From an uncultured Bacteroidales bacterium (GTDB taxonomy: Bacteria > Bacteroidota > Bacteroidia > Bacteroidales > P3): a DNA stretch of 64,000 nucleotides. How positions within the stretch are numbered: position 1 is the stretch's first letter; each line of letters starts with the position of its first letter. Positions 1 to 64,000 of the stretch are shown piece after piece. Made by a program: the position numbers and the translations under genes. The notes under the pieces were generated by a model that worked only from the letters and a program-made list of their open reading frames with translations, ran no database searches and was not told where the DNA came from. The stretch is taken from NCBI GenBank assembly GCA_900318275.1, contig ONJY01000005.1, forward strand, positions 32,667 through 96,666, read 5' to 3'.

Positions 1-165
1 GTTGTCGCTGTTGCGCAGCATCTCCAGTATGCCGAACTTCTTCATCAGGCGGCTCACCTGGAACACTATCGGTCCCCAGGCAATCCATTCTGCCTTCTCC
101 TGTGCCTCGCGGGCGCTGAGGTGCTCCTTGCTGTAGGCTTCTTTCAGTTTTGGGTTTAGGTACAT
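1..165 (-). CDS. SAM-dependent methyltransferase, N-terminal part (cut by window edge)
   Basis: Only the first 55 codons are inside the window; the gene continues past base 1. The start ATG is at 165-163, 17 nt downstream of the ketoacyl-synthase stop, so it is probably the last visible gene of the ammonia-lyase/reductase/synthase operon. The visible residues (MYLNPKLKEAYSKEH..., then EWIAWGPIVFQVSRLMKK) resemble the helical N-terminal dimerisation part of class I methyltransferases found in Bacteroidota aryl-polyene/flexirubin-type loci. No SAM-binding motif is visible because that part lies outside. The methyltransferase call is inference from this segment and from the neighbours. Confidence 0.5.
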   Translation of the reverse strand, partial: MYLNPKLKEAYSKEHLSAREAQEKAEWIAWGPIVFQVSRLMKKFGILEMLRNSDN

Positions 166-169
166 ATCT

Positions 170-198
170 CTATTATCAATTCTCAATTGTCAATTCTG
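170..198. repeat. Short CAATTCT-type tandem repeat between genes
   Basis: Imperfect tandem copies of a 7-8 base unit (TCAATTCTCAATTGTCAATT) fill the gap between the methyltransferase and the synthase. They run into the synthase gene, so its last residues and stop codon are written in repeat sequence. The same unit recurs at 46050-46106. Confidence 0.7.
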
Positions 199-1406
199 CG
201 AAGCACCAGCGCCGAGTTGGTGCCGCCGAAACCGAAGCTGTTGCTCAGCACGGTATCCACGCGCGTCTCAATGGTCTTGGTGGCCAGCTTCAGATGGGCG
301 CTGGCCTCGTCGGGGTTCTCGAAGTTTATGTTCGGCGCCACGAATCCGCCGTGCATCATCAGCAGGCTGTATACCGCCTCGCTGGCGCCGGCCATCCAGC
401 ATTCGTGTCCCGTCATGCTCTTGGTCGAGCTTATCCATGCGCGGTGTCCTTCGAAGAGGCGCCCGAGGGCCTTGGCCTCGTAGAGGTCGCCTTGCGGCGT
501 CGAGGTGGCGTGGGCGTTCACGTAGTCGATGTCGTCCACCGTCAGCCCTGCGTCCTGCAGCGCGCGGTGCATGGCGAGGGCGCTGCCGTCGTCGCTGGCC
601 TGCGATATGCCGCCGCCGTTGCTCGAGAATCCGTAGCCGCACACTTCGCCCAGTATTTGGGCACCGCGCTTCACGGCGTGCTCATACTCTTCCAGCACCA
701 GCGCAGCAGCGCCACCGCTGGGTATCAGGCCGTCGCGGTCGCGGTCGAAGGGCCGCGAGGCCTTCGTGGGCTCGTCCATGCGTTTGCTGAAGGCTCCCAG
801 CGCGTCGAACGAGGCCATGCTGTAGAGGTTGGTCTCCTGGGCACCGCCGCAGAGCACCATGTCCTGCAGCCCCTGGCGGATGAACATCGCACCGAGACCT
901 ATCGCGTGGCTTCCGCTGGCGCAGGCGGCGCTGACGCTGAAGTTGATGCCGCGCAGGTGGAAGATGGTGCTCATGTTCATGTTCACCGTCGAGTTCATGC
1001 TCTGGAATATCCAGCCGCTGCCCAGCAGCGCCGAGTCGTGCTTCTCGAGCATCAGCGTGTGGCTCTCAACGGTGGCCTTGGCCGACGAGTCGTTGCCCAT
1101 CAGCACGCCCACCTCGTTCTGCAGCAGGTAGTCGTCGTCGATGCCTGCCATCGCGAACGCCTCTTTCGAGGCCATGAAGGCGTATTCGGCCTCCTCGCTC
1201 ATGCCTGCGCGTAGACGGCGGTCGAGCAGCCCTTTGAGCACGGGTTTCTCCACGATGCCTGTCAGCGTGCTCTGGTAGCCGTATTCCTTGCGGGCCTCGT
1301 CGATGCCTATGCCCGAGCGGCCCTCATATAGCGACTGGCGCACCTCGTCGACATTCTTGCCGAGACACGACCAGATTCCTATTCCTGTAATTACTACTCG
1401 TCTCAT
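183..1406 (-). CDS. Beta-ketoacyl-ACP synthase (FabF-like KAS II family)
   Basis: Condensing enzyme of the thiolase fold that would extend an ACP-bound acyl chain with malonyl-ACP. Start taken at the ATG at 1406 (MRRVVITGIG), 407 residues; an ATG seven codons upstream lies in repeat sequence and is less likely. The Cys-His-His triad is complete: Cys162 in SAACASG, His299 in NAHATSTPQGD and His334 in SMTGHE. The glycine-rich end GFGGTNSALVL is typical. Its place with a ketoreductase, an ammonia-lyase and a methyltransferase suggests a dedicated polyene-building synthase (aryl-polyene or flexirubin type) rather than the housekeeping FabF. The pathway assignment is inference; the enzyme family is clear. 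Confidence 0.88.
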   Translation of the reverse strand: MRRVVITGIGIWSCLGKNVDEVRQSLYEGRSGIGIDEARKEYGYQSTLTGIVEKPVLKGLLDRRLRAGMSEEAEYAFMASKEAFAMAGIDDDYLLQNEVGVLMGNDSSAKATVESHTLMLEKHDSALLGSGWIFQSMNSTVNMNMSTIFHLRGINFSVSAACASGSHAIGLGAMFIRQGLQDMVLCGGAQETNLYSMASFDALGAFSKRMDEPTKASRPFDRDRDGLIPSGGAAALVLEEYEHAVKRGAQILGEVCGYGFSSNGGGISQASDDGSALAMHRALQDAGLTVDDIDYVNAHATSTPQGDLYEAKALGRLFEGHRAWISSTKSMTGHECWMAGASEAVYSLLMMHGGFVAPNINFENPDEASAHLKLATKTIETRVDTVLSNSFGFGGTNSALVLRRIDN

Positions 1407-1455
1407 AACTCTTGACTCTTGACTCATAACTCTTAACTCTTAACTCATAACTCAA
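1403..1455. repeat. Intergenic heptamer tandem repeat (ACTCTTA/ACTCTTG units)
   Basis: About seven imperfect copies of a 7-base unit (ACTCTTG, ACTCTTA, ACTCATA) fill the gap between the reductase stop and the synthase start and reach into both gene ends. A similar run is at about 63820-63845. Confidence 0.75.
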
Positions 1456-2180
1456 GTGTACAGCCCTCCGTTGATGTTCACCACCTCGCCGGTGATGTAG
1501 GCGGCCTCCTTCGAGGCGAGGAAGGCCACGAGTGCGGCCACCTCTTCGGGCTTGCCGAAGCGTCCTGCGGGTATCAGCTTCTTCAGCTCTCCTTCGTCGA
1601 GGTCCTTGGTCATGTCGGTGGCCACGAATCCCGGCGCCACAGCGTTCACCGTAACCTTGCGGGGTGCCACCTCCTGCGCCAGCGCCTTGGTGGCGCCTAT
1701 CACAGCCGCCTTGGCAGCGCTGTAGTTCGTCTGGCCAGGCATGCCCTTGATGCCGCTCAGCGACACTACGTTGACAATCCTGCCATAGCGCTTGGTCATC
1801 ATGCCCTTCACCACACGGCGCGTCAGGTAGAAGAAGCCGTTGAGCGTGGTGTCGAGCACCGAGTGCCATTGCTCGTCGGTCATGAACACCATGATGTTGT
1901 CCTGCCTGATGCCGGCGTTGTTCACCAGCACGGCTATGTAGTCGTCCGTGTGCTGAGCCTCCCATTGCTCCATGGCGGCCTCTATGGCCTTGGGGTCGGC
2001 GGTGTCGAAGGGCAGCAGCTCGCACACTCCGCCGGCGGCCTCGATGGCGGCCTTCGTCTCCTCGGCCGCTGCGGTGTTGCTCTTATAGTTGATGATTACG
2101 GGCATCCCGCCGGCAGCGAGCCGCATGGCCACAGCCCTGCCTATCCCTCGGGAACCTCCCGTAACAAGTGCGTATTCCAT
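1452..2180 (-). CDS. 3-oxoacyl-ACP reductase (FabG-like SDR)
   Basis: NADPH-dependent short-chain dehydrogenase, 242 residues, from the ATG at 2180 (MEYALVTGGSRGIG). An in-frame ATG 30 codons upstream would add a tail that no FabG has. Visible motifs are the cofactor loop TGGSRGIG, the NNAG motif, and the catalytic Ser-Tyr-Lys in VVSLSGIKG and NYSAAKAA; the C-terminal ITGEVVNINGGLYT is classic FabG. It would reduce the ketoacyl-ACP made by the neighbouring synthase. A 45-nt repeat-filled gap separates it from the synthase gene. A housekeeping FabG role cannot be excluded, but the neighbours favour specialised polyene synthesis. Confidence 0.87.
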   Translation of the reverse strand: MEYALVTGGSRGIGRAVAMRLAAGGMPVIINYKSNTAAAEETKAAIEAAGGVCELLPFDTADPKAIEAAMEQWEAQHTDDYIAVLVNNAGIRQDNIMVFMTDEQWHSVLDTTLNGFFYLTRRVVKGMMTKRYGRIVNVVSLSGIKGMPGQTNYSAAKAAVIGATKALAQEVAPRKVTVNAVAPGFVATDMTKDLDEGELKKLIPAGRFGKPEEVAALVAFLASKEAAYITGEVVNINGGLYT

Positions 2181-2359
2181 ATCTTGTTCTGTTCTTTTTA
2201 CGGCTAATTTTGCGAATTTAACGAAGCTGCGCAGGTCAATTGCTGGGCGAATTACTCGAATTGTAGACATTGTCGACCATTGAATTAGAGTAATTCGACG
2301 ATAATCCCAATCCCGACAATTTGTTTAATTCGTGTAATTCGCCGTTCATGTCTAATGTT
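2181..2359. other. 179-nt gap with GAATTAC/CGAATT repeats
   Basis: No gene seen. The gap has several related copies of an AATTCG/GAATTAC motif in both orientations (around 2211-2222, 2250-2262, 2288-2300 and 2327-2345). No clear promoter or terminator is visible, so the reductase may be read through from the ammonia-lyase gene. Confidence 0.5.
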
Positions 2360-3868
2360 TTAACTTCTCAGCATCTCCTCCACCTTGGCAATCTCGTCAT
2401 AGAACGGCGTGTCGTCGACGAAGGCCGGCACTATGGCGTTCACCTTGTCGTACATGGCCCGTGTGGCGGGGCTCAGCTTGTCGGCCTTCTTCAGTATGTC
2501 CGTCGCCTGGCGAAGGGCTATCATGTGGATGGCCATCACCTGGTAGGCGTTGTCTATCACCTTGCGGCACAGCAGGGCGCTGTTGGTGCCCATGCTCACG
2601 ATGTCCTGGTTGTCGTTGTTGTTGGGAATGGTGTGCACATAGTTGGGCATCGACAGCGTCTGGCACTCGGCTGTGGTGCTCGTCGCCGTGAACTGGCAGG
2701 CCTGCATGCCGTAGTTCAGGCCCAGGGTGCCCATGTTCAGGAACGGCGGCAGGATGCCGTTGATGCGGTCGTGGAACAGGTAGTTCATCTGCCGCTCGGC
2801 TGTCTGCGCCAGACGCGTGACGGCTATCTTCACCTTGTCGGCCTCCAGCGATATGTAGTCGCCGTGGAAGTTGCCGCCGTGATACACGTTCTTGCTGTCG
2901 GGATCCACTATCGGGTTGTCGCTGGCCGAGTTGAACTCCTCCTCTATCACGCGGCGGCTGTTCTGCAGCGTCTCCCACACCGGACCCAGTATCTGCGGCG
3001 TGCAGCGCAGCGAGTAGTAGGCCTGCACCTTGTGCTCGAAATAGCTCTTACCCTTCTGCTCCTCGCTGTAGAGGTGGTGCTCGCGTTTGCTCAGGCATTG
3101 GCTGCCTTTGGCCAGCTCGCGCATGCGCTGCGCCGTGTAGCGCTGCCCCTCGTGGCGGCGCACGCTGTTCAGCTCGTCGGCCATCCAGTCGTCGTAGCTT
3201 GCCGCCACCTCGTTCATCCACACCGCCGTCAGCAGGCTCAGCTCGAGCAGCCGCTCGGCATAGTGCTGGTTCACGGCCGAGATGCCCGTCATCACCGACG
3301 TGCCGTTGGTGATGCTCAAGCCCTCGCGGATGTACATCTTCAACGGCTCAAGGCCGCACTCGCGCATCACATCCTTCGTCTCGCGCCACTCGCCGCGATA
3401 GTGCACCTTGCCCTCGCCGATGAGCGTCAGCGCTATGTGCGCCAGCTGCACCAGGTCGCCGCTCGCGCCCACCGAGCCGTGCTCGGGGATGTAGGGATGG
3501 ATGCCTCGGTTGATGAACTCCTGCAGCAACAGCGCCACGCTCGGATGCACGCCGCTGCGCCCCTGCAGCAGGTTCGTCAGGCGCGCTATCATTGCCCCCT
3601 TCACATACAGGTCGCCCAGCGGTTCGCCGGCACCCGTGGAGTGGCTGCGGATGATGTTGTATTGCAAATCGCTCAGGTAGCGGTCGTCCACGCGCCATTG
3701 CGCCATCGGGCCGAAACCCGTGTTGATGCCGTAGATGACCTTCTCGGCGGCGAACTCCTTCAGGAACTCGTAGCATCGCTCCATGCCTGCCAATTGTTCC
3801 TTGCTCACCTGCATCTTGGCACCGCCAAAGAGCATTTTCTCTATCTCACCAAAGGTGATATTCTTCAT
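2360..3868 (-). CDS. Aromatic amino-acid ammonia-lyase (HAL/PAL/TAL family)
   Basis: Removes ammonia from histidine, phenylalanine or tyrosine to give an unsaturated acid, using the self-made MIO cofactor. 502 residues, the usual family length. The MIO triad Ala135-Ser136-Gly137 lies in GSVGASGDL; the catalytic-loop tyrosine is in YGINTGFGP. The substrate-selecting pair is Ser75-His76 (RSHSTG), as usual in histidine enzymes, yet the neighbours (synthase, reductase, methyltransferase; no hutU, hutI or hutG) suggest it makes a cinnamate or coumarate starter for a pigment, as in flexirubin loci. Substrate is therefore open. First gene of its operon, with a -7 promoter element about 55 nt upstream. 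Confidence 0.85.
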   Translation of the reverse strand: MKNITFGEIEKMLFGGAKMQVSKEQLAGMERCYEFLKEFAAEKVIYGINTGFGPMAQWRVDDRYLSDLQYNIIRSHSTGAGEPLGDLYVKGAMIARLTNLLQGRSGVHPSVALLLQEFINRGIHPYIPEHGSVGASGDLVQLAHIALTLIGEGKVHYRGEWRETKDVMRECGLEPLKMYIREGLSITNGTSVMTGISAVNQHYAERLLELSLLTAVWMNEVAASYDDWMADELNSVRRHEGQRYTAQRMRELAKGSQCLSKREHHLYSEEQKGKSYFEHKVQAYYSLRCTPQILGPVWETLQNSRRVIEEEFNSASDNPIVDPDSKNVYHGGNFHGDYISLEADKVKIAVTRLAQTAERQMNYLFHDRINGILPPFLNMGTLGLNYGMQACQFTATSTTAECQTLSMPNYVHTIPNNNDNQDIVSMGTNSALLCRKVIDNAYQVMAIHMIALRQATDILKKADKLSPATRAMYDKVNAIVPAFVDDTPFYDEIAKVEEMLRS

Positions 3869-3921
3869 AGTTAGTTGTTTTTCAGTTCGTTGTTGGTGGT
3901 CGGCGCTTTTTTACGCCAATG

Positions 3922-3929
3922 CAAAGGTA
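3922..3929 (-). promoter_or_regulatory. Promoter -7 element (TACCTTTG) for the ammonia-lyase operon
   Basis: Minus-strand TACCTTTG matches the Bacteroidota -7 consensus TAnnTTTG. It lies about 55 nt before the ammonia-lyase start. No clear -33 TTTG is seen. Confidence 0.6.
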
Positions 3930-4322
3930 ATAAATATTTCTATATATATAATTATATTTTTCAGTATTTTTCTTATTCCCGCCTAAATCCCGCCTAATTC
4001 CCACCAAAATCCCGCCATAATCCTCCCCGCTTCCATCCTGCTTCCGCCCCTCAGCACCCGCGCCATTCCCACGCCATTCCCACGCCATTTCGACCATCCT
4101 TCGACCATCGTTTAACTATCGTTCTTCAGTTCTGTACTGAAGAAATATGGTCGAAGGATGGTCGAAGGATGGTTGAAGTGACGTTCCTACTACGGAAGGA
4201 AATGGTGGCGTCGGTGGATAAAGATGGCATTAAAACATGATATGACGAGGTGCGGAAGGTTGTCGGTTGGCTTTTGGCACGCTTTTTGTTGAAAATAGAT
4301 TACGCATGTGCAGGATTTTTTG
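3930..4322. repeat. Non-coding region with tandem repeats and a large palindrome
   Basis: About 390 nt without a convincing gene between divergent promoters. From 3978 to 4090 there are degenerate C-rich tandem units (CCCGCC/TAAAT type, then three copies of CGCCATTCCCA). At 4092-4163 a nested palindrome follows: outer arms of 17 bp (4092-4108 with 4147-4163) and an inner 9-bp hairpin (TTCTTCAGT 4122-4130 with ACTGAAGAA 4136-4144). Sub-motifs CGACCATCG and ACTGAAGAA recur at 16967-17031 and 35753-35858. Confidence 0.7.
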
Positions 4323-4330
4323 TATCTTTG
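4323..4330 (+). promoter_or_regulatory. Promoter -7 element (TATCTTTG) for secA
   Basis: TATCTTTG matches TAnnTTTG and lies 77 nt before the secA start. No TTTG at the expected -33 distance is obvious. Confidence 0.6.
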
Positions 4331-4407
4331 CGGTGCGTCGTGTGGTGCGTCGTGCGCCGCAAGATGCTGTGTGTTATTATATTGGAAACAAAATAGAAAT
4401 TTAGAAT

Positions 4408-7400
4408 ATGGCAAATTTTTTGACCAAGATTTTCGGAGACAAGAGTCAGCGCGACCTGAAGACGGTGAAACCGTTCCTCGACGCCACCCTTGCCGCCTAT
4501 CCCGCCATACAGGCCCTCGACAACGACGGCCTGCGTGCCAAGACCGTTGAGTTTAAGGAGCGTATAGCCAAGACCATAGAGGCTGAGGAGAACGAGCTGA
4601 AGCAGATGCGCGACCGCATCGACGCCGAGTACGACATGCCGGTGGACGAGAAGGAACAGCTCTACAAGCGTATCGATGAGCTGGAGAAGCAGAGCTACGA
4701 CAAGACGCAGAAGGTGCTCGACGAGATACTGCCCGAGGCTTTCGCCGTGGTGAAGGAGACCGCGCGCCGCTTTGCGCAGAACGAGACGGTGACGGTCACC
4801 GCCACCGACCACGACCGCGACCTGGCGGCTACGCACGCCTCGATAACCATCGAGGGCGACAAGGCCGTGTACCAGAACCATTGGATGGCCGGCGGCAACG
4901 AGATCACTTGGGACATGGTGCACTACGACGTGCAGATCATCGGCGGCGTGGTGCTGCACAGCGGCAAGATTGCCGAGATGGCCACGGGCGAGGGTAAGAC
5001 GCTGGTGGCCACGTTGCCCGTCTACCTCAACGCCTTGCCCGGAAAGGGTGTGCATGTGGTCACGGTGAACGACTACCTGGCCAAGCGTGACTCCGAGTGG
5101 ATGGGCATGCTCTTCGAGTTCCACGGCCTCAGCGTCGACTGCATCGACAAGTGGGAGCCCCACAGCGACGAGCGCAAGCGCGCCTACAACAGCGACATCA
5201 CTTACGGCACGAACAATGAGTTCGGCTTTGACTACCTGCGCGACAACATGAGCCGCAACCCCGAGGAGCTGGTGCAGCGCGGCCACAACTACGCCATCGT
5301 CGACGAGGTGGACTCGGTGCTCATCGACGACGCCCGTACGCCTCTCATCATCAGCGGCCCTACGGGCAAGGATGACGATGAGCAGGAGTTCTACCGCTTC
5401 AAGCCCACCATTGAGAAACTCTACAACGCCCAGCGCCAGCTGGTGACCAACATACTGGCCGAGGCCAAGAAAGGTATAGCCGCCAACCCCGACCCCAAGC
5501 CCGAGGACGAGTGCGCCAAGCAGCTGCTCCGCGCCTATCGCGGCCTGCCCAAGAACAACGCCCTCATCAAGTACCTCTCCGAGAGCGGTATCAAGAGCAT
5601 CCTGCTCAAGACGGAGAACTTCTACATGCAGGAGCAGAACAAGTACATGCACATCATCGACGATGAGCTCTTCTTCGTCATCGACGAGAAGAACCGCCAG
5701 GTGGAGCTCACCGACAAGGGCATGGAATACCTCACCTCGCTGGGTGAGGACCCCAACTTCTACCAGCTGCCCGACATAGGGTCGGCCATCGCCGAGGTGG
5801 AGAACAACGCCAGCCTGACGCCCGAGCAGAAGGCCGAGGCCAAGGACAAGATATACTCTGACTTCGCCGTGCAGAGCGAGCGCGTGCACACCGTTGACCA
5901 GCTGCTGAAGGCCTACACGCTGTTCGTGCGCGATGTTGACTACATCCTCACCGAGGACAACCAGGTGAAGATTGTCGACGAGCAGACGGGCCGTATCATG
6001 GAGGGCCGCCGTTGGAGCGACGGTCTGCATCAGGCTGTCGAGGCCAAGGAAAACGCCAAGGTGGAGGCTGCCACGCAGACCTACGCCACCATCACGTTGC
6101 AGAACTACTTCCGCATGTACAAGAAGTTGGCCGGCATGACGGGTACAGCCTCGACCGAGGCCGGCGAGTTCTGGAACATCTACAAGCTCGACGTGGTGGA
6201 GATACCCACCAACAAGCCTGTGGCGCGCAACGACATGGACGACATGATCTACAAGACCAAGCGCGAGAAGTTCAAGGCTGTCATCGACGAGGTGGAGCGC
6301 CTGATAGGCGAGGGTAGGCCTGTGCTGGTGGGTACCACGAGTGTGGAGACATCCGAGTTGCTCTCGAAGATGCTCAAGATGAAGAAGATACCGCATAATG
6401 TGCTGAATGCCAAGCTTCACCAGAAGGAGGCCGACATTGTGGCGCAGGCCGGTGAGCCGGGACGCGTGACCATAGCCACCAACATGGCTGGTCGTGGTAC
6501 GGATATAAAGCTCAAGGGCGACGTGAAGGAGCGCGGCGGTTTGGCCATCATAGGCACCGAGCGTCATGAGAGCCGTCGCGTTGACCGTCAGCTTCGCGGT
6601 CGTGCCGGTCGTCAGGGCGATCCGGGTTCGAGCCTCTTCTTCGTCTCGCTCGAGGACGACCTGATGCGCCTCTTCGGCAGCGAACGCATAGCCTCGGTCA
6701 TGGACCGCATGGGTCTGCAGGAAGGCGAGGTGATACAGCACTCCATGATTACCAAGCAGATTGAGCGCGCCCAGAAGAAGGTCGAGGAGAACAACTTCGG
6801 CATGCGTAAGCGCCTGCTGGAGTATGACGACGTGATGAACAACCAGCGTACCGTCATCTACAACAAGCGTCGCAATGCCCTCTACGGCGACCGTCTGTCG
6901 ATAGACATCAGCAACATGTTCTTCGACACCTGCGAGCTGCTCTATACCGAAGGCAGCGACTGGGATGACTTCAAGCTTGAAGTCATCAAGGTCTTCGCCC
7001 ACGAGGTGCCGATGAGCGAGAAGGAATTCCTTTCTCTGCACCGCAAGGACGCCATACAGCTGCTCTACGACCAGTGCTTCACGGCCTACAAGGAGCGCAT
7101 GCAGAAACTTTGCGAAAACGCCTGGCCATTCATCAAGAACATCGCCGAGAACACGCGTTACATAAATGTCGCCTTCCCCATCTCCGACGGCAAGAAAGTG
7201 CTCAACGTTGTGGTGCCTGTGAAGAAGGCCTACGATACCCACGGCCGTGAGCTGCAGCTGAGCATCGAGAAGGGTATCACTCTGGCTATCATCGACGACT
7301 TATGGAAAGAGCACCTGCGCCAGCTCGACGACCTGCGCCAGAGCGTGCAGAACGCAGCCTACGAGCAGAAAGACCCGTTGCTTATATATAAGTTTGAGAG

Positions 7401-7722
7401 TTTCAAGCTCTTCGAGCAGATGCTGCTGAATATCAACCGCGAGATCACCAGCTTCCTGAGCCGTGCCTCTCTGCCGTTGCCGGACGAGAGTCAGGTGCGC
7501 GAGGCGCGTCAGCCGCAAGCTCCGCAGCGCGGACTGCGCGCCGGACGCGACAACCAGTTTGACCGTGCCGCCCAGCAGCAACAGCAGGCCATCGACAACA
7601 GCCGCCAGCAGCCCCAGAAAGTGATGCCGGTGCACGTGGAGAAGAAAGTCGGCCGCAACGACCCATGCCCCTGCGGAAGCGGAAAGAAATACAAAAACTG
7701 CCACGGCCGCGACGCCGAATAA
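4408..7722 (+). CDS. secA: Preprotein translocase ATPase SecA
   Basis: Motor of the Sec pathway that pushes unfolded preproteins through SecYEG. 1104 residues, longer than the 901 of E. coli, as is usual in Bacteroidota because of insertions in the N-terminal half. Walker A is in [12 protein letters not shown], the DEAD-type Walker B in [16 protein letters not shown], the second helicase lobe in [12 protein letters not shown] and [14 protein letters not shown] Gln-rich linker leads to the C-terminal zinc motif ([19 protein letters not shown]), which in known SecA binds SecB and lipids. It has its own promoter at 4323 and a terminator at 7747. Confidence 0.98.
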
Positions 7723-7746
7723 TCCACAAAGCAGCCAGTGTTTTAC

Positions 7747-7786
7747 CAGACTGGAAAAAAATTTATTTTGCCAGTCTGTTTTTTTT
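7747..7786 (+). terminator. Rho-independent terminator of secA
   Basis: Stem CAGACTGG (7747-7754) with CCAGTCTG (7771-7778), an A/T-rich loop, then eight T (7779-7786). It starts 24 nt after the secA stop. The -33 element of the next promoter lies inside the loop. Confidence 0.85.
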
Positions 7787-7797
7787 ATGTACTTTTG
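7767..7797 (+). promoter_or_regulatory. Promoter (TTTG - 19 nt - TACTTTTG)
   Basis: -33 TTTG at 7767-7770 and -7 TACTTTTG at 7790-7797 with a 19-nt spacer, an excellent match to the Bacteroidota consensus. Transcription should begin near 7803-7806, about 240 nt before the lipoprotein start and right at the edge of the structured region. Confidence 0.75.
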
Positions 7798-7803
7798 CAC
7801 TTG

Positions 7804-7990
7804 ATTTCGGAGAAGGAATCATGAAGCGTTATGCTCGATCTGCTGATGAGAACCTAGGAAACTTTCAACAGCAATAAACAGGGTCGGTATAATGGTTCGC
7901 GCGTATGGCGTGGACTGTCAATCCATCTTTGTTTATTATGGTTTTCCTAGGACCTTCATCAGCGAGAGGAACATACAGTGCCACGCTTTT
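7804..7990 (+). ncRNA. Candidate structured RNA (long imperfect hairpin; 6S-like shape)
   Basis: The two halves pair over most of their length: AAGCGT (7824-7829) with ACGCTT (7983-7988), TATG (7830-7833) with CATA (7972-7975), GCTGATGA (7842-7849) with TCATCAGC (7956-7963), CCTAGGAAA (7853-7861) with TTTCCTAGG (7943-7951), and AATAAACA (7873-7880) with TGTTTATT (7930-7937). A bulged asymmetric loop (7862-7872 against 7938-7942) sits in the middle. One long arm with a central bubble and a total near 190 nt resembles 6S RNA; a dedicated promoter starts at its edge. It could instead be the 5' leader of the lipoprotein mRNA. The pairing is visible; the 6S idea is inference. Confidence 0.5.
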
Positions 7991-8044
7991 GTTATTGATT
8001 GCCTGTTGCGGTACGGACGGGAGAATAAAAAACAAACAAACAAA

Positions 8045-8815
8045 ATGTTCAAAAGCATCAAAACAATGACATTGCTGCTTGCAGCGACAACCCTGCTTGC
8101 TGTTTCTTGTGGCAAGGACAACACCGAACCGGAAGCTAATGGCGGTGGCTCTGCCGGGGGCACAGCCACACCAGCCATCACTGAATCCAGTATTATTGGA
8201 ACATGGGGTTACAAAAGTACCCATGCGTTGACTGGCAATGAGTTGGTGATTAAGGGCGACCATACGGTTACATTCGATGGGAAGACCTACAACTGGACTC
8301 TCACAGACAATCAGTTTGTCGCCAATGCAGGAAACTATTTCAAGATTGAGTTTACTATTAACGCCATCAACGAGAAGAGCATGGATATAAGCGGAGGAGC
8401 CAAGCGCTATAACGGCAGCAGTCAAGAATGGTACACAGAAAAGAATATGACGGGAACAGTTGTCAAAACAGTGACGGAGGTCCTCTCAGGTTTGCCGGAT
8501 GACCTTGTTGTAGGAGACTGGGTGTTTTCCGGCACTCTTGGAAGCGGATGGCCGTTGCAAGTGTCAGACGACCATACCTGCGTTTGGAATTACAACTATA
8601 CCAGCAATTGGAATACCGTGGGACCGGTCTTTAAGGCTCGTGGTACAGGCAACTTTCCGCGTTTTAAGATGCAGTTCACTGTAGATAGTGTAACCACATC
8701 GGCGACAAATGCTATAATGTATGTCACCGGAGAATACAGAGATAGCGTATACCGCATATCTGGTTGGGAGGAAACAGGCAATGAACTTGTCGGTATGTTT
8801 ACCAAGAGTTTCTAA
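8045..8815 (+). CDS. Lipoprotein of unknown function with two similar beta-rich halves
   Basis: 256 residues from the ATG at 8045. An upstream in-frame ATG at 7892 would run through the structured RNA and destroy the signal peptide. Signal sequence MFKSIKTMTLLLAATTLLAVSC with lipobox LAVSC (Cys22) shows export and lipid anchoring. A short Gly/Ser-rich linker follows. Two segments of about 100 residues each begin with a GxW motif (IIGTWGY near 55, VVGDWVF near 160) and are rich in alternating beta-type residues, which suggests a lipocalin-like repeat. The function is not recognised. It is expressed either from the promoter at 7767 or from one not seen, and ends at a strong two-way terminator. 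Confidence 0.75.
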   Translation: MFKSIKTMTLLLAATTLLAVSCGKDNTEPEANGGGSAGGTATPAITESSIIGTWGYKSTHALTGNELVIKGDHTVTFDGKTYNWTLTDNQFVANAGNYFKIEFTINAINEKSMDISGGAKRYNGSSQEWYTEKNMTGTVVKTVTEVLSGLPDDLVVGDWVFSGTLGSGWPLQVSDDHTCVWNYNYTSNWNTVGPVFKARGTGNFPRFKMQFTVDSVTTSATNAIMYVTGEYRDSVYRISGWEETGNELVGMFTKSF

Positions 8816-8820
8816 CACAC

Positions 8821-8864
8821 AAATAAGCAGAGGCCCCACGCTGAACGTGGGGCCTCTCTTATTT
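8821..8864. terminator. Bidirectional terminator between convergent genes
   Basis: Perfect 12-bp stem AGAGGCCCCACG (8829-8840) with CGTGGGGCCTCT (8846-8857), loop CTGAA, flanked by AAATAAG and CTTATTT, which can also pair. It serves both the lipoprotein gene (plus) and the PepSY-like gene (minus). Confidence 0.9.
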
Positions 8865-8878
8865 ACAGGAGTTGTCGC

Positions 8879-9346
8879 TTATTCGCCGATGTAGTTGCCG
8901 TCCACCTCCCAGTTGATGGTCTTGACGTCGACTTCTTTCTTCCACCAGAGGAAGCCTTTCTTGAGGGCTATGCGGGCCTGGTAGGTCATCTTTCCGCGCA
9001 TCTTGCGCACCCACACGTCGGTGATGTCGTAGCCTTTGAAGAGGTGGCTGACGCTGTCGCGCACGGCGGCGGGGTAGTACTCTTTGTCGATGTAGTAGTG
9101 CGTCTCTGTGCCTTTGTTGCTGAAGACCATGGCCTGGCGGCTCTTCTCGGCATCGAGGTAGATGACCTTGAAGGCGTTTTCGTCAACCTGGTACCACTCA
9201 ACATTGGTGGCGTCTTTCACTTGGCGTTGGAAGTCTTTAACATAGTTCACCTTGACGTCTTTTTCGGGCACAGGCTTCATGTTCTGTGCAAAGAGTGCTC
9301 CCTGAAAGAGCATAAGTGCTGCTGCGAAAGCGAGTATCTTTTTCAT
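8879..9346 (-). CDS. Secreted PepSY-like protein
   Basis: 155 residues with a clear signal peptide (MKKILAFAAALMLFQGALFAQ). The mature part has the pattern of the small PepSY-like (DUF2874) periplasmic proteins common in Bacteroidota: an N-terminal helix region (DFQRQVKDATNVEWYQVD), then beta strands (AFKVIYLDAEKSRQAMVFS, ETHYYIDKEYYPAAVRDSV) and a second similar half ending in INWEVDGNYIGE. These proteins have no known enzyme activity; roles in envelope homeostasis or peptidase inhibition have been proposed for PepSY domains generally. Monocistronic, with a -7 element at 9391-9398 and the shared terminator downstream. Confidence 0.7.
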   Translation of the reverse strand: MKKILAFAAALMLFQGALFAQNMKPVPEKDVKVNYVKDFQRQVKDATNVEWYQVDENAFKVIYLDAEKSRQAMVFSNKGTETHYYIDKEYYPAAVRDSVSHLFKGYDITDVWVRKMRGKMTYQARIALKKGFLWWKKEVDVKTINWEVDGNYIGE

Positions 9347-9390
9347 ATTGTGTATATTAATATGTTAGTACGGTTGTTTTCTTCAGGATG

Positions 9391-9398
9391 CAAATATA
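9391..9398 (-). promoter_or_regulatory. Promoter -7 element (TATATTTG) for the PepSY-like gene
   Basis: Minus-strand TATATTTG fits TAnnTTTG, 45 nt before the start codon. No clear -33 TTTG. Confidence 0.55.
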
Positions 9399-9413
9399 CG
9401 AAAATATTTTATA

Positions 9414-10124
9414 TTACATATTCTGCATGAGATTTTGCACCACTTTTTCGCCGTCGCGGATAGCCTGCATAGCCCAATGGAGCTTGAGGTCGAGGAGGTC
9501 GTCGTCGGAGAGTTGCCAGTGGAGCGACGGGTCACGGCGCATGCGCTCGGTGAGCGAGAAGAGCGAGAGGGCGGCGCAGACGCTGATGTTGAAGCTTTCG
9601 GTGAAGCCGTACATGGGTATCTTGACATAGGCGTCGGCACCGTCGATGGCTTCCTGTGTCAGACCTGTGAGCTCGGTGCCGAAGACCAGTGCCGTTGGCT
9701 GGCTGATGTCGATGTCGCCAATCATGGTGTCGTTCTCGTGCGGCAGTGTGGCGACGATGCGGTAGCCTTTGGTGCGGAGGTGTTTGTATACGTCGCCAAT
9801 GCTGTTATAGCGGTAGTAGTCGACCCACTTGGAAGAGCCCACGGCGACATCGCCGGCAGGATTGAAGGGGTTGTTGGCCTCTACAACATGCACGTCTTGT
9901 ACACCGAAACAGTCGCACGAGCGCAATACGGCGGCGGCGTTGTGGCTCTGGTATATGTCTTCAAGTACCACGCTGATATGGCGTGTGCGCAGTGGCGCAA
10001 GGCGGTCGAAGAGTGCACGTTTGTTGTCGCTGAAGAGTTCGGCGGCGCGGCTGTAGAGTACCGCTTTCTGCTCGGTATTGAGGGCAGAGAATATCGATTT
10101 TATGTCGGGTTGTCGTTCTGGCAT
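9414..10124 (-). CDS. TrmH-type (SPOUT) RNA 2'-O-methyltransferase
   Basis: Methylates a ribose 2'-OH in tRNA or rRNA using SAM bound in a trefoil knot. 236 residues from the ATG at 10124 (MPERQPDIKSIF); an in-frame ATG 18 codons upstream lies before the promoter's expected start site. SPOUT motifs 1-3 are all present: NAAAVLRSCDCFGV with the catalytic arginine (motif 1), ALVFGTELTGLT (motif 2) and KIPMYGFTESFNISVCAAL (motif 3). The length and the N-terminal segment fit TrmH, the tRNA Gm18 enzyme, better than the 23S enzymes RlmB or TsnR, but the exact target cannot be fixed from sequence. Divergent from the next gene with overlapping promoters. Confidence 0.85.
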   Translation of the reverse strand: MPERQPDIKSIFSALNTEQKAVLYSRAAELFSDNKRALFDRLAPLRTRHISVVLEDIYQSHNAAAVLRSCDCFGVQDVHVVEANNPFNPAGDVAVGSSKWVDYYRYNSIGDVYKHLRTKGYRIVATLPHENDTMIGDIDISQPTALVFGTELTGLTQEAIDGADAYVKIPMYGFTESFNISVCAALSLFSLTERMRRDPSLHWQLSDDDLLDLKLHWAMQAIRDGEKVVQNLMQNM

Positions 10125-10142
10125 AATATTGTTGTTAATTTT

Positions 10143-10175
10143 TTTGCAAAGATACGATTTTTTTGCGTATCTTTG
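10143..10175 (+). promoter_or_regulatory. Promoter for the half-glycosyltransferase gene (TTTG - 21 nt - TATCTTTG)
   Basis: -33 TTTG at 10143-10146 and -7 TATCTTTG at 10168-10175 on the plus strand. The -33 touches the -7 element of the divergent minus-strand promoter. Confidence 0.65.
10147..10154 (-). promoter_or_regulatory. Promoter -7 element (TATCTTTG) for the TrmH-type gene
   Basis: Minus-strand TATCTTTG, 22 nt before the TrmH start. The plus-strand promoter has its -33 immediately adjacent, so the two probably compete for RNA polymerase. Confidence 0.65.
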
Positions 10176-10238
10176 CACATGAACTAAGATTGTTTATTAA
10201 CAGAGTAACATATCGTCATATCAATAAGATAGATAACA

Positions 10239-10829
10239 ATGTTAGTAGGATACGAGGCTAATAATGTACTGCGCAACAGTCACGAGATAGGTGAATTCGG
10301 CCGAAATCTGATTGAGCGTCTTGCCACGGGGCGTATCAACAGCTACCGTGCACTGCTTTTTGCTTCACGCATCAAGAAGGACTACCGTTCATATTTCAGC
10401 AGTTTCTCCAATGTCGGCACATTCGTGCCCTTCGGTTTGTCGCGCCTCATGCCGTCGCTGTGGCTACGTTATAGGCTCAACCCATGGCTGAAGCTTGAGA
10501 AAGTTAAGATATTCCATGGCCTCAACGAGGAACTGCCATACCATATAGACCGTGACATCAAGACCGTTATCACCTGCTATGGAGCGAATGAGCACCACCG
10601 CACGTCGATTATGGACTCGCTGACATGGAAGAAGCGTATGGAGTATTCTTTCAGTGCCGCCGATGTTATTGTGGCTGTGAGCCAGAAGGTGAAGGACGAC
10701 TTGGTGGCAATGGGTGTCACGGCCGAGAAGATAGTCATCATAGGAGGCAAGACCCCGTATGAACTCACTGACCGCATGGTGGAGCAGTATTTCGAGCTCT
10801 ACCAGACACTGGCAGGAATGAGACGCTGA
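10239..10829 (+). CDS. Stand-alone N-terminal half of a GT4-type glycosyltransferase
   Basis: 196 residues that align with the first half of the 373-residue glycosyltransferase at 12700. Shared landmarks: MLVGYEANN / MVIGYDAKR at the start, FHGLNEELP / YHGLSHELP, VITCYGANEHH / VVTMHDLIVHR, and AADVIVAVSQKVKDDL / VADIVLAISEQTKRDL. The protein stops where the donor-binding C-terminal Rossmann domain (with the E-x7-E motif) should begin; the stop abuts the next, convergent gene. It therefore has the acceptor-side domain only. It could be a non-catalytic partner of a neighbouring enzyme or a decayed gene; the open frame and its promoter suggest it is expressed. Confidence 0.75.
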   Translation: MLVGYEANNVLRNSHEIGEFGRNLIERLATGRINSYRALLFASRIKKDYRSYFSSFSNVGTFVPFGLSRLMPSLWLRYRLNPWLKLEKVKIFHGLNEELPYHIDRDIKTVITCYGANEHHRTSIMDSLTWKKRMEYSFSAADVIVAVSQKVKDDLVAMGVTAEKIVIIGGKTPYELTDRMVEQYFELYQTLAGMRR

Positions 10830-11870
10830 TTATTTAGTTGTATAGATAGACCAATACTGCCGCATGTGGCTCTCGTAGCTGTATGCGGCAGCATATTTTT
10901 GCTCCGCGCCAGCCGCTGCTGCATCGAAGGCGGCAAGACCTTGTCTGACCACGCCAGCCATGTTTTCTGGCTCGAAGTCCGTGAAGTAGAAGGCGTGGGT
11001 GGAGCCTATCTCAGGCAGGCTGGTACGGTTGGAGCAGAACACTGGTTTTCCCCACTGCATGGCTTCTATTACCGGCAAGCCGAAACCCTCGGACAGCGAG
11101 GGGAACAACAGGGCTGTGCAATGGGCGTAGAGCCATCGTCGCTGCTCGTCGCTGACGGTGCCGACAATGCTCACGTTGGGGTGCTGTGGCAACTGTTCGC
11201 GTAGCTGCTGCGCATAAGCGTCGCTGTCGTCACCGGCTATGATGAGGCGGTATTCGGGCAGCAGGTCCATCATCGGTAACAGAGCGTGCAGGTTCTTCTT
11301 AGCCTTGAGCACACCGATGCTGAGCATGAATGGCCTGCCGTCCAAGGCTTGCTCAACAGGCTCCTGCTGCCCCTCTGTCAGAGTGGCCACGCCGTTATAG
11401 ATGACATGCTGTGGCTTGCCGCCGATGTTTATATATTGGGCTGTATCTTTCTGCGCAAAGCGTGAGATGAAGCACAGCTCGTCGGCACTGTCGCATTCGC
11501 GTTGCAGACGCCGTATGTACTTCTGTCGCTTGGCACCCTGCTTCTCGTAGATGAAATTAACGTCGTGTATGGTGAGTATGCGGCGCGTAGAATGGCTGCA
11601 TGGCCTGAACGGCGACATCTGATGTATGGAGTGCCACAAGTCATAGTGTGGCATAAGGCATGGCAGCAAGCGGTATATGTCGCGGGCTTCAAGGTAACGC
11701 ACCTTCTTGCCGAAAGCGCCGACAAAAGCCTTTGGCACCAGCAGCGTGACCTCACAGCCACCGACTATTGTCTCTGGGTGCGTGGCATACCACTTCCCAT
11801 AGCCCATGGCTATCTGGCCCAGTCCGCACCAAGGGTGCCGTAATATGCTGAGGTCAATGAGTATTTTCAC
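10830..11870 (-). CDS. Glycosyltransferase family 4 (GT-B)
   Basis: Retaining sugar transferase, 346 residues, cytoplasmic. The C-terminal domain has the donor-site signature SLSEGFGLPVIEAMQWGKPV with the two glutamates of E-x7-E, and MLSIGVLKAKKNLHALL, the usual start of the C-terminal Rossmann fold. The N-terminal part has LTIHDVNFIYEK, similar to acceptor-side regions of mannosyl- and rhamnosyltransferases. It overlaps the WaaE-like gene upstream by 17 nt, so the two are cotranscribed and translationally linked. Sugar and acceptor are unknown; the context indicates LPS or surface polysaccharide. Confidence 0.87.
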   Translation of the reverse strand: MKILIDLSILRHPWCGLGQIAMGYGKWYATHPETIVGGCEVTLLVPKAFVGAFGKKVRYLEARDIYRLLPCLMPHYDLWHSIHQMSPFRPCSHSTRRILTIHDVNFIYEKQGAKRQKYIRRLQRECDSADELCFISRFAQKDTAQYINIGGKPQHVIYNGVATLTEGQQEPVEQALDGRPFMLSIGVLKAKKNLHALLPMMDLLPEYRLIIAGDDSDAYAQQLREQLPQHPNVSIVGTVSDEQRRWLYAHCTALLFPSLSEGFGLPVIEAMQWGKPVFCSNRTSLPEIGSTHAFYFTDFEPENMAGVVRQGLAAFDAAAAGAEQKYAAAYSYESHMRQYWSIYTTK

Positions 11871-12612
11871 TTAATTCCCTTAGTTTAGCATATTTTATCA
11901 GCGTGTAGAACGCCGACATCTTGCATACCACATAGCCTGTGCGGCCATCCAGGAAGCCCAGTCGGAAGATGTAGTTGCGCAGGAATGTCCACGCCACCTT
12001 CATGCCGATTCCACCGTGGTAACGCCGTCCTTGTCCGTAGGCTTTTTCGCCAGCCATGGTAGCGTATTTCACTGTGCGGCGCGCATGCTCGTCAACGCTA
12101 TAGTATGAGTAGTGCCACATGTCGCCTTCAACTACGGTATGCTTGACCTCCTTGGAGTACCGTAGTTCCTCATGCACGAGGCCGTCCCACGTGGCGACAC
12201 CGACATGCCAAAGTCTCACGCACCTGTCCGGGTACCAACCGCTGTGGTGAATCCAGCGGCCGCAGTAGTTGGCCAGACGGTTGAACGAGTACGCGGTATC
12301 TTCGTCGAAGCCTTCCTCCTTCATGTGTTGCAGACGTGTGCGCAGTTCGGGCGACAGAGCCTCGTCGGCGTCTATGCTCAGCAGCCACGGATGTGAGGCT
12401 AGGCTGTTGGCATAGTTCTTCTGTCCCGAATAGCCAGCCCAGTTGTGATGCTCGAAACGCACGTCCGCGGTGCGGCATATCTCCTCCGTCTTGTCGGTGG
12501 AGCCGCTGTCTACCACCACCACCTCGTCGGCCACTCCGCGCAACGACTCAAGGCAACGTCCTATGTTGCGTTCCTCGTCCTGTGTGATGATTACCGCTGT
12601 TATCTTGTCCAT
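11854..12612 (-). CDS. GT2 glycosyltransferase, WaaE/KdtX-like (LPS core)
   Basis: 252 residues from the ATG at 12612 (MDKITAVIITQDEERNIGRC); an in-frame ATG 24 codons upstream lies before the promoter's expected start site. GT-A fold signature: ITQDEERNIGRCLESL, then VVVDSGSTDKTEEIC, and the metal-binding LLSIDADEALS. This arrangement with the conserved WYPDRCVRLW segment matches the WaaE/KdtX group that adds a hexose to the inner core of lipopolysaccharide. A C-terminal hydrophobic segment (FLRNYIFRLGFLDG) may contact the membrane. First gene of a two-gene operon with the GT4 gene. Confidence 0.85.
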   Translation of the reverse strand: MDKITAVIITQDEERNIGRCLESLRGVADEVVVVDSGSTDKTEEICRTADVRFEHHNWAGYSGQKNYANSLASHPWLLSIDADEALSPELRTRLQHMKEEGFDEDTAYSFNRLANYCGRWIHHSGWYPDRCVRLWHVGVATWDGLVHEELRYSKEVKHTVVEGDMWHYSYYSVDEHARRTVKYATMAGEKAYGQGRRYHGGIGMKVAWTFLRNYIFRLGFLDGRTGYVVCKMSAFYTLIKYAKLRELSENTH

Positions 12613-12633
12613 GTCCAGTAGTCTTTCGGGGTG

Positions 12634-12641
12634 CAAAGGTA
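12634..12641 (-). promoter_or_regulatory. Promoter -7 element (TACCTTTG) for the WaaE-like/GT4 operon
   Basis: Minus-strand TACCTTTG, 21 nt before the start codon; fits TAnnTTTG and supports the chosen start. Confidence 0.6.
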
Positions 12642-12673
12642 CACATTTTTTTCCATTATTGCGGAAAAAGTTG

Positions 12674-12681
12674 TATTTTTG
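12674..12681 (+). promoter_or_regulatory. Promoter -7 element (TATTTTTG) for the GT4 gene at 12700
   Basis: Plus-strand TATTTTTG fits TAnnTTTG. Transcription would begin near 12688, so the ATG at 12700 is favoured over the one at 12691. Confidence 0.55.
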
Positions 12682-12699
12682 CATCCTGAAATGTCTGAT

Positions 12700-13821
12700 A
12701 TGGTCATAGGATACGATGCCAAACGTGCCTTCTGCAACCGCACAGGATTAGGCAACTACAGCCGCGGCGTCATCGCCGGAGTGTTGCGTGCCGCGCGCGA
12801 TAAAGGCACGCGAGCCATGCTCTACACTCCTCGTACCGACCCCGCTTTCGCCAATTATTTCGACGATGTGCCGCAGGCCGAGGTGCGGATGCCGCAGGGT
12901 CTCTGGCGCTGCATGCCCAACCTCTGGCGCTCGCTGGCACCAGCCCAGCATGTCCACCTCGCCGACGTACAGCTCTACCACGGCCTCAGCCACGAGCTGC
13001 CGCTCTTCCTGCCAGCTGACGTGCGTAAGGTGGTCACCATGCATGACCTCATCGTGCACCGCTATCCGCATTATTTCTCCCTCTTCGACCGTATCGTGCA
13101 CCGCATCAAGCAGCGTCACGCTTGCCGTGTGGCCGACATCGTGCTGGCCATCAGCGAACAGACCAAGCGCGACCTCATAGACCTCATGCATGTGCCCGAA
13201 GAGAAGATACGCGTCCTCTACCAGTCGTGCGAGCCGCAGTTCTGGCAGCCCGTCAACGACGCCCAGGTGGACGCCGTGCGAGAGAAGTATGGTCTGCCTA
13301 GGCGCTACATCGTCAGCATAGGCACTGTGGAAGAGCGCAAGAACCAGTTCTGCGCCATCGAAGCCATGAAGCATTTGCCCGACGACGTGGCTCTCATCAT
13401 CGTCGGCCGTCCCCGCGGAGCCTATGGTCGCCGCGTCGCTGTTGCCGCCGACGGCCGCCGTGTGCGTCTGCTCAGCGGTGTCGCTTTTGCCGACTTCCCT
13501 GCACTCTACGCGGGTGCTGTGGCGTCGGTCTACATGTCGCGCTTTGAGGGCTTCGGCATACCTGTGCTCGAGAGCCTCTGCTGTGACTGCCCGGTGGTGA
13601 CGTCCAACGTATCCTCCATGCCCGAGGCCGGTGGCGATGCCGCCCTCTATGCCACCCCAGACGACCACGCCGTCGTGGCCGCACACCTGCTGCACCTGCT
13701 CGACGACGATGCTTTCCGTCAGGAGTGCATAAAGAAGGGGAGAACCTGGCGCATCAGATTCTCCCCCGAAGTCCTTGCCCAGCAGATGCTGGAGCTCTAC
13801 AAAGAGTTACTTCACAATTAA
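12700..13821 (+). CDS. Glycosyltransferase family 4 (full-length GT-B)
   Basis: 373 residues from the ATG at 12700 (MVIGYDAKRAFCN). The next ATG upstream (12691) would leave almost no leader after the promoter, and the paralogous half-gene also starts at this point. N-terminal acceptor domain with YHGLSHELP and VVTMHDLIVHRYPHYF; C-terminal donor domain beginning at YIVSIGTVEERKNQ and carrying SRFEGFGIPVLESL (E-x7-E). Likely makes part of LPS or another surface glycan together with the divergent GT2-GT4 pair. Its last 15 bases overlap the convergent deiminase gene. Confidence 0.87.
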   Translation: MVIGYDAKRAFCNRTGLGNYSRGVIAGVLRAARDKGTRAMLYTPRTDPAFANYFDDVPQAEVRMPQGLWRCMPNLWRSLAPAQHVHLADVQLYHGLSHELPLFLPADVRKVVTMHDLIVHRYPHYFSLFDRIVHRIKQRHACRVADIVLAISEQTKRDLIDLMHVPEEKIRVLYQSCEPQFWQPVNDAQVDAVREKYGLPRRYIVSIGTVEERKNQFCAIEAMKHLPDDVALIIVGRPRGAYGRRVAVAADGRRVRLLSGVAFADFPALYAGAVASVYMSRFEGFGIPVLESLCCDCPVVTSNVSSMPEAGGDAALYATPDDHAVVAAHLLHLLDDDAFRQECIKKGRTWRIRFSPEVLAQQMLELYKELLHN

Positions 13822-15990
13822 CTTGCGTGCCACGCGCTCGCTGCCGTTGGTGAACACCACGGTGTACTGGCCGCTGGCCATACGGGCAGCGTTGATGCTG
13901 TACACTATCGTGCCCTGAGCCTGCAGGCTGCTGCGGTGCACCTCGCGGCCGCTGAGGTCGTAGATGCTCACGCTGTAGTTCTTGCCGCCCGGCAAGTCGA
14001 TGACCATGTCGGCCTTTTCGGTGGCGGGGTTGGGGAAGAACTGCCCGAAATTCTCCTCGGCATTGTCGGCGTTGGCTATGCCAAGAGTGCCATAGGAGTA
14101 GATGAAGTAGGCACCATTGCCGGCAGTGAAGGGTTTGGTGATGGTTTTGCCGCCGTTGCTTGAGGCTGTGATGTAGTATTCCACCATGGCGTTGGCGTCA
14201 TATGGTATCTCTGCGCTGTACGTGCTGTCGGCACCGGCGGTCATGGTCACCGTCTGCCATTCGCCGCCGTTGAAACGATACTTCACCTGGGCCTGTGCTA
14301 TGCCTGTGTTGTTGGTGATGTATGCGCTGATGGCGGTAGGCATGGCGCTTGTGGTCAGCAGGCTGCCAACCGTAGGGCTGTGCAGTATGCGTATGGGGCT
14401 CTCGGCGGGTATCTGCTTGGTAATGCAGTGTATGGCTCCACCGTAGCCGTCGAAGCTGCGTATGTCGATGGGGTAGATGGTATAGCCGGGGTAGGCGGCA
14501 CGCAGGCTGTCCATGTATGCAAGGTCCCAAGCAGCTGTTGGCTGCCAGTTCACCACTTCCGAGAAGCAGGGCTGCACGATGATGTTGTTGATGAGTGTGT
14601 GGTTGCTGTAGCTGCGGGTGTAGCCCATTGTCGACGATGTGCCGTTGTATTCTTCCTGGCTGACGAAGTAACTGCCGTCGTCCTTGCGCGGGAAGGGAAT
14701 ATAGGCTGCGGTGTAGTTGACGTTGGCGAAACTCTGCCAGCTCGTCAGGCTGTCGATGTTGCGTGCTGCCACACCGTAGTCGTACCAGCTGCTGTAGTTC
14801 GTCGGGAACTTGGAGAAGACGAACTGGTTCTCGTCAATCATGTCGGCATAGAGGTCGATGTGGCCAGTGCCGCCGTCGTAGCGGAAGCGTGGCAGGATGC
14901 TCGTGCTGCCAATCATGCGGTTCATGGAGTCGAGCACGGCGGCATGCGACAGCGGGGTCTTGTAGCGGTAGCCTATGGGGTTGTTGACGTCGCCGGTAAA
15001 GTAGACCTGTCCAACGGTGTCGGCGTTCTCGTCATAGGTGGCGTCGCTTGTGAAGAGCCTGCCCACGCCGTCCACCAGGCAGTTGCCGCCTTCCCACTTG
15101 ATGCCCGTTGTGTAGTTCGGTATGCCCATCTGGCTGCTGATGGAGTCGGGCAACAGGTCGTCGCAGGCGCGTCCGTTGTACTCGAAGTTCAGCATGGCTA
15201 TGCTGTCCTGCGGGCCATAGTAGAAGCAGATGGGGCCGCAGTCGCGGTACCAGAAGGCGTTGGTGTAGTTCTCGATGAAACGGTAGTTGGTCAGCGGCTT
15301 GCCCTCGGCGGTCATCACGTCTTTGATGAGCGTGGAGTCAGACAGGCTCGGCACTGTGATCCAAACCTGCGCGCCATGCTGTATGGCGTCGATGAGGTTG
15401 ACGAACACGTTGCGGAAGTCCCACAGACCCTGGTAGTATTCCAAATAGCTTTGGTATGTGGCGGCATAACTCGGGTAGTTTGTGATAACCCAGTTTATGT
15501 AGTCAATCATGCCTTCATAGTCCACCGTGTCGGGCACACCCACCACGGGGCCCCAGCCAATGTAGGCCCAGCGGTTGGTGCTGTTGTTCCACTGGTATTG
15601 TGCGCCGTATCCGGGTATGTATATGTCGGCTTGGTAGTCTTCGTCGCCGACGTGGCCTGCGGGGTAGTAGGTGTAGGGCCAGGTGACGACGATGGCCTGC
15701 ACCTCTTCCCATTCGCCCGGGAACCAGCGGTCGGCAGGCATCTGCGACGCCCACACGGTGTCGCCTGCCGCCTTGGTGCTCTTCACTGCGGACATCTGCA
15801 GGGTTGCGGTGCCATCGTGCATGAACTTGGCGGCGTCTGGTTTCGGAGCCTGGCGCTGGCGCTGATGCTTCTGCATCTCGGCGCGCGAGGTCAGTTTCTG
15901 CAGGCGGTCGGTGCTGAATTTGCTGTCATTCTGAGCCATGGCGGCCATGCTCATCAGAGCTGCCATAGCTATAGTCAATACCTTTTTCAT
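13807..15990 (-). CDS. Secreted peptidylarginine/agmatine deiminase family protein with T9SS sorting domain
   Basis: 727 residues. Signal peptide MKKVLTIAMAALMSMAAMAQ; deiminase domain (porphyromonas-type PAD, PF04371-like) about residues 90-540; a beta-rich spacer; and a C-terminal type-A T9SS sorting domain (GQFFPNPATEKADM... to ARKLIVK). The deiminase domain keeps FWYRDCGP, WEGGNCLVDG, the histidine in DGGTGHIDLY, and the nucleophile Cys522 in GAIHCITKQIP, matching the Cys site of P. gingivalis PPAD. It would convert guanidino groups of arginine, peptides or agmatine to ureido groups plus ammonia, at the cell surface or outside. It lies 15 nt behind kce and is probably cotranscribed. Substrate unknown. 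Confidence 0.85.
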   Translation of the reverse strand: MKKVLTIAMAALMSMAAMAQNDSKFSTDRLQKLTSRAEMQKHQRQRQAPKPDAAKFMHDGTATLQMSAVKSTKAAGDTVWASQMPADRWFPGEWEEVQAIVVTWPYTYYPAGHVGDEDYQADIYIPGYGAQYQWNNSTNRWAYIGWGPVVGVPDTVDYEGMIDYINWVITNYPSYAATYQSYLEYYQGLWDFRNVFVNLIDAIQHGAQVWITVPSLSDSTLIKDVMTAEGKPLTNYRFIENYTNAFWYRDCGPICFYYGPQDSIAMLNFEYNGRACDDLLPDSISSQMGIPNYTTGIKWEGGNCLVDGVGRLFTSDATYDENADTVGQVYFTGDVNNPIGYRYKTPLSHAAVLDSMNRMIGSTSILPRFRYDGGTGHIDLYADMIDENQFVFSKFPTNYSSWYDYGVAARNIDSLTSWQSFANVNYTAAYIPFPRKDDGSYFVSQEEYNGTSSTMGYTRSYSNHTLINNIIVQPCFSEVVNWQPTAAWDLAYMDSLRAAYPGYTIYPIDIRSFDGYGGAIHCITKQIPAESPIRILHSPTVGSLLTTSAMPTAISAYITNNTGIAQAQVKYRFNGGEWQTVTMTAGADSTYSAEIPYDANAMVEYYITASSNGGKTITKPFTAGNGAYFIYSYGTLGIANADNAEENFGQFFPNPATEKADMVIDLPGGKNYSVSIYDLSGREVHRSSLQAQGTIVYSINAARMASGQYTVVFTNGSERVARKLIVK

Positions 15991-16005
15991 TCTGTGTCGG
16001 TGCTT

Positions 16006-16836
16006 TTATCTTTTCTTGAGGCTGAGGATTTCACGGGCCTCGTCGCTGGTGGCCACCTGGCGGCCCAGCAGTTTGGCCATGCGGACCACCTTGTCCACCA
16101 ACTCGCCGTTGCTCTTGGCCAGCACGCCGCGCTCCAGATACAGGTTGTCCTCGAAGCCCACGCGTACATTGCCGCCCATGACGATAGCGGGGGCTGCCAG
16201 CGTGAAGGCGTGGCGGCCGATGCCGGTGGCGGTCCAGGTGCTGCCGGCGGGAATCTTGTTCACCAGCCAGCACAGGTTGTCGACGGTGGCGGGGGTGCAG
16301 CCGGGAACGCCGAGTACGAAGTTGAACTGCATGGGGGCACCGGGTACCTCGCCTTTGCGGGCCATGGTGAGGATGGTGTCGAGGTGACCCATCTCGAAGC
16401 ACTCGTACTCGGGTTTGATACCATTCTCGATCATGCGTTTGCCGAAGGCGCGCATGGTGGGCATGGAGTTGTCGAAGATGTCGTCGCCGAAGTTGCAGGT
16501 GCCGCAGTCGAGGGTGGCCATCTCGGGCACTGGGGTGGTGTTGGTCGAGTCAAGACGCTCGTCGGGGGTCATGCCCACGGCGCCGCCGGTGCTCGGTATC
16601 AGTATCACGTTGGGGCAAGCCTTCAGGATGGCCTCGGTGCACTCCTGGAAGCGCACGTGGCTCTGGGTCGGCGTGCCGTCGTCCTCGCGCACGTGCAGGT
16701 GCACGATGGCGGCACCGGCGTCGACGGCGCTCTTTGCCTCGCGCACTATCTCCTCAACGGTGTAAGGCACATTGGGGTTCTGCTCTTTCGTTACTTCTGC
16801 GCCGCAGATGGCGGCGGTGATTATCAGTTTCTCCAT
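16006..16836 (-). CDS. kce: 3-keto-5-aminohexanoate cleavage enzyme
   Basis: Lysine-fermentation enzyme of the BKACE family: 3-keto-5-aminohexanoate + acetyl-CoA gives acetoacetate + 3-aminobutyryl-CoA. 276 residues from the ATG at 16836 (MEKLIITAAICGAEV); an in-frame ATG 15 codons upstream falls near the promoter's expected start site. Metal ligands and substrate residues sit at family positions: Glu14 in CGAEVT, His46 and His48 in VHLHVREDDG, and the glutamate in VGFEDNLY. Conserved STGGAVG and ATLDCGTCNFGDD are present. The pathway genes kamD and kamE are about 13 kb away on the same strand. Its own promoter is at 16887-16919. Confidence 0.93.
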   Translation of the reverse strand: MEKLIITAAICGAEVTKEQNPNVPYTVEEIVREAKSAVDAGAAIVHLHVREDDGTPTQSHVRFQECTEAILKACPNVILIPSTGGAVGMTPDERLDSTNTTPVPEMATLDCGTCNFGDDIFDNSMPTMRAFGKRMIENGIKPEYECFEMGHLDTILTMARKGEVPGAPMQFNFVLGVPGCTPATVDNLCWLVNKIPAGSTWTATGIGRHAFTLAAPAIVMGGNVRVGFEDNLYLERGVLAKSNGELVDKVVRMAKLLGRQVATSDEAREILSLKKR

Positions 16837-16886
16837 GTTGTTTGTTTTTTGATTGTTACTTATTCCAAGTATGGTTTCCAAAACTG

Positions 16887-16919
16887 CAAAGATACAAAAT
16901 AAATCTTATTCGCGACAAA
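16887..16919 (-). promoter_or_regulatory. Promoter of kce (TTTG - 21 nt - TATCTTTG)
   Basis: Minus-strand -7 TATCTTTG at 16894-16887 and -33 TTTG at 16919-16916, spacer 21 nt. It starts 50 nt upstream of the kce start. Confidence 0.7.
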
Positions 16920-17087
16920 AAATCTTTTGTCCGGAGGCGCAATCGGTATGGTGCCCCTACGGACCCGGTACGGCATTTCTTCAGTATAGCACAGAAGAAC
17001 TACTGAAGGACGATGGTCGAACGGCCGTACCAACTCCCTGTCGGAGAGGTGGGGAAGAGGGGTTGACGCCCCCTTTTTTTGAGCTTT
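16920..17087. repeat. Non-coding palindromic element between kce and the DUF-type gene
   Basis: No gene seen. A nested palindrome has outer arms GGTACGGC (16967-16974) with GCCGTACC (17024-17031) and inner arms CTTCAGTA (16979-16986) with TACTGAAG (17001-17008). Shared motifs (CGATGGTCGA, ACTGAAG, CGGCATTTCTTCAGTA) tie it to the elements at 4092-4163 and 35753-35858. GC-rich GGGGTTGACGCCCCC with seven T at 17060-17080 and GAGC/GCTC around T-runs (17081-17094) may act as a terminator. Confidence 0.65.
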
Positions 17088-17120
17088 TTTGCTCTATATT
17101 GTTTTTTTTGTGTACATTTG
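17088..17120 (+). promoter_or_regulatory. Promoter (TTTG - 21 nt - TACATTTG)
   Basis: -33 TTTG at 17088-17091 and -7 TACATTTG at 17113-17120, spacer 21 nt. Transcription near 17127 fixes the start of the downstream gene at 17145 or 17157. Confidence 0.7.
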
Positions 17121-17144
17121 CATCTTAATTATCAAGGCATTGAT

Positions 17145-18434
17145 ATGTCTGTAGGTATGGTTAAGTTGTTGAGATGTAGGGTTGTGGCGCTTGTTGTGGT
17201 GCTTGTGGCTCTGTTTGCAGCACCTTGTGCGGTGGCGCAGACGGGGCTCTATGTGCCTGCCAAGGGGCCTGTGCGCAACATGCAGAAGGCGTTGCACAAC
17301 CCCGAGGTGTTCTACCTGCTGCTGTGCTATGAGGGCAGCGCGCCGACCTACAGCGTGGGTGACCTCGACCTGCTTGACTCGGCCTACCGCATTGCTTTCG
17401 ACATCGACAACCCGATGTACTACACCATGGCCGTCGAGGCTTACGGCGACGGCAACGAGGCTCTCGGCAAGGAGCGCGTCGACGGCGTGTACCGCTACTT
17501 CGCCATGCGTGGCGGGCAGCTGTTCCCTGTGCGTGTGGCTCACAACAATATCCATTGCTCGTGCAAGGGCGACACCGTGGAGACGCTGCGCTTCGAGGTG
17601 CCGGTGACGACGGCTGTGTACAACGCCGCCGAGCTACCGGAGAGCCGCCGCCTGCTCAACAAGAGCATAGTGCTGCAGAACTGCGTGCTCGTCACCTTCC
17701 GCAACGACCCTGATGAGTGTGTGGGCTCGGCCCGCGGCTGCTATGTGCCCGCCGAGGACAGCATCGTACGCGGCTACTACGCCTCGCTGTCGCTGGCCAA
17801 AGGGTCGGTGCGCGCCGTGGACAACACCAAGGACACCTGCCCATCGGGGCTTGAGATAGTCGTCGAGGATCATCTCGACTACCGCAAAGTGGTTGAGCAA
17901 TACAGCCTTGTGCCTCACCGCAAACAGATTATAGTGCAGGCCGGTTATATTGTCGTCAAGAGCAACTGGGCGCAGGCGATGGACAGTTGCACGCAGCCGC
18001 AGAAGGACAGCATCTTTGTGCGCATACCCGCCACACCGGAGCAGGTGGCTGCCAAGCTCAAGTTCTTCGCCAAGGTGAAGGGTTCGCGCGGGGTGGAATA
18101 CAAGCAGCTGCCCACACGCAAGCTCTCCGGACGGGCGGAGCTGACGCTGCAGGCACCAATAAATGTGACGCAGTTTGACACCATCTATGTAGGCAAACGC
18201 ATACAGGAGGGTGAGCTGGGCAAGTACTTCTACAGCGTTGACGGCCCCACCGAGGCCGCCGCTTTCAAGGTCGGCGACCGCTACTGGGTGGCCTACCGGG
18301 TGGTCAAGGGTGGCCAGTATGAGCTGAAGAAACCCCTCATGCAGATGTTCCGCATAGTGCCCGAGCAAGAGGAGGAAGAGCTGCCGGATGCTTTCAATGA
18401 CAAGAAAATCAATCCTGAAGAGATAATTGACTAA
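17145..18434 (+). CDS. Secreted protein of unknown function (DUF4831-like)
   Basis: 429 residues from the ATG at 17145; codons before it precede the predicted transcription start. A second ATG at 17157 is also possible. Hydrophobic signal peptide [25 protein letters not shown] (split at the Ala-Gln end). The mature protein is mixed alpha/beta with [21 protein letters not shown], a mid-section [21 protein letters not shown] and an acidic tail ([23 protein letters not shown]). I assign it tentatively to the DUF4831 family of exported Bacteroidota proteins on overall pattern; no catalytic motif is seen. It ends 4 nt before the panB start, so the two are cotranscribed. Confidence 0.6.
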
Positions 18435-18438
18435 TACA

Positions 18439-19257
18439 ATGGCTTATTTACAGACTGACGTGACCAAGGTCACTACGCGCGTATTGCAGAACATGAAACT
18501 GCATGGTGAGAAGATTGCCATGCTCACTGCCTACGACTACTCCATGGCATCGCTGCTCGAAAGCACCAAGATAGACGTGGTGCTGGTGGGCGACAGCGCC
18601 GCCAACGTCATGGAAGGCCATAAAACGACCCTCCCCATCACACTCGACGAGATGATCGTCTACGCCACCAGCGTGGTGCGTGCCATCAAGCGCGCCCTTG
18701 TGGTGGTGGATATGCCTTTCGGCACCTACCAGGGCAACTCCAAGCAGGCATTGGCCAGCGCCATCCGCATCATGAAGGAGACCGGCGCCGACGCCATTAA
18801 GATGGAGGGTGGCGAGGAAATTCTGGAGAGCATACAGCGCATCCTTTCGGCAGGTATCCCCGTGATGGGGCACCTCGGACTGACGCCGCAGAGCATCAAC
18901 AAATTTGGCACGTACGCCGTGCGTGCCACAGAGCAGGAGGAGGCCGACCGCCTGAAGAAGGACGCCATGCTGCTGCAGGAAACGGGCTGCTTCGCCATAG
19001 TGCTTGAGAAGATTCCGGCCAAGCTCGCCGGCGAGGTCTCGGCGGAGCTGAAGATACCCACTATCGGTATCGGCGCTGGCCAGCACACCGACGGACAGGT
19101 GCTCGTGCTGCAGGACATGCTGGGCATCACACGCCAGTTCCAGCCGCGCTACCTGCGCACCTACGGCAACATCGGCGAGGATATCGCCAACGCCATACGC
19201 CACTACATACAGGATGTGAAGAGCGGCGATTTCCCCAACGAGAAGGAACAGTACTGA
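18439..19257 (+). CDS. panB: 3-methyl-2-oxobutanoate hydroxymethyltransferase
   Basis: First step of pantothenate (CoA precursor) synthesis: adds a hydroxymethyl group from methylene-tetrahydrofolate to alpha-ketoisovalerate. 272 residues from the ATG at 18439 ([14 protein letters not shown]). A TTG in frame at 18427 would overlap the previous gene and is not needed. Metal-binding aspartates are in LVGDSAANV and VDMPFGTYQ, the catalytic glutamate in [11 protein letters not shown], and the conserved GHLGLTPQS and [14 protein letters not shown] are present. The gene ends at a two-way terminator. Confidence 0.96.
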
Positions 19258-19275
19258 GCAGGGACGACGATAAAA

Positions 19276-19312
19276 AAAAAGAAGCGGTGCCGGTGTGGCA
19301 TCGCTTCTTTTT
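19276..19312. terminator. Bidirectional terminator between panB and the barrel-protein gene
   Basis: Stem AAAAAGAAGCG (19276-19286) with CGCTTCTTTTT (19302-19312); the A-run and T-run serve both strands. Confidence 0.88.
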
Positions 19313-19319
19313 GTCTGTC

Positions 19320-20516
19320 TTAGTCGGCGCAGTTGTAAGGCTGGCGGTAACGCGTTGACGACTGGCCGAAGTTGTGTATGTAGCCGACCGTCACCGTCGG
19401 CAGACCGACACCGTAAATGCTGCCTGAAGGGCCGGCGCTGCCACCTATGCGGGGAGCCATCATGATGTACTTGAGGTCCACGAAGAGGTCGCCCTCGCGG
19501 CTGATATAGCGGCGGAGGAACAGACCGAAGTCGGCGGCCATGTCGAACCTGACGTTGTCGTAGCGCCAGATGGCACCGGCGCCGAGGTAGGGCATGATGC
19601 TCCAGTAGGCGCCGCGCTTGAAGTCGAAGAGGTGACTGAGGTTGGTCATCAGGTCGGCATGCACCATGGTGAAGGTGTAGCCTTTGCCAGGCTCGCCGAG
19701 CACGGTGTCGTATATCTCATGTGCCGTCAGGCCGGTGGCCTCGAAGCGGATGGTCCAGAAGTTGCTGAAGTTGCGGCCGAACATTATCTCCGGCGCCACG
19801 CCGAGCATGGAGAGCCCGCCGTGGTGGGGGTTGGTGAAGAGGTCGAACGACGAATAGTTGGCGCCGAGGCCAAAGCCTGCGAACCAGTCCTCATCAGTGC
19901 CGCGCGACTCGTGCTCTGTGCGGCGGTGGAACGGTGTCTCCGTGAAGTTGTAGGTGAAGCCGCCGGTGATTGAGTGCATAGTGGCGACCTCGCTCTCCAG
20001 ATAACCGTAAGTGGGCAGGAAATAGCACTTGTACTGTGCAAAGGCGCTCCAGCCACCGCTGATGCGCACAGGCACATGGAGGCCAAGGAGGCCGTGCACT
20101 TCACGGTCGGTACCGTAGGTATGGCCGTCAATGACATGCGCCGTACGCAGGAACACGCCGAGGCCTATCATGGGGTAGACGTTGATGCGCCAGTTGCGGA
20201 TGCGCATGAAGGTGGATGTGAAATCCCACAGGAACTCTACGCCGGTGGAGGCAAAAGCGGCGTTGGCGTCAAGGTCTTCAGTCTTCGACAGCGTCTGGAA
20301 GTCGAGGGTGATGCGTGCCGCCAGGGGGCTGAGTATCCATTTGCCCACACTGATGCCGCCGGAAAATCCCGTATGTAGCGGGTTGTCGGCATATTGATAC
20401 ATGCTCACACCGCCGCCCATGTTCATGAACATGTTGACGCCGAAGTCTGTGCCTATCTGGGCACGTCCGGTGAAACAGGCGGCTATCAGCAGTAATGATA
20501 TGATTATTTTCTTCAT
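19320..20516 (-). CDS. Outer-membrane beta-barrel protein (paralogue 1)
   Basis: 398 residues, signal peptide MKKIIISLLLIAACFTGRAQ. The mature part alternates short amphipathic strands with turns (WKSI-, FTMVHADLMTNLSHLFDFKRG, YLGAGAIWRYDN) and ends in VTVGYIHNFGQSSTRY, as expected of an outer-membrane barrel. It is clearly related to the next protein upstream (20538-21755): both share AxLFxFKRG, YLGAGxxWxY, GADFGL/AADFGL, MMxPRxxGxxGPSGxIxGVG and GYIHNFG. Last gene of tig-omp-omp. Transported substrate, if any, unknown; a structural role is equally possible. Confidence 0.75.
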   Translation of the reverse strand: MKKIIISLLLIAACFTGRAQIGTDFGVNMFMNMGGGVSMYQYADNPLHTGFSGGISVGKWILSPLAARITLDFQTLSKTEDLDANAAFASTGVEFLWDFTSTFMRIRNWRINVYPMIGLGVFLRTAHVIDGHTYGTDREVHGLLGLHVPVRISGGWSAFAQYKCYFLPTYGYLESEVATMHSITGGFTYNFTETPFHRRTEHESRGTDEDWFAGFGLGANYSSFDLFTNPHHGGLSMLGVAPEIMFGRNFSNFWTIRFEATGLTAHEIYDTVLGEPGKGYTFTMVHADLMTNLSHLFDFKRGAYWSIMPYLGAGAIWRYDNVRFDMAADFGLFLRRYISREGDLFVDLKYIMMAPRIGGSAGPSGSIYGVGLPTVTVGYIHNFGQSSTRYRQPYNCAD

Positions 20517-20537
20517 AACGTCGATATTAAATGAGCA

Positions 20538-21755
20538 TTAATCGGTGCAATGGTTCACAGGCATGCGGTAGCGCACCGTGGAGTGACCGAAGTTGTGTAT
20601 GTAGCCGACCGTCAGCGTCAGGTAGCCGACACCGAGGATGTTGCCAGAAGGACCGTAGCCTCCGGCGACACGCGGCGGCACCATCATGTATTTGGCATCG
20701 AAGAAGACGTCGCCGGCGTTGTCTATGTAGTAGCGGGCCATCAGACCGAAGTCGGCACCGACGTCGAAACGCGGGTGCTTGTAGGTCCATACGGGACCGG
20801 CGCCAAGGTAAGGCAGGATGCTGAGGCGGTCGCCGCGCTTGAAGCTGAAGAGGTGGGCCAGATTGACCATGAAGTCGGTGTGCAGCATGTTGAAGGGGTA
20901 CCAGTTGCCTGCCTGCTGCTTCTCAGCGTTGTAGCGGTGGCGTGCGAAGAAGCCCGACAGCTCGAAGCGGATGGTCCAGATGTCGCTGTAGTTGCGGCCC
21001 ACCATCATATCGCCAGTGACGTTCCACAGTTTGCTCTTCGCGTTGTCGCCTAAGAATGCCTCGAACTCGAACGAGTTGAAGAGGGCACCGACACCGTAGC
21101 CAACGAACCAGTCTTCGCTGGTGTTGCGGGCCTCGAAGGCGGTTTTGCGGTGGTAGGGATCGTCTGTGGCGCGCCACATAAGGCCCAGGCCAAGCATGTG
21201 CATGTAGTTGTCGCCGACCGAGCCATCAAAGCCCTGCGGCATGAAGAAGCATTTATAGTCGAGCTTGGCGCTGAGTCTGTCGGTGAGCCTTACGGGGAAC
21301 TGCAGACCGAGCATGGCGTGGAACTCGTTATCTGTAGAATGTGTAACGCCGTTGACGCTGATTTGGTTGCGCATCAACAGGCCGAGACCTATCATCGGGT
21401 AGACCGGCAGCGGGTACTGGATAGTCTTGTTGTAGACGTGGAAGAAGGTGGCGTTGAAGTCCCACTTGAACTCCGCGCTGAGGAAGGAGAAGAGCGCATT
21501 GCCGCCCGTCTCGCTTTGGTAGAAGCTCGGAGCCATAGCCCCTTCGTAAGCCAGCTGGAAGGCCAGCGGCTTCATTATCCAGCTGCCAATCTCCACACCG
21601 AACGATGGGGCGCCCATGTTCATGCCGCTGATATGCTTGTAGGCGAAGCCGCCGGCATTGATTGAGGCATAGAGTGAGCCCGGCATCACCACCGGCTGGG
21701 CTTTGGCACCCAAGCAGCATAGGGCAAGCAGCAGCGTCAATGCTATCTTCTTCAT
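20538..21755 (-). CDS. Outer-membrane beta-barrel protein (paralogue 2)
   Basis: 405 residues, signal peptide MKKIALTLLLALCCLGAKAQ. It has the same architecture as the downstream protein and shares its C-terminal third almost motif for motif (NLAHLFSFKRGDRLS, LPYLGAGPVWTY, YMMVPPRVAG, GPSGNILGVG, GYIHNFGHSTVRYRMP). The pair is a tandem duplication that has diverged in the N-terminal half. Spacing: 20 nt behind the trigger-factor stop and 21 nt before the next gene, so one transcript. The link with trigger factor, a chaperone for nascent envelope proteins, may be meaningful or only convenient. Confidence 0.75.
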   Translation of the reverse strand: MKKIALTLLLALCCLGAKAQPVVMPGSLYASINAGGFAYKHISGMNMGAPSFGVEIGSWIMKPLAFQLAYEGAMAPSFYQSETGGNALFSFLSAEFKWDFNATFFHVYNKTIQYPLPVYPMIGLGLLMRNQISVNGVTHSTDNEFHAMLGLQFPVRLTDRLSAKLDYKCFFMPQGFDGSVGDNYMHMLGLGLMWRATDDPYHRKTAFEARNTSEDWFVGYGVGALFNSFEFEAFLGDNAKSKLWNVTGDMMVGRNYSDIWTIRFELSGFFARHRYNAEKQQAGNWYPFNMLHTDFMVNLAHLFSFKRGDRLSILPYLGAGPVWTYKHPRFDVGADFGLMARYYIDNAGDVFFDAKYMMVPPRVAGGYGPSGNILGVGYLTLTVGYIHNFGHSTVRYRMPVNHCTD

Positions 21756-21775
21756 ATCATAACAGTTTGTTTGTC

Positions 21776-23131
21776 TTAAGCTTTTGCGCGCTCGCCAAAT
21801 TCTTTGGCAGAGACCTTCTCGACCTCGGGTTTCACTTGGTCCTTGAAGATCTTGGCCAGGTTGTCGGCATAGAGACGGTCCACAATCTGGCGGGTATTCT
21901 GGCGGTCGGCGGCGATGCTGCGGGCGGCCTGCTCTAGGCGCTCCTCTGCCTTCTCCTTGGTCTCGCCATCAACCTTCTGGTCGTTGCGGCGCAGTATGTC
22001 TTTGATGTAGTCCACTATCTGGTTGCTGGTGGGCTCCACGGGCTGTATCTCCTCGAGCTTAGCCTCGATGAGCTCCCACTTGAGTGAGGGGACGTATTTC
22101 TCCTGCCAGTCGGACTCGATGCTTTCGGGGGTCATATCTTTCTCACCACGGCTTGCGAACCAGCGTTTCAGGAAGTCCTCGGGTAGGGGTGCGGTGAACT
22201 GGTCGAGAAGGGCTTTGCGCACCTGGTTGACGAAGAGGTAGTCGCTCTGTTCGCCGTTGGCCTTTTCGATCTCTTTCTTCATGGCTTTGCTGAAGGCGTC
22301 GGCGTCTTTGATCTTCTGGCCGGGGAATATCTTCTCGAAGAGTTCGTTGTTGATTTCGTGGGGGATGATGCGCGAGATGCCGCTGAGTGTCATCTCCACG
22401 TCGGCCTTGAACTTCTTGGCGGTGGCGTTGTCCATGTGCAGGGCTCGCTCGATGTCGGCCACGGGGAAGGCTTTTGCCATGTTGAAGACTATCTTGTCCT
22501 CGGCTTTCTTGCCTTCGAAGAGGGGCAGTAGTTCCTCGTCTTTGATGTTGAGCAGGTTGAGGCTCACGAAGGTGCTTACGCCACCTTCCTTGACAGCGCC
22601 TTTCTTGTCAAGCTCGACGACTTTGCCGTACATGATGTCGCCTTTGCCGACGGTCTCGGGGGTCTCGAACTTGCCGTAGCGGTTGACGGCGTTGTTTATC
22701 TCGGCCTCCACGTCTTTGGCGGTGACCTTTATCTGGTTGTATTTCACATCAACCTTGCTCCAGTCGATGTCGAACTCGGGGGCGAGGGCGACGTTGAAGT
22801 AGAAGGTGAAGTCCTGCTGTTTGCCGAAGTCTATGGCGCCGGTTTTCTCGTCGTCGCTCATGGGCATGCCGAGGATGTGCAGTTTCTCGTCGTCGATGTA
22901 CTTGAAGAGGCTTGTATTCAGGGTGTTTTGCACGGCGTCGCCGACGATGGCGGCTTTGTACATGCGCTGGATGAGACCCATGGGGGCCATGCCTTTGCGG
23001 AAACCGGGGACGGTGGCCTTCTTCTGGTAGTCTTTGAGCTCCTTAGTTACGTTTTCGTTGTAGTCTTTTTCCTCAATATCAACCTTGATACGGAGTTCCA
23101 AATCGCTCAATTTCTCTCTTGTAATGTTCAT
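21776..23131 (-). CDS. tig: Trigger factor (ribosome-bound chaperone)
   Basis: Chaperone that receives nascent chains at the ribosome exit. 451 residues, within the normal range. The ribosome-binding signature VPGFRKGMAP lies at residues 41-50 in the N-terminal domain; the middle region (about 150-250) corresponds to the FKBP-like domain but is diverged and lacks an obvious full prolyl-isomerase signature, as in many Bacteroidota; the long helical C-terminal arms end in LAKIFKDQVKPEVEKVSAKEF. First gene of the operon with two barrel proteins; -7 element 54 nt upstream. Confidence 0.92.
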   Translation of the reverse strand: MNITREKLSDLELRIKVDIEEKDYNENVTKELKDYQKKATVPGFRKGMAPMGLIQRMYKAAIVGDAVQNTLNTSLFKYIDDEKLHILGMPMSDDEKTGAIDFGKQQDFTFYFNVALAPEFDIDWSKVDVKYNQIKVTAKDVEAEINNAVNRYGKFETPETVGKGDIMYGKVVELDKKGAVKEGGVSTFVSLNLLNIKDEELLPLFEGKKAEDKIVFNMAKAFPVADIERALHMDNATAKKFKADVEMTLSGISRIIPHEINNELFEKIFPGQKIKDADAFSKAMKKEIEKANGEQSDYLFVNQVRKALLDQFTAPLPEDFLKRWFASRGEKDMTPESIESDWQEKYVPSLKWELIEAKLEEIQPVEPTSNQIVDYIKDILRRNDQKVDGETKEKAEERLEQAARSIAADRQNTRQIVDRLYADNLAKIFKDQVKPEVEKVSAKEFGERAKA

Positions 23132-23184
23132 CTGATTGGTTTATTTTATTGATTTTTAATTTGTTTATATTTCAAACCGTTCTG

Positions 23185-23192
23185 CAAAGTTA
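23185..23192 (-). promoter_or_regulatory. Promoter -7 element (TAACTTTG) for tig
   Basis: Minus-strand TAACTTTG fits TAnnTTTG. No -33 TTTG at the right spacing. Confidence 0.55.
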
Positions 23193-23426
23193 CACATTTT
23201 TCTTAAATCGGAGCATATTTTTTTATATGTTAACACATATTAGCGAAAAATGCACTGTCTCAGAGTCTAATCGGACCGCCTTCGCACCCCCTGCGGTTTT
23301 TCTACGGCCGTGGTATCGCATCCGGGGCATCGACGGCCGAAGGAAGGCCGAGGAGGGGCCGAATGGGTTCACTAAAAAAGGCTGCAACACAGCGTGTTAT
23401 AGTCTTATAATTGTGCTAACTGCCTG
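23193..23426. other. Non-coding gap between two minus-strand operons
   Basis: No convincing gene. GC-rich middle part with CGGCCG-type inverted motifs (about 23310-23352). At 23374-23402 a short AACAC/GTGTT hairpin followed on the minus strand by six T may end the operon of the DUF4249 gene, though the stem is weak. Confidence 0.4.
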
Positions 23427-24449
23427 TTAGAAACCTATTTGCAGTTGCTTGAGTTGGTAGGCGAGGCCCGGGGGAGTGGGGAGGATGGAACTGTCGGCCG
23501 GGAACCAGCGATTGAGCTTTGTGCGACGGGCAGCGAAGACGCCACGGCCACCTTCGATGTTGGAGTACAGTTCGCGGCTCTGGTCGAGGTTGCCGGCGGC
23601 GGCGATGTTCGACATGTAGGCGTTGAAGTCTTCACTGCAGGCTGTCAGGTAAAGCTCCACTTGCGGAACGAGTCTCTTTGGGCGTTGGTCGTCTTTGAGT
23701 TGCGCCTTTATGTTGGAGAGAAAGCTTGAGGCGGGGTAGGATAGGGTGTAGCGGTCGTATTTGTCGCGCGCCATTACGGATGGTGTGCGGATGTCGATGT
23801 GCGTGGTGTCGCCCCCGACGGAGTAGTAGAAGCGTACAATAGGTTGGTAGAGACGGGCGTTTTTGAGTGCAGGCCACTCCATGGTGCAGGTGTTGTTGGC
23901 TTCCTTGAACTGGAAGATGGTGCCTGTGTATCGGTTGAGTATCTGGTTGTATGTGTAGCTGGGACGTGTGAAGACCTTTGCTTCAGGATCTTTGATTATG
24001 AGTGATATGGGCTGTTTGTTGCGGGCTATGACTGTGCCGTCCGAGGTGCGGCGTACACGTATGTCGTAGGTGCAGTTTTCGTCGAAGTGTGATTGTCCGG
24101 CGAGGTAGTATATCGGCTGGCCACTGCTGGCGAAGTCGCCGCTTTGGCGGTCGATGGTGGTGGTCTGGAAGGTGTATACCGCCTGCTCTTCGCCGTTGTA
24201 CAGTTTCACGAGCTGCACCTCGATGGATCCTGCCGGATAGTTGATGGAGTCGGTGTTGCCGCTGTAGCTGTATATGCTGCCTTCGCCGAGGTAGCAGCGC
24301 TCGACGCGTGCCCACGTGGTGTCATCGTCCTGGTCGAGGAGACAGTATACCACAGGTATTTCTTTCCATTCGGCGTTGGGGGAGAATTCCACTTCACACG
24401 AGGTGAGCAGCAACATGGCTGCCGCAATTATGATTCTGGTTGGTTTCAT
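23427..24449 (-). CDS. DUF4249-type lipoprotein
   Basis: 340 residues from the ATG at 24449. The reading frame stays open far upstream but that part overlaps the GH2 gene. Lipoprotein signal MKPTRIIIAAAMLLLTSC with Cys18. The mature protein has the DUF4249 pattern: WKEIPVVYCLLDQDDDTTWARVERCYLG, an Ig-like beta segment to about 150, then EWPALKNARLYQPIVRFYYSV and a C-terminal part around AYMSNIAAAGNLDQSRELYSNIEGGRGVFAARR. DUF4249 proteins are surface lipoproteins often coded beside TonB-dependent receptors; none is adjacent here. Its ATG overlaps the GH2 stop (ATGA), so translation is coupled. Confidence 0.82.
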   Translation of the reverse strand: MKPTRIIIAAAMLLLTSCEVEFSPNAEWKEIPVVYCLLDQDDDTTWARVERCYLGEGSIYSYSGNTDSINYPAGSIEVQLVKLYNGEEQAVYTFQTTTIDRQSGDFASSGQPIYYLAGQSHFDENCTYDIRVRRTSDGTVIARNKQPISLIIKDPEAKVFTRPSYTYNQILNRYTGTIFQFKEANNTCTMEWPALKNARLYQPIVRFYYSVGGDTTHIDIRTPSVMARDKYDRYTLSYPASSFLSNIKAQLKDDQRPKRLVPQVELYLTACSEDFNAYMSNIAAAGNLDQSRELYSNIEGGRGVFAARRTKLNRWFPADSSILPTPPGLAYQLKQLQIGF

Positions 24450-27400
24450 AGTCTTTCGCTGATTTCTATCTCGTCCATCATGAGCCACGGTTTGAGACCT
24501 TTGGCGCGGTGCCATGCCGGTATGCGGCCGATGTCCTCGGGCTCTATGCGGATGAAGCCTACTCCGCTGCGGTCGACCGGTATGCGGAGCTCGATGAGTT
24601 GGTCGGTGTCGTTCTCCTGCGCGGCGGGGTCGAAGGGGAGGGCGAAGGTGACGGTGTCGCCCCACGTGGTGCCGTCGGTCGAGAAGGTGACGGTGACGTT
24701 GCGCGGCGCGAAGGCCCACACTGTCGGGGCATGGGCGTAGCGCAGGGTTATGTAGTCTATGTCGACGGCTTTGGCGAGTGTGACGGTGATGGCCGGGGCC
24801 TTGCCCGAGAAGCCGAGCCATCCACGTGCAAGGTCGTCTACCGAGGCGTGTTCGCCGTCGTAGAGTATGGTGTCGGTGCCTGCGTTGTAGGGCGTGTTCG
24901 CATGGCGTGAGAAGGCCGTCTTGATAATATAGTCGTAGTTGAACTTGCGCGTGGCTGTGAACGATGGCGGCATACCGTCGCTGAAGACGCGTGCTTTGAC
25001 CACCGTGGTGGTGGTTATCGTGATGGGAGCGGTGTATATCGGCGATGTCTCGGTGGGCTCGCTGCCGTCGAGGGTGTAGCGTATGACGGGGGCTGCGGGG
25101 TCCTGTGTCTTGCCTTTGCGTGTGGGTTTCGCCTTGTCGGCAGGCTTGTCGGGCACCACGTCTGGCGATGTGATTGTGACGGTGAGGGGTTGCGAGAAGC
25201 GTGCTTCTGAGGCAGAGATTGTAGGTGGCTCGAGGATGCCAGAGGTTATGGCCGGGCAGGTCACGGCGTGGCAGTCTTCGGGTTGGCGGCCGGTGTCGTA
25301 GGTGCCGAGGCGCAGGCTTATGTGCTGCGTGGGTTTCTGCGGTGCAAGGCTCAATGTGCCGTTGGCAAGGGTGAGGCGGGCGAGTGTACCCGGCAGTTGG
25401 CAGAAGAGGCCGTGGTCGGTACCTATGGCACACCAGCGCACGTCGTTGCGGCTGCCTTTGAAGGCTGTGACGGGTTGGCGGTTGACGCCGATGATACCCG
25501 CTGAGCGGTGCAGTGCGGTCTCGCGGTCGGTACCGAACCACTGCATGGTGTCGCCGCTGCTGCACGAGGGGTTGACGATGAACACGGGTGTGAGGGTGCC
25601 TCGCACACGGTCGGTGGGTGACACATGGCATTCGGCCACGATGTCGCCGGTGGCGTGTATGGTGTATGAGAGCCGCACGTCGCACATGGGTGTGCCGGTC
25701 AGCGAACGGTATTGCCGCAGGGCGTCGATGCATAGCGTGCGGCTGTCGGGTTGGCGGCTTGCCACGGCGAGTGTCGATGTCTGCCATTCACTGTGACCGT
25801 CGAAGACCACGGTGGGGGCAGCCAGTGTGTTGCCGAGGGTGTCGGTGAGAAGCAGGACGCCATCGGGGGCAGTGAAGCGTAACTTCAGGGGAGTCCCGCG
25901 GAGTGTTGTCGCCATGACGGTGTCGGTGCCGCTGCCGTTCACGGTGAGACGGGTGCCTGCGGTGTCAAGTTGGCGGAGCGGTGCGCTGTGGGACTGCAGC
26001 GGGAAGACTACCGAGCCGACGGCACGGTCGGCCTTGCTGTTGCCTATCCATGACTGCCGGTTGCCTGCGCGGCGGTTGACATCGAAGCGGACGAATAGTT
26101 CTTCGCCGGGCTGCAGGTCAAGGTTAGGTATGCGCATGCTCACCTTGTCGCTCTCGCCGCCGCCCATAGCCACGGGTAGGTCGCCGGCGACGATGTTGGA
26201 GCGCAGGTTGGTGTATATGGTGTATTCGAGGGAGTAGGCCCCGAAAGATGTGAAGTCGTTGTTATTGTGCACAAGGAACTCGCCTTCGTCGCGTGTCACC
26301 TTTGACGGGCTGATTGAGAATGGGCTGTATAGCTGCTTGATGTCGGCACGTGGGGTGCTGCCCAGCGGCCAGATGTCGACAAAGCCGCCTTGTAGCTGTC
26401 GTTGCGATAATGTAAGCTGCCATAGGTCGGCAAGAGTGGCGAAGGTCTCGGCGTTGGCCGAAGGGAGCATCAGGAACGGACGCTCGCTGCTTTTGGTCAG
26501 GGTCTGGCGCATGGCAGTGGGTGTGGGCAAGCTTGGGGCCACGATGTCGGTAACGTCGGCGAAGTCGGCCCCGGGGAAGATGACGGGCCGGTTCTTCTCT
26601 ATGGCCTTGAGGCGGCGGTAGGCAGCGGCCATGCAGACGCCGTTGTCGCGGGTGTTGCCGAGACACCATGCTATGATGCTGGTGTGGTTCTTGTATTTGC
26701 CATAGAGGTTCTCTACACGTCGCTCAAAGAGTGGGGCGTAGTCTTGGTCGGTGGCCACGGCCTGGTGCTGCGATGAGGCAGGCATGAGGTTGGCGTCGGC
26801 CACAACATAGAGACCGTAGCTGTCACAAAGCTCGTAGAAGAAGGGGTCCATGGGCGAGAAGCGTGAGGTGCGCACAGCGTTGATGTTGGTGCGCTTCATG
26901 GCGATGATGTCTTGCCGCATCTGCTCGCGCGAGGCATATCCCTCTGTATGCTCAATGCCGTAGGTGATGCCTTTGATTGTGATGGCTTTGCCGTTGACTG
27001 TCAGCAGTCCTTCCTTTATCTCCACTCGGCGGAAGCCGATACGTGCGCCGACCATCTCTTCCTCCTCCATGTTTTCGTTACGGAGGCGCACTATGACGGT
27101 GTATAGCGATGGACTTTCGGCGCTCCACGGCTCGATGTTGGACCATGAACGGCTGATTTCGGCGGACTCTTCGCTGTTCTTGTCGAAGACCACCCAGCGG
27201 CCCATGCGGTCAAGCTGTCGGCCTTGCGGCGTCCACAGCTCTACCTCTACGTAGTAGCGGCCGCGGCATCGGCTGTTGAAGATGCGGGTGTCGACGCTGA
27301 GGGTGCCGGTAGAGGTGAAAGCGTCGAAGTCGGCAGCCAGAGCCATGTCGGCCACACAGGGATCGGTCTTGAAGAGGATATATGGCTCGCCGTTGAGCCC

Positions 27401-27844
27401 TACGGCTATGGCTGTGTCTTCAAGCAGGGCTCCTTGCGGATGCTTGATGGCCTCGATGGCGAGGGTGTTGAATTTGCCGTACTTGAGGTGCTTGTTGAGC
27501 AGAAACTCGTTCCAGTGGCGCGAGTCGTCGGCATAGCCAACCTCTTTGTTGTTGACGTACACGCGGCAGGCACGGCCACAGCGCACGTTGAGCAGGACAA
27601 GATAGTCTTTCCAGACGCGGTCTGCTTCTATCTGGCGCGTGTAGATGATAGATGTGTCGGTACGCCGTTGCTTCCAGCTGCCAGTAAGCTCCAGGAAATA
27701 GGGTGACTCGCGGTAGGCAAGTTTCTCTATTGTGCCGTCATCGTCGTAGGCCACCATGTTGGCCCGAGGGGATGTCGGCAGCTGTGCCACTGCTGCAAAT
27801 GGCGGCGACAGGAGAATAAAGAGCAACGCTACAAGCCGACGCAT
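24446..27844 (-). CDS. GH2-like (beta-galactosidase fold) protein without catalytic glutamates
   Basis: 1132 residues, signal peptide MRRLVALLFILLSPPFAAVAQ. Order: jelly-roll sugar-binding domain (about 40-165), Ig-like domain (165-280), TIM-barrel domain (280-510), further beta domains, a chitobiase-C-type segment (about 860-920, YTLDGSEPTETSPIY) and a discoidin-like F5/8 C domain to the end. The barrel lines up with LacZ-type enzymes, but the acid/base site reads CLGNTRDNG (Thr398 where GNE has Glu) and the nucleophile site reads LMLPSANAE (Pro461 where CEYAHAM has Glu). INAVRTSRF also loses the usual histidine. So it should bind sugar without cleaving it by the normal mechanism. Coupled to the DUF4249 gene; follows a small barrel protein by 12 nt. 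Confidence 0.85.
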   Translation of the reverse strand: MRRLVALLFILLSPPFAAVAQLPTSPRANMVAYDDDGTIEKLAYRESPYFLELTGSWKQRRTDTSIIYTRQIEADRVWKDYLVLLNVRCGRACRVYVNNKEVGYADDSRHWNEFLLNKHLKYGKFNTLAIEAIKHPQGALLEDTAIAVGLNGEPYILFKTDPCVADMALAADFDAFTSTGTLSVDTRIFNSRCRGRYYVEVELWTPQGRQLDRMGRWVVFDKNSEESAEISRSWSNIEPWSAESPSLYTVIVRLRNENMEEEEMVGARIGFRRVEIKEGLLTVNGKAITIKGITYGIEHTEGYASREQMRQDIIAMKRTNINAVRTSRFSPMDPFFYELCDSYGLYVVADANLMPASSQHQAVATDQDYAPLFERRVENLYGKYKNHTSIIAWCLGNTRDNGVCMAAAYRRLKAIEKNRPVIFPGADFADVTDIVAPSLPTPTAMRQTLTKSSERPFLMLPSANAETFATLADLWQLTLSQRQLQGGFVDIWPLGSTPRADIKQLYSPFSISPSKVTRDEGEFLVHNNNDFTSFGAYSLEYTIYTNLRSNIVAGDLPVAMGGGESDKVSMRIPNLDLQPGEELFVRFDVNRRAGNRQSWIGNSKADRAVGSVVFPLQSHSAPLRQLDTAGTRLTVNGSGTDTVMATTLRGTPLKLRFTAPDGVLLLTDTLGNTLAAPTVVFDGHSEWQTSTLAVASRQPDSRTLCIDALRQYRSLTGTPMCDVRLSYTIHATGDIVAECHVSPTDRVRGTLTPVFIVNPSCSSGDTMQWFGTDRETALHRSAGIIGVNRQPVTAFKGSRNDVRWCAIGTDHGLFCQLPGTLARLTLANGTLSLAPQKPTQHISLRLGTYDTGRQPEDCHAVTCPAITSGILEPPTISASEARFSQPLTVTITSPDVVPDKPADKAKPTRKGKTQDPAAPVIRYTLDGSEPTETSPIYTAPITITTTTVVKARVFSDGMPPSFTATRKFNYDYIIKTAFSRHANTPYNAGTDTILYDGEHASVDDLARGWLGFSGKAPAITVTLAKAVDIDYITLRYAHAPTVWAFAPRNVTVTFSTDGTTWGDTVTFALPFDPAAQENDTDQLIELRIPVDRSGVGFIRIEPEDIGRIPAWHRAKGLKPWLMMDEIEISERL

Positions 27845-27856
27845 GGCACTGTCTAA

Positions 27857-28450
27857 CTAAAAGTGTAGCGTCAGGCCACCTTCAAAGACGTGCAGAGTGC
27901 GCACATCGGCAAGAAGGGCATTGTGGTTTGCGTCGAAGCGCGACACCTCGGCCATGTTCAGCAGTTTGTAGCCAACATGCAGGCCTATGGCAAAGCCACG
28001 GTCTATGGCAAAACGGCCACCGGCCTGAGCACCGAAGTAGATGCCGCCAGTCTCTATCTTAGTGGTGGGGCTCGATGCTCCAAGGGGTAGGGTATAGCCC
28101 AGCTGAAGGACGGCGAAAGGTGTGAGGCGTGAGCGCATGAAGTGGCTGCGTAACTCCACGAAGATAGGCATCTGTGTGAAAGCACCCGTGGGGTCATACA
28201 GATAGGTGACACCAAGGCCTACGCCGGCTTCCTTGCGGAACTGGAAGCCTCCGGAGAAGCCAAGACCGAAGCCCGACAGAGTGTCGGCTATTGCATCGCG
28301 GGCGGCGCTGGGGGTGCGGTTGAAGTTCATGACGTAGGAGGCGTCTACTATGGCATAGAAACCACGCCACTTGTATTCAATGTGCCGCTGTGCAGCTGCT
28401 GTGCCACAAAGGCACAGCAGCGATACAGCGACGATGACAATCTTTTTCAT
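27857..28450 (-). CDS. Small outer-membrane beta-barrel protein
   Basis: 197 residues from the ATG at 28450 (MKKIVIVAVSLLCLCGTAAAQ signal peptide); an ATG eight codons earlier would spoil the signal. Alternating strands such as GFYAIVDASYVMNF, GLGFSGGFQFRKEAGVGLGVTYLY, LTPFAVLQLGYTLPLG and a final aromatic residue (GGLTLHF) are typical of 8-stranded porin-like barrels. 16 nt behind the CoA-transferase stop and 12 nt before the GH2-like gene, so part of the same long transcript. Function unknown. Confidence 0.72.
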   Translation of the reverse strand: MKKIVIVAVSLLCLCGTAAAQRHIEYKWRGFYAIVDASYVMNFNRTPSAARDAIADTLSGFGLGFSGGFQFRKEAGVGLGVTYLYDPTGAFTQMPIFVELRSHFMRSRLTPFAVLQLGYTLPLGASSPTTKIETGGIYFGAQAGGRFAIDRGFAIGLHVGYKLLNMAEVSRFDANHNALLADVRTLHVFEGGLTLHF

Positions 28451-28466
28451 AATTATCATTTGTGCA

Positions 28467-29126
28467 TTATGCATTCATCGGCTTGAGGTCGGGGCTCACG
28501 ATAAGGGTGGCCTCGGTGGCAGCCTGAATCTGCTCGACGGTGAACTCGGGGTTGATCTCTGTCAGGACGATGCCCTTGGGGGTTATCTCCATGACACCCA
28601 TCTCGGTGATAATCATGTTCACCTGACCCTTGGCGGTGAGCGGCAGGGTGCACTTCTTCAGAATCTTGGGGTTGCCTTTGGCTGTGTGCTCCATAGCGAG
28701 GATAACCTTCTTGGCACCAACCAGGAGGTCCATGGCGCCGCCCATGCCGGGGGTTTTCTTGCCGGGGATCATCCAGTTGGCCAAGTCGCCTTCCTCGTCC
28801 ACCTGCATGGCGCCGAGGACGCTGACATCAACATGTCCACCACGGATGATGCCGAAGGAAGTGGCGCTGTCAAAGGTGCAGGCACCCTTGACGGGGGTCA
28901 CGAAGCCACCGCCGGCGTTGATGAACCACGGGTCTTCCTTACCTTCTTCGGGGGTGGGGCCCATGCCAATCATACCGTTCTCACTCTGCAGGATGACGTG
29001 TACGCCATCGGGCAGGAAGTTAGGAATCAGGGTCGGCAGACCGATACCAAGGTTGACGACATCGCCGTCGTGCAGCTCCTGGGCAGCGCGTTTGGCGATA
29101 AAGGGTTTAATCTGTTCTTTTTCCAT
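28467..29126 (-). CDS. Acetoacetate:butyrate-type CoA-transferase, beta subunit
   Basis: 219 residues, the small (B) subunit of family I CoA-transferases. The thioester-forming glutamate is in LQSENGMIGMGP; VNLGIGLPTLIPNFLP and MGGAMDLLVGAKKVILAMEH are family hallmarks. In lysine fermentation it would pass CoA from butyryl-CoA to acetoacetate. These enzymes need an alpha subunit (AtoD/CtfA-like), but no such gene lies in this window. It follows kamE by 23 nt, consistent with the pathway. AtoA or CtfB would be the matching name; the substrate pair is not proven. Confidence 0.88.
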   Translation of the reverse strand: MEKEQIKPFIAKRAAQELHDGDVVNLGIGLPTLIPNFLPDGVHVILQSENGMIGMGPTPEEGKEDPWFINAGGGFVTPVKGACTFDSATSFGIIRGGHVDVSVLGAMQVDEEGDLANWMIPGKKTPGMGGAMDLLVGAKKVILAMEHTAKGNPKILKKCTLPLTAKGQVNMIITEMGVMEITPKGIVLTEINPEFTVEQIQAATEATLIVSPDLKPMNA

Positions 29127-29149
29127 TGTTATAGTTTTTTAGTTTTTGT

Positions 29150-29938
29150 TTACTTCCATCCTCTGGCCACCATCTCCTGGGCTATGTACGAGGCCTCGTC
29201 GTCGGCATAGGTGTTGGGACCAAAGCCGGCGTCGTAGCCGAGCTCCTTGGCCAGCTCGTGGCTGATACGAGGACCGCCGCATATAAGTATCACCTTGTCG
29301 CGTAGTCCTTCGGCCTCAAGCATCTCTACGAGCTCAGTGAGGTTCTTGATGTGTACGTCTTTCTGGGTGACCGTCTGACTCACGATGAGAGCGTCAGCGT
29401 GAAGCTCAATGCCTTTGGCAATGAACTCCTCGTTGGGCACCTGGCTGCCGAGGTTGTAGGCGTCAATCATGTCGTAGCGCTCTAGGCCGTAGTGGCCGGC
29501 GTACCCTTTCATGTTCATGATGGCGTCAATACCCACGGTGTGGGCGTCAGTACCCGTCGAGGCACCGACGATGACAATCTTGCGGCCAATATGTTCTCGG
29601 ATATACTCGTCGCATTCGTGCATGTCCATTGTGGTACTCTCCACCTTGGGCACATGGATGCTGGTGTAGTCCACCGTGTGTGTCAGCGAGCCGTAGCAGT
29701 TCATGAAGCAGAAACCTTCAGTCAGTTCCTTCTGGTAGACTACCAGGGGGTTCTCGAAGCCCATCTTCTTCAGCAGCTGCTTGGCAGCCTCTTCGGCCTC
29801 GGCGCCGGCAGGCACCGGCAGGGTGAAGCTCAGCTGCACCTTTCCGTCGTTCATCGTGTCGCCGTAGGGCTTTATCTTGGTGAGGTCAAGGGTTTTGTCG
29901 TAATCCTTTGCCTCCATCGAATACAATCCTTCGCTCAT
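29150..29938 (-). CDS. kamE: Lysine 5,6-aminomutase, beta subunit (B12-binding)
   Basis: Carries adenosylcobalamin and PLP for the move of the terminal amino group of D-lysine or L-beta-lysine from C6 to C5. 262 residues. The B12 motif D-x-H-x-x-G is Asp131-Ala-His133-Thr-Val-Gly136, and Lys144 follows in MNMKGY. His133 (cobalt ligand) and Lys144 (PLP Schiff base) fall at the same numbers as in the characterised clostridial beta subunit, which supports both start and function. Rossmann-like end with ILICGGPRISHELAKELGYDAGFGPNTYA (split by loops). The start is 1 nt after the kamD stop. Confidence 0.95.
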   Translation of the reverse strand: MSEGLYSMEAKDYDKTLDLTKIKPYGDTMNDGKVQLSFTLPVPAGAEAEEAAKQLLKKMGFENPLVVYQKELTEGFCFMNCYGSLTHTVDYTSIHVPKVESTTMDMHECDEYIREHIGRKIVIVGASTGTDAHTVGIDAIMNMKGYAGHYGLERYDMIDAYNLGSQVPNEEFIAKGIELHADALIVSQTVTQKDVHIKNLTELVEMLEAEGLRDKVILICGGPRISHELAKELGYDAGFGPNTYADDEASYIAQEMVARGWK

Positions 29939-29939
29939 A

Positions 29940-31496
29940 TTATTTCTTTCCTTTCATTAATTCAACAAACGGGTTAAAATAGTGCTCGCCCTTGAGGGTC
30001 ACACCGTCAAGTCCCTTGCCGCCGTTCTTCGGACGCTTCACGTTGGCGAAGATTCCCTTCTCAAGTGCGGTGAAGAGTCCTTCGCTCTCCATGGCTTCAA
30101 GCAACTTGGTGGCGTCGTGCAACACTTTCTGGGCACGGCTTTTGATGATACCGCCGTCCTTGAACTCCACCTCTTCGCCGATATCCTTCATGTTGTTGAA
30201 GATATACTTGGCGTTCTCGATACTCAGGTAACGGTCGCTCATGAAGGGGGTGTGGATGGCCTCCGTGGGCATACCTAGCAGCTGCAGTCCCTGGTGGGTC
30301 CACTGGCCGATGACGTTGAACAGAGCGTCCTGTATGTGGCCACGGAAGATGTTGCCGGTCATGAACTTGGTGGGAGGCATGTACTTCAGCGGTGCGTTGG
30401 GGAATATCTCGCGCAGCATCTGAGCTTGTGCCAACTCGTAGAGGAAGCCGTTCTCAAGCATGGGGTCCATCTCAAAGGCGTGGCCGAGACCTTGCTGTTC
30501 GCTGGGCAGACCGGCCATGAAGGCCAGCTGTTCGTTGATGAAGTCTGATGCCAGTACGGTGTGGGCCTCTTCGTATGCGTCGGCGGTGGTGAGGTAGTTA
30601 TCCTCGCCAGTGTTGATGATGACACCTGCGAAACCATTGATGATGCGGCTGAAATACTGGTCAATCAGCGTACGCTGCATGTTGATGTCGCGGAACAGGA
30701 TGCCGTAGAGTGCATCGTTGAGCATCACGTCGAGGCCTTCGAGGGCGCCCATGGCAGCAATCTCCGGCATGCATAGGCCCGAGCAGTAGTTGCAGAGGCG
30801 TATGTAGCGGCCCACTTCCTCGCCGACCTCGTCAAGCGCTTTGCGCATGATGCGGAAGTTCTCCTGCGTGGCGAAGGTGCCGCCGAAGCCTTCTGTCGTA
30901 GCGCCATAAGGCACGTAGTCAAGCAGTGACTGGCCTGTGGTACGGATGACGGCGATGATGTCGGCACCCTGGCGGGCACCGGCCTGGGCCTGCACCACAT
31001 CCTCGTAGATGTTGCCGGTGGCGACGATGATGTACAGATAGGGCTTGCTGCCCTCGCCGATGGTCTCTATGTATTTCTCGCGGCGCAGACGGTTGCCTCG
31101 CACTTTCTCAATGGTCTTGTTGATGACGGGCTCCAAGGCCTTGTCGATCTCGGCTTTCGTGTGCACAGGCATCTGGGTGATGTCGAGCTTGCCTTCGCTG
31201 ATGGCCTCGGCAATCTCCTGCGGGTTCTTGCCGGTCTCCACCATGGCGTTGCCCATATAGAACATCACACCCTGGCCGAGCACGCCTTTGCTCTTCAGTT
31301 CTTCCACCACCACGTTGGGCATGGGCACATCGTTTTTGTCCACGCCGTCGATGCCGAGGAAGCGGCAGAGGGTGCGCTCCACGGCCACGGTGGTGTAGTC
31401 CTCAACGAAATCCTGTACCTGCCCGGCGATGTTGCGGGCCACAGAACGTGCATGCTCAACCTCGTTAAAATCAAGTCCTACTTTACTTTTCTGCAT
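29940..31496 (-). CDS. kamD: Lysine 5,6-aminomutase, alpha subunit
   Basis: Large subunit of the B12/PLP-dependent aminomutase. 518 residues, the normal length. Recognisable blocks: VGLDFNEVEHARSVARNIA at the N-terminus, VATGNIYEDVVQAQAGARQGADII, PYGATTEGFGGTFATQENF, and PTKFMTGNIFRGHIQDALFN, as in the TIM-barrel alpha subunits. First gene of a long minus-strand transcript kamD-kamE-CoA-transferase-barrel-GH2-DUF4249, judging from gaps of 1 to 23 nt and the ATGA overlap. -7 promoter element at 31544; the leader is about 45 nt, too short for a cobalamin riboswitch. Confidence 0.95.
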   Translation of the reverse strand: MQKSKVGLDFNEVEHARSVARNIAGQVQDFVEDYTTVAVERTLCRFLGIDGVDKNDVPMPNVVVEELKSKGVLGQGVMFYMGNAMVETGKNPQEIAEAISEGKLDITQMPVHTKAEIDKALEPVINKTIEKVRGNRLRREKYIETIGEGSKPYLYIIVATGNIYEDVVQAQAGARQGADIIAVIRTTGQSLLDYVPYGATTEGFGGTFATQENFRIMRKALDEVGEEVGRYIRLCNYCSGLCMPEIAAMGALEGLDVMLNDALYGILFRDINMQRTLIDQYFSRIINGFAGVIINTGEDNYLTTADAYEEAHTVLASDFINEQLAFMAGLPSEQQGLGHAFEMDPMLENGFLYELAQAQMLREIFPNAPLKYMPPTKFMTGNIFRGHIQDALFNVIGQWTHQGLQLLGMPTEAIHTPFMSDRYLSIENAKYIFNNMKDIGEEVEFKDGGIIKSRAQKVLHDATKLLEAMESEGLFTALEKGIFANVKRPKNGGKGLDGVTLKGEHYFNPFVELMKGKK

Positions 31497-31543
31497 TGTT
31501 ATTATATTGTTTGGTTTATTGTTTTACACTATAATTCGGACTG

Positions 31544-31551
31544 CAAAGATA
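31544..31551 (-). promoter_or_regulatory. Promoter -7 element (TATCTTTG) for kamD
   Basis: Minus-strand TATCTTTG fits TAnnTTTG, 48 nt upstream of kamD. No -33 TTTG at the right distance. Confidence 0.6.
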
Positions 31552-31617
31552 CGACATTTTTTTTATATAGTAAAATTATTTTTATTAGCCCCTGCGGAAA
31601 TATGTACAAAACAAGTA

Positions 31618-31639
31618 GAGGCCGTTAAACAACGGCCTC
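31618..31639 (-). terminator. Terminator hairpin after the GH25 gene
   Basis: Perfect stem GAGGCCGTT (31618-31626) with AACGGCCTC (31631-31639) and loop AAAC. On the minus strand it is followed by the T-rich TACTTGTTTTG. Confidence 0.65.
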
Positions 31640-31675
31640 ATGTTCTGTGATATATGGCGGTGGAGAGCAGGCCGG

Positions 31676-32389
31676 CTATTGCTTCGACGTGGTGTCGGCC
31701 TTTGCGGTGTCTGACTTCTTCTTGGGTTTGGGCATCTTGATGTCGCTGAGGCTGTGGTTGCGATGTATACGGATAAAGTCCACGTAGCCGCTAATGCCCG
31801 GACAGTGGCCTGTCTCGGTATACTGCCACAGGGTGAATCGTGTCGTCGGGTAGCCGCGGTAGTTGGCTATGAATATATGGTACTTGGAGTATTTCTTGCC
31901 CGAGAAATGCAGCTTGTACACCTTCTCCGAAGTGTATATCACAGGTCTCACGCCGTATTCTTTCTGCATGAGCTCCAGCAGCTTGTCTACACGCTCCATG
32001 TTGAGGCGCCCCGAATGGTGCCCCTCTATGTCGAGCACTGGCGCCAGGTCCTGCTCGCTCTTCTTCACCATCTTGCGCATGTTGGCCATCTGCTGGTAGG
32101 CAGTGGTCTTGCTACTGTACACATGGTAGCTGCCGGCCAGCAGGCCTGCCTTGCGTGCATTCTTGATGTTGCTGCGGTAGTAGGGGTCCTGTATCGAGGT
32201 GCCTTCCGTGCTGCGTATGTACACGAAACGTATCGTTGAGTCCTTGGCCACCTTCTTCCAGTTGATGTTGCCCTGGAACTTCGACACATCTATGCCTCTG
32301 TGGCGTACCTGCCCTTGTGTGGCGGCAGGGGAGAGGAGAAAGAAAAATGCCAGCGCCAGTAGTGCCACTACGTGCCAAATGCCTCTCAT
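31676..32389 (-). CDS. GH25 muramidase (lysozyme), secreted
   Basis: 237 residues from the ATG at 32389, preceded by the purine-rich AGGTGAAAGGACAAGA; it gives a clean signal peptide (MRGIWHVVALLALAFFFLLS). ATGs 8 and 14 codons earlier are possible, the first overlapping the RNase G stop. GH25 motifs: RGIDVSKFQGNINW with the first catalytic aspartate, AGSYHVYSS, and LAPVLDIEGHH with the Asp-x-Glu pair. It cleaves the MurNAc-GlcNAc bond of peptidoglycan. The C-terminal tail is lysine-rich (MPKPKKKSDTAKADTTSKQ). Adjacent to RNase G on the same strand; the pairing has no obvious functional meaning. Confidence 0.88.
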   Translation of the reverse strand: MRGIWHVVALLALAFFFLLSPAATQGQVRHRGIDVSKFQGNINWKKVAKDSTIRFVYIRSTEGTSIQDPYYRSNIKNARKAGLLAGSYHVYSSKTTAYQQMANMRKMVKKSEQDLAPVLDIEGHHSGRLNMERVDKLLELMQKEYGVRPVIYTSEKVYKLHFSGKKYSKYHIFIANYRGYPTTRFTLWQYTETGHCPGISGYVDFIRIHRNHSLSDIKMPKPKKKSDTAKADTTSKQ

Positions 32390-32414
32390 TCTTGTCCTTT
32401 CACCTCTCTCCATG

Positions 32415-33968
32415 TCACATCTGTATCTCATCGCCGTGAGCGTTGAAGAAGTGGTATTCCAGCAGACCGTATTGCTCCGACTGCTTCAGTGTCAGCCACA
32501 CGTGGTGGCGTCGCATCCAGCGCCAGCGGAAACTCCGCAGTCCGCCGCGCATGAGGTAGGCGTTAATGTAGGGATGCGTCACTATGGTGTAGCGGTGCTC
32601 GTTCTGTGAGGTGGTGAGGTATTTGAGGTTCGACTCAATCTCGTCAACCACCACAAGACTCTGCTTGATGTGTCCTGTGCCGTCGCACATGGGGCACTTC
32701 TCCTGCACGTCGACCTCCACGGCCGGGCGCACCCTCTGTCGGGTTATCTGCATCAGACCGAACTTGCTCAGTGGCAGTATGGTGTGACGTGCTTTGTCGG
32801 GTTTCATGGCCTCGGTCATCACGTCGAAGAGCTTCTTGCGGTTCTCGGCCTTGTCCATGTCGACGAAGTCGATGATGATGATGCCACCCATGTCGCGTAG
32901 ACGCATCTGGCGGGCTATCTCCAGGCCGCTCTCTATGTTCACCTGCAGCGCAGTGTCCTCCTGGCCGCTGCCGGCCTTGATGTGGTTGCCGCTGTTCACG
33001 TCGATGACATGCATGGCCTCGGTGTGCTCCACATAGAGGTACACGCCGGAGCGTATCGTCACTATGCGGCCGAAAGCCTTGCGTATGTCGCGCTGCACAC
33101 CGAACTGCTCAAAAATGGGGGTGTCCATCTTGTACAGTTTGACGATGTCTTCCTTGCCGGGCGACATGACGCTGACGAAGCGGCGTGCCTCGTCGTACAG
33201 CACCTGGTCGTCCACCTGCACCGAGTTGAAGTCGTCACTCAGTATGTCGCGCAGCAGGGCTGTCGTGGTGTCGAGTTCGGCATGCACCTTGCAGGGGGCG
33301 TTGACGTGTTTGAGCTTCTCTGTCATCTCCTTCCAGTTCTCCATGAGCTGGCGCAGGTCGGCGTCCAGCTCGGCCACGCTCTTGCCTTCGGCCACCGTGC
33401 GCACTATGACGCCAAAGTTCTGCGGCCTGATGCTCTGCATCAAGCGGCGCAGCCGGTTGCGCTCCTCCGAGCCCTTGATTTTCTGCGATATGGAGATCTT
33501 GTTGCTGAAGGGGGTAAGTACTAGGTAGTGCCCGGCGATGCTTATGTCGCCCGTCACCTTGGGACCTTTGGTGGAGATAGGCTCCTTGGTCACCTGCACA
33601 AGGATGGGCTGTCCCACCTTGAGGGTGTTGTCGAAGTTGCCGACTTTGGCCAAGGTGGGCTCTATCTTGAAGTTGGCGAGGGTCTGCGCCCCTTTGTCGC
33701 CGTTCATGGCCAGGCGTAGGTATTTGTCCACAGAGTTGTAGTCGGGGCCGAGGTCGAGGTAGTGCATGAAACCTTCCTTGTCGCCCCCCACATCTATGAA
33801 GGCGGCGTTGAGGCCTTGCATTATTTTGCGCACTTTGCCGAAGTAGATGTCTCCCACGGCATACTGGCCGCCGGGTTGTTCGCGGTGCAGCTCCACGAGG
33901 CGCTTGTCCTCGAGCAGGGCTATCTGCACCCCTTCGGGTGTGCGCGATACTATGAGGTCTTTATCCAA
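32415..33968 (-). CDS. rng: Ribonuclease G/E family endoribonuclease
   Basis: Single-strand-specific endoribonuclease for rRNA maturation and mRNA decay. 517 residues. S1 domain near the N-terminus (GDIYFGKVRKIMQGLNAAFID), the catalytic metal-binding region with IIIIDFVDMDKAENRKKLFD, and the zinc-link CPMCDGTGHIKQ. It lacks the long C-terminal scaffold of E. coli RNase E, so RNase G-like. The start codon is TTG (33968-33966): there is no ATG in frame between the upstream leader and residue 50, so this unusual start is forced. Confidence 0.92.
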   Translation of the reverse strand: MDKDLIVSRTPEGVQIALLEDKRLVELHREQPGGQYAVGDIYFGKVRKIMQGLNAAFIDVGGDKEGFMHYLDLGPDYNSVDKYLRLAMNGDKGAQTLANFKIEPTLAKVGNFDNTLKVGQPILVQVTKEPISTKGPKVTGDISIAGHYLVLTPFSNKISISQKIKGSEERNRLRRLMQSIRPQNFGVIVRTVAEGKSVAELDADLRQLMENWKEMTEKLKHVNAPCKVHAELDTTTALLRDILSDDFNSVQVDDQVLYDEARRFVSVMSPGKEDIVKLYKMDTPIFEQFGVQRDIRKAFGRIVTIRSGVYLYVEHTEAMHVIDVNSGNHIKAGSGQEDTALQVNIESGLEIARQMRLRDMGGIIIIDFVDMDKAENRKKLFDVMTEAMKPDKARHTILPLSKFGLMQITRQRVRPAVEVDVQEKCPMCDGTGHIKQSLVVVDEIESNLKYLTTSQNEHRYTIVTHPYINAYLMRGGLRSFRWRWMRRHHVWLTLKQSEQYGLLEYHFFNAHGDEIQM

Positions 33969-34124
33969 TGTGTCAGTGTTGTTTGATGTTGGATATACAT
34001 AAAAACAAACTACATACCAGCCTTTTTAGGGGTGGTGTGTAATTTGTTTTAGTTTTGTTTGTCGGAAGAAATACCGGTGTCGCCATGCCGGCGCCACCGC
34101 TGCGAGGCGCTGCCCCGTCAGTCC

Positions 34125-34214
34125 TTATTTCTTCTTATGTCTGTTCTTGCGCAGGCGTTTTTTACGCTTGTGCGTAGACATTTTGTGGCGTTTATGTTTC
34201 TTTCCGTTAGGCAT
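34125..34214 (-). CDS. 29-residue basic protein, AURKAIP1/COX24-like (bS22/mS38-type)
   Basis: A complete small frame between HU and RNase G: ATG at 34214-34212, TAA at 34127-34125. The product begins MPNGKKHKRHKMSTHKRKKR and is more than half Lys, Arg and His. Tiny proteins of this type in Bacteroidota are annotated as AURKAIP1/COX24-domain proteins and correspond to the small-subunit ribosomal protein bS22/mS38 class. Its place downstream of HU is the usual one, as far as I recall. The frame and composition are direct observation; the ribosomal role is from family knowledge. Confidence 0.75.
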   Translation of the reverse strand: MPNGKKHKRHKMSTHKRKKRLRKNRHKKK

Positions 34215-34231
34215 TGTCTAAAGTTTTTTAC

Positions 34232-34516
34232 TTATTTCACTTTCTTCTTGACATCCTGCATGAAAGTCTTGGCGGGCTTGAAAGCGGGGATGTTGTGAGC
34301 CGGGATGATGATGGTGGTGTTCTTGCTGATGTTGCGGCCAGTCTTCTCAGCGCGTTTCTTCACGATGAAGCTGCCGAAGCCACGCAGGTACACATTCTCG
34401 CCCTCGGAAAGGCTCTCTTTGATAACGGTCATGAACTCCTCGACGGTGGCCTGGATGGCGACTTTCTCGATACCGGTTTTCTGAGCTATTTCAGCTACGA
34501 TTTCTGCCTTTGTCAT
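34232..34516 (-). CDS. HU/IHF family DNA-binding protein
   Basis: 94 residues, typical size. MTKAEIVAEIAQKTGIEKVAIQ opens the helical dimerisation part; GENVYLRGFGSFIVKKRAEKTGRN leads into the beta arm, and the arm tip and final helix read TTIIIPAHNIPAFKPAKTF. These bend and compact DNA as dimers. The 29-residue gene follows after 17 nt. A -7 promoter element lies 55 nt upstream. Confidence 0.95.
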   Translation of the reverse strand: MTKAEIVAEIAQKTGIEKVAIQATVEEFMTVIKESLSEGENVYLRGFGSFIVKKRAEKTGRNISKNTTIIIPAHNIPAFKPAKTFMQDVKKKVK

Positions 34517-34570
34517 TTTGCGTAATGATTTTTGTTATTAATAATTTGTTTTTCAACCAAAATTGGAATG

Positions 34571-34578
34571 CAAAAGTA
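34571..34578 (-). promoter_or_regulatory. Promoter -7 element (TACTTTTG) for the HU gene
   Basis: Minus-strand TACTTTTG fits TAnnTTTG. The upstream DNA is very AT-rich (34580-34680), which may help activity. No -33 TTTG found. Confidence 0.55.
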
Positions 34579-34737
34579 GCACTTTTTTTTTAATCGGAGA
34601 ATATTTTTTTTTGTTTTAACAATTGTAAATATATTTTATTGCTGGTTATCAATAAGTTGGGCTAATAACTTTTTTGTACAATCACCAGTAATCCACCCCT
34701 CGCAAGGCACCACAATCCTATCTTTAACGGCTAATTT

Positions 34738-35592
34738 TTAACCTTTTAATGTTTCGTCTTTTTTCCTGTAAAAGGTTGCCGCCAGCACCGCTATCGCGGC
34801 CAGCGTGCACAGCGCCGTGAGAGCCCAGTCAACCTGTAGCGGCGCCTCGGGGTCGATGTCTACAACTCCGCGTGCCATAAGCCAGTAGAGCACCACCAAG
34901 ATGGCGTTGTTGACGAAATGCGCCATCATGTTGGGCAGCAGCGAGCCCCCATATACATATAAGTATCCGAGTAATGCGCCCAGCACGAAACGCGGAACGA
35001 ACGAGAACACCTCGCCGTGGCCGAGGCTGAAGATAATGGCAGTAAGCCAGATGGCCAGGTGAGGGTTCTTCACCCACTTCTGCAGCAGGTTCTGTATGCC
35101 GGCACGGAAAAACACCTCCTCGCACACGGCGGGAATCAGCGCCACCACCAGCAGGTTGCCCAGCAGGCCCCACACGGTGTCTGTCGACATCATGCTCTCC
35201 ACGACTCCCTCGGTTGCATCCTGCAGCCTGCGCAGCAACTCCCCTATGCGCCCCAGGTTCCAGCTGTCGTTCCACGTGGTTAGCCAGTCGTTGGCGGGGA
35301 TTATGAGCAGCGTCGCCACAACTCCGGCAAGGGCGTAGTACCAATGGCGGCCCGAGAAGTTGAGCCGTAGGTATTCGCGCATGCTGGTGCGGTAGTAGAT
35401 TACCGTCATCAGCACCACGGGCACTAGGAACGTCAGCAGCTGTGTGAGCGACTGTGCGATGAGTATCATTGGGCGCGACGTGGCGTCAATAAGCATCATG
35501 GGGGTGGTGATGATGCTCGAAATGAGCAACATCCCCAAAGCCATTGCCAGCATCACCAGCAATTGCAACAAAGGATGGGTAGACTTTTTCAT
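34738..35592 (-). CDS. CPBP-family intramembrane protease-like protein
   Basis: 284 residues with about eight membrane segments. The three CPBP (Abi/Rce1-type) motifs are present: EEVFFRAGIQN (Glu-Glu and Arg), FSLGHGE and HFVNNA, all within the membrane core, so an active glutamyl-type intramembrane protease is plausible. Bacterial CPBP proteins are linked to processing of peptides or to bacteriocin immunity, but the substrate here is unknown. The tRNA gene lies 6 nt upstream, so the protease gene may be read from the same promoter. Confidence 0.85.
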   Translation of the reverse strand: MKKSTHPLLQLLVMLAMALGMLLISSIITTPMMLIDATSRPMILIAQSLTQLLTFLVPVVLMTVIYYRTSMREYLRLNFSGRHWYYALAGVVATLLIIPANDWLTTWNDSWNLGRIGELLRRLQDATEGVVESMMSTDTVWGLLGNLLVVALIPAVCEEVFFRAGIQNLLQKWVKNPHLAIWLTAIIFSLGHGEVFSFVPRFVLGALLGYLYVYGGSLLPNMMAHFVNNAILVVLYWLMARGVVDIDPEAPLQVDWALTALCTLAAIAVLAATFYRKKDETLKG

Positions 35593-35598
35593 GGTTAG

Positions 35599-35672
35599 TG
35601 ACCCCGGCGGGATTCAAACCCACGACTTTCGGAACCGGAATCCGACGTTCTATTCAGCTGAACTACGGGGCC
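35599..35672 (-). tRNA. tRNA-Arg (anticodon CCG)
   Basis: 74 nt on the minus strand. Acceptor stem GGCCCCG pairs with CGGGGTC (one G-T), discriminator A. Anticodon arm TCGGA-TTCCGGT-TCCGA gives anticodon CCG, reading the CGG arginine codon. T arm has GGTTTGAATCC. The 3' CCA is not encoded. Confidence 0.93.
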
Positions 35673-35752
35673 AATGCACAAGAAAAACACCAAACATGTA
35701 AAAATATTGTGTGGCGATGAAAAAAAAATCATCTTCATTTTCGATGCTCCCC

Positions 35753-35858
35753 CTACGAAGTCCCTACGGCATTTCGACCATCGTTCGACCATCGTTTTCA
35801 GTAGTTCTACAATGGACCACTGAAGAGCTACTGAAGAAATGCCGTACCGGCTTCGTAG
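35753..35858. repeat. Intergenic palindromic element
   Basis: Outer arms CTACGAAG (35753-35760) with CTTCGTAG (35851-35858); next arms ACGGCATTT (35766-35774) with AAATGCCGT (35837-35845); inner CAGTAG/CTACTG. It has two direct CGACCATCG copies and ACTGAAGAA, shared with the elements at 4092-4163 and 16967-17031. No gene in 35673-35892. Confidence 0.7.
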
Positions 35859-35892
35859 GGACTCCGAGGGAGAAAGCGGGTGGCGAAGGATG

Positions 35893-37239
35893 TTATTGGT
35901 GGCGGCCGAGGAGCTGCGGGGCGTAGCGCCAGACGAGGATGGCGCAGAGGATGAGGGTGAGGGTTTCGGCGACGTTGACGGACCACCATATACCGTCGAT
36001 GCCGAAGAGCGCCGGCAGCACCCAGACGGCGGCGAGCTCGAAGACCAGCGACCGCGCGAAGGCGGCTACGGCGCTTACCACGCCGTTTTGCATTGCGGTG
36101 AAGAGGGCCGAGGCGAACATGCTCCATCCGCAGATGACGAAGCAGAGCATGTAGACGCGTATGGCCTTGGTGGTTAGCTCGGTGAGCGAGGCGTCGTAGC
36201 CTACGAAGAGCTGCGCAAGGCCGCTGCTGAAGAATTCGGAGAGGAGGGTCATGACAACGCCCGTCAAGCCTATCACCACCAGCGACTTGCGGAAGAGCGA
36301 GCGCTGTTCGCCGAGGTCACGGGCGCCGTAGTGGTAGCCTATGATGGGTGTGATGGCGATGTTGTAGCCTATGAAGACGGCGGCATAGACGAAGGCTATG
36401 TACATGACCACGCCGTAGGCGGCGACGCCGTCCTCGCCGAGGTGGCGCATGAGCTGCAGGTTGTAGCAGATGCTGACGATGTTCATGGCTATGTTGCCCA
36501 CGTATTCGGAGAGACCGTTGGAACAGGCTTTGCCGATATAGGGCCAGATGACGCGTGTGTGGCGCATCATGCGCAGGCTGCCGCGGTTGAAGCGGCGGGA
36601 ACTGAAGTATATCACGGGGAAGAGGCCTCCGACGAGCTGCGCCAGGGCTGTGGCTATGGCGGCGCCCGTCACGCCCCAGCCGAGAATCCACACGAGGAGG
36701 GCGTCGAGGACGATGTTGATCACGCCGCTCACCACCGACATCACGGTGCCCAGCTGTGGCCGTTCGGCAGCCATGTAGAACGACTGGAAGGCCATCTGAA
36801 GCACGAATCCCGGCAGGCCTATCATGCAGATGCGGCTGTATACCACGCATTCGTGCATCATGCCCTCGTCGGCGCCCAGCCATCGGGCTATGGCGGGGGT
36901 GAAGACGGCAAAGAGTGCCCCCAGCACCAGGCCGACTTGGCCGGTGAAGCGCACGAGCATGGTGAAGATGCGGTTGGCCTTCTCGGTGTAGCCTTCGCCT
37001 TTGACCTTGGCCACCAGGGCGCCGCCGCCGCTGCCCACCATCAAGCCCAGCGAGCCCATGATCATCAGGGCGGGCCACATGAGGTTGATGGCGGCAAAGC
37101 CGCTCTTGCCGGCGAAGTTGGCTATGAAAAAGCCGTCGACGATGCTGTAGACCGAGGTGATGAGCACCATGGCGATGCTCGGGAGCACCGATTTCACTAT
37201 GCGTGGATAGGTGTAATGGCCTGACAGTTCGATGTTCAT
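35893..37239 (-). CDS. MATE-family multidrug/cation antiporter
   Basis: 448 residues from the ATG at 37239 (MNIELSGHYTYPRIVKSVLP); the -7 element at 37267 rules out the ATG ten codons upstream. Twelve membrane segments in two pseudo-symmetric halves. The N-terminal half has SVYSIVDGFFIANFAGKSGFAAINL and GSGGGALVAKVKGEG, both typical of the NorM/DinF-type MATE exporters. It would expel toxic cations or drugs using Na+ or H+. Substrate not predictable. Divergent from porU. Confidence 0.9.
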   Translation of the reverse strand: MNIELSGHYTYPRIVKSVLPSIAMVLITSVYSIVDGFFIANFAGKSGFAAINLMWPALMIMGSLGLMVGSGGGALVAKVKGEGYTEKANRIFTMLVRFTGQVGLVLGALFAVFTPAIARWLGADEGMMHECVVYSRICMIGLPGFVLQMAFQSFYMAAERPQLGTVMSVVSGVINIVLDALLVWILGWGVTGAAIATALAQLVGGLFPVIYFSSRRFNRGSLRMMRHTRVIWPYIGKACSNGLSEYVGNIAMNIVSICYNLQLMRHLGEDGVAAYGVVMYIAFVYAAVFIGYNIAITPIIGYHYGARDLGEQRSLFRKSLVVIGLTGVVMTLLSEFFSSGLAQLFVGYDASLTELTTKAIRVYMLCFVICGWSMFASALFTAMQNGVVSAVAAFARSLVFELAAVWVLPALFGIDGIWWSVNVAETLTLILCAILVWRYAPQLLGRHQ

Positions 37240-37266
37240 GCTGCTGGTGGCATAAAATTTGCGGTG

Positions 37267-37274
37267 CAAATATA
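37267..37274 (-). promoter_or_regulatory. Promoter -7 element (TATATTTG) for the MATE gene
   Basis: Minus-strand TATATTTG fits TAnnTTTG, 28 nt before the chosen start codon. Confidence 0.6.
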
Positions 37275-37298
37275 CAATAAATTATTAAAAGTGGCGTT

Positions 37299-40200
37299 AT
37301 GTGTAGCGTGAAAAAAGTGATAGGCATAGTCTGCATGGCCTTGTGCCTCGCCACAACGGCCATGGGTCAGGGTTCGTCGGTGCTCGCCAGTGGCGACTGG
37401 TGGAGGCTGACGGTGCGCACCACGGGCTTATACCGTGTCACCGTCGCCGATGTGCCGGGGCTCCAGGGTTCCGACGTGGCGCGCATCGGACTCTATGGCG
37501 CCGGCGGCGACATGCTGAGCCTCAAGAACAGCGAGACCTCCACAGGCGACCTGCGGCCGCTGGCCATCGAGGTACACGACGCCGACGGTGACGGACGCTT
37601 CGGCAGCGGCGACTGGCTGCTCTTCTTCGGCGAGGGCACCGACGTGTGGCGCTACAGCACCGCCGACCGCCGCTGGGAGATGTGCCGCCATGCCTATGCT
37701 TCAGAGAACTACTACTTCCTCACCACCACTGCCGCCGAGCCGCGGCGTGTGGCATTGGCCCCGGCGGTGGAGGCCGACACGGTGACGGACACCTATACCG
37801 CCGTGGCGATGGTCAACAACGACCGCGTCAACCTCTTCAACACCGGACAGGTGTGGCTGGGAGAGAAATTCTCCGTGACCACCACCATGCGCTCGTTCAC
37901 CCTCTCGCTGCCGGCTGTGGCAAGAGACATCAAACTGCGCTACGCCTTGGCCAACAAGAGTGCCGCGACGGGGAGCTTCAACATGCACACTACAGGCTAC
38001 GACCGTACACATTATATCTCCAGCGCTGGCGTCTACACCACAGTGTTGGAGACCGTCAGTGGCACGGCGCAGAGCCTCACATTTTCGCTTACATACCACC
38101 CCGGCGAGAATACCGGCGAGGGATACCTCGACTATATCGAGATGACGGGTCTGGTGCCCATAGCCTTGGGCAGCGGCCAGACCATAGTGCGCAACAGCAG
38201 CCATCTGGGTTCGACGGCGGCATTCCGCTACAGTGGCGGAGGCAACGCATTGAGGGTGTGGGAGGTGACGACTCCTGGCGCCGAGCGCGAGATGACGCTG
38301 GGCTCCGGCCGCTGGACCGACTCCACCATCGTGGCGCGCCAGTATGTGGCTTTCGGCGGCTCGTCGTTCCTGTCGCCCGATGCCGTTGATGCTGTGGCTC
38401 ATCAGAACCTGCATGGTGCCGCGGCTGCCGAGTTCGTCGTGGTGACGCACCCGCGCTTCCTGGCGCAGGCACAGCGGGTGGCCTCGCTGCACGCCGTCAT
38501 GGACGGTCTGGAGACCCTCGTGGTCACCGACAGGCAGGTGTACAACGAGTTCTCGTCGGGCAAGCAGGACCCCATGGCCATACGTTCGCTGCTGCGCCAC
38601 CTCCGCAGCCAGCACCCCGAAAAGGCACCGCGCTACCTGCTCCTCTTCGGCAAGGCTACATTCGACCCGCGCAATATTACAGGCCACAACCTGCCGATGG
38701 TGACGACATACGAAACGGCTTACTCGTTTGACAACGACGGTGTGTCCTATTGTAGCGACGACATAATGGGTTACCTCGACAGCAACGAGAGAGGGACCTC
38801 CAACGAGAGTCTCGATGTCAGTGTGGGACGCCTGCCCGCCAAGAGCGAGGCCGAGGCGTCGCATCTGGTTGACAAGATAGAACGATACATGATGCGTGCC
38901 GATCTCGGCAACGCCGCTGCCCAGGGCAGTTGGCGCAATTTCGTGGCGCTGCTCGCCGACGACGCCGACCCGTCGCGCCCGGGCGACACGCTCTTCGTGC
39001 ATTCCTCTGAGATTACGGCCAAGAAAATCGACGCCCAATACCCGACGATAAACGTCGACCGCCTCTATGCCGACGCCTACCATCAGCAGAACAACGCCAT
39101 AGGTTCCTTCTACCCCGAGCTGAAGAACGCCCTCACCAAACGCATCGGCAACGGATGTCTGCTGCTCAACTACATAGGCCACGGATCGGTGCACTACATA
39201 GGCACCGAGCGCTACATAGAGCCGAGCGACATAGCGGGCTACACCAACGACGGCCGTTGGCCGCTGCTGGTGACAAGCACATGCTCCTACGGCTTCCACG
39301 ACCTTATAGAGGAGGAGAGCGGCGCCGAGGCATTCATGCTCGCCACGGGTGGCGCCATAGGTGTGGTGAGTGCTACGAGGCCTATAAGCCATGTGGAGCG
39401 TTTCAACACCGACGTCATTCTCTTTTCTCTTGATACCGCCAACACCGTCGGCGACGCCTTGCGCATGGCCAAGAACCGCACAGCGGTGTCGCCGTGCATA
39501 GGTCTGCTGGGCGACCCGGCGCTGCACCTCAGCGTTCCGCGCAACGTGGTGACGGTGACCAATATCGACGGCCACGATGTCGACACGTTGTCCTGCGACA
39601 CCGCCACCGTGCTGTCGCAAGTCACGGTGCGCGGCGAGGTGCACGATGTGGACGGACAGCTGGTCGAAGACTTCGACGGCATGGTATACCCTGTGGTCTA
39701 CGACCGTGAGACGCAGAGCAAGACCCTCGCCAACGACAATCCCGGCACCGAGGTGGCCTTCTTGCAGCAGAAAGATGTGCTCTTCCGCGGCGCTGTGCCT
39801 GTAAGCGGAGGCCGCTTCGAGTATACCTTCATCGTGCCGCGCGACGTGGCCTACCAGTATGCCCCCGGCAAGCTGAGTCACTATGCCGTGAGCGGCTACG
39901 AGCATGCGTCAGGCAGCTACCGCCGTCTCTACTTCGGCGGCCTCAACGAGGAGGTCGTCATCCGCGAGACACGGCCCGAGATAGAGCTGTACCTTGGCGA
40001 CGAGAACTTCCGTAGCGGCGGCATCACCGACGAGAACCCGATGCTTGTGGCCCACCTCTTCGACTCGGTGGGTATCAATGCCTTTGGCTCAGGTCTGGGA
40101 CACGATATCACGGCGACGATAGACAACAACGCAGGCACGCTGGTGGTGCTCAACAACTTCTACGATGCCGACATCGCCGATTCGCGGCGCGGCACCGTGC

Positions 40201-40607
40201 GCTATCCGCTGAGCGGCATAGCCCCCGGCACACACACGCTGACACTCAAGGCGTGGAACATCTGGGGCTTCTCGAACACCGCCACCGTCACCTTCAGGGT
40301 GCGCGGAGCCGACACTGCCAGCTTCGAAGCGCTCACAGTGGCACCGAACCCGGCGACGGACTATGCTGTGTTCCGCTACGAGACCAACAACAGCGCCAGC
40401 ATAACGTCGGCGGTGCTGCAGGTCTACTCGCCGCAGGGTGGCCTGATGCTCAGCATCGAGCCTACAGTCAGCGAGGGCAGCTATGTGGTAGGTCCCGTGC
40501 GCTGGGACCTCTCACAGGTGAGTCCGGGCATGTATCTGGCACGCATGCTCGTCACCACAGCCGACGGCGAGACGCACCAGTCGACAAGAAAAGTTATAGT
40601 GCAGTGA
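37299..40607 (+). CDS. porU: Type IX secretion system sortase PorU
   Basis: Surface C25 (gingipain-like) cysteine peptidase that removes C-terminal sorting domains from T9SS cargo and joins the cargo to lipopolysaccharide. 1102 residues, signal peptide KKVIGIVCMALCLATTAMG. The catalytic pair is visible: His628 in LLNYIGHGSVHY and Cys662 in VTSTCSYGFHD. LLLFGKATFDPRN and SVGRLPAKSEAEA are family markers. The protein itself ends in a type-A sorting domain (VAPNPATDYAVFRYE to HQSTRKVIVQ), as known PorU does. Followed by porV and ispF, the same gene order as in Porphyromonas gingivalis. Confidence 0.95.
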   Translation: MCSVKKVIGIVCMALCLATTAMGQGSSVLASGDWWRLTVRTTGLYRVTVADVPGLQGSDVARIGLYGAGGDMLSLKNSETSTGDLRPLAIEVHDADGDGRFGSGDWLLFFGEGTDVWRYSTADRRWEMCRHAYASENYYFLTTTAAEPRRVALAPAVEADTVTDTYTAVAMVNNDRVNLFNTGQVWLGEKFSVTTTMRSFTLSLPAVARDIKLRYALANKSAATGSFNMHTTGYDRTHYISSAGVYTTVLETVSGTAQSLTFSLTYHPGENTGEGYLDYIEMTGLVPIALGSGQTIVRNSSHLGSTAAFRYSGGGNALRVWEVTTPGAEREMTLGSGRWTDSTIVARQYVAFGGSSFLSPDAVDAVAHQNLHGAAAAEFVVVTHPRFLAQAQRVASLHAVMDGLETLVVTDRQVYNEFSSGKQDPMAIRSLLRHLRSQHPEKAPRYLLLFGKATFDPRNITGHNLPMVTTYETAYSFDNDGVSYCSDDIMGYLDSNERGTSNESLDVSVGRLPAKSEAEASHLVDKIERYMMRADLGNAAAQGSWRNFVALLADDADPSRPGDTLFVHSSEITAKKIDAQYPTINVDRLYADAYHQQNNAIGSFYPELKNALTKRIGNGCLLLNYIGHGSVHYIGTERYIEPSDIAGYTNDGRWPLLVTSTCSYGFHDLIEEESGAEAFMLATGGAIGVVSATRPISHVERFNTDVILFSLDTANTVGDALRMAKNRTAVSPCIGLLGDPALHLSVPRNVVTVTNIDGHDVDTLSCDTATVLSQVTVRGEVHDVDGQLVEDFDGMVYPVVYDRETQSKTLANDNPGTEVAFLQQKDVLFRGAVPVSGGRFEYTFIVPRDVAYQYAPGKLSHYAVSGYEHASGSYRRLYFGGLNEEVVIRETRPEIELYLGDENFRSGGITDENPMLVAHLFDSVGINAFGSGLGHDITATIDNNAGTLVVLNNFYDADIADSRRGTVRYPLSGIAPGTHTLTLKAWNIWGFSNTATVTFRVRGADTASFEALTVAPNPATDYAVFRYETNNSASITSAVLQVYSPQGGLMLSIEPTVSEGSYVVGPVRWDLSQVSPGMYLARMLVTTADGETHQSTRKVIVQ

Positions 40608-40659
40608 CACAATAAAAGTATACGATAAGCGTTATTAACGGATATAAACGAAAGAAAAC

Positions 40660-41862
40660 ATGAAAAGACTGGCAATAACGGCCTTACTTATCTCGTTTGC
40701 CGCCGCCGCTGTGGCACAGAGCGGCTCCAGCACCAACTGGACAGGACAGAACATCAACAACAAGAACTACATATCCACCGGTATGCCGATACTGCTCATC
40801 GCCCCCGACGCTGTGAGCAGCGGTATGGGCGATGTGGGTGCCGCCTCGACGCCCGACCTCTACTCGTCCCATTGGAACAACGCCAAGCTGGCCTTCGTCG
40901 ACGGCAATATGGGCGTGGGACTTACCTATACCCCTTGGCTGCGCAACCTTAAGGTCGGCGATATGAACCTGTTCTTCCTTAGTGGCTACTACCGCATCAA
41001 CAGCAACAGCACCGCAGGAGCAAGCCTCACGTATTTTACGCTCGGCGACATCGACAACACCGACGAGGACGGCCAGACGCTGCAGACGATACATCCCAAC
41101 GAGTTCGCCTTTGACCTGACCTATGCGCTGAAGATCACCGACCAGCTGTCGCTGGGTGCCAGCGGCCGCTTCATACGCAGCGACCTCACCAACGGCGCCG
41201 TCATCAGCAGCAGCGGCGAGCACACCTCGACGCATGCCGCCAACTCGCTGGCAGCCGACATCGGCCTCTACTATCAGGGTGAGATAGACAAGTCGCAGGA
41301 TTTCGCCCTCGGTATGCATATCTCCAACCTCGGCGCCAAGCTCTCCTACGAGGACGACGACACCAAGAAGGAGTTCCTGCCGTCGAACCTCCGCATCGGC
41401 GGTCGCTACACCAACCGCATAGACGAGTACAACAAGATAAGCGTGCTGCTGGACGCCAACAAGCTTCTGGTGCCCACACGCCCCTATACGCGTGACGGCG
41501 TCACCTACGAGACGCGCTACGCCAAGAACCTCACCGAGTACAACAACATCGGCGTCATCGCCGGTGCTTTCCAGAGCTTCGCCGACGCCCCCGGCGGTTT
41601 CCGCGAGGAGATGCAGGAGATACAGCTCTCCGGCGGTATCGAGTATTGGTATGCCGAGACCTTCGCCGCCCGTGCCGGTTACTTCTTCGAGCACGAGAAC
41701 AAGGGCGGCCGCCAGTATGCCACCGTCGGTGTCGGATTGCGCTACAGTATCTTCAAGTTCGACCTCTCGTACCTCATACCCACCACCAAGATCTCTACCA
41801 ACCCCTTGGCGCACACCATTCGCATAGGTCTGATGATAGAGATGTTGCCCGAAAAGAACTGA
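40660..41862 (+). CDS. porV: Type IX secretion system outer-membrane protein PorV (LptO)
   Basis: Beta-barrel shuttle that receives T9SS cargo from the translocon and hands it to PorU. 400 residues, signal peptide MKRLAITALLISFAAAAVAQ. Conserved opening (GQNINNKNYISTGMPILLIAPDAVSSGMGDVGA, here in two adjoining blocks) and FADAPGGFREEMQEIQLSGGIEYWYAETFAARAG near the C-terminus are characteristic. It directly follows porU (52 nt), and ispF follows after 3 nt. Confidence 0.94.
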   Translation: MKRLAITALLISFAAAAVAQSGSSTNWTGQNINNKNYISTGMPILLIAPDAVSSGMGDVGAASTPDLYSSHWNNAKLAFVDGNMGVGLTYTPWLRNLKVGDMNLFFLSGYYRINSNSTAGASLTYFTLGDIDNTDEDGQTLQTIHPNEFAFDLTYALKITDQLSLGASGRFIRSDLTNGAVISSSGEHTSTHAANSLAADIGLYYQGEIDKSQDFALGMHISNLGAKLSYEDDDTKKEFLPSNLRIGGRYTNRIDEYNKISVLLDANKLLVPTRPYTRDGVTYETRYAKNLTEYNNIGVIAGAFQSFADAPGGFREEMQEIQLSGGIEYWYAETFAARAGYFFEHENKGGRQYATVGVGLRYSIFKFDLSYLIPTTKISTNPLAHTIRIGLMIEMLPEKN

Positions 41863-41865
41863 ACT

Positions 41866-42336
41866 ATGCGCATAGGCACAGGATATGACGTACACCAGCT
41901 TGCCGAGGGCTTGCCCCTGTGGCTGGGCGGTGTATTGGTGCCTCACACACACGGATTGGTGGGACATAGCGATGCCGACGTGTTGCTGCACGCCATCTGC
42001 GACGCCCTGCTCGGCGCTGCAGCACTTGGTGACATCGGCAAGCATTTTCCCGACACAGACCCTCAGTACAAAGGCATCAGTAGCCTCAAGTTGCTGACGC
42101 ATGTTGGTGGCTTGCTCAAGGAGCACGGCTACCACGTGGGGAATATCGACAGCACCGTTGCGGCTCAACGCCCCAAGCTGGCACCCTACATACAGCAGAT
42201 GAGGCAGAACATAGCCGACGCTCTGGGCATAGAGGTGGGGCAGGTGTCCGTCAAGGCCACCACCACAGAACACCTTGGCTTCGAGGGTCGCATGGAGGGC
42301 ATATCGGCTCAGGCCGTAGCACTTATTGAATCATGA
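41866..42336 (+). CDS. ispF: 2-C-methyl-D-erythritol 2,4-cyclodiphosphate synthase
   Basis: Fifth enzyme of the MEP isoprenoid pathway; cyclises CDP-ME-2-phosphate. 156 residues, normal. Zinc ligands in GTGYDVHQL (Asp, His) and the later histidine in [19 protein letters not shown]; the typical [17 protein letters not shown] is near the end. Its stop overlaps the clpS start (ATGA). Confidence 0.97.
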
Positions 42337-42620
42337 ACGAGCAGAAACAATACGTAAGCCCCGAGACACACGAGGACGTGGATACGCTGGAGGACAGCGG
42401 CTGCACCTTGGTGCTCTATAACGACGATGTGCACTCGTTCGACTATGTCATCAAGGCATTGGTGGATATCTGCCGCCACACCGAGGAACAGGCCGAGCAA
42501 TGTGCCATCATTGTGCATTGTCACGGGAAGTGCGCCGTCAAGCATGGCGCCTACAGCGACCTGCTGCCCATGCACAGCGCCCTGCTCGACAAACAACTGA
42601 CGACAGAAATACAGGAATAG
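42333..42620 (+). CDS. clpS: ATP-dependent Clp protease adaptor ClpS
   Basis: Delivers N-degron proteins to ClpAP/ClpCP. 95 residues. Family signature [18 protein letters not shown], then [26 protein letters not shown], with the Asp-Asp and His residues of the N-degron pocket. Coupled to ispF by a 4-nt overlap. Confidence 0.92.
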
Positions 42621-42623
42621 ACT

Positions 42624-43109
42624 ATGAATACAACACTTCTCATCATCGTGCTGATCCTTGGCGTGCTGCTGCTCGCTATGGAGATCGTCGTGCTGCCTGG
42701 CGGCATCGCCGGTGCCTTCGGCGTGCTGCTCATCGGCTTCGGCGTGTGGCAGACCTACGCACTCTTCGGCACCACCACAGGCACCATTGTGCTGCTTTGC
42801 GCCATAGCGCTGTGTGTGCTCACACTGGTGCTCTTCATGCGCAAGCGCACATGGCAACGCTTCAGCCTCAACGAAGAGGTGGCGAGCCGCGTCAACGAGA
42901 TCGAGTCTGCCGTCAAGGTTGGCAGTCGCGGCACCACCATCTCGCGCCTGGCGCCCACAGGCAAGGCTCTCATCGACGGACAGCAGATGGAGGTGCATGC
43001 CGTCAACAAGTTCATCGACCCCGACCGCCCCATAGAGGTTGTGGATATCGAGGGCTACCGTATCGACGTCGTTGAGATCAGCGACGACCGCTTCAAGGAA
43101 AACCAATAA
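42624..43109 (+). CDS. NfeD-like membrane protein
   Basis: 161 residues: two or three N-terminal membrane helices (TTLLIIVLILGVLLLAMEIVV, AGAFGVLLIGFGVWQTYAL, GTIVLLCAIALCVLTLVLF), then a C-terminal OB-fold domain of NfeD type (VGSRGTTISRLAPTGKALIDGQ, VVDIEGYRIDVVEI). NfeD proteins accompany flotillins and are thought to help organise membrane microdomains. The next gene is floA, 17 nt on, the expected pairing. Starts 3 nt after clpS. Confidence 0.88.
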   Translation: MNTTLLIIVLILGVLLLAMEIVVLPGGIAGAFGVLLIGFGVWQTYALFGTTTGTIVLLCAIALCVLTLVLFMRKRTWQRFSLNEEVASRVNEIESAVKVGSRGTTISRLAPTGKALIDGQQMEVHAVNKFIDPDRPIEVVDIEGYRIDVVEISDDRFKENQ

Positions 43110-43126
43110 ATTAAAAACACATCATT

Positions 43127-44110
43127 ATGGGTACTGTTATCATTATCGTCGTATGTGTCGTAGCACTCATACTCTTCCTTTATTTCGTGCCGGTGGGCAT
43201 ATGGTTCCAGGCACTCGTCTCCGGCGTCTATGTGTCGCTCGTGCAGCTCATCTTCATGCGCTTCCGCAAAGTGCCGCCCACGGTCATCGTAGGTAACATG
43301 ATTTCCGCCAGCAAGGCAGGCCTGAAGCTGAAACAGAACGACCTTGAGGCCCACTACCTGGCCGGTGGCCATGTGGGCAGCGTCGTCAACGCCCTCATCA
43401 GCGCCGACAAGGCTAACATGAACCTCGACTTCAAGACCGCCACAGCTATTGACCTAGCCGGACGCGACGTGCTCAAGGCTGTGCAGACGTCTGTGAACCC
43501 CAAAGTTATCGACACGCCTCCTGTGGCCGCTGTCGCCAAAGACGGCATCCAGCTCATCGCCAAGGCTCGCGTCACCGTGCGCACCAACATCAAACAGCTT
43601 GTCGGTGGCGCCGGCGAAGAGACCATCCTCGCCCGTGTCGGCGAAGGTATCGTGACCTCTATCGGTTCGGCCACCAGCCACAAGCAGGTGCTCGAGAACC
43701 CCGACAGCATCTCCAAACTCGTCCTCACCAAGGGTCTTGATAGCGGCACCGCCTTCGAGATCCTCTCCATCGACATCGCCGACATCGACGTGGGTAAGAA
43801 CATCGGCGCCCAGCTGCAGATGGATCAGGCCAACGCCGACAAGAATATCGCCCAGGCCAAGGCCGAGGAGCGTCGCGCTATGGCTGTCGCCCAGGAGCAG
43901 GAGATGAAGGCCAAGGCTCAGGAGGCACGCGCCAAAGTCATCGAGGCCGAGGCCGAAGTGCCGTTGGCTATGGCCGAAGCTTTCCGCAGCGGCAATCTCG
44001 GCATCATGGATTACTACCGCATGAAGAACATACAGGCCGACACCGACATGCGCGCCAGCATCGCCACGCCGGCAGGTGCCAAGCCCGCTGCCAAGCAGCC
44101 CGAGAAATAA
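43127..44110 (+). CDS. floA: Flotillin-like protein FloA
   Basis: Membrane-microdomain scaffold. 327 residues: hydrophobic N-terminus ([21 protein letters not shown]), a second hydrophobic stretch ([17 protein letters not shown]), the SPFH/band-7 domain (about 50-215), then an Ala/Glu-rich coiled coil ([21 protein letters not shown] onwards). Length and sequence fit the bacterial FloA (YqfA) family closely. It forms a pair with the NfeD gene. Ends at a terminator. Confidence 0.95.
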
Positions 44111-44127
44111 AAAACTCTGTAAACAAA

Positions 44128-44160
44128 AAAAGCCTCTGCGTCGGCAGGGGCTTTTCTTTT
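44128..44160 (+). terminator. Rho-independent terminator of the porU-floA operon
   Basis: Stem AAAAGCCTCTGC (44128-44139) with GCAGGGGCTTTT (44144-44155), one G-T pair, followed by a T-rich tail. Confidence 0.85.
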
Positions 44161-44161
44161 T

Positions 44162-44193
44162 AGGTGGGTTCTATAAATTTATAGAACCCACCT
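44162..44193. repeat. Perfect 32-bp palindrome between convergent genes
   Basis: AGGTGGGTTCTATAAA (44162-44177) is the exact reverse complement of 44178-44193, with no loop. It directly abuts the stop codon of the C-S lyase gene. It may act as a terminator for that gene, or as a protein-binding site. Confidence 0.8.
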
Positions 44194-45363
44194 TTATCTT
44201 ACGGCGTCTGCTATCCGTTCGAGCACGTCGAGCAGCACCGCTCGCGGACAGCCGAGGTTGAGGCGGAAACAGCATCGGTAGGCGTCACCTCCAAAGGTGG
44301 TTCCGTCATTCAAGGCCACTCTCGCTTCATTGATGAGCTTGTCCTTTAGTTGTTCGTGCGTCATGCCGTAGGCGCCGAAGTCGAGCCATGCGAGGTACGA
44401 GGCTTCCGGCAGCACGGCTTTCACCTTGGGCATCCTCGTCTTCAGGAACTCGTCGAGGGCTTGCACATTGCCTTGCAGGTAGTCGAGCATCTGCCGCAGC
44501 CATCCCTCGCCCTCGGCGAAGGCGGCCTCGGCGGCGGTGAAGGCGAAGATGTTGCCGTTGGCGACCTCCAGCGCGTTGAGCCAGCCGAAGAAACGTTTGC
44601 GCAAGTCGCCGTCGGCGACATAGCACACCGAGCTGCCCAAGCCCGCGATGTTGAAGGTCTTGCTGGGTGCCATGAAGGTGAGGCTGTGCCTCTGTGCGGC
44701 TTCGCTGACGGTGCTGTAGCTCACATGCTTGTGGCCCGTGAGCGTGAGGTCGGCATGTATCTCGTCGCTGATGACGATGACATTGTGCCGCTCGCAGATG
44801 TCGGCCACCCGCCGCAGCACTTCCTCGCCCCACACCGTGCCGGCAGGGTTGTGAGGATTGCTCATGATGAAGACCTTGCAGCCCTCAATCCTGCGCTCAA
44901 AGTCGTCAAAGTCGATGGCAAAACGGCCGTTGGTGATGTGTAGCGGCGAGCACACCAGCTCGCGGCCGCTGTTCTTCGGCAGGTTGAGGAATGGTGGGTA
45001 GACGGGTGTCGTCACCAGTATCTTGTCGCCGGGCTCCGTCAACGCCAGCAGGGCATAGGCGATGCCGGCCACAATGCCCGGAATGAAATGCAGGTTTTCC
45101 TTGGTGGTATGTATGCAGTAGCGCTTCTGTAGCCACGCGGTGACAGCCCTCCAGTAGCCCTCCGAGGGCATGGTGTATCCCAGCACCTCGTGGTCGCAGC
45201 GTCTGCCGATGGCCTCCATCACGAAGTCCGGCGAGCGGAAGTCCATGTCCGCCACCCACATGGGCGTCAGGTCTGCGCGACCGTACATCATCTGCAGGGC
45301 ATCCCATTTGAAACAGTCGGTGCCTTTGCGGTCAATGATTTCGTCGAAGTTGTATTGTTTCAT
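44194..45363 (-). CDS. MalY/PatB family PLP-dependent C-S lyase / aminotransferase
   Basis: 389 residues from the ATG at 45363 (MKQYNFDEIIDRKGTDCFKWD); upstream in-frame sequence overlaps the neighbouring gene. Fold-type I PLP enzyme of the MalY/PatB group: MWVADMDFRSPDFV, GYTMPSEGYWRAV, MSNPHNPAGTVW, ISDEIHADLTL and the PLP lysine in APSKTFNIAGLGSS. These cleave cystathionine or cysteine S-conjugates to give a thiol, pyruvate and ammonia. Which substrate is used here cannot be read from sequence. 5 nt behind the AlkD-like gene, so one operon. Confidence 0.9.
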   Translation of the reverse strand: MKQYNFDEIIDRKGTDCFKWDALQMMYGRADLTPMWVADMDFRSPDFVMEAIGRRCDHEVLGYTMPSEGYWRAVTAWLQKRYCIHTTKENLHFIPGIVAGIAYALLALTEPGDKILVTTPVYPPFLNLPKNSGRELVCSPLHITNGRFAIDFDDFERRIEGCKVFIMSNPHNPAGTVWGEEVLRRVADICERHNVIVISDEIHADLTLTGHKHVSYSTVSEAAQRHSLTFMAPSKTFNIAGLGSSVCYVADGDLRKRFFGWLNALEVANGNIFAFTAAEAAFAEGEGWLRQMLDYLQGNVQALDEFLKTRMPKVKAVLPEASYLAWLDFGAYGMTHEQLKDKLINEARVALNDGTTFGGDAYRCCFRLNLGCPRAVLLDVLERIADAVR

Positions 45364-45368
45364 TGTCT

Positions 45369-46049
45369 CTATTTTAGTGTCCTTATAATGGCTTTGTGTT
45401 CGTCGCTGACGCGGAAGCTCTCGCAGGCTTTCTGTATGGCTTTGCGGCGCACCCACTCGGGTAGCGTTGGTATGATCGGCAGCGCGGCCTCCCATTGCTT
45501 GGCCAGCGCTGTGGCGAAATACCAGGCCTGCATCATGCGTATGTAGTACTCTTCGCGGCTGATGGCCGCCACCCATTGCAAATGCTCTTTGCTGAAGGCT
45601 TCGTCGAGATAATACGCTTCCAGCATCCCTATGCCGAAGCGCACGGTGTATTCGTGCTTGCTCTTGAGCCAGCGTCTGACGTGCGGCAGCAGTTCGTCGG
45701 TGTGTTTTGCATGGTGTGCCCCGCGAGCTTGTTGAGCGAAGCATCGCGGACGAAGGCCGTCGCAGGTGGCCCAGTTGTCGACGTATGGCAGGAAGCGCTC
45801 CACCTCCGCCAGGCAGCGGTCATAGTCTTTCATGCCGCTGAGGATGATGGCGTGCAGCTGGTTCTCCTCATAGTAGCGGTGGGGCAGGGTGGAGAGTAAC
45901 TCATCCTTGTCGACCTCCTTGGCCAGCCGCCGCAAGGCGGGCATGCGCACACCGATGATATAGTCTTCCGGCATCCCCGGCACCAATCCTTTGTGGAACT
46001 CGCGGTACCGCCTGTCATGCAATGCAAAAAGCTGCTCCTCCAGTTTCAT
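45369..46049 (-). CDS. AlkD-like DNA alkylation repair protein
   Basis: 226 residues from the ATG at 46049 (MKLEEQLFALHDRRYREF); an ATG four codons upstream lies in the intergenic repeat. HEAT-like all-helical protein with the AlkD-family features IGVRMPALRRLAKEV, ENQLHAIILSGMKDY, VDNWATCDGLRPR and EWVRRKAIQKACES. The WATCD segment corresponds to the DNA-facing region of AlkD, a glycosylase for bulky alkylated bases. Operon with the HEAT protein upstream and the C-S lyase downstream. Confidence 0.85.
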   Translation of the reverse strand: MKLEEQLFALHDRRYREFHKGLVPGMPEDYIIGVRMPALRRLAKEVDKDELLSTLPHRYYEENQLHAIILSGMKDYDRCLAEVERFLPYVDNWATCDGLRPRCFAQQARGAHHAKHTDELLPHVRRWLKSKHEYTVRFGIGMLEAYYLDEAFSKEHLQWVAAISREEYYIRMMQAWYFATALAKQWEAALPIIPTLPEWVRRKAIQKACESFRVSDEHKAIIRTLK

Positions 46050-46106
46050 CTCAATTCTCAATTCTCAATTGTCAATTCTCAATTTTCAATTCTCAATTTT
46101 CAATTT
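46050..46106. repeat. Intergenic CAATTCT/CAATTTT tandem repeat
   Basis: About seven copies of a 7-8 base unit (TCAATTCTCAATTCTCAATT...). It covers the gap between two genes, supplies the last codons and stop of the HEAT-repeat gene, and touches the AlkD start. Same family as 170-198. Confidence 0.8.
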
Positions 46107-46607
46107 CCCCAGTATCTTGTTGCGCGTGTGGCGCACGCCGGCGCTCAGCTCCGCGGGTTCTATCATCGTTAGGCTGCGACGCAGCTCCTCGAGCAGCTCG
46201 GGGTAGGGGAGACTCAGCGTGTAGGCGAGCTTCATGCATAACGCCCGCACGCCGTAAGGCTCGTCGGCCATCATCATGTGCTCCATGCTGAAGTTCAGCA
46301 GGGCCACATAGCTCTCGGGCGCGTCGTCGCTGTCTTGCAGCTCCCAGTCGATGCGCTCGAGCAGCGCGAGGGTGATGCGGCGCAGCGAGGTGTCCGCCGT
46401 CGTCGTCGCCAGCGCCGTCAAGGCTTCGCGGTGCCGCGCTATATGGTCGTTGTCGCCCTTCGGCAGGTGCGTCAGCGCCCATGCCGCATGCACAGCCTCC
46501 TCGCGGTCGTCGCCGCGCATGGCCGCAAAGAGCCTCTCGCGCTCGGCAGCTTCGTCGTGCGCCCGTCGGGCAATGGCCTTTATGTCGTCTATGTGCAGGG
46601 TCGGCAT
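46086..46607 (-). CDS. HEAT-like helical protein of unknown function
   Basis: 173 residues, all-helical, with tandem helix pairs (REEAVHAAWALTHLPKGDN, TSLRRITLALLERIDWEL, PYGVRALCMKLAYTLSLPYP) that look like HEAT or PBS-lyase repeats. No catalytic motif. The last five codons (KIEN and neighbours) are formed by the CAATTTT repeat, so the original C-terminus may have been replaced. It precedes alkD in the operon; a regulatory or scaffold role is only a guess. Confidence 0.65.
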   Translation of the reverse strand: MPTLHIDDIKAIARRAHDEAAERERLFAAMRGDDREEAVHAAWALTHLPKGDNDHIARHREALTALATTTADTSLRRITLALLERIDWELQDSDDAPESYVALLNFSMEHMMMADEPYGVRALCMKLAYTLSLPYPELLEELRRSLTMIEPAELSAGVRHTRNKILGKLKIEN

Positions 46608-46711
46608 GCTTATACGTAATAACGTGATACTTCGTGTTATTATTATGTGCGCCGTATAATAAATGCCTGCATTCTTACGTTATCTAAGGCAGAAACAAAA
46701 CATTGCAACAG

Positions 46712-47467
46712 ATGAACAAGACAGTATTGATAACCGGCGCCACGAGCGGCATAGGCCTCGGATGCGCCCGCAAATTCGCCGCCAACGGCGACCGTCTCAT
46801 CCTCACCGGACGCAACGCACAACGCCTCGAAGAGGTCCGCAAGGAGCTCGCCGCCAAAGGCACCGATGTGCTGACGCTCGTCTTCGACGTGCGCGACCGC
46901 GCCAAGGCCACCGAGTGCATCGAGACCTTGCCCGCCGAATGGAAAGCCATCGACGTGCTCGTCAACAACGCCGGCCTCGCCCTCGGCCTCGAACCCGAAT
47001 ACGAGGGCTCATACGACGACTGGGACACTATGGTCGACACCAACATCAAGGGCTTGCTCACCATGACGCGCCTCGTGGTGCCAGGCATGGTGAAGCGCGA
47101 CAGCGGACATATCATCAATATCGGCTCCGTCGCTGGCGACGCAGCCTATGCCAACGGCAACGTCTACTGCGCCACCAAAGCCGCCGTCAAGACCATCACC
47201 GACGGTCTCCGCCTCGATGTCGCCGGCACAGCCATACGTGTCACCAACCTCAAGCCCGGCCTCGTGGAGACCAACTTCAGCAACACCCGCTTCCACGGCG
47301 ACACCGAGCGCGCCGCCAACGTCTACAAGGGCATCAAGCCCCTCACCGGCGACGACATCGCCGATGTGGCCGTCTACGCCGCCAACGCCCCCGCCCATGT
47401 GCAGGTCGCCGAGGTGCTTATCCTCGCCACCCACCAAGGCAGCGGCAGCGTCATAGTGCGTAAGTGA
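46712..47467 (+). CDS. YdfG-type short-chain dehydrogenase (3-hydroxy acid dehydrogenase)
   Basis: 251 residues from the ATG at 46712 (MNKTVLITGATSGIG); an in-frame TTG at 46703 is unnecessary. SDR motifs: GATSGIG, VLVNNAGLALG, the serine in INIGSVAGDAAY and YCATK. The VETNFSNTRFHGDTERAANVYKG region and GDDIADVAVYAANAPAHVQ end closely fit the YdfG group that oxidises serine, L-allo-threonine or 3-hydroxypropionate with NADP. The stop TGA shares one base with the next start (TGATG). Confidence 0.88.
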   Translation: MNKTVLITGATSGIGLGCARKFAANGDRLILTGRNAQRLEEVRKELAAKGTDVLTLVFDVRDRAKATECIETLPAEWKAIDVLVNNAGLALGLEPEYEGSYDDWDTMVDTNIKGLLTMTRLVVPGMVKRDSGHIINIGSVAGDAAYANGNVYCATKAAVKTITDGLRLDVAGTAIRVTNLKPGLVETNFSNTRFHGDTERAANVYKGIKPLTGDDIADVAVYAANAPAHVQVAEVLILATHQGSGSVIVRK

Positions 47468-47907
47468 TGCTCGAAAAGCTGGGCCTCTTCGGCCTCTTCC
47501 TGGGTTGCATGCTCGCAGCCACCGTCGTGCCCTTCTCCTCCGAAGCGCTGGTGGCTGGAGCCATGCTCCTCGACTATAAGCTGTGGGTCATCGTCCTGGT
47601 GGCAGCCCTCGGCAACACCGCCGGCGGCATGATAAGCTTCCTCATGGGATGGCTCTGCAAGTGGGAATGGCTGGAGCGTTGGTTCAGGGTCAAACGCGAG
47701 AAGCTGATGCGCGTCCACGACCGCATCAAGCGCTATGGCCTCGGGGCGGCGCTGCTCACCTGGATGCCCGTCGTAGGCGACCTCATAGCCATCGCTATGG
47801 GCCTTATGCGCATGAACCCCTGGTGGACGCTTCTGCTGATGTTCGTGGGCAAGCTGGCCCGTTACGTCGTCTCGGCACTCCTCCTGGGACTCACCGGCTG
47901 GTTTTAG
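47467..47907 (+). CDS. YqaA/DedA-family membrane protein
   Basis: 146 residues from the ATG at 47467, overlapping the previous stop by one base. Four or five hydrophobic segments; AATVVPFSSEALVAGAM, VAALGNTAGGMISFLMGW and the conserved basic RHDRIKRYG-like stretch (VHDRIKRYGLGAALLTWMP) fit the YqaA branch of the DedA (VTT/SNARE-associated) family. DedA proteins are linked to lipid flipping and membrane-potential maintenance. Function of this one is not known in detail. Ends with a 4-nt overlap with the convergent GNAT gene. Confidence 0.83.
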   Translation: MLEKLGLFGLFLGCMLAATVVPFSSEALVAGAMLLDYKLWVIVLVAALGNTAGGMISFLMGWLCKWEWLERWFRVKREKLMRVHDRIKRYGLGAALLTWMPVVGDLIAIAMGLMRMNPWWTLLLMFVGKLARYVVSALLLGLTGWF

Positions 47908-48188
47908 CCTATCTCACAACTCAGCGGACTCGTCAGCTCGCAACCCCTGTTGCGCGCCAGCCACAGGGCAGCATACGAGCATGTGGCCTCCACGCGGCCG
48001 CCCCGACGCTCTATCTCCTCCACAGCCCTCCGCACCAGCTCCGAGGCGATGCCCTGCCCACGCAGGCGGTCGTCGACATACGTGTGGTTGATGACATACA
48101 CGCCGTCGCGCTCGGCAAAAGTCACCTCCCCCACCTCCACGCCGTTTTCCACGACATATATCCTGTTTTTCTCCGTGATGTATTCCAT
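47904..48188 (-). CDS. GNAT-like N-acetyltransferase (YjdJ type)
   Basis: 94 residues from the ATG at 48188 (MEYITEKNRIYVV). Compact GNAT fold with the acetyl-CoA-binding pattern LRGQGIASELVRRAVEEI (R/Q-x-x-G-x-A) and a following ATCSYAALWLARN. The small size matches the Gcn5-related YjdJ/ElaA-like group; substrate unknown. Its stop overlaps the DedA stop region, and its start is 2 nt before the stop of the following SDR gene, so it is cotranscribed with it. Confidence 0.82.
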   Translation of the reverse strand: MEYITEKNRIYVVENGVEVGEVTFAERDGVYVINHTYVDDRLRGQGIASELVRRAVEEIERRGGRVEATCSYAALWLARNRGCELTSPLSCEIG

Positions 48189-48190
48189 AG

Positions 48191-48985
48191 TTATTTCTTT
48201 ACATTCAATTTGTTCCAAATCTTCTGCTCAAGTCCGTTGGGCAGCAGTTTTATCAGCATCGGCAGTATGTAATTCATCACGCCGGGCTTCACCACACGAC
48301 GACGGCGCAGCATACCACGTAGAGCCCGCTTTACAAGCCATTGTGGTGTGCGGATAAGTCCTACGGCCACCCCTATCTTCATTAATCGGGGCTTCATCTG
48401 GTAGAGTGGTGTGGCCACAGCCGCTGGCAGCACGGTGGTGACGCCGACACCGTAGGGTGCAAGCTCGAAATACATCGACTGGGAGAAACTCTTCAAGTAG
48501 GCTTTCGTAGCCGCATAGACGGTGATTCCCGGCGCTGGCAGGTTGGCCGTCATCGACGACATATTGACGATATACCCTCTGTGGCGTGCTTTCATGGCTT
48601 CGCCGAAAAGCATCGTCATACGTGAGGGAGTGAACACATGCAGACGCAGCATTGCGAGGGCCCTGTTATGTGTCGCTTCGTCAATCTCGTGGAAGAAATA
48701 CATACCGGCATTGTTGACCAGAATATCAATCTCAAGATGCTGATTCTGGCAGTAGCTCCATATCTTGTCGGCTGCATCTTCTTGAGAAAGGTCCTGATAA
48801 AAGCCCCACGACCGCACATCATACTGCTCTGCAAGCCTCTGTGGGAGAGTCTCGAGTTGCTCTTGTTGGATGGACACCATCAGCACATTGCATCCCATCG
48901 CGGCCAGCTGTTGGCAGAATTCCCATCCCATGCCCGACGTGCCGCCGGTAACCAACGCATTATATCCTTTGATGTCCCTCATCAT
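48191..48985 (-). CDS. Short-chain dehydrogenase (DltE / 17-beta-HSD-like)
   Basis: 264 residues (a second ATG at 48982 gives one residue less). SDR motifs GGTSGMGWEF, ILVNNAGMYFF, VNMSSMTANL and VYAATKAYLKSFSQS (Tyr-x3-Lys) are all present. The C-terminal part is basic and hydrophobic (LVKRALRGMLRRRRVVKPGVMNYILPMLIKLLP, in two adjoining parts), like membrane-associated SDRs of the 17-beta-HSD3/DltE group. Substrate unknown, perhaps a lipid-type ketone. -7 element 67 nt upstream. Confidence 0.85.
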   Translation of the reverse strand: MMRDIKGYNALVTGGTSGMGWEFCQQLAAMGCNVLMVSIQQEQLETLPQRLAEQYDVRSWGFYQDLSQEDAADKIWSYCQNQHLEIDILVNNAGMYFFHEIDEATHNRALAMLRLHVFTPSRMTMLFGEAMKARHRGYIVNMSSMTANLPAPGITVYAATKAYLKSFSQSMYFELAPYGVGVTTVLPAAVATPLYQMKPRLMKIGVAVGLIRTPQWLVKRALRGMLRRRRVVKPGVMNYILPMLIKLLPNGLEQKIWNKLNVKK

Positions 48986-49051
48986 TTGCGATCAATTTTC
49001 GTTATTTCTTCCATAAGCGTTGTTTTCTTCATATTATAATTTAATACGGTG

Positions 49052-49059
49052 CAAATATA
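49052..49059 (-). promoter_or_regulatory. Promoter -7 element (TATATTTG) for the SDR/GNAT operon
   Basis: Minus-strand TATATTTG fits TAnnTTTG. Upstream at 49060-49130 there are two direct near-copies of the block GGAATTGATTCC/AAAAGTCATG, which could be an operator. Confidence 0.5.
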
Positions 49060-49140
49060 CAACTTTTTTGGAATCAACTCCAAAAAAGTTATGACTTTTT
49101 GGGAATTGATTCCAGAAAAGTCATGTTTTTTGATGCTAAA

Positions 49141-49298
49141 TTACATCCCTCCTTTTATTAATTCATTATATAGAGCCACGCCCTTTACCGTCAACAGGTA
49201 CTTCTGCCTTGGATGGTTGGGGCGGTCGGGGTATCTGGACTTGGGTTTATTATAGACGAGCTTGCACGGTACTTGTGCGGTGCATATACGGAGCTGGG
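49141..49298 (-). pseudogene. Coding remnant with winged-helix-like C-terminus
   Basis: Directly behind the BRO gene, in the frame one base earlier (-1), a protein-like reading frame runs to a TAA at 49143-49141. It reads TQLRICTAQVPCKLVYNKPK, then SRYPDRPNHPRQ, then KYLLTVKGVALYNELIKGGM. The RxYLLTxKGxxLYNEL pattern resembles the wing end of a helix-turn-helix domain. No start codon is seen in frame, so it is either the severed end of another gene or a frameshifted extension of the BRO protein. Confidence 0.4.
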
Positions 49299-50144
49299 TT
49301 ACTTGTTGTTTTTGTCGTCCGTGTTTTCTTGGAGCAGATAGTCGCTGGCCTTCTTCGAAGATATGACAGATCGACCCGTTTGGGCCTCCAGTTTTATGCG
49401 GGCATCACCGGCAATCTGTCCGCCCTTGCGCGCCACAATAGCACTTTGTTTGAATCCTTTTGGATTCTGGGCTTTGCTGATTTCTGTTGCCGATGCTTCT
49501 GCCAAAATATTCAAAGCAAGCTCGATGTTCGTCATATTGTCACGCAAGTTCTCTTTCTTCAGGCCTTTGAATTGCTTGTACTGCCGTGTGGTCTTTCCGC
49601 TCCAAGCCTGAGTGATGATATCTGTCAGCGAGGCATACTGTTGGTTTTCCGTCACTCCGGCACGATTCCATTCGTCTGTCAATTCCTTGCGCACCTCGAT
49701 ACTCTTCAACCGCTGATTGATCCACTTGTCGGAATAACCCAGTCGGCGATAGTCGGCATAGGCCTGTTCGAAGTTCAATTCAGGGTCTTGCATTTGGTCG
49801 AGACGCTGCGCTGCCACCTGTGCCATCCATAGCTTGAAAGGTTCTGCTTTGGGAGAAGGGATGGATTGAATCAGACGGAAAAGCTGCTCGGTATCAGCCA
49901 CATCTGTCAGTCGCATTTTGTCATCTTCGGATTTTAATTTCAACTGGTTACAATTTGTAACCGTTTCATTTCCTTCCTTTAGAAGTCTATGCTTCAAGAC
50001 TTTCCAATAGTTACGAGGATTAGGGCTATCTGTCAACACCCCGCATACATCTACTATCGAAAAGTACCATTTCTCTTGCTCGTCATCCCATACGGTGCGA
50101 ACCTTCTTTTCTTCAAACAGCTGTATTTCTTGCTTCTTTGTCAT
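49299..50144 (-). CDS. BRO-N (phage antirepressor-like) protein
   Basis: 281 residues from the ATG at 50144 (MTKKQEIQLFEEKKVRTVWD). The N-terminal BRO-N domain (about 8-110) shows EKWYFSIVDVCGVLTDSPNPRNYWKVLKHRL and FRLIQSIPSPKAEPFKLWMAQV, the usual blocks. The C-terminal half has QWSGKTTRQYK-like and GFKQSAIVARKGGQIAGDARIKLEAQTGRSV, typical of chromosomal BRO/DinD-like proteins. BRO proteins come from phages and mobile elements; a chromosomal copy marks accessory DNA. DNA-binding role inferred from the family. The stop is followed by a coding remnant in another frame. Confidence 0.82.
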   Translation of the reverse strand: MTKKQEIQLFEEKKVRTVWDDEQEKWYFSIVDVCGVLTDSPNPRNYWKVLKHRLLKEGNETVTNCNQLKLKSEDDKMRLTDVADTEQLFRLIQSIPSPKAEPFKLWMAQVAAQRLDQMQDPELNFEQAYADYRRLGYSDKWINQRLKSIEVRKELTDEWNRAGVTENQQYASLTDIITQAWSGKTTRQYKQFKGLKKENLRDNMTNIELALNILAEASATEISKAQNPKGFKQSAIVARKGGQIAGDARIKLEAQTGRSVISSKKASDYLLQENTDDKNNK

Positions 50145-50226
50145 ATATATAATGTCATTATTCGTTTTATTATTGCATCCCACATTCTCGTATCCCCACA
50201 TTAACACATTCTATCATTCACTTACA

Positions 50227-50254
50227 CATTGTCGGCCAAGCCGACGGCACACCA
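50227..50254. repeat. Direct repeat copy 1 (28 bp)
   Basis: CATTGTCGGCCAAGCCGACG and eight more bases, identical to 50769-50796. It holds the hairpin GTCGGC-CAA-GCCGAC. The two copies bracket the VbhA-like antitoxin gene, and both are followed by similar sequence (GCCGAC-TCAGTT...CAATCA). Confidence 0.8.
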
Positions 50255-50321
50255 TACGCATTCAAATATTGGCTCCGCATGGTCGCCGACTTCAGTTTAA
50301 ACAATCACGCATCTCCTTTTG

Positions 50322-50627
50322 TTAAATTGGCCGGCCCATTTTACTCTCAATCGGGTCAACAGCTTCGATTCTGGTATAGGATAAATATTCTTTCAAGCGC
50401 GACTTCTTTGCATCGCGTTCTTTTAGCAGTTCAATCACTTCATCGATGGAAATCTTTCCTTCAATGTTCCTGCGGGCAAGTTCAAGGAGATAGTCCGACA
50501 CCTGTAGCCCATCCACTGCCTGCAAGCCGATGGCAACGCTCCAAGCCTCCGCTCTTTCACGTTGTGCCGGCTCCCCTTGACGTATATACTCGTCAAAGTT
50601 CAAATATCCGTCATTATCGTTGCTCAT
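50322..50627 (-). CDS. VbhA-like antitoxin (Fic inhibitor type), no toxin adjacent
   Basis: 101 residues from the ATG at 50627 (a TTG two codons earlier is also in frame). The central part SVAIGLQAVDGLQVSDYLLELARRNIEGKISIDEVIELL (quoted across two helices) follows the VbhA antitoxin pattern: the Fic-inhibiting motif of VbhA, Ser-x3-Glu-Gly, corresponds here to Leu-Gln-Ala-Val-Asp-Gly, with Ser and Glu replaced. In related Bacteroidota genes such an antitoxin precedes a Fic-domain AMP-transferase. No Fic gene lies on either side here. An orphan antitoxin, or a regulator, is the likeliest reading. Confidence 0.6.
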   Translation of the reverse strand: MSNDNDGYLNFDEYIRQGEPAQRERAEAWSVAIGLQAVDGLQVSDYLLELARRNIEGKISIDEVIELLKERDAKKSRLKEYLSYTRIEAVDPIESKMGRPI

Positions 50628-50768
50628 ATTCAAATATTATCTTTCCAATTTTCACTTACACATTTACACATTGACTCACTTCATTAATTAATTTCAAAGG
50701 TGTTATTCGCTGCATTATATCTATTTTCAAGGTACTCATGGCCTTCGGCTCGCAGCCTTCGGCACACG

Positions 50769-50796
50769 CATTGTCGGCCAAGCCGACGGCACACCA
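50769..50796. repeat. Direct repeat copy 2 (28 bp)
   Basis: Exact copy of 50227-50254 in the same orientation, 542 bp away, on the other side of the antitoxin gene. Confidence 0.8.
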
Positions 50797-51005
50797 CACA
50801 CATTTATATTGTTATATTGCATTCCCGCATTTACACATTTACGCATTCTATTTGACCCCTTTGCTGTGGCGTCGGCTCTGCCGACAACCCTTAACCGTGA
50901 ACCCTTAACCCTTAACCATACCGCCGACCTCAGTTCACGCAATCAATTGTTCAAGATTTACATTTCCATCTATATAACGGAGAAAGACGTAAAATATTGT
51001 GCAGC

Positions 51006-51032
51006 AAAAAGGACCGCCAAATAAGACGGCCC
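51006..51032 (-). terminator. Rho-independent terminator of the sulfur-modification operon
   Basis: On the minus strand GGGCCGTC (51032-51025) pairs with GGCGGTCC (51018-51011), with two G-U pairs in RNA, loop TTATTT, then TTTTT. It lies 65 nt beyond the last operon stop. Confidence 0.75.
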
Positions 51033-51096
51033 CGTTTCACGTTATATTGTAAAATAATTCACCAAACCCAGTTATTTTTGCTGGGAAGATTTGGCT

Positions 51097-51699
51097 TTAA
51101 TCCAGAGGTTCCAGTTTGTCGTCGTTTTTTTTCTTTTTAGAGAAAACTAGTTCTTGGAAGATGTTGAGGAAAGAATCTTGGTTCATGAAGTAGGTTTCGT
51201 CATCGTCCATTTTATCTTTTATCACCGACAGGCCGTAGTTGATGTATTCTTCCATTGTCATCATCAGAGCGTTTACCGTTTCATTCGGAGTCCAACGGCC
51301 TTTGTCGAGTTCGTACCAGTTTATCTCCGGTGTTTTTGCCACAAGAGCGATGAACATATACTCTCTTAGGCGCGGATATGCTTTCCTGCCCTTTTTCGAA
51401 TCCAAATTACCCCAGAACTGAAGCGGTTGCCCTAAGTCTTTAATATCAAGATCTTCGTTTAACGGCATTTTTTTGTTGGAATATAAACCTATAAAAAATG
51501 CCATAATAAGAACCTCGTAACCTGCACCAAGGACTTTCGCTTTCGACTCAGATGCTTCATTTGTTCCCTTGCCAAAATCAGTCAACGGCTTTATCACTTC
51601 ATCTTCATAGTGTTTCTCGTATGATGGGTTCTTTCGCCCCCACAATTCGAACAATGATACAAAGCGTTCACTATCAAATTTACTATTCTTTATTGCCAT
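51097..51699 (-). CDS. Unrecognised 200-residue operon protein
   Basis: 200 residues, last gene of the operon, 12 nt after the SMC-ATPase stop. Starts MAIKNSKFDSERFVSLFELW. A hydrophobic central helix (KAKVLGAGYEVLIMAFFIGLYS) and an aromatic segment (LGQPLQFWGNLDSKKGRKAYPRLREYMFIALVAK), then a helical acidic part with MTMEEYINYGLSVIKDKMDDDETYF. No nuclease motif (HNH, PD-ExK, GIY-YIG) is seen. It is too long for, and unlike, DndE (about 110-125 residues), although it holds the place at the end of the operon where dndE usually sits. AT-rich codons as in its neighbours. Likely a DNA-binding or complex-forming partner of the SMC ATPase; that is inference. Confidence 0.75.
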   Translation of the reverse strand: MAIKNSKFDSERFVSLFELWGRKNPSYEKHYEDEVIKPLTDFGKGTNEASESKAKVLGAGYEVLIMAFFIGLYSNKKMPLNEDLDIKDLGQPLQFWGNLDSKKGRKAYPRLREYMFIALVAKTPEINWYELDKGRWTPNETVNALMMTMEEYINYGLSVIKDKMDDDETYFMNQDSFLNIFQELVFSKKKKNDDKLEPLD

Positions 51700-51711
51700 A
51701 ACTCATCCTCC

Positions 51712-53877
51712 TTAGTTTATGGGTTCGATTCTTGTTTCAATTGTGGCCAGGTTTTTCTCGTCGAACGGGCGTTTCTTTTCTATCCGATACTTTTTTCCCT
51801 TAATTGCTTTGAGCCGTTTCACATCGATTGATGAAGAACCATCAGCGTTTTCGATGAGGAAACTTTTGGTCACGATAATGGTTTGCTTGTTGATTTCTCC
51901 AATCACTCCAAAGAAGTCGCTTTCCTTAGCAGCAGTAAACGATGACGTAGGTGCATCAAATATTAATGGATAGTCATCTTCGTGTTTCACCGTAGTCAAC
52001 TCTGCTACAGCAAAAAGAAGGGACATATACATTGTTGTCTTAAGAGCGGTATTAGGGTTATAGATACGTGTACCGTCAGTATCAATCAACATCAGTTCTG
52101 CACTTTCATCAGCTTTTTCCACAATATGTGTTTGTCCTCTGAAATCACCACGATTGAGACGTTCTAGATATTTATTAGTAGTGTCTTCAAGTTGCGATAA
52201 GAACTCTCGTTTGTTACGAACCTTTGCAAAAAAGAAAGCCTCAGCTATTCGCCGCATTGCATTACTTGTACGGCCATAGGTGGCTGCTGCAGATTCTTCT
52301 GAAATTTGGCTATATTCTTCTTGATATTCCTCTTTCTTTCTTTGATGCTCGTCAATCTGACGTTTTAAAAAGTCAGATCGGTTTTCGGCACTATTTTTTT
52401 GCTTCCACCATTCTGAAATATTGTTGAATGCTGAAATAAGTTGCTCTTCAGTTAATCCATCTGTTTGCGCCAAAATTTTGCGTTTCTGTTCCTCTTCCTG
52501 TTCTAGTTTTGCCTGCAAACCGTCTGCTATTTCATGGTTGCTGCGGTTCTTTTCTATCTCCGACTTTATGATATTCGGTAAGCGAGACAACCAAGACATT
52601 CCATTATTTAACACCGTGTAACGATTCACAAGCTCTCTTATAAACTCACGTTTGAAGAGGGTTTCTTCCTCGTCTTCCTCGTCGTTAGAGGTATCTTTGA
52701 GAGATGCTAGGTAATCTTCAAGATGTTTTTTCATGGTGTTATATGGCTTCGACCCTTTGGGCGCAGGTGTACCGCATACTTTACACACTTCATCATGAAG
52801 CATTTCGCGCATCGTGTTCTCATCGGGGATGTTTAATGCAAGAGGAACAAAACCCTGGTTAATCTCTTCCTGCATTTTGCCTGCAAGTTTTTTTGCACCT
52901 TGTTCGCGCTGGAACTCGCGTTCCATTCGACGCTGCTCCTTGTCAAGTGTAGCCACGAGGTCCCCATATTCTCTGGCAATTGGCTCAAAACCCATCAATA
53001 ACCACATTTCGTCCAATAAGCGGAATGTGTAGTTCTCTGAAATATTTCGATAGGCTTTATCTATTTTCTCTTTCAAGGTCTCAATCCTCGAATTCGTAGA
53101 GTTTAACAACTCAGAAGATTCTTTGTTTTTCTCCAGTTCGTCAAGGAGGGTTGTAAAGTTTACAGCCTCTTTTTGAGTGTTTTTTAGTTCTTCACTTTTG
53201 TCTCGAATAAAATCAGACTCATTCTTGATTAAGTTTCTCAGTCGTTCAGCTTCTTTACTGTTTTTCTTGTCAGCTTTTATTGCATTGTCGTGTGCGTCTT
53301 GTGCCCATTTCTGAGCTTTGTCTATAAAGTCAATATAGGGATCAAAATCACGAATCTTGCTGAATGTTTCCACAAGATAGCTCATTGCTTCCTCTTTGTT
53401 GAATATGTTCAACTCCTGTTCACCTTTAAACAAACAGTACTTCCTAATCGAGGCAGAGAAATCAATATCAAACAACCTCTTTGCAGCATCACCTTCACGA
53501 ACATCTTTTTCACTTCCATTTTGCACATAGATACAATGCAAATAGTTGGATGTCGACACCGAATTATCAGGAGATTTTGTGAATTTGAAAGACTTCTCAA
53601 CTATTTTTTCACTACGCTCACACTCATACGTCATCGATACTTTGACCATTGCAGAATCACCCGGCATCAATTCGGCAATTTTCTTTTTTGAGATATACTT
53701 AGTATCTACCTTTGGTTTACTGTCAACAGTGTCAAATAGCCATTCCAAAGCCTCAAAGAGTGTGGTTTTACCATCACCATTGGCTCCGATAATTAGAGTT
53801 AGGCCTTCTCCAACATCCATACTGTTGTTTCCGTAGTAACTACGGAAGTTGTCGATAGAGATATTCTTTATTATCAT
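51712..53877 (-). CDS. DndD-like SMC/Rad50-type ATPase with zinc hook
   Basis: 721 residues. Walker A GANGDGKTT at residues 31-39, long coiled coils (about 200-340 and 430-580) around a zinc hook Cys365-x2-Cys368 (DEVCKVCGTPAP), and Walker B in DDYPLIFDAPTSSF near 640. The opening MIIKNISIDNFRSYYG and the length match DndD of DNA-sulfur-modification systems; other Rad50-like defence ATPases are alternatives. DndD-type ATPases are thought to alter DNA structure or supply energy for sulfur insertion. Its ATG overlaps the stop of the 80-residue gene (ATGA). Companion of the DndC-like gene in the same operon. Confidence 0.82.
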   Translation of the reverse strand: MIIKNISIDNFRSYYGNNSMDVGEGLTLIIGANGDGKTTLFEALEWLFDTVDSKPKVDTKYISKKKIAELMPGDSAMVKVSMTYECERSEKIVEKSFKFTKSPDNSVSTSNYLHCIYVQNGSEKDVREGDAAKRLFDIDFSASIRKYCLFKGEQELNIFNKEEAMSYLVETFSKIRDFDPYIDFIDKAQKWAQDAHDNAIKADKKNSKEAERLRNLIKNESDFIRDKSEELKNTQKEAVNFTTLLDELEKNKESSELLNSTNSRIETLKEKIDKAYRNISENYTFRLLDEMWLLMGFEPIAREYGDLVATLDKEQRRMEREFQREQGAKKLAGKMQEEINQGFVPLALNIPDENTMREMLHDEVCKVCGTPAPKGSKPYNTMKKHLEDYLASLKDTSNDEEDEEETLFKREFIRELVNRYTVLNNGMSWLSRLPNIIKSEIEKNRSNHEIADGLQAKLEQEEEQKRKILAQTDGLTEEQLISAFNNISEWWKQKNSAENRSDFLKRQIDEHQRKKEEYQEEYSQISEESAAATYGRTSNAMRRIAEAFFFAKVRNKREFLSQLEDTTNKYLERLNRGDFRGQTHIVEKADESAELMLIDTDGTRIYNPNTALKTTMYMSLLFAVAELTTVKHEDDYPLIFDAPTSSFTAAKESDFFGVIGEINKQTIIVTKSFLIENADGSSSIDVKRLKAIKGKKYRIEKKRPFDEKNLATIETRIEPIN

Positions 53878-54116
53878 AGGAATAGGTTGTTATTCAGATA
53901 AGTAAATACTTTTTTGTAAACTTCTTTTTGTTTTGAGGCATCAATTGAACCGTCAAGTTCACGAATGATACGAGCGACACTTGCAATAACAGCATTATCA
54001 CTCCGTAAAGCCTCTTGCAAATCAAGGCCTTCCAGCTGCTCGGCTGAATAGCCATACTGCTTCATTAGCTGCTCATTGTTGAGCACTAACTGCAACATCT
54101 TATCTTTCTGTGTCAT
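53874..54116 (-). CDS. 80-residue operon protein, unrecognised
   Basis: Small helical protein (MTQKDKMLQLVLNNEQLMKQ... to VYKKVFTYLNNNLFL), no known motif. Its start overlaps the helicase stop region by 17 nt and its stop overlaps the SMC-ATPase start by 4 nt, so it is translated in step with both and is almost certainly real. It is shorter than DndE and lacks its conserved NWNVLCRW-type core. It may be an adaptor between helicase and SMC ATPase; inference only. Confidence 0.75.
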   Translation of the reverse strand: MTQKDKMLQLVLNNEQLMKQYGYSAEQLEGLDLQEALRSDNAVIASVARIIRELDGSIDASKQKEVYKKVFTYLNNNLFL

Positions 54117-56355
54117 TGGTTATGTGTGTATTATCAAATAAGTTTAATCCGTAATAATTCATCACATCTAATAATTCTATCTGAGCTTGTGATGGGTTCT
54201 CAGACATAGATGAGAAATCATATACTCGTTTCAGCTCCCCAGCTAATAATGACTGCTCCATCCGGTAGCTTTGAGTTCCAGGCATTACTTTCGGCACCAC
54301 AACTAAATCATGGATATATGAGTATTTTTTATCTTTGTGTGTTCTGAGTACGCGGCCACGTCTTTGTATAAATTGTCGTGGATTTCCAGTACTTGCACAA
54401 AAAATTGCTAGCTCACTTCGTGGAACATCCACACCTTCATCCAAACACTTCATTGATGTGAGTACCTGAAGTCGTCCTGCTGCGAAATTGTCTAAAACAG
54501 AATCTCTGTCTTTAGTATCTCCGGTGAATTTTCTTACTGTTACATATTTGTCGACATCGCATACCACTTGAGTGTAAAGGTCAATCAGGTGTATAGAATC
54601 CTTATCGTCGCTTAATGTCTCGTGTTTGTCGAAGATGTCTGCATCCATATCATTGGGGATACTTCCCTCTGGTACGTAAACAAGAGTGTATTTTAGTGTG
54701 CCGTGTTCGTCAAAACGTTTTTTGATTATATTTCTGAAAATCGGTAATTTGTTGTCCGCCTTATGAATAATTCTTTTGCGAGCAAGCAGTAATGCTGTCA
54801 GCACATCGTCCGTTTTCTCAAATGTTCCACTATTAAAGTTGAAATAACGAGAGATTTTTGTTGACAATTCTGCATATTGCTTCATCTCTTCGTCAGTTAG
54901 TTGTACAATGTGAGGATAGTAATAGTAACGACAAAGAACGCCGTTCTTTATTGCTTTCTCCATAGGGTACTCGTAGGTGTATTTCCCATTTACACCAAAG
55001 AAATGTTCTAGTCGTCTGTTTGTTTGCTCATCAAATTGTCTTTCTGGTGTGGCTGATAATCCTATCCTCCGTAGATATTTGATGTCACCAAGTCTTCTCA
55101 GAATACCGGGAGCCCCCATATTATGAGCCTCGTCTGCAATCAGCAACATCTTGTTGCGAGAGAAGTCATTCAATATGTCAAACACGTTCTTCCGCACAAA
55201 TGAACAATATGTCGCAATAATGATATACGAGACGTTTTTATCATCAAAACATTGCCGCTCATCGAAATGTATCCTCCTTATCTCTTCTCGCCAAGAAGGA
55301 TTATTTGAACTTATCTTCACAATCCTCACAAACCCAAACTTCCGGCATTCCGACTCCCACTGCTCAACAAGGGTAATTGTTGGCACCAGAATCAAAGCCT
55401 TATAATACCCTTTTTGTTTATATATTTCAAGCAAGCAATTGAGGGCCGTTAAGGTTTTGCCAGTACCCGTGGCCATAGCAAAAAGTCCTTGTTGATTTTT
55501 CTTCCAATTATCAAAAGCCTCCTTTTGGTAGTCGCGAGGCCCTGATGGATATGGGAAATGAGGCTCTTCGACAAACGTGTCCTCACTAACAGAAAGCGCT
55601 TCTGATTCTTGCTCCTTTTGTTTCCTTTGTTTCTTTAGTTTCCGCAATTGTTGTTCAGCATTCAGAAGCTCCTCAATATCTTTGTCTCCATAATTGGATT
55701 TGATGGCAGAAACGAGTTTATCGGGAGAAAGATATTCAATATTACGCTTTCTATGAGACATAATAGCATCAAACTCTTCACGCTGATTGGCAATCCGCTT
55801 TTGAACCATTCTGTCTACAGAATCGCTTCGATCAATCTTTATCTCTTCAATATTATTGAACAATCCGCTAATGGTAAAGTTTGCCGAGCCGGTAAAGGAG
55901 GTTGTACTGTCATCATCTCGGAACTGTCCAGATTTTATATGTGCTATTCCTTTTTTGTTTTGTGGCCGAATAATTCGGATGTCAATGCGTTTATTGTTGA
56001 TAAGAAATGCTAAGCACTCAAAGAATTGTTGTTGGTATTCGTCAAATGTTTGACGTAATATTTCAAAGTTGGATAGGTCAAAACAGTCAATCACACCACC
56101 ATACACACCCTTGCTAATGGCATCCTTGTCCTCTTGTGAAACAATGTGATTGATAATCAGGCGCATTCTTCCTCCTCTTGAAATAAATGAAGCGAATCCT
56201 TCTGACAATACGCTAATCGTAGCAGAACTGAAGTATCCAAGCTGAAGGTCAAACTCATTGCTATTCTCCAAGCAATCGTTGAAAAACTTCTCTGGTGAAT
56301 AATAATCACCATATCGGTAAGTGCCGTCTTCAGCCCAATCTACCTCGTATAGCAT
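54100..56355 (-). CDS. Phospholipase-D-type nuclease fused to SF2 helicase
   Basis: 751 residues. N-terminal PLD half-site: His139-x-Lys141 in IAHIKSGQF with the following GSANFTISG (156-164), the signature of PLD-family nucleases; such domains usually act as dimers. A charged linker (about 225-265) leads to a full SF2 helicase: Walker A ATGTGKT with Lys300, DEAH box at 408-411 (ADEAHNMG), SATPER, and motif VI in QRRGRVLR. The fusion is common in anti-phage operons and resembles the restriction parts of type III and Dnd-linked systems. Likely effector or DNA-scanning motor of the operon. Confidence 0.88.
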   Translation of the reverse strand: MLYEVDWAEDGTYRYGDYYSPEKFFNDCLENSNEFDLQLGYFSSATISVLSEGFASFISRGGRMRLIINHIVSQEDKDAISKGVYGGVIDCFDLSNFEILRQTFDEYQQQFFECLAFLINNKRIDIRIIRPQNKKGIAHIKSGQFRDDDSTTSFTGSANFTISGLFNNIEEIKIDRSDSVDRMVQKRIANQREEFDAIMSHRKRNIEYLSPDKLVSAIKSNYGDKDIEELLNAEQQLRKLKKQRKQKEQESEALSVSEDTFVEEPHFPYPSGPRDYQKEAFDNWKKNQQGLFAMATGTGKTLTALNCLLEIYKQKGYYKALILVPTITLVEQWESECRKFGFVRIVKISSNNPSWREEIRRIHFDERQCFDDKNVSYIIIATYCSFVRKNVFDILNDFSRNKMLLIADEAHNMGAPGILRRLGDIKYLRRIGLSATPERQFDEQTNRRLEHFFGVNGKYTYEYPMEKAIKNGVLCRYYYYPHIVQLTDEEMKQYAELSTKISRYFNFNSGTFEKTDDVLTALLLARKRIIHKADNKLPIFRNIIKKRFDEHGTLKYTLVYVPEGSIPNDMDADIFDKHETLSDDKDSIHLIDLYTQVVCDVDKYVTVRKFTGDTKDRDSVLDNFAAGRLQVLTSMKCLDEGVDVPRSELAIFCASTGNPRQFIQRRGRVLRTHKDKKYSYIHDLVVVPKVMPGTQSYRMEQSLLAGELKRVYDFSSMSENPSQAQIELLDVMNYYGLNLFDNTHITNDTER

Positions 56356-56362
56356 GGTTTAA

Positions 56363-57463
56363 TTATATGAAGCAATTTGAACACATTATTTCATCGCCCA
56401 GTATTTCAGCTAGGGTTGTTCCTTTGTTTTGTTTTCGGCTTTCTTCCTGTCGTTTGATGATGTCGAGTTTTATCTGTCGCACACGTTCCGGACGGCACAT
56501 CTCTTCAAGGCTTTCATTCTGGTTCCAAGTGTATCCGTCTTTCTCAAACTCCATCGCTTTTTGGTAAAGGTCGGGGTGCTGTTCGTAAAGCCATATCCAC
56601 TCAATCTTTTGCTGGAAGAAACAGAAATAGCATCCCGAACGACTCCTACAATAGGTACCTTGTTTCCCATCCACTTCAAAGGGGATTTCCTCATAATATG
56701 CCGGCACACCCACACCACTCTCACGCAGCAGGCGGAAGATATCATCCTTAACCAGCACGTCAGTATTGTCCAACAGAGGGAAGTCATCCAGTTTACCTAC
56801 GGGATAGTCGGTCGTTTTCAGATATTCAAACACTACATGGTTGAACAACTTCACATCGTAGTCGAGCAAGGCATTCAGTTTCTTGGAGTAGTAATACTGT
56901 TTGGTGATGGGCTTACGCACCGTTTCCATAATCTCGTCACGCATCAATCCCTGTGGACATAGTTTGTCGTATGTGCTAATCAGCTGTTCAAGATTATCGT
57001 TTCCGAGAATTTTATTAATTACATCGAGGCTCCAGATATTCTTACGGAATGGGAAGATGGCTTGAATATTGGGTTTAGACGAAATGTAACCGTCTCTGTC
57101 TTCGTCACCACGGATGCCCACATAAGATATGGCCACATCGTCGCCTACATACCGTTCAAACTCCTGAAGCTTCATTTTCTGTGTACACCAGCGTGCTTGT
57201 GGCGATGGAAGGAATCCTCCGGCAGCTTTCAGAAAATGATGGAACGGCGTTGGTTCAGGACTGTCTTTTGCTGCCCGCAAACGTACAATCTTACCCAAGT
57301 AGGCTTCGAGGCGGTCAATCAGCAATTCGGTCTCTTCCAATTCGCACCCTGTATCAGAGTTGTAGTACTCAATCTTCAATTCTGGATAGCGTTGTTTAAG
57401 GTAGATTGCGAGAGCCGCGCTGTCTTTGCCTCCAGATATTCCCAGTATGTGCCGAATCTTCAT
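56363..57463 (-). CDS. DndC-like sulfurtransferase (PAPS-reductase family)
   Basis: 366 residues. PP-loop ATP-pyrophosphatase motif SGGKDS at 10-15; Cys93 in RWCTQKMK; Cys272, Cys278 and Cys281 in YCRSRSGCYFCFF, probable iron-sulfur ligands; and a C-terminal Cys361-x2-Cys364. This set matches DndC/SspD/BrxP-type enzymes, which are thought to put sulfur into the DNA backbone, rather than metabolic CysH, which lacks the added cysteines and is not found in such operons. 4-nt overlap with the ATPase gene upstream. A cysteine desulfurase (DndA/IscS) to supply sulfur is not in the window; a housekeeping one could serve. Confidence 0.86.
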   Translation of the reverse strand: MKIRHILGISGGKDSAALAIYLKQRYPELKIEYYNSDTGCELEETELLIDRLEAYLGKIVRLRAAKDSPEPTPFHHFLKAAGGFLPSPQARWCTQKMKLQEFERYVGDDVAISYVGIRGDEDRDGYISSKPNIQAIFPFRKNIWSLDVINKILGNDNLEQLISTYDKLCPQGLMRDEIMETVRKPITKQYYYSKKLNALLDYDVKLFNHVVFEYLKTTDYPVGKLDDFPLLDNTDVLVKDDIFRLLRESGVGVPAYYEEIPFEVDGKQGTYCRSRSGCYFCFFQQKIEWIWLYEQHPDLYQKAMEFEKDGYTWNQNESLEEMCRPERVRQIKLDIIKRQEESRKQNKGTTLAEILGDEIMCSNCFI

Positions 57464-60400
57464 TTTGTAATCTTCTTGTTAAGCAGTTCCAGCAGGATGC
57501 ACACATCCAAATTATTATCGCCAGTCAGTAGATTCTCTATGTCCTTTTGCAACTTAGTGGCTTTCTTCTTGTCTTTTTCAGGAAGGAGATAGGTGGATGT
57601 ACGCACATTAGTTCCCTTGTTGGTCACGAGGTCGAAGGAATAGGCATCGCCATTATCGTCATCGCCAACCATTCGCGAAATATCTGCATATTTCTCACAT
57701 TCGCGGAACATGTGCACGAGGTCTTCTGCTAGTTTCTCCTCCTGTTCGTCTCGAAGTGTATCCAAACGTTGCTCCAATACGGTATAGCATATGGATTGAT
57801 ACCATTGTACCCGATTGTCATACTCGGTGGTTGCATGCTGATAGAACTCACGCTGTTTCTCGGTCAATAAATGAGTCTTGATATTGGCCAGTCGTTCTCT
57901 GATTTCCACAATATATTCGCCATACTCATACGATTGAAGACCTAATCCGTAGACCACATGCTGCTCCAAACGGTCAATCAATTGTGTGTAGCAGTTGCGT
58001 AATTCCCTGATGGCTCGTTGTATAATGTTGCCGTATTCGTTGACGAACTCCTCTTGTTTCAGCTTCACCTTGTCGAACCCTAATGCTTCGGGGAGATCTT
58101 CAAAGAATGCCTTTTCTGGATCTTTGGCTTTTGCAAGTACATCACGGAATTTCAACGTAGATTCGTGGTCAAGTTTTCGTGTATGCTTTGTATAATCGTT
58201 AAGTCTGAGATAGAAGTTCAAAAAAGGCTTAATCGTCTCGATAAAACTGCTGCTGGTAATTGTGAATTCATCACCAAGGTTGACAAATTTGCGGTACTGG
58301 TTAAAGAAACCGAGCTTCACCCCATCTACGGCAAACTTTTTCACTTCATACTCTGATGGATGCTTCTGCAACAAGTCGAAGAATTCCATGTTCACATTCG
58401 GGATGAACGAGCCATTTGATGTGTTGTAAAGCGCATATTCTTGACGACGGATAAAGAGATATGTGGGAATCCAGAAGTCGAGAAGCCCCTGTTTGAGTTT
58501 GTAGGGTTGATTGGAGAGAATCTTGATTAGTTCCGAAATCTTACGGGGACGATTCTCTGTCGTTGTCAGGAAATCCTCACAAGCATTCCACACCGACATG
58601 AAACCCTCATTGGTGGGCGCATCGGAAAATTCTCCATTCTGATGCAAGCCCGTATGCTTCAATAGCGAGAAATAGATTGTCTTCTCGGGAGGGAATTTGT
58701 CCTTGGGGAATCCCATATCTTTTTCCTCGCTGTGTTCTACCAGTCGTACAAGATAGTTCTTCCGTGCAGCAGAGATGGTGCCACTCAACTTATGCTTGTT
58801 GCAAAGCTCGTTGTTCATCACCGGAGTCATCGGATAAACTATATCGCAGACTTTGGAAAGCAGTCGGTTGAAATCGCGATGCGACTCCACCTTTTGCACT
58901 TTGCCTTTGAATATCCATACAACACGGTCCTTGTACGAGAATAGATTGTCGCTGATGGCCTTGTTCAGCAGGTTTTCTTCATACTCCTTCAAACGCTTGA
59001 TTTCGTTGACTGCAACACGGTCGTTCTTATCCAATACGCGTTCAAGGAGATATCCATACTTCTTGATGTTGTAGAGGTGGTCAACAATCTCCTCGGTATT
59101 CTTGAAGAAAGCGAAGATTAACGCATTGTCGGATTCCTCACTAGCCCTTTTTAAATCTGCGAGAGCATTCTTGTTTGTGGAAAATATTAGTTCGATATAC
59201 CCATCCGTATCGCCCGATGGTGTAATGTTTAGCGGTGCATCCAGAACTTTGTAGTCGAAGAATCGCGGTGTGCCTTTCTGGTAAAAATGAGCCTTTACTG
59301 GAGAAATGCGCTTGTTAAAGAATACGCTCAATTCATCCACAAACGCAACTGGCTTGGGTACTATAAGCGAAGCCTCCCTTATCTCGGATTCAAGGTCCAC
59401 ATCAGTACCCTCAAAGAGTACCAGCCGTTCTTTATAGGCAGCAAAACGGACAATCTTCTTGTCTTTGAGCAATCGTATTACCTCATCTGCGTTGTCGAGA
59501 TGCATCGCCTGTTCGGCATACAAAGCCAATTGATTTTCGTTTAGTTGGAATCCGGCAACACCAAACAAATTGAGTAATCCTATCGCTTTTACCAGATTGA
59601 TTGCAGAAAGCATTTGCTGATGGTCGCTCCAATCGTGACCCTCCACTCGTTCAACAGCCACTTGCATTGCGCTCCAACTCATTGTGTCAGCATTGGCATC
59701 ACGAATATACGATTGGAAGTTATAGACGATGTAGTCGTAAACTAGCGCGAGGTTATACGTGAGATTGTCTTCAGGAGTGAAAGCGCCCAAAGAACCGCTG
59801 CCTTTTGACGCGAGAAATGTGAATAACGAACGTTCGTTTTGGCCATACCTGCGAATGGCTGCTGCAGTCACAAAAGCAGAGAATGGATCTAATGGATAGA
59901 TTTGTTGTGCAGTTTCAATAGGGAAGTCGGAGGAAATGAATCGGGTGTCAATGGCCAACTTGTGTATTGTAGCAATGTTGGGATAGGTCTCTTTATGAGT
60001 CTTCCCATATTGCTTTGTTGCCAGTTGAAGTATTTGTTCTATGGGTTCAACGAAAGTAATCTCCTTGAAGCGGCCTTTTACCTTCGTCCATTCATTCACC
60101 TGTTCCCTGGATAGACCTTTGGCATATGCGCTAAAGTTTTGATGCAATGTGGTTAGCAGCAGCACTTGCTTGTTAGAAGAGTTGGCAAATTCGGCAATCT
60201 TCTGTAAAATATACAGTTCTTTCTCTGGATTGTTTTTTGCCGCGTGTTCAAGTATTTTGCCAAATTCATCGATCACTAAAACCATAAACTCACCTCTCTT
60301 CTGACATTCGCTGTAGTAATGTTTTAGTTCATCGACAACGCTGTTTCTGCTTTCTCCCACTCCAAGCGCACGTTTCAACAATAGGGACAGCTCCTCGTAA

Positions 60401-60684
60401 TCACCCACCACATTTACGATATTGTATCCTTTTGCTGTGGATAGGTTGGTGGGATTCAATAAAAATGACTTTTTGTTACATTTTTTCATATCCGACTCCA
60501 GAGCAAGCAAGAAGCTCGACTTGCCTGTGCCATAGGAGCCAATGATGGTGAAGGAGTGGATGCCCGACTGATAGTCATTAAGGATGGTGGCAATGCTCTG
60601 TCGGGCATTGGGGGTAACGATGTATTGCGTGCCAGCCGCAAAGCCGTTTTCTATATTTGCCGATAAGTTAATCGTGGGTGTCAT
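57460..60684 (-). CDS. Large P-loop ATPase (BrxC/PglY-like)
   Basis: 1074 residues. Walker A GSYGTGKSS at 49-57, Walker B FMVLVIDEFGKILE with Asp139-Glu140, and a sensor-type LLTTLHQNFSAYA. The rest is long, helical and poorly conserved, with coiled segments near the C-terminus (REQRQ-type, EKQREFYQHATTEYDNR). Size, opening and neighbours recall the BrxC/PglY ATPases of BREX systems. Its role could be DNA loading or licensing of the effector. Overlaps: 17 nt with the DUF4007 gene, 4 nt (ATGA) with the DndC-like gene. Confidence 0.78.
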   Translation of the reverse strand: MTPTINLSANIENGFAAGTQYIVTPNARQSIATILNDYQSGIHSFTIIGSYGTGKSSFLLALESDMKKCNKKSFLLNPTNLSTAKGYNIVNVVGDYEELSLLLKRALGVGESRNSVVDELKHYYSECQKRGEFMVLVIDEFGKILEHAAKNNPEKELYILQKIAEFANSSNKQVLLLTTLHQNFSAYAKGLSREQVNEWTKVKGRFKEITFVEPIEQILQLATKQYGKTHKETYPNIATIHKLAIDTRFISSDFPIETAQQIYPLDPFSAFVTAAAIRRYGQNERSLFTFLASKGSGSLGAFTPEDNLTYNLALVYDYIVYNFQSYIRDANADTMSWSAMQVAVERVEGHDWSDHQQMLSAINLVKAIGLLNLFGVAGFQLNENQLALYAEQAMHLDNADEVIRLLKDKKIVRFAAYKERLVLFEGTDVDLESEIREASLIVPKPVAFVDELSVFFNKRISPVKAHFYQKGTPRFFDYKVLDAPLNITPSGDTDGYIELIFSTNKNALADLKRASEESDNALIFAFFKNTEEIVDHLYNIKKYGYLLERVLDKNDRVAVNEIKRLKEYEENLLNKAISDNLFSYKDRVVWIFKGKVQKVESHRDFNRLLSKVCDIVYPMTPVMNNELCNKHKLSGTISAARKNYLVRLVEHSEEKDMGFPKDKFPPEKTIYFSLLKHTGLHQNGEFSDAPTNEGFMSVWNACEDFLTTTENRPRKISELIKILSNQPYKLKQGLLDFWIPTYLFIRRQEYALYNTSNGSFIPNVNMEFFDLLQKHPSEYEVKKFAVDGVKLGFFNQYRKFVNLGDEFTITSSSFIETIKPFLNFYLRLNDYTKHTRKLDHESTLKFRDVLAKAKDPEKAFFEDLPEALGFDKVKLKQEEFVNEYGNIIQRAIRELRNCYTQLIDRLEQHVVYGLGLQSYEYGEYIVEIRERLANIKTHLLTEKQREFYQHATTEYDNRVQWYQSICYTVLEQRLDTLRDEQEEKLAEDLVHMFRECEKYADISRMVGDDDNGDAYSFDLVTNKGTNVRTSTYLLPEKDKKKATKLQKDIENLLTGDNNLDVCILLELLNKKITK

Positions 60685-61528
60685 AGTAGTCGTCTAAAAC
60701 ATTCATTCGTTCAGCATTACCAGTAAACTGGATTTGACGGATACCAGCTACATCGCTGTATGAGAGTACATCAGGATAGGACTCGCTCAGGGTGCGCAAC
60801 ATATTGACGGTTTCCATCTCGTTCATGCAGAATACCAATCCGATGCTATCCTGTACGGTCTCAAAGGGTAACGAACGGTCGCCACTTTCCTCCTGTATTG
60901 TCAGCAATGCATAGAGGAACACCTCCTGCACCAACTGTCGTTTGCCTCCGTAGTTGAAATAGTAGTCTTTAACCTCGCTGCTCTGACGAATCAAGTCCAG
61001 ATCTATCATCAACGAAGAGAAGTCCTCGTTGGAAACGGGTTTGCGGGGAAGAGCATAGTTCTGCAACAATACGGCAATATCCTTCTTCACCGTATTGGCA
61101 TTGAAAATCTTTTGCTTACCATCTTCGGCCATACGTAGGGCCACATACGACAATGCCTGCTCGCGGTCGAAAGAGGAACGCTCGCGTTGGAGGCCACAGA
61201 AAAGCATGGGATAAAGGGTTGCTTCGCCGCGATGCACAAGGATAAAATGTAGTAGTTGCAGAGAAGCAATATCTTCGAGGTAGATGTCTTTCCCTTCCTT
61301 GTCATCGAACAGATAATTGGCCAGTGGGGTGGTTGTAGTACCATCGTAGAGACCAAAAGATTTGAGCCAGTATCGTATGGAAGCCACCATATTCTTGCCA
61401 ACACCAAGGTCGACAACAGCATCTGGGCTATTGAAATCGCGTCCGGCGCAAACAAAATCGTACCCTTTCTTCAACCACATGGTCTTGCAAGGGAAAGATT
61501 CGTGTCCCGAGAAGCAGTATTTAGTCAC
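60668..61528 (-). CDS. DUF4007 protein
   Basis: 286 residues with a GTG start (61528-61526). The opening YCFSGHESFPCKTMWLKKGYDF and AVVDLGVGKNMVASIRYWLKSFGL are the DUF4007 hallmark blocks. The family is found in defence operons next to PAPS-reductase-type and ATPase genes, and has no proven activity; a winged-helix-like DNA-binding function is suspected from the pattern. In the BREX and Dnd literature it is linked to sulfur-modification genes, as far as I recall. The start is 8 nt behind the stop of a possible 64-residue leader gene. Confidence 0.85.
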   Translation of the reverse strand: MTKYCFSGHESFPCKTMWLKKGYDFVCAGRDFNSPDAVVDLGVGKNMVASIRYWLKSFGLYDGTTTTPLANYLFDDKEGKDIYLEDIASLQLLHFILVHRGEATLYPMLFCGLQRERSSFDREQALSYVALRMAEDGKQKIFNANTVKKDIAVLLQNYALPRKPVSNEDFSSLMIDLDLIRQSSEVKDYYFNYGGKRQLVQEVFLYALLTIQEESGDRSLPFETVQDSIGLVFCMNEMETVNMLRTLSESYPDVLSYSDVAGIRQIQFTGNAERMNVLDDYYDTHD

Positions 61529-61536
61529 TCTTTTCG

Positions 61537-61731
61537 TCAGTCATTTCCATTCCGCAAGCCTCCCACGGACAGGTTAAACAATAAGAAAGGCATGAGACTT
61601 ATGTGCTCATGTCCGTTTTGTATTAAGGTATCGCCAAACACCTTTGCTAGGAACGGAAAACCGATCGGTTCTTCCATGGAACATATCTCACGCCTGGAGG
61701 TATGCATTTGTGGAAATAGCATACGCAACAA
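61537..61731 (-). CDS. Possible 64-residue leader protein of the operon
   Basis: ATG at 61731, stop TGA at 61539-61537, 8 nt before the GTG of the DUF4007 gene. It lies between the operon promoter and the first sure gene. The sequence (MLRMLFPQMHTSRREICSME... VFGDTLIQNGHEHISLMPF...) has no recognised motif. It may be a real first gene, a regulatory leader peptide, or the remnant of a lost gene. Confidence 0.35.
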   Translation of the reverse strand: MLRMLFPQMHTSRREICSMEEPIGFPFLAKVFGDTLIQNGHEHISLMPFLLFNLSVGGLRNGND

Positions 61732-61838
61732 GCGAAAGCAAAATGCTCGGTCCCCTAGCTAAAAATTGGCGATTTTTAATACAAGGACATTATTAGCAAT
61801 GCTTTTCTTGCAAGGCTTACATCGCGCGTAAGCGATTG

Positions 61839-61870
61839 CAAAAATACGAAGAATAATTCAATCTGCCAAA
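61839..61870 (-). promoter_or_regulatory. Promoter of the sulfur-modification operon (TTTG - 20 nt - TATTTTTG)
   Basis: Minus-strand -7 TATTTTTG (61846-61839) and -33 TTTG (61870-61867). The block to about 61895 resembles the promoter of the HNH gene at 63008-63060. Confidence 0.6.
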
Positions 61871-61883
61871 ATATTTTTGGCAG
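61863..61883. promoter_or_regulatory. Palindrome over the -33 region (possible operator)
   Basis: CTGCCAAAA (61863-61871) is the exact reverse complement of TTTTGGCAG (61875-61883), 3-nt centre. It covers the -33 TTTG of the operon promoter, as a repressor site would. It could instead be a weak terminator of the HNH gene, but no T-run follows on that strand. Confidence 0.5.
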
Positions 61884-61905
61884 GGTATGGGAAATGATGT
61901 GTATT

Positions 61906-62976
61906 TTAGTATTTCCAGGTTTCAAATCCCATATTAAGCGCAATCTGATTTATGGGATTAAATGTCCTCATGTAGAGCTCCCGAAAATGTATATCGTCCA
62001 TACTCGCTAGCTCATTTGCCGTATAGCCAAGAGAGATAAAATCATCAATTGCACTCGGCTTCTTGTTGGCATTGAGTAAGAGTTGAATGGAGTGATGTTG
62101 TAAGTCGGCAAATTTCGGCAGATAGACGTTCAAATCTGGTAGTTTATTGCTCTTTGAGGAGTTTATGCTACCATCAGACGGAACCAGGTTCCAAAGTAAG
62201 TCGTGTGATACGAAACTCCAGGGAATGAAGTGGTCAAGATCATAGTCTCCTGGATGCAATTCAACATTGGTATAAATGCAATGTATCGGGCCACCAATGT
62301 TCATTACCATATCCCAGTAATTATGCTGTTTGGTCAGTTGAGTTCTCGCCTCTGGACGAATCAGTTTATTGGGAATGGCTGGCACGTTTGGATTCCTTGT
62401 TTGCAAAAAGAGGGTTAAGTTCCAGTAGGCGAAGTCAACCAAAAGATTGTAATGATTATGAAGATAATTGTTCCAAGCAGGATTCAGTTTGATATAGAAG
62501 TCGTTTCTCTCTTTATGCAAAGAGTACAGGCATTCATTTTCTAGTGTTTGCGAACGCTTGACCACTTCATCATCGCTCGAATAGCTTATCCATGGGGAGA
62601 GAAAACGATAAGGGACGTTTCTGGTTAAGATGTATAATTGTCTTTTAATTTGTCCTTCTTCCAATCGACTCGTCAGCTCGTTTATTACTGTATCATTATT
62701 TGCATCAATAGGAATCTGTGTTATCCGTTGCAGCTCAATCACTATACTAAACAACGAATCGCCCTTGCCAAACGATAAACGGAAATAATGGATAGGATAC
62801 CACGCATTCGCAACCATCCTTATTACGATATCCCACACATTGATTCGCGAATTGTCACTCTTTGCATGTATCTGCAAGATAGACACAAGCCAAAAGAACT
62901 TGTAGGTTGCCGTCGTATTCGTGAAAACCCTTCCAAGTCGATTTGTGGTCAATATGTCCGATTGCGGAATCTTCAT
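61906..62976 (-). CDS. HNH endonuclease-domain protein
   Basis: 356 residues. The C-terminal third has an HNH motif: GGPIHCIYTNVELHPGDYDLDHFIPWSF, then DLLWNLVPSDGSINSSKSNKLP, with the Asp-His pair, the Asn of WNLVP and the lysine-rich end. The N-terminal 200 residues are a helical region of unknown type. The enzyme would cut DNA and need a metal ion. It lies upstream of the sulfur-modification operon on the same strand, 175 nt before its first possible codon, with a similar promoter. It could be an effector that reads modified or unmodified DNA, or an unrelated defence gene. Confidence 0.82.
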   Translation of the reverse strand: MKIPQSDILTTNRLGRVFTNTTATYKFFWLVSILQIHAKSDNSRINVWDIVIRMVANAWYPIHYFRLSFGKGDSLFSIVIELQRITQIPIDANNDTVINELTSRLEEGQIKRQLYILTRNVPYRFLSPWISYSSDDEVVKRSQTLENECLYSLHKERNDFYIKLNPAWNNYLHNHYNLLVDFAYWNLTLFLQTRNPNVPAIPNKLIRPEARTQLTKQHNYWDMVMNIGGPIHCIYTNVELHPGDYDLDHFIPWSFVSHDLLWNLVPSDGSINSSKSNKLPDLNVYLPKFADLQHHSIQLLLNANKKPSAIDDFISLGYTANELASMDDIHFRELYMRTFNPINQIALNMGFETWKY

Positions 62977-63007
62977 CAGTCGATGGTGCTATAATTTATA
63001 TGATTTG

Positions 63008-63038
63008 CAAAGATACGAAGATTATTTCAATTGGCAAA
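63008..63038 (-). promoter_or_regulatory. Promoter of the HNH gene (TTTG - 19 nt - TATCTTTG)
   Basis: Minus-strand -7 TATCTTTG (63015-63008) and -33 TTTG (63038-63035), spacer 19 nt. The flanking sequence resembles that of the operon promoter at 61839. Confidence 0.65.
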
Positions 63039-64000
63039 ATAATGTTTCGCGCGTGCGGGAAACACATGGTTAGCAGCAGAAAAGAAACACCCTCCATCAG
63101 TCTCAAATCTCAAATCTCAGTTGCAAAAAAAAAGTCACCATTCAACTCGCAACCCCTCTCTTATAACTATTATAACTAATTAATAATAAGATATATATAT
63201 GAGAAAAGAAGGGTGCAGGATGGATGTGCGGGATGACTTTAAAAACAACTGAGACTCTGAGACTGAGACTGCCGGACGCCCTTCGTCGACATCATACAAT
63301 CCATAACCACTTGTGCCTCATAGGGAAAATCATAGAGGGAGCAAAGATGCCAATGGACCGGGCGTTTCAGTTGTTTCAGTTTCAGTTCGATTTATGTGTG
63401 TCAATTGTTTTTCAAACATCCTATATATATTATTTAACTAATTAATAATTAATATAATAGATATAAGAGGCGAAACTACATACCATCCATTTTTCAATTG
63501 AAACAACTGAAACTGAAACGCCCATCCCCAATACAATCTCACCCAAAAGGCATAGAACCAATAAAATACGGCATCGCCAACCCCTCCGCACCCCAGCTGT
63601 CACCCTTCAGAAACGTGACAAAATATATCCAAATCCTCCTCTATAAGGCCATAAACACCCTCTGCACCCCTCCTTCCAGCACCTTTCACCCTCCCCAGCG
63701 CTCTCATTCGCACTCCCGAAACTCACCCCTAATCCCTCATTCCTGAGCCTCTTTTGTGCCAATCAGACCACTCTCCCCGCCGAAATTAAGGTGTCCCCAT
63801 CCTAAACTTTGACCCATTATCACTCTTAACTCTTAACTCTTATCCCACTGTCCCTCCCCTCGTCCACCAAGCCCTCTCCATCGCCCAGAAGGTGGAACGA
63901 AAAAGGTCGCAAAGGCCTCGTAGGGAAAATAGCGAATAATTAAAACAACTCATCAAAACCAAATCCGACAGTCCGACAGTCCGACAGAAAGAAAAATGCG
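63039..64000. repeat. Gene-free, repeat-rich right end of the window
   Basis: About 960 nt with no supported gene. It holds CTGAGACT tandem units (63243-63270); GGGCGTTTCAG...TTTCAG repeats at 63359-63388 and their inverted copy at about 63500-63523; two AT-rich blocks in opposite orientation (about 63158-63205 and 63420-63475, both with ACTAATTAATAA); ACTCTTA units (63820-63845); and three TCCGACAG copies (about 63965-63989). It may be the edge of a repeat or mobile element that continues beyond the window. Confidence 0.6.

Follow-up and report, generated by a model that had tools for sequence, protein, structure and literature searches.

The operon on the minus strand of the stretch of DNA analysed here (the window, 64,000 nucleotides from an uncultured Bacteroidales bacterium) is, as judged from its protein sequences, two known modules joined: an sspBCD marking module followed by a pbeABCD restriction module. 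The genes can be identified and carry intact motifs, their linkage recurs among relatives, and the two halves behave as co-diverging blocks that reassort. We consider it probable that SspBCD-PbeABCD is a phosphorothioation restriction-modification operon.

Table 1. Genes of the operon and flanking features, in the order of transcription (window coordinates)
Feature	Position	Strand	Evidence
HNH endonuclease gene, 356 aa	61906..62976	-	PF13395 42 bits
sspB, DUF4007, 286 aa, GTG start	60668..61528	-	PADLOC SspB 7e-84, PF13182 246 bits
sspC, Orc/Cdc6-type AAA+ ATPase, 1074 aa	57460..60684	-	PADLOC SspC 1210 bits, Walker A GSYGTGKS
sspD, sulfurtransferase, 366 aa	56363..57463	-	PADLOC SspD 293 bits, SGGKDS
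pbeA, HKD/PLD nuclease fused to SF2 helicase, 751 aa	54100..56355	-	PADLOC PbeA 1023 bits
pbeB-like, 80 aa, predicted all-helical	53874..54116	-	profile match to PbeB-position proteins
pbeC, ABC ATPase with CxxC zinc hook, 721 aa	51712..53877	-	weak PADLOC matches, CKVC, position
pbeD-like, 200 aa	51097..51699	-	profile match to PbeD-position proteins
terminator-like stem after pbeD	51010..51033	-	pattern scan, not above shuffles

Seven intact minus-strand ORFs run from 61528 to 51097 in the order sspB-sspC-sspD-pbeA-pbeB-pbeC-pbeD. Four junctions overlap (sspB/sspC and pbeA/pbeB by 17 bp, sspC/sspD and pbeB/pbeC by 4 bp), and short gaps separate sspD from pbeA (7 bp) and pbeC from pbeD (12 bp). 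The preliminary description of seven overlapping or closely spaced genes on one strand is borne out, as are its domain descriptions: all seven proteins align over their full length with relatives, and the active-site motifs that were searched for are present. The extent that it gave, 51097-61731, is correct for the genes but not for the 61731 end, as the first gene starts at a GTG codon at 61528, and no support was found for a 64-residue ORF within that end. A terminator had also been placed after the operon. A 9-pair stem followed by a run of T's does lie downstream of pbeD on the same strand (51033-51010), but the count of terminator-like sites in the region (8) is no higher than in shuffled sequence (mean 10.4). 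Promoter-like sites likewise show no excess over shuffles, and no tRNA gene was found in positions 45000-64000 of the window.

In the first half of the operon, SspB, SspC and SspD occur together, as in an SspBCD module. The preliminary description had assigned these parts to Dnd and BREX, an assignment that is contradicted by the scores: the large ATPase matches the PADLOC SspC model with 1210 bits versus 227 for BrxC, and the sulfurtransferase matches SspD with 293 bits versus 24 for DndC. The SspD P-loop is intact, and cysteines 278, 281, 361 and 364 are invariant in 81 aligned sequences. A metabolic, CysH-like sulfurtransferase was rejected, in agreement with the earlier reading of this protein, on the grounds that it has no Pfam match at E 0.01 and that the genome, which is 88.6% complete, holds no PF01507 gene. 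There is no sspA or other cysteine desulfurase gene within the operon; the genome contains one strong PF00266 match, which is SufS-like, and six weaker ones. By analogy with studied SspBCD modules, the operon would direct single-strand phosphorothioation.

The same three proteins have homologues in BREX type 4, where DUF4007, BrxC and a PAPS-reductase-like protein are described in the available sections of PMC12839542. That the operon is a BREX type 4 system, degenerated or diverged, is nevertheless extremely improbable, as it is already contradicted by gene content: PglZ and BrxL are absent among the seven proteins, and the three homologous ones score as Ssp, with SspD and SspB far above BrxP (14 and 20 bits).

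In the second half, PbeA carries the HKD and DEAH motifs, and the helicase Walker A motif ATGTGKT is readable in the translation; its score against TIGR04095 (392 bits) falls under the family cut-off of 600. The 80-residue protein has no match in any family library searched, but a profile comparison matches it to what is encoded in the PbeB position at three other Pbe loci (E 1.9e-6, probability 90%). For the zinc-hook ATPase, the PADLOC matches are weak (LmuB 1e-17, PbeC 3e-17), and the PbeC models also capture a protein in the DndD position. The hook itself, CKVC at residues 365-368, is invariant in 64 aligned sequences, and CxxC and Walker A motifs are present in 63 of 63 relatives. The 200-residue protein has no family-library match either, and none of the 38 members of its family is matched by PADLOC PbeD, but it aligns with the PbeD-position proteins of other Pbe loci (E 3.7e-15, probability 98.5%). 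A direct comparison of this family with the PbeD of Rhizobium was not significant (probability 5%). As a candidate DndE the protein gained no support from sequence, profile or fold comparisons, there being no match to the DndE of a related locus (L089), to Pfam, or to PDB sequences or folds, with remote homology possible. The zinc-hook ATPase that had been described as DndD-like sits in the PbeC position, and the protein that had gone unrecognised beside it is a putative PbeD.

Taken with the SspBCD scores, the position and profile evidence for PbeC and PbeD argues that the operon is a hybrid of Ssp with Pbe. The suggestion of a hybrid phosphorothioation defence with a non-standard gene set is therefore supported by the module matches, the partners being Ssp modification and Pbe restriction rather than Dnd and BREX. 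No named system that matches exactly was found in the literature searched, which was of limited reach for work of 2024, nor was any publication joining SspBCD with PbeABCD or any experimental study of such a pair.

The closest described arrangement is DndCDEA-PbeABCD of the archaeon Haloterrigena jeotgali (PMC6459918), which shares the PbeA-B-C-D order and a linked phosphorothioation module. Here, however, SspBCD is the marking module with no linked DndC, DndD or DndE, a gene content on which a Dnd system was rejected, and the PbeB and PbeD relatives escape the family libraries. The marking module is shared with SspABCD-SspE and SspABCD-SspFGH (PMC8092258), whereas the attack module is PbeABCD. 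Neither of those systems was retained: none of the seven proteins is SspE (GmrSD-type) or FtsK-like, and no SspF, SspG or SspH label occurs among the PADLOC matches listed. The CxC ABC-ATPase systems likewise combine a zinc-hook ABC ATPase, an HKD-SF2 protein, a small protein and a fourth gene; in the available part of that account (PMC10853773), their partners are DndDE or methylases and PbeD is deemed the cognate of DndE, a relationship that was not detected here.

Linkage of the two modules recurs strongly across two phyla. Among 80 relatives retrieved by SspD, 74 have a PbeA homologue downstream. In 295 genomes of the order, PbeA lies at the sspD locus in 6 of the 13 with a strong SspD, the window's included, and is present in 5 of the remaining 282 (Fisher p 8e-7, rising to 1e-5 when the genome of the window is left out). 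A plasmid of the alphaproteobacterial family Sphingomonadaceae carries a collinear sspA-B-C-D-pbeA-B-C-D, the order of the window with a leading sspA and with small proteins assigned by position only, and in a Rhizobium plasmid sspABCD and pbe are convergent.

Within this linkage, the Ssp and Pbe halves co-diverge as two blocks with conflicting trees, and have been paired and swapped repeatedly among relatives. For instance, the Pbe proteins of two operons are 95-99% identical, yet their SspB proteins are just 54% identical. Such reassortment would be expected if PbeABCD restricted by its own recognition and the SspBCD mark served regulation or was read by others, such as SspE or the products of inserted genes. 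Coupling of Pbe to phosphorothioation is doubted in the available part of Rakesh et al. 2024 (PMC10853773), and Pbe is found beside methyltransferases too (Xiong et al. 2019, PMC6459918). Separate modules of this kind are nonetheless quite improbable: linkage is strong in two phyla, and SspB retains a slight association with each of the four Pbe proteins. Cross-block distance correlations are low but exceed permutation, which indicates less than full independence of the two blocks. This residual co-divergence suggests SspB as the subunit to whose choice of site Pbe may need to be fitted. The idea of an exchanged PbeA N-terminus as the reader of SspB specificity gained no support, the correlation with SspB being 0.28 for residues 1-255 versus 0.33 for residues 270-751.

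In a restriction-modification operon of this kind, SspD would receive its sulfur from a cysteine desulfurase whose gene lies elsewhere. SspB and SspC would select a short site and enable SspD to introduce a phosphorothioate into one strand of self DNA. PbeC and PbeD, with PbeB, may then load onto DNA, such that the SF2 motor and HKD nuclease of PbeA would cut or stall unmarked DNA, and unmarked phage DNA would thereby fail to multiply. The sulfur chemistry, self-protection and antiviral effect in this scheme would be those of studied homologues. SspFGH is harmful to cells without SspBCD marking (PMC8092258), and PbeABCD with DndCDEA lowers viral DNA (PMC6459918). In the latter study, cleavage of viral DNA by Pbe was not seen, and nuclease action is therefore not a given.

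Because PbeB-type proteins evolve fast, Rakesh et al. 2024 (PMC10853773, in the part available) put forward a suicide model for Pbe-type systems, in which PbeABCD would be an abortive effector that PbeB and the sulfur mark keep in check, until phage disturbance of either unleashes an attack on self DNA. Of the seven proteins here, PbeB is indeed one of the most divergent (mean distance 0.55, with PbeC at 0.54). However, that proposal relies on a mostly disordered PbeB, whereas the 80-residue protein is predicted to be ordered (mean pLDDT 88), and Xiong et al. 2019 (PMC6459918) found pbeB to be needed for protection, not inhibitory. Such a mechanism is thus unlikely.

If the restriction-modification reading is correct, a single-strand mark from different machinery can control the Pbe attack module, and whether Pbe reads the phosphorothioate itself or a Dnd protein becomes testable. 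Wang et al. 2021 (PMC8092258) counted 2,678 sspBCD loci, 196 with sspFGH, 199 with sspE and 36 with both, so that most are without a known attack partner, and in Xiong et al. 2019 (PMC6459918) 165 of 553 PbeAC pairs lacked a nearby marking partner. The SspBCD-PbeABCD operon offers a partner for some of each.

Extra genes are inserted at sspC/sspD or sspD/pbeA in 29 of 63 relatives. At sspD/pbeA, the inserts are SspE (additional to Pbe in four relatives, but not in the window's operon); a DndB relative with a 180-residue partner; an HATPase protein with two partners; a GmrSD_N protein with a kinase; an HNH protein with a HIT/methyltransferase protein; and a 540-residue protein with a BrxC/D-like ATPase and a 278-residue protein. 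At sspC/sspD they are AAA_21 with a 230-residue partner, a YhcG nuclease, RhuM, DUF3990 and the same HNH pair. Rather than a single fixed system, the operon may, we suggest tentatively, be an expandable phosphorothioation platform of reassorting marking and attacking blocks, with two defined positions that accept interchangeable effector cassettes. Those at sspD/pbeA would then also read the sulfur mark. Confinement of the cassettes to Ssp loci is mixed in the 295 genomes. The 540-residue protein occurs in two genomes, both times at sspD, one being the query's own genome. The HATPase protein has matches in 15, of which three are strong (>500 bits), two of these at sspD and the others elsewhere, and the GmrSD_N protein has distant matches only, in 38 genomes, one of them beside sspD. 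The HNH gene upstream of the operon is a possible accessory gene; relatives of its product (47-50% identical) are encoded within or next to four related operons.

The seven minus-strand ORFs of the operon (see table) are read from their sequences as sspB-sspC-sspD-pbeA-pbeB-pbeC-pbeD, a marking block followed by an attack block, because the two small proteins match PbeB- and PbeD-position proteins of other loci. With PADLOC models, the first product matches SspB (7e-84), the second SspC (1210 bits, versus 227 for BrxC), the third SspD (9e-88, versus 6e-6 for DndC) and the fourth PbeA (1023 bits); the sixth has weak matches only, to LmuB (1e-17) and PbeC (3e-17), and the 80-aa fifth and 200-aa seventh products have no PADLOC match. 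Pfam recovers DUF4007, ResIII/DEAD with a weak PLD match, and ABC-type AAA domains, and the fourth product scores 392 bits against NCBIfam TIGR04095 (phosphorothioation restriction enzyme), below the cut-off of 600. The preliminary description had proposed a hybrid of Dnd-like and BREX-like genes, with metabolic CysH as the alternative for its DndC-like sulfurtransferase. That alternative falls away: at E 0.01 no Pfam family matches the window SspD, and no PF01507 gene turned up in the source genome, which is 88.6% complete. What is new is the combination: both modules are known, and the operon does not represent a new kind. No paper joining sspBCD and pbeABCD in one locus was found in the literature consulted, which covers the relevant papers in part; incomplete sets have a PT_other model according to the PADLOC paper (PMC9252829), so loci of this type may already be flagged by the software. 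The GC content of the operon, 42.1% as against 57.5% in window positions 1-48000, suggests horizontal gain. Beyond its upstream side, the contig end coincides with the window end; a BRO-domain gene, preceded by a VbhA-antitoxin-like gene, lies just downstream.

Coordinates of the operon and of genes near it or at related loci
Feature	Location	Strand	Remark
ssp-pbe operon	window 61528-51097	-	seven ORFs
VbhA-antitoxin-like gene	window 50322-50633	-	Pfam score just under cut-off
BRO-domain gene	window 49299-50207	-	phrog_15286, 7e-118
Gene before dndC	L089:16740-17993	-	TIR/cyclase-type effector likeness rather than DndB
Cysteine desulfurase gene (genome G039)	L093:16110-17276	-	SspA/DndA, 519 bits; ahead of pbeA, convergent to sspBCD

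For the small proteins, one comparison is with L089, a Dnd-Pbe locus from a genome of the same order (G083), which encodes DndC (474 bits), an ATPase at the DndD position and DndE (NCBIfam 54.5 bits, under the cut-off of 71.85). After these come PbeA, a protein of 74 aa, another ATPase and a protein of 355 aa. PADLOC PbeC models fail to tell PbeC from DndD: the DndD-position ATPase scores 437 bits as PbeC and 272 as DndD, the second ATPase 72 bits as PbeC. Gene position therefore counts for the PbeC call. Searched by tblastn, the 200-aa window protein finds the 355-aa protein (3e-6). In profile comparisons with L089 and two further loci, L102 and L093, the family of the 200-aa protein aligns with the proteins at the PbeD position (E 3.7e-15), and that of the 80-aa protein with the small proteins (E 1.9e-6). 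Against TIGR04062 (phosphorothioation-associated protein 4), the 355-aa protein gives 1.3e-5, below the cut-off, and PbeD of a Rhizobium plasmid lies above it. According to Rakesh 2024, PbeD is a DndE cognate (PMC10853773); sequence, profile and fold comparisons gave no support for DndE likeness of the window PbeD-like protein. The same source describes PbeB-type proteins as mostly disordered, whereas the window 80-aa protein is ordered and helical in its predicted structure. In four related loci (L018, L020, L033 and L043), pbeD encodes 380-382 aa, with an acidic stretch and an additional C-terminal part.

A scan of GTDB genomes confirmed 191 SspD relatives. The best 80, a set skewed toward near relatives, were kept, and in 74 of them a PbeA homologue is encoded downstream of sspD. 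All seven genes were detected by tblastn in 51/80 (the SspC match of L048 covers 7% only), and PbeB alone went undetected in 11/80. Of the six loci lacking PbeA, one (L039) ends right after sspD, three (L011, L037, L050) have SspE in that place and two (L074, L081) the set of a 540-aa protein. In a less biased sample, 295 genomes of the order, the SspD model matched 50 at E 0.001, 13 of them strongly (>160 bits); the 37 weaker matches, some of DndC or BrxP length, were set aside. PbeA was found in 11 of the 295 (E 1e-20). Both occur at one locus in six genomes, the window's own included (Fisher p 8e-7; 1e-5 without it); in five of them the two genes share a strand and lie no more than 5 kb apart, and in G039 they are convergent.

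The two blocks reassort. Pairwise distances between proteins were taken from the window operon and 48 relatives, 49 operons in all; they correlate at 0.83-0.93 inside SspBCD, 0.82-0.94 inside PbeABCD and 0.17-0.40 across blocks, these last being low yet all in excess of permutation (p 0.001). Strong SspBCD splits are contradicted by strong PbeABCD splits in 29/35 cases, by SspC alone in 0/35 and by SspB alone in 3/35. An AU test rejected each tree on the other data, with a program warning of too few replicates. The plainest case is that of L002 and L046, which share 98, 98, 99 and 95% identity in PbeA to PbeD, and 54, 63 and 84% in SspB, SspC and SspD. PbeA is partly its own unit, since 7/30 of its strong splits conflict with PbeBCD. 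Window PbeC is 90% identical to that of L002, and window PbeA, compared in segments with L002 (and its near-twin L046), shares 30-53% over residues 1-270 and 62-97% from 271 onward; judged from these sequences, the nuclease half exchanges independently. This half was rejected as a better tracker of SspB than the motor half, as it correlates no better. SspB retains an association with all four Pbe proteins when SspD or SspC is controlled (partial 0.21-0.33, p 0.002), and SspC a weaker one when SspD is controlled (0.13-0.18, p 0.004-0.014); with SspB controlled, no positive Pbe association is left for SspC or SspD. This pattern fits SspB as the subunit whose target Pbe would have to respect, the effect being small and shared ancestry still in the data.

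In studied strains, SspBCD marks a single strand at CCA, and unchecked SspFGH harms cells without the mark (PMC8092258). Together with DndCDEA, PbeABCD lowers the amount of viral DNA; each of the four pbe genes contributes, and no cleavage was visible (PMC6459918); Rakesh 2024 infers cleavage from the HKD domain (PMC10853773). By analogy, the most likely mechanism would be a mark-gated attack, in which unmarked DNA is attacked by the PbeA motor and nuclease with PbeB, PbeC and PbeD, DNA cutting being one possibility. The source genome encodes one strong cysteine desulfurase, presumably SufS-like from its RTGHHC motif; it may be the sulfur donor, or the donor gene may be missing from the assembly.

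Gaps of more than 150 bp are confined to sspC-sspD (14/71) and sspD-pbeA (29/70), with none at sspB-sspC (0/70), pbeA-pbeB (0/59), pbeB-pbeC (0/53) or pbeC-pbeD (0/63). An insert is present in 29/63 loci with complete sspC, sspD and pbeA, and the inserts are recurring sets on the operon strand. Representatives were scanned and the others grouped by BLAST, giving SspE (895 bits in L006); a DndB relative with a 180-aa protein; an HATPase protein with two partners; a GmrSD_N protein with a kinase; a 540-aa protein with a BrxC/D-like ATPase and a 278-aa protein; AAA_21 with a 230-aa protein; YhcG; RhuM; DUF3990; and HNH with HIT/methyltransferase. Linkage of these sets away from ssp loci is mixed. 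The window operon has no insert at either position; its upstream HNH gene has 47-50% relatives in or next to four operons of this type.

Two plasmids from outside the phylum carry related sets, found among the 26 listed records with a PbeA relative and the best 30 of 61 and 60 of 66 SspD records. In the Sphingomonadaceae plasmid, the one-strand order is cysteine desulfurase-DUF4007-ATPase-sulfurtransferase-helicase-small-ATPase-small, with PbeA at 28% identity and the small proteins assigned by position, their comparisons not being significant; in the Rhizobium plasmid, sspABCD and pbeB-C-D-A converge. Two Bacillota-labelled MAG contigs also have the set, complete in L077 and cut in L067, with binning errors possible. 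The entire set occurs in two predicted viral IMG/VR contigs, L107 and L108, the latter with a terminase-large-subunit-like gene upstream (phrog_2, 2e-9), and prophage carriage is possible there. MT835926.1 (15 kb, human faeces), an unverified entry titled 'Bacteriophage sp.', contains sspBCD and the beginning of pbeA; it may instead be bacterial. In a Mesorhizobium plasmid (NZ_CP062230.1), sspBCD faces separate genes for a PLD protein, an ATPase and a helicase in convergent orientation; these may form another attack module.
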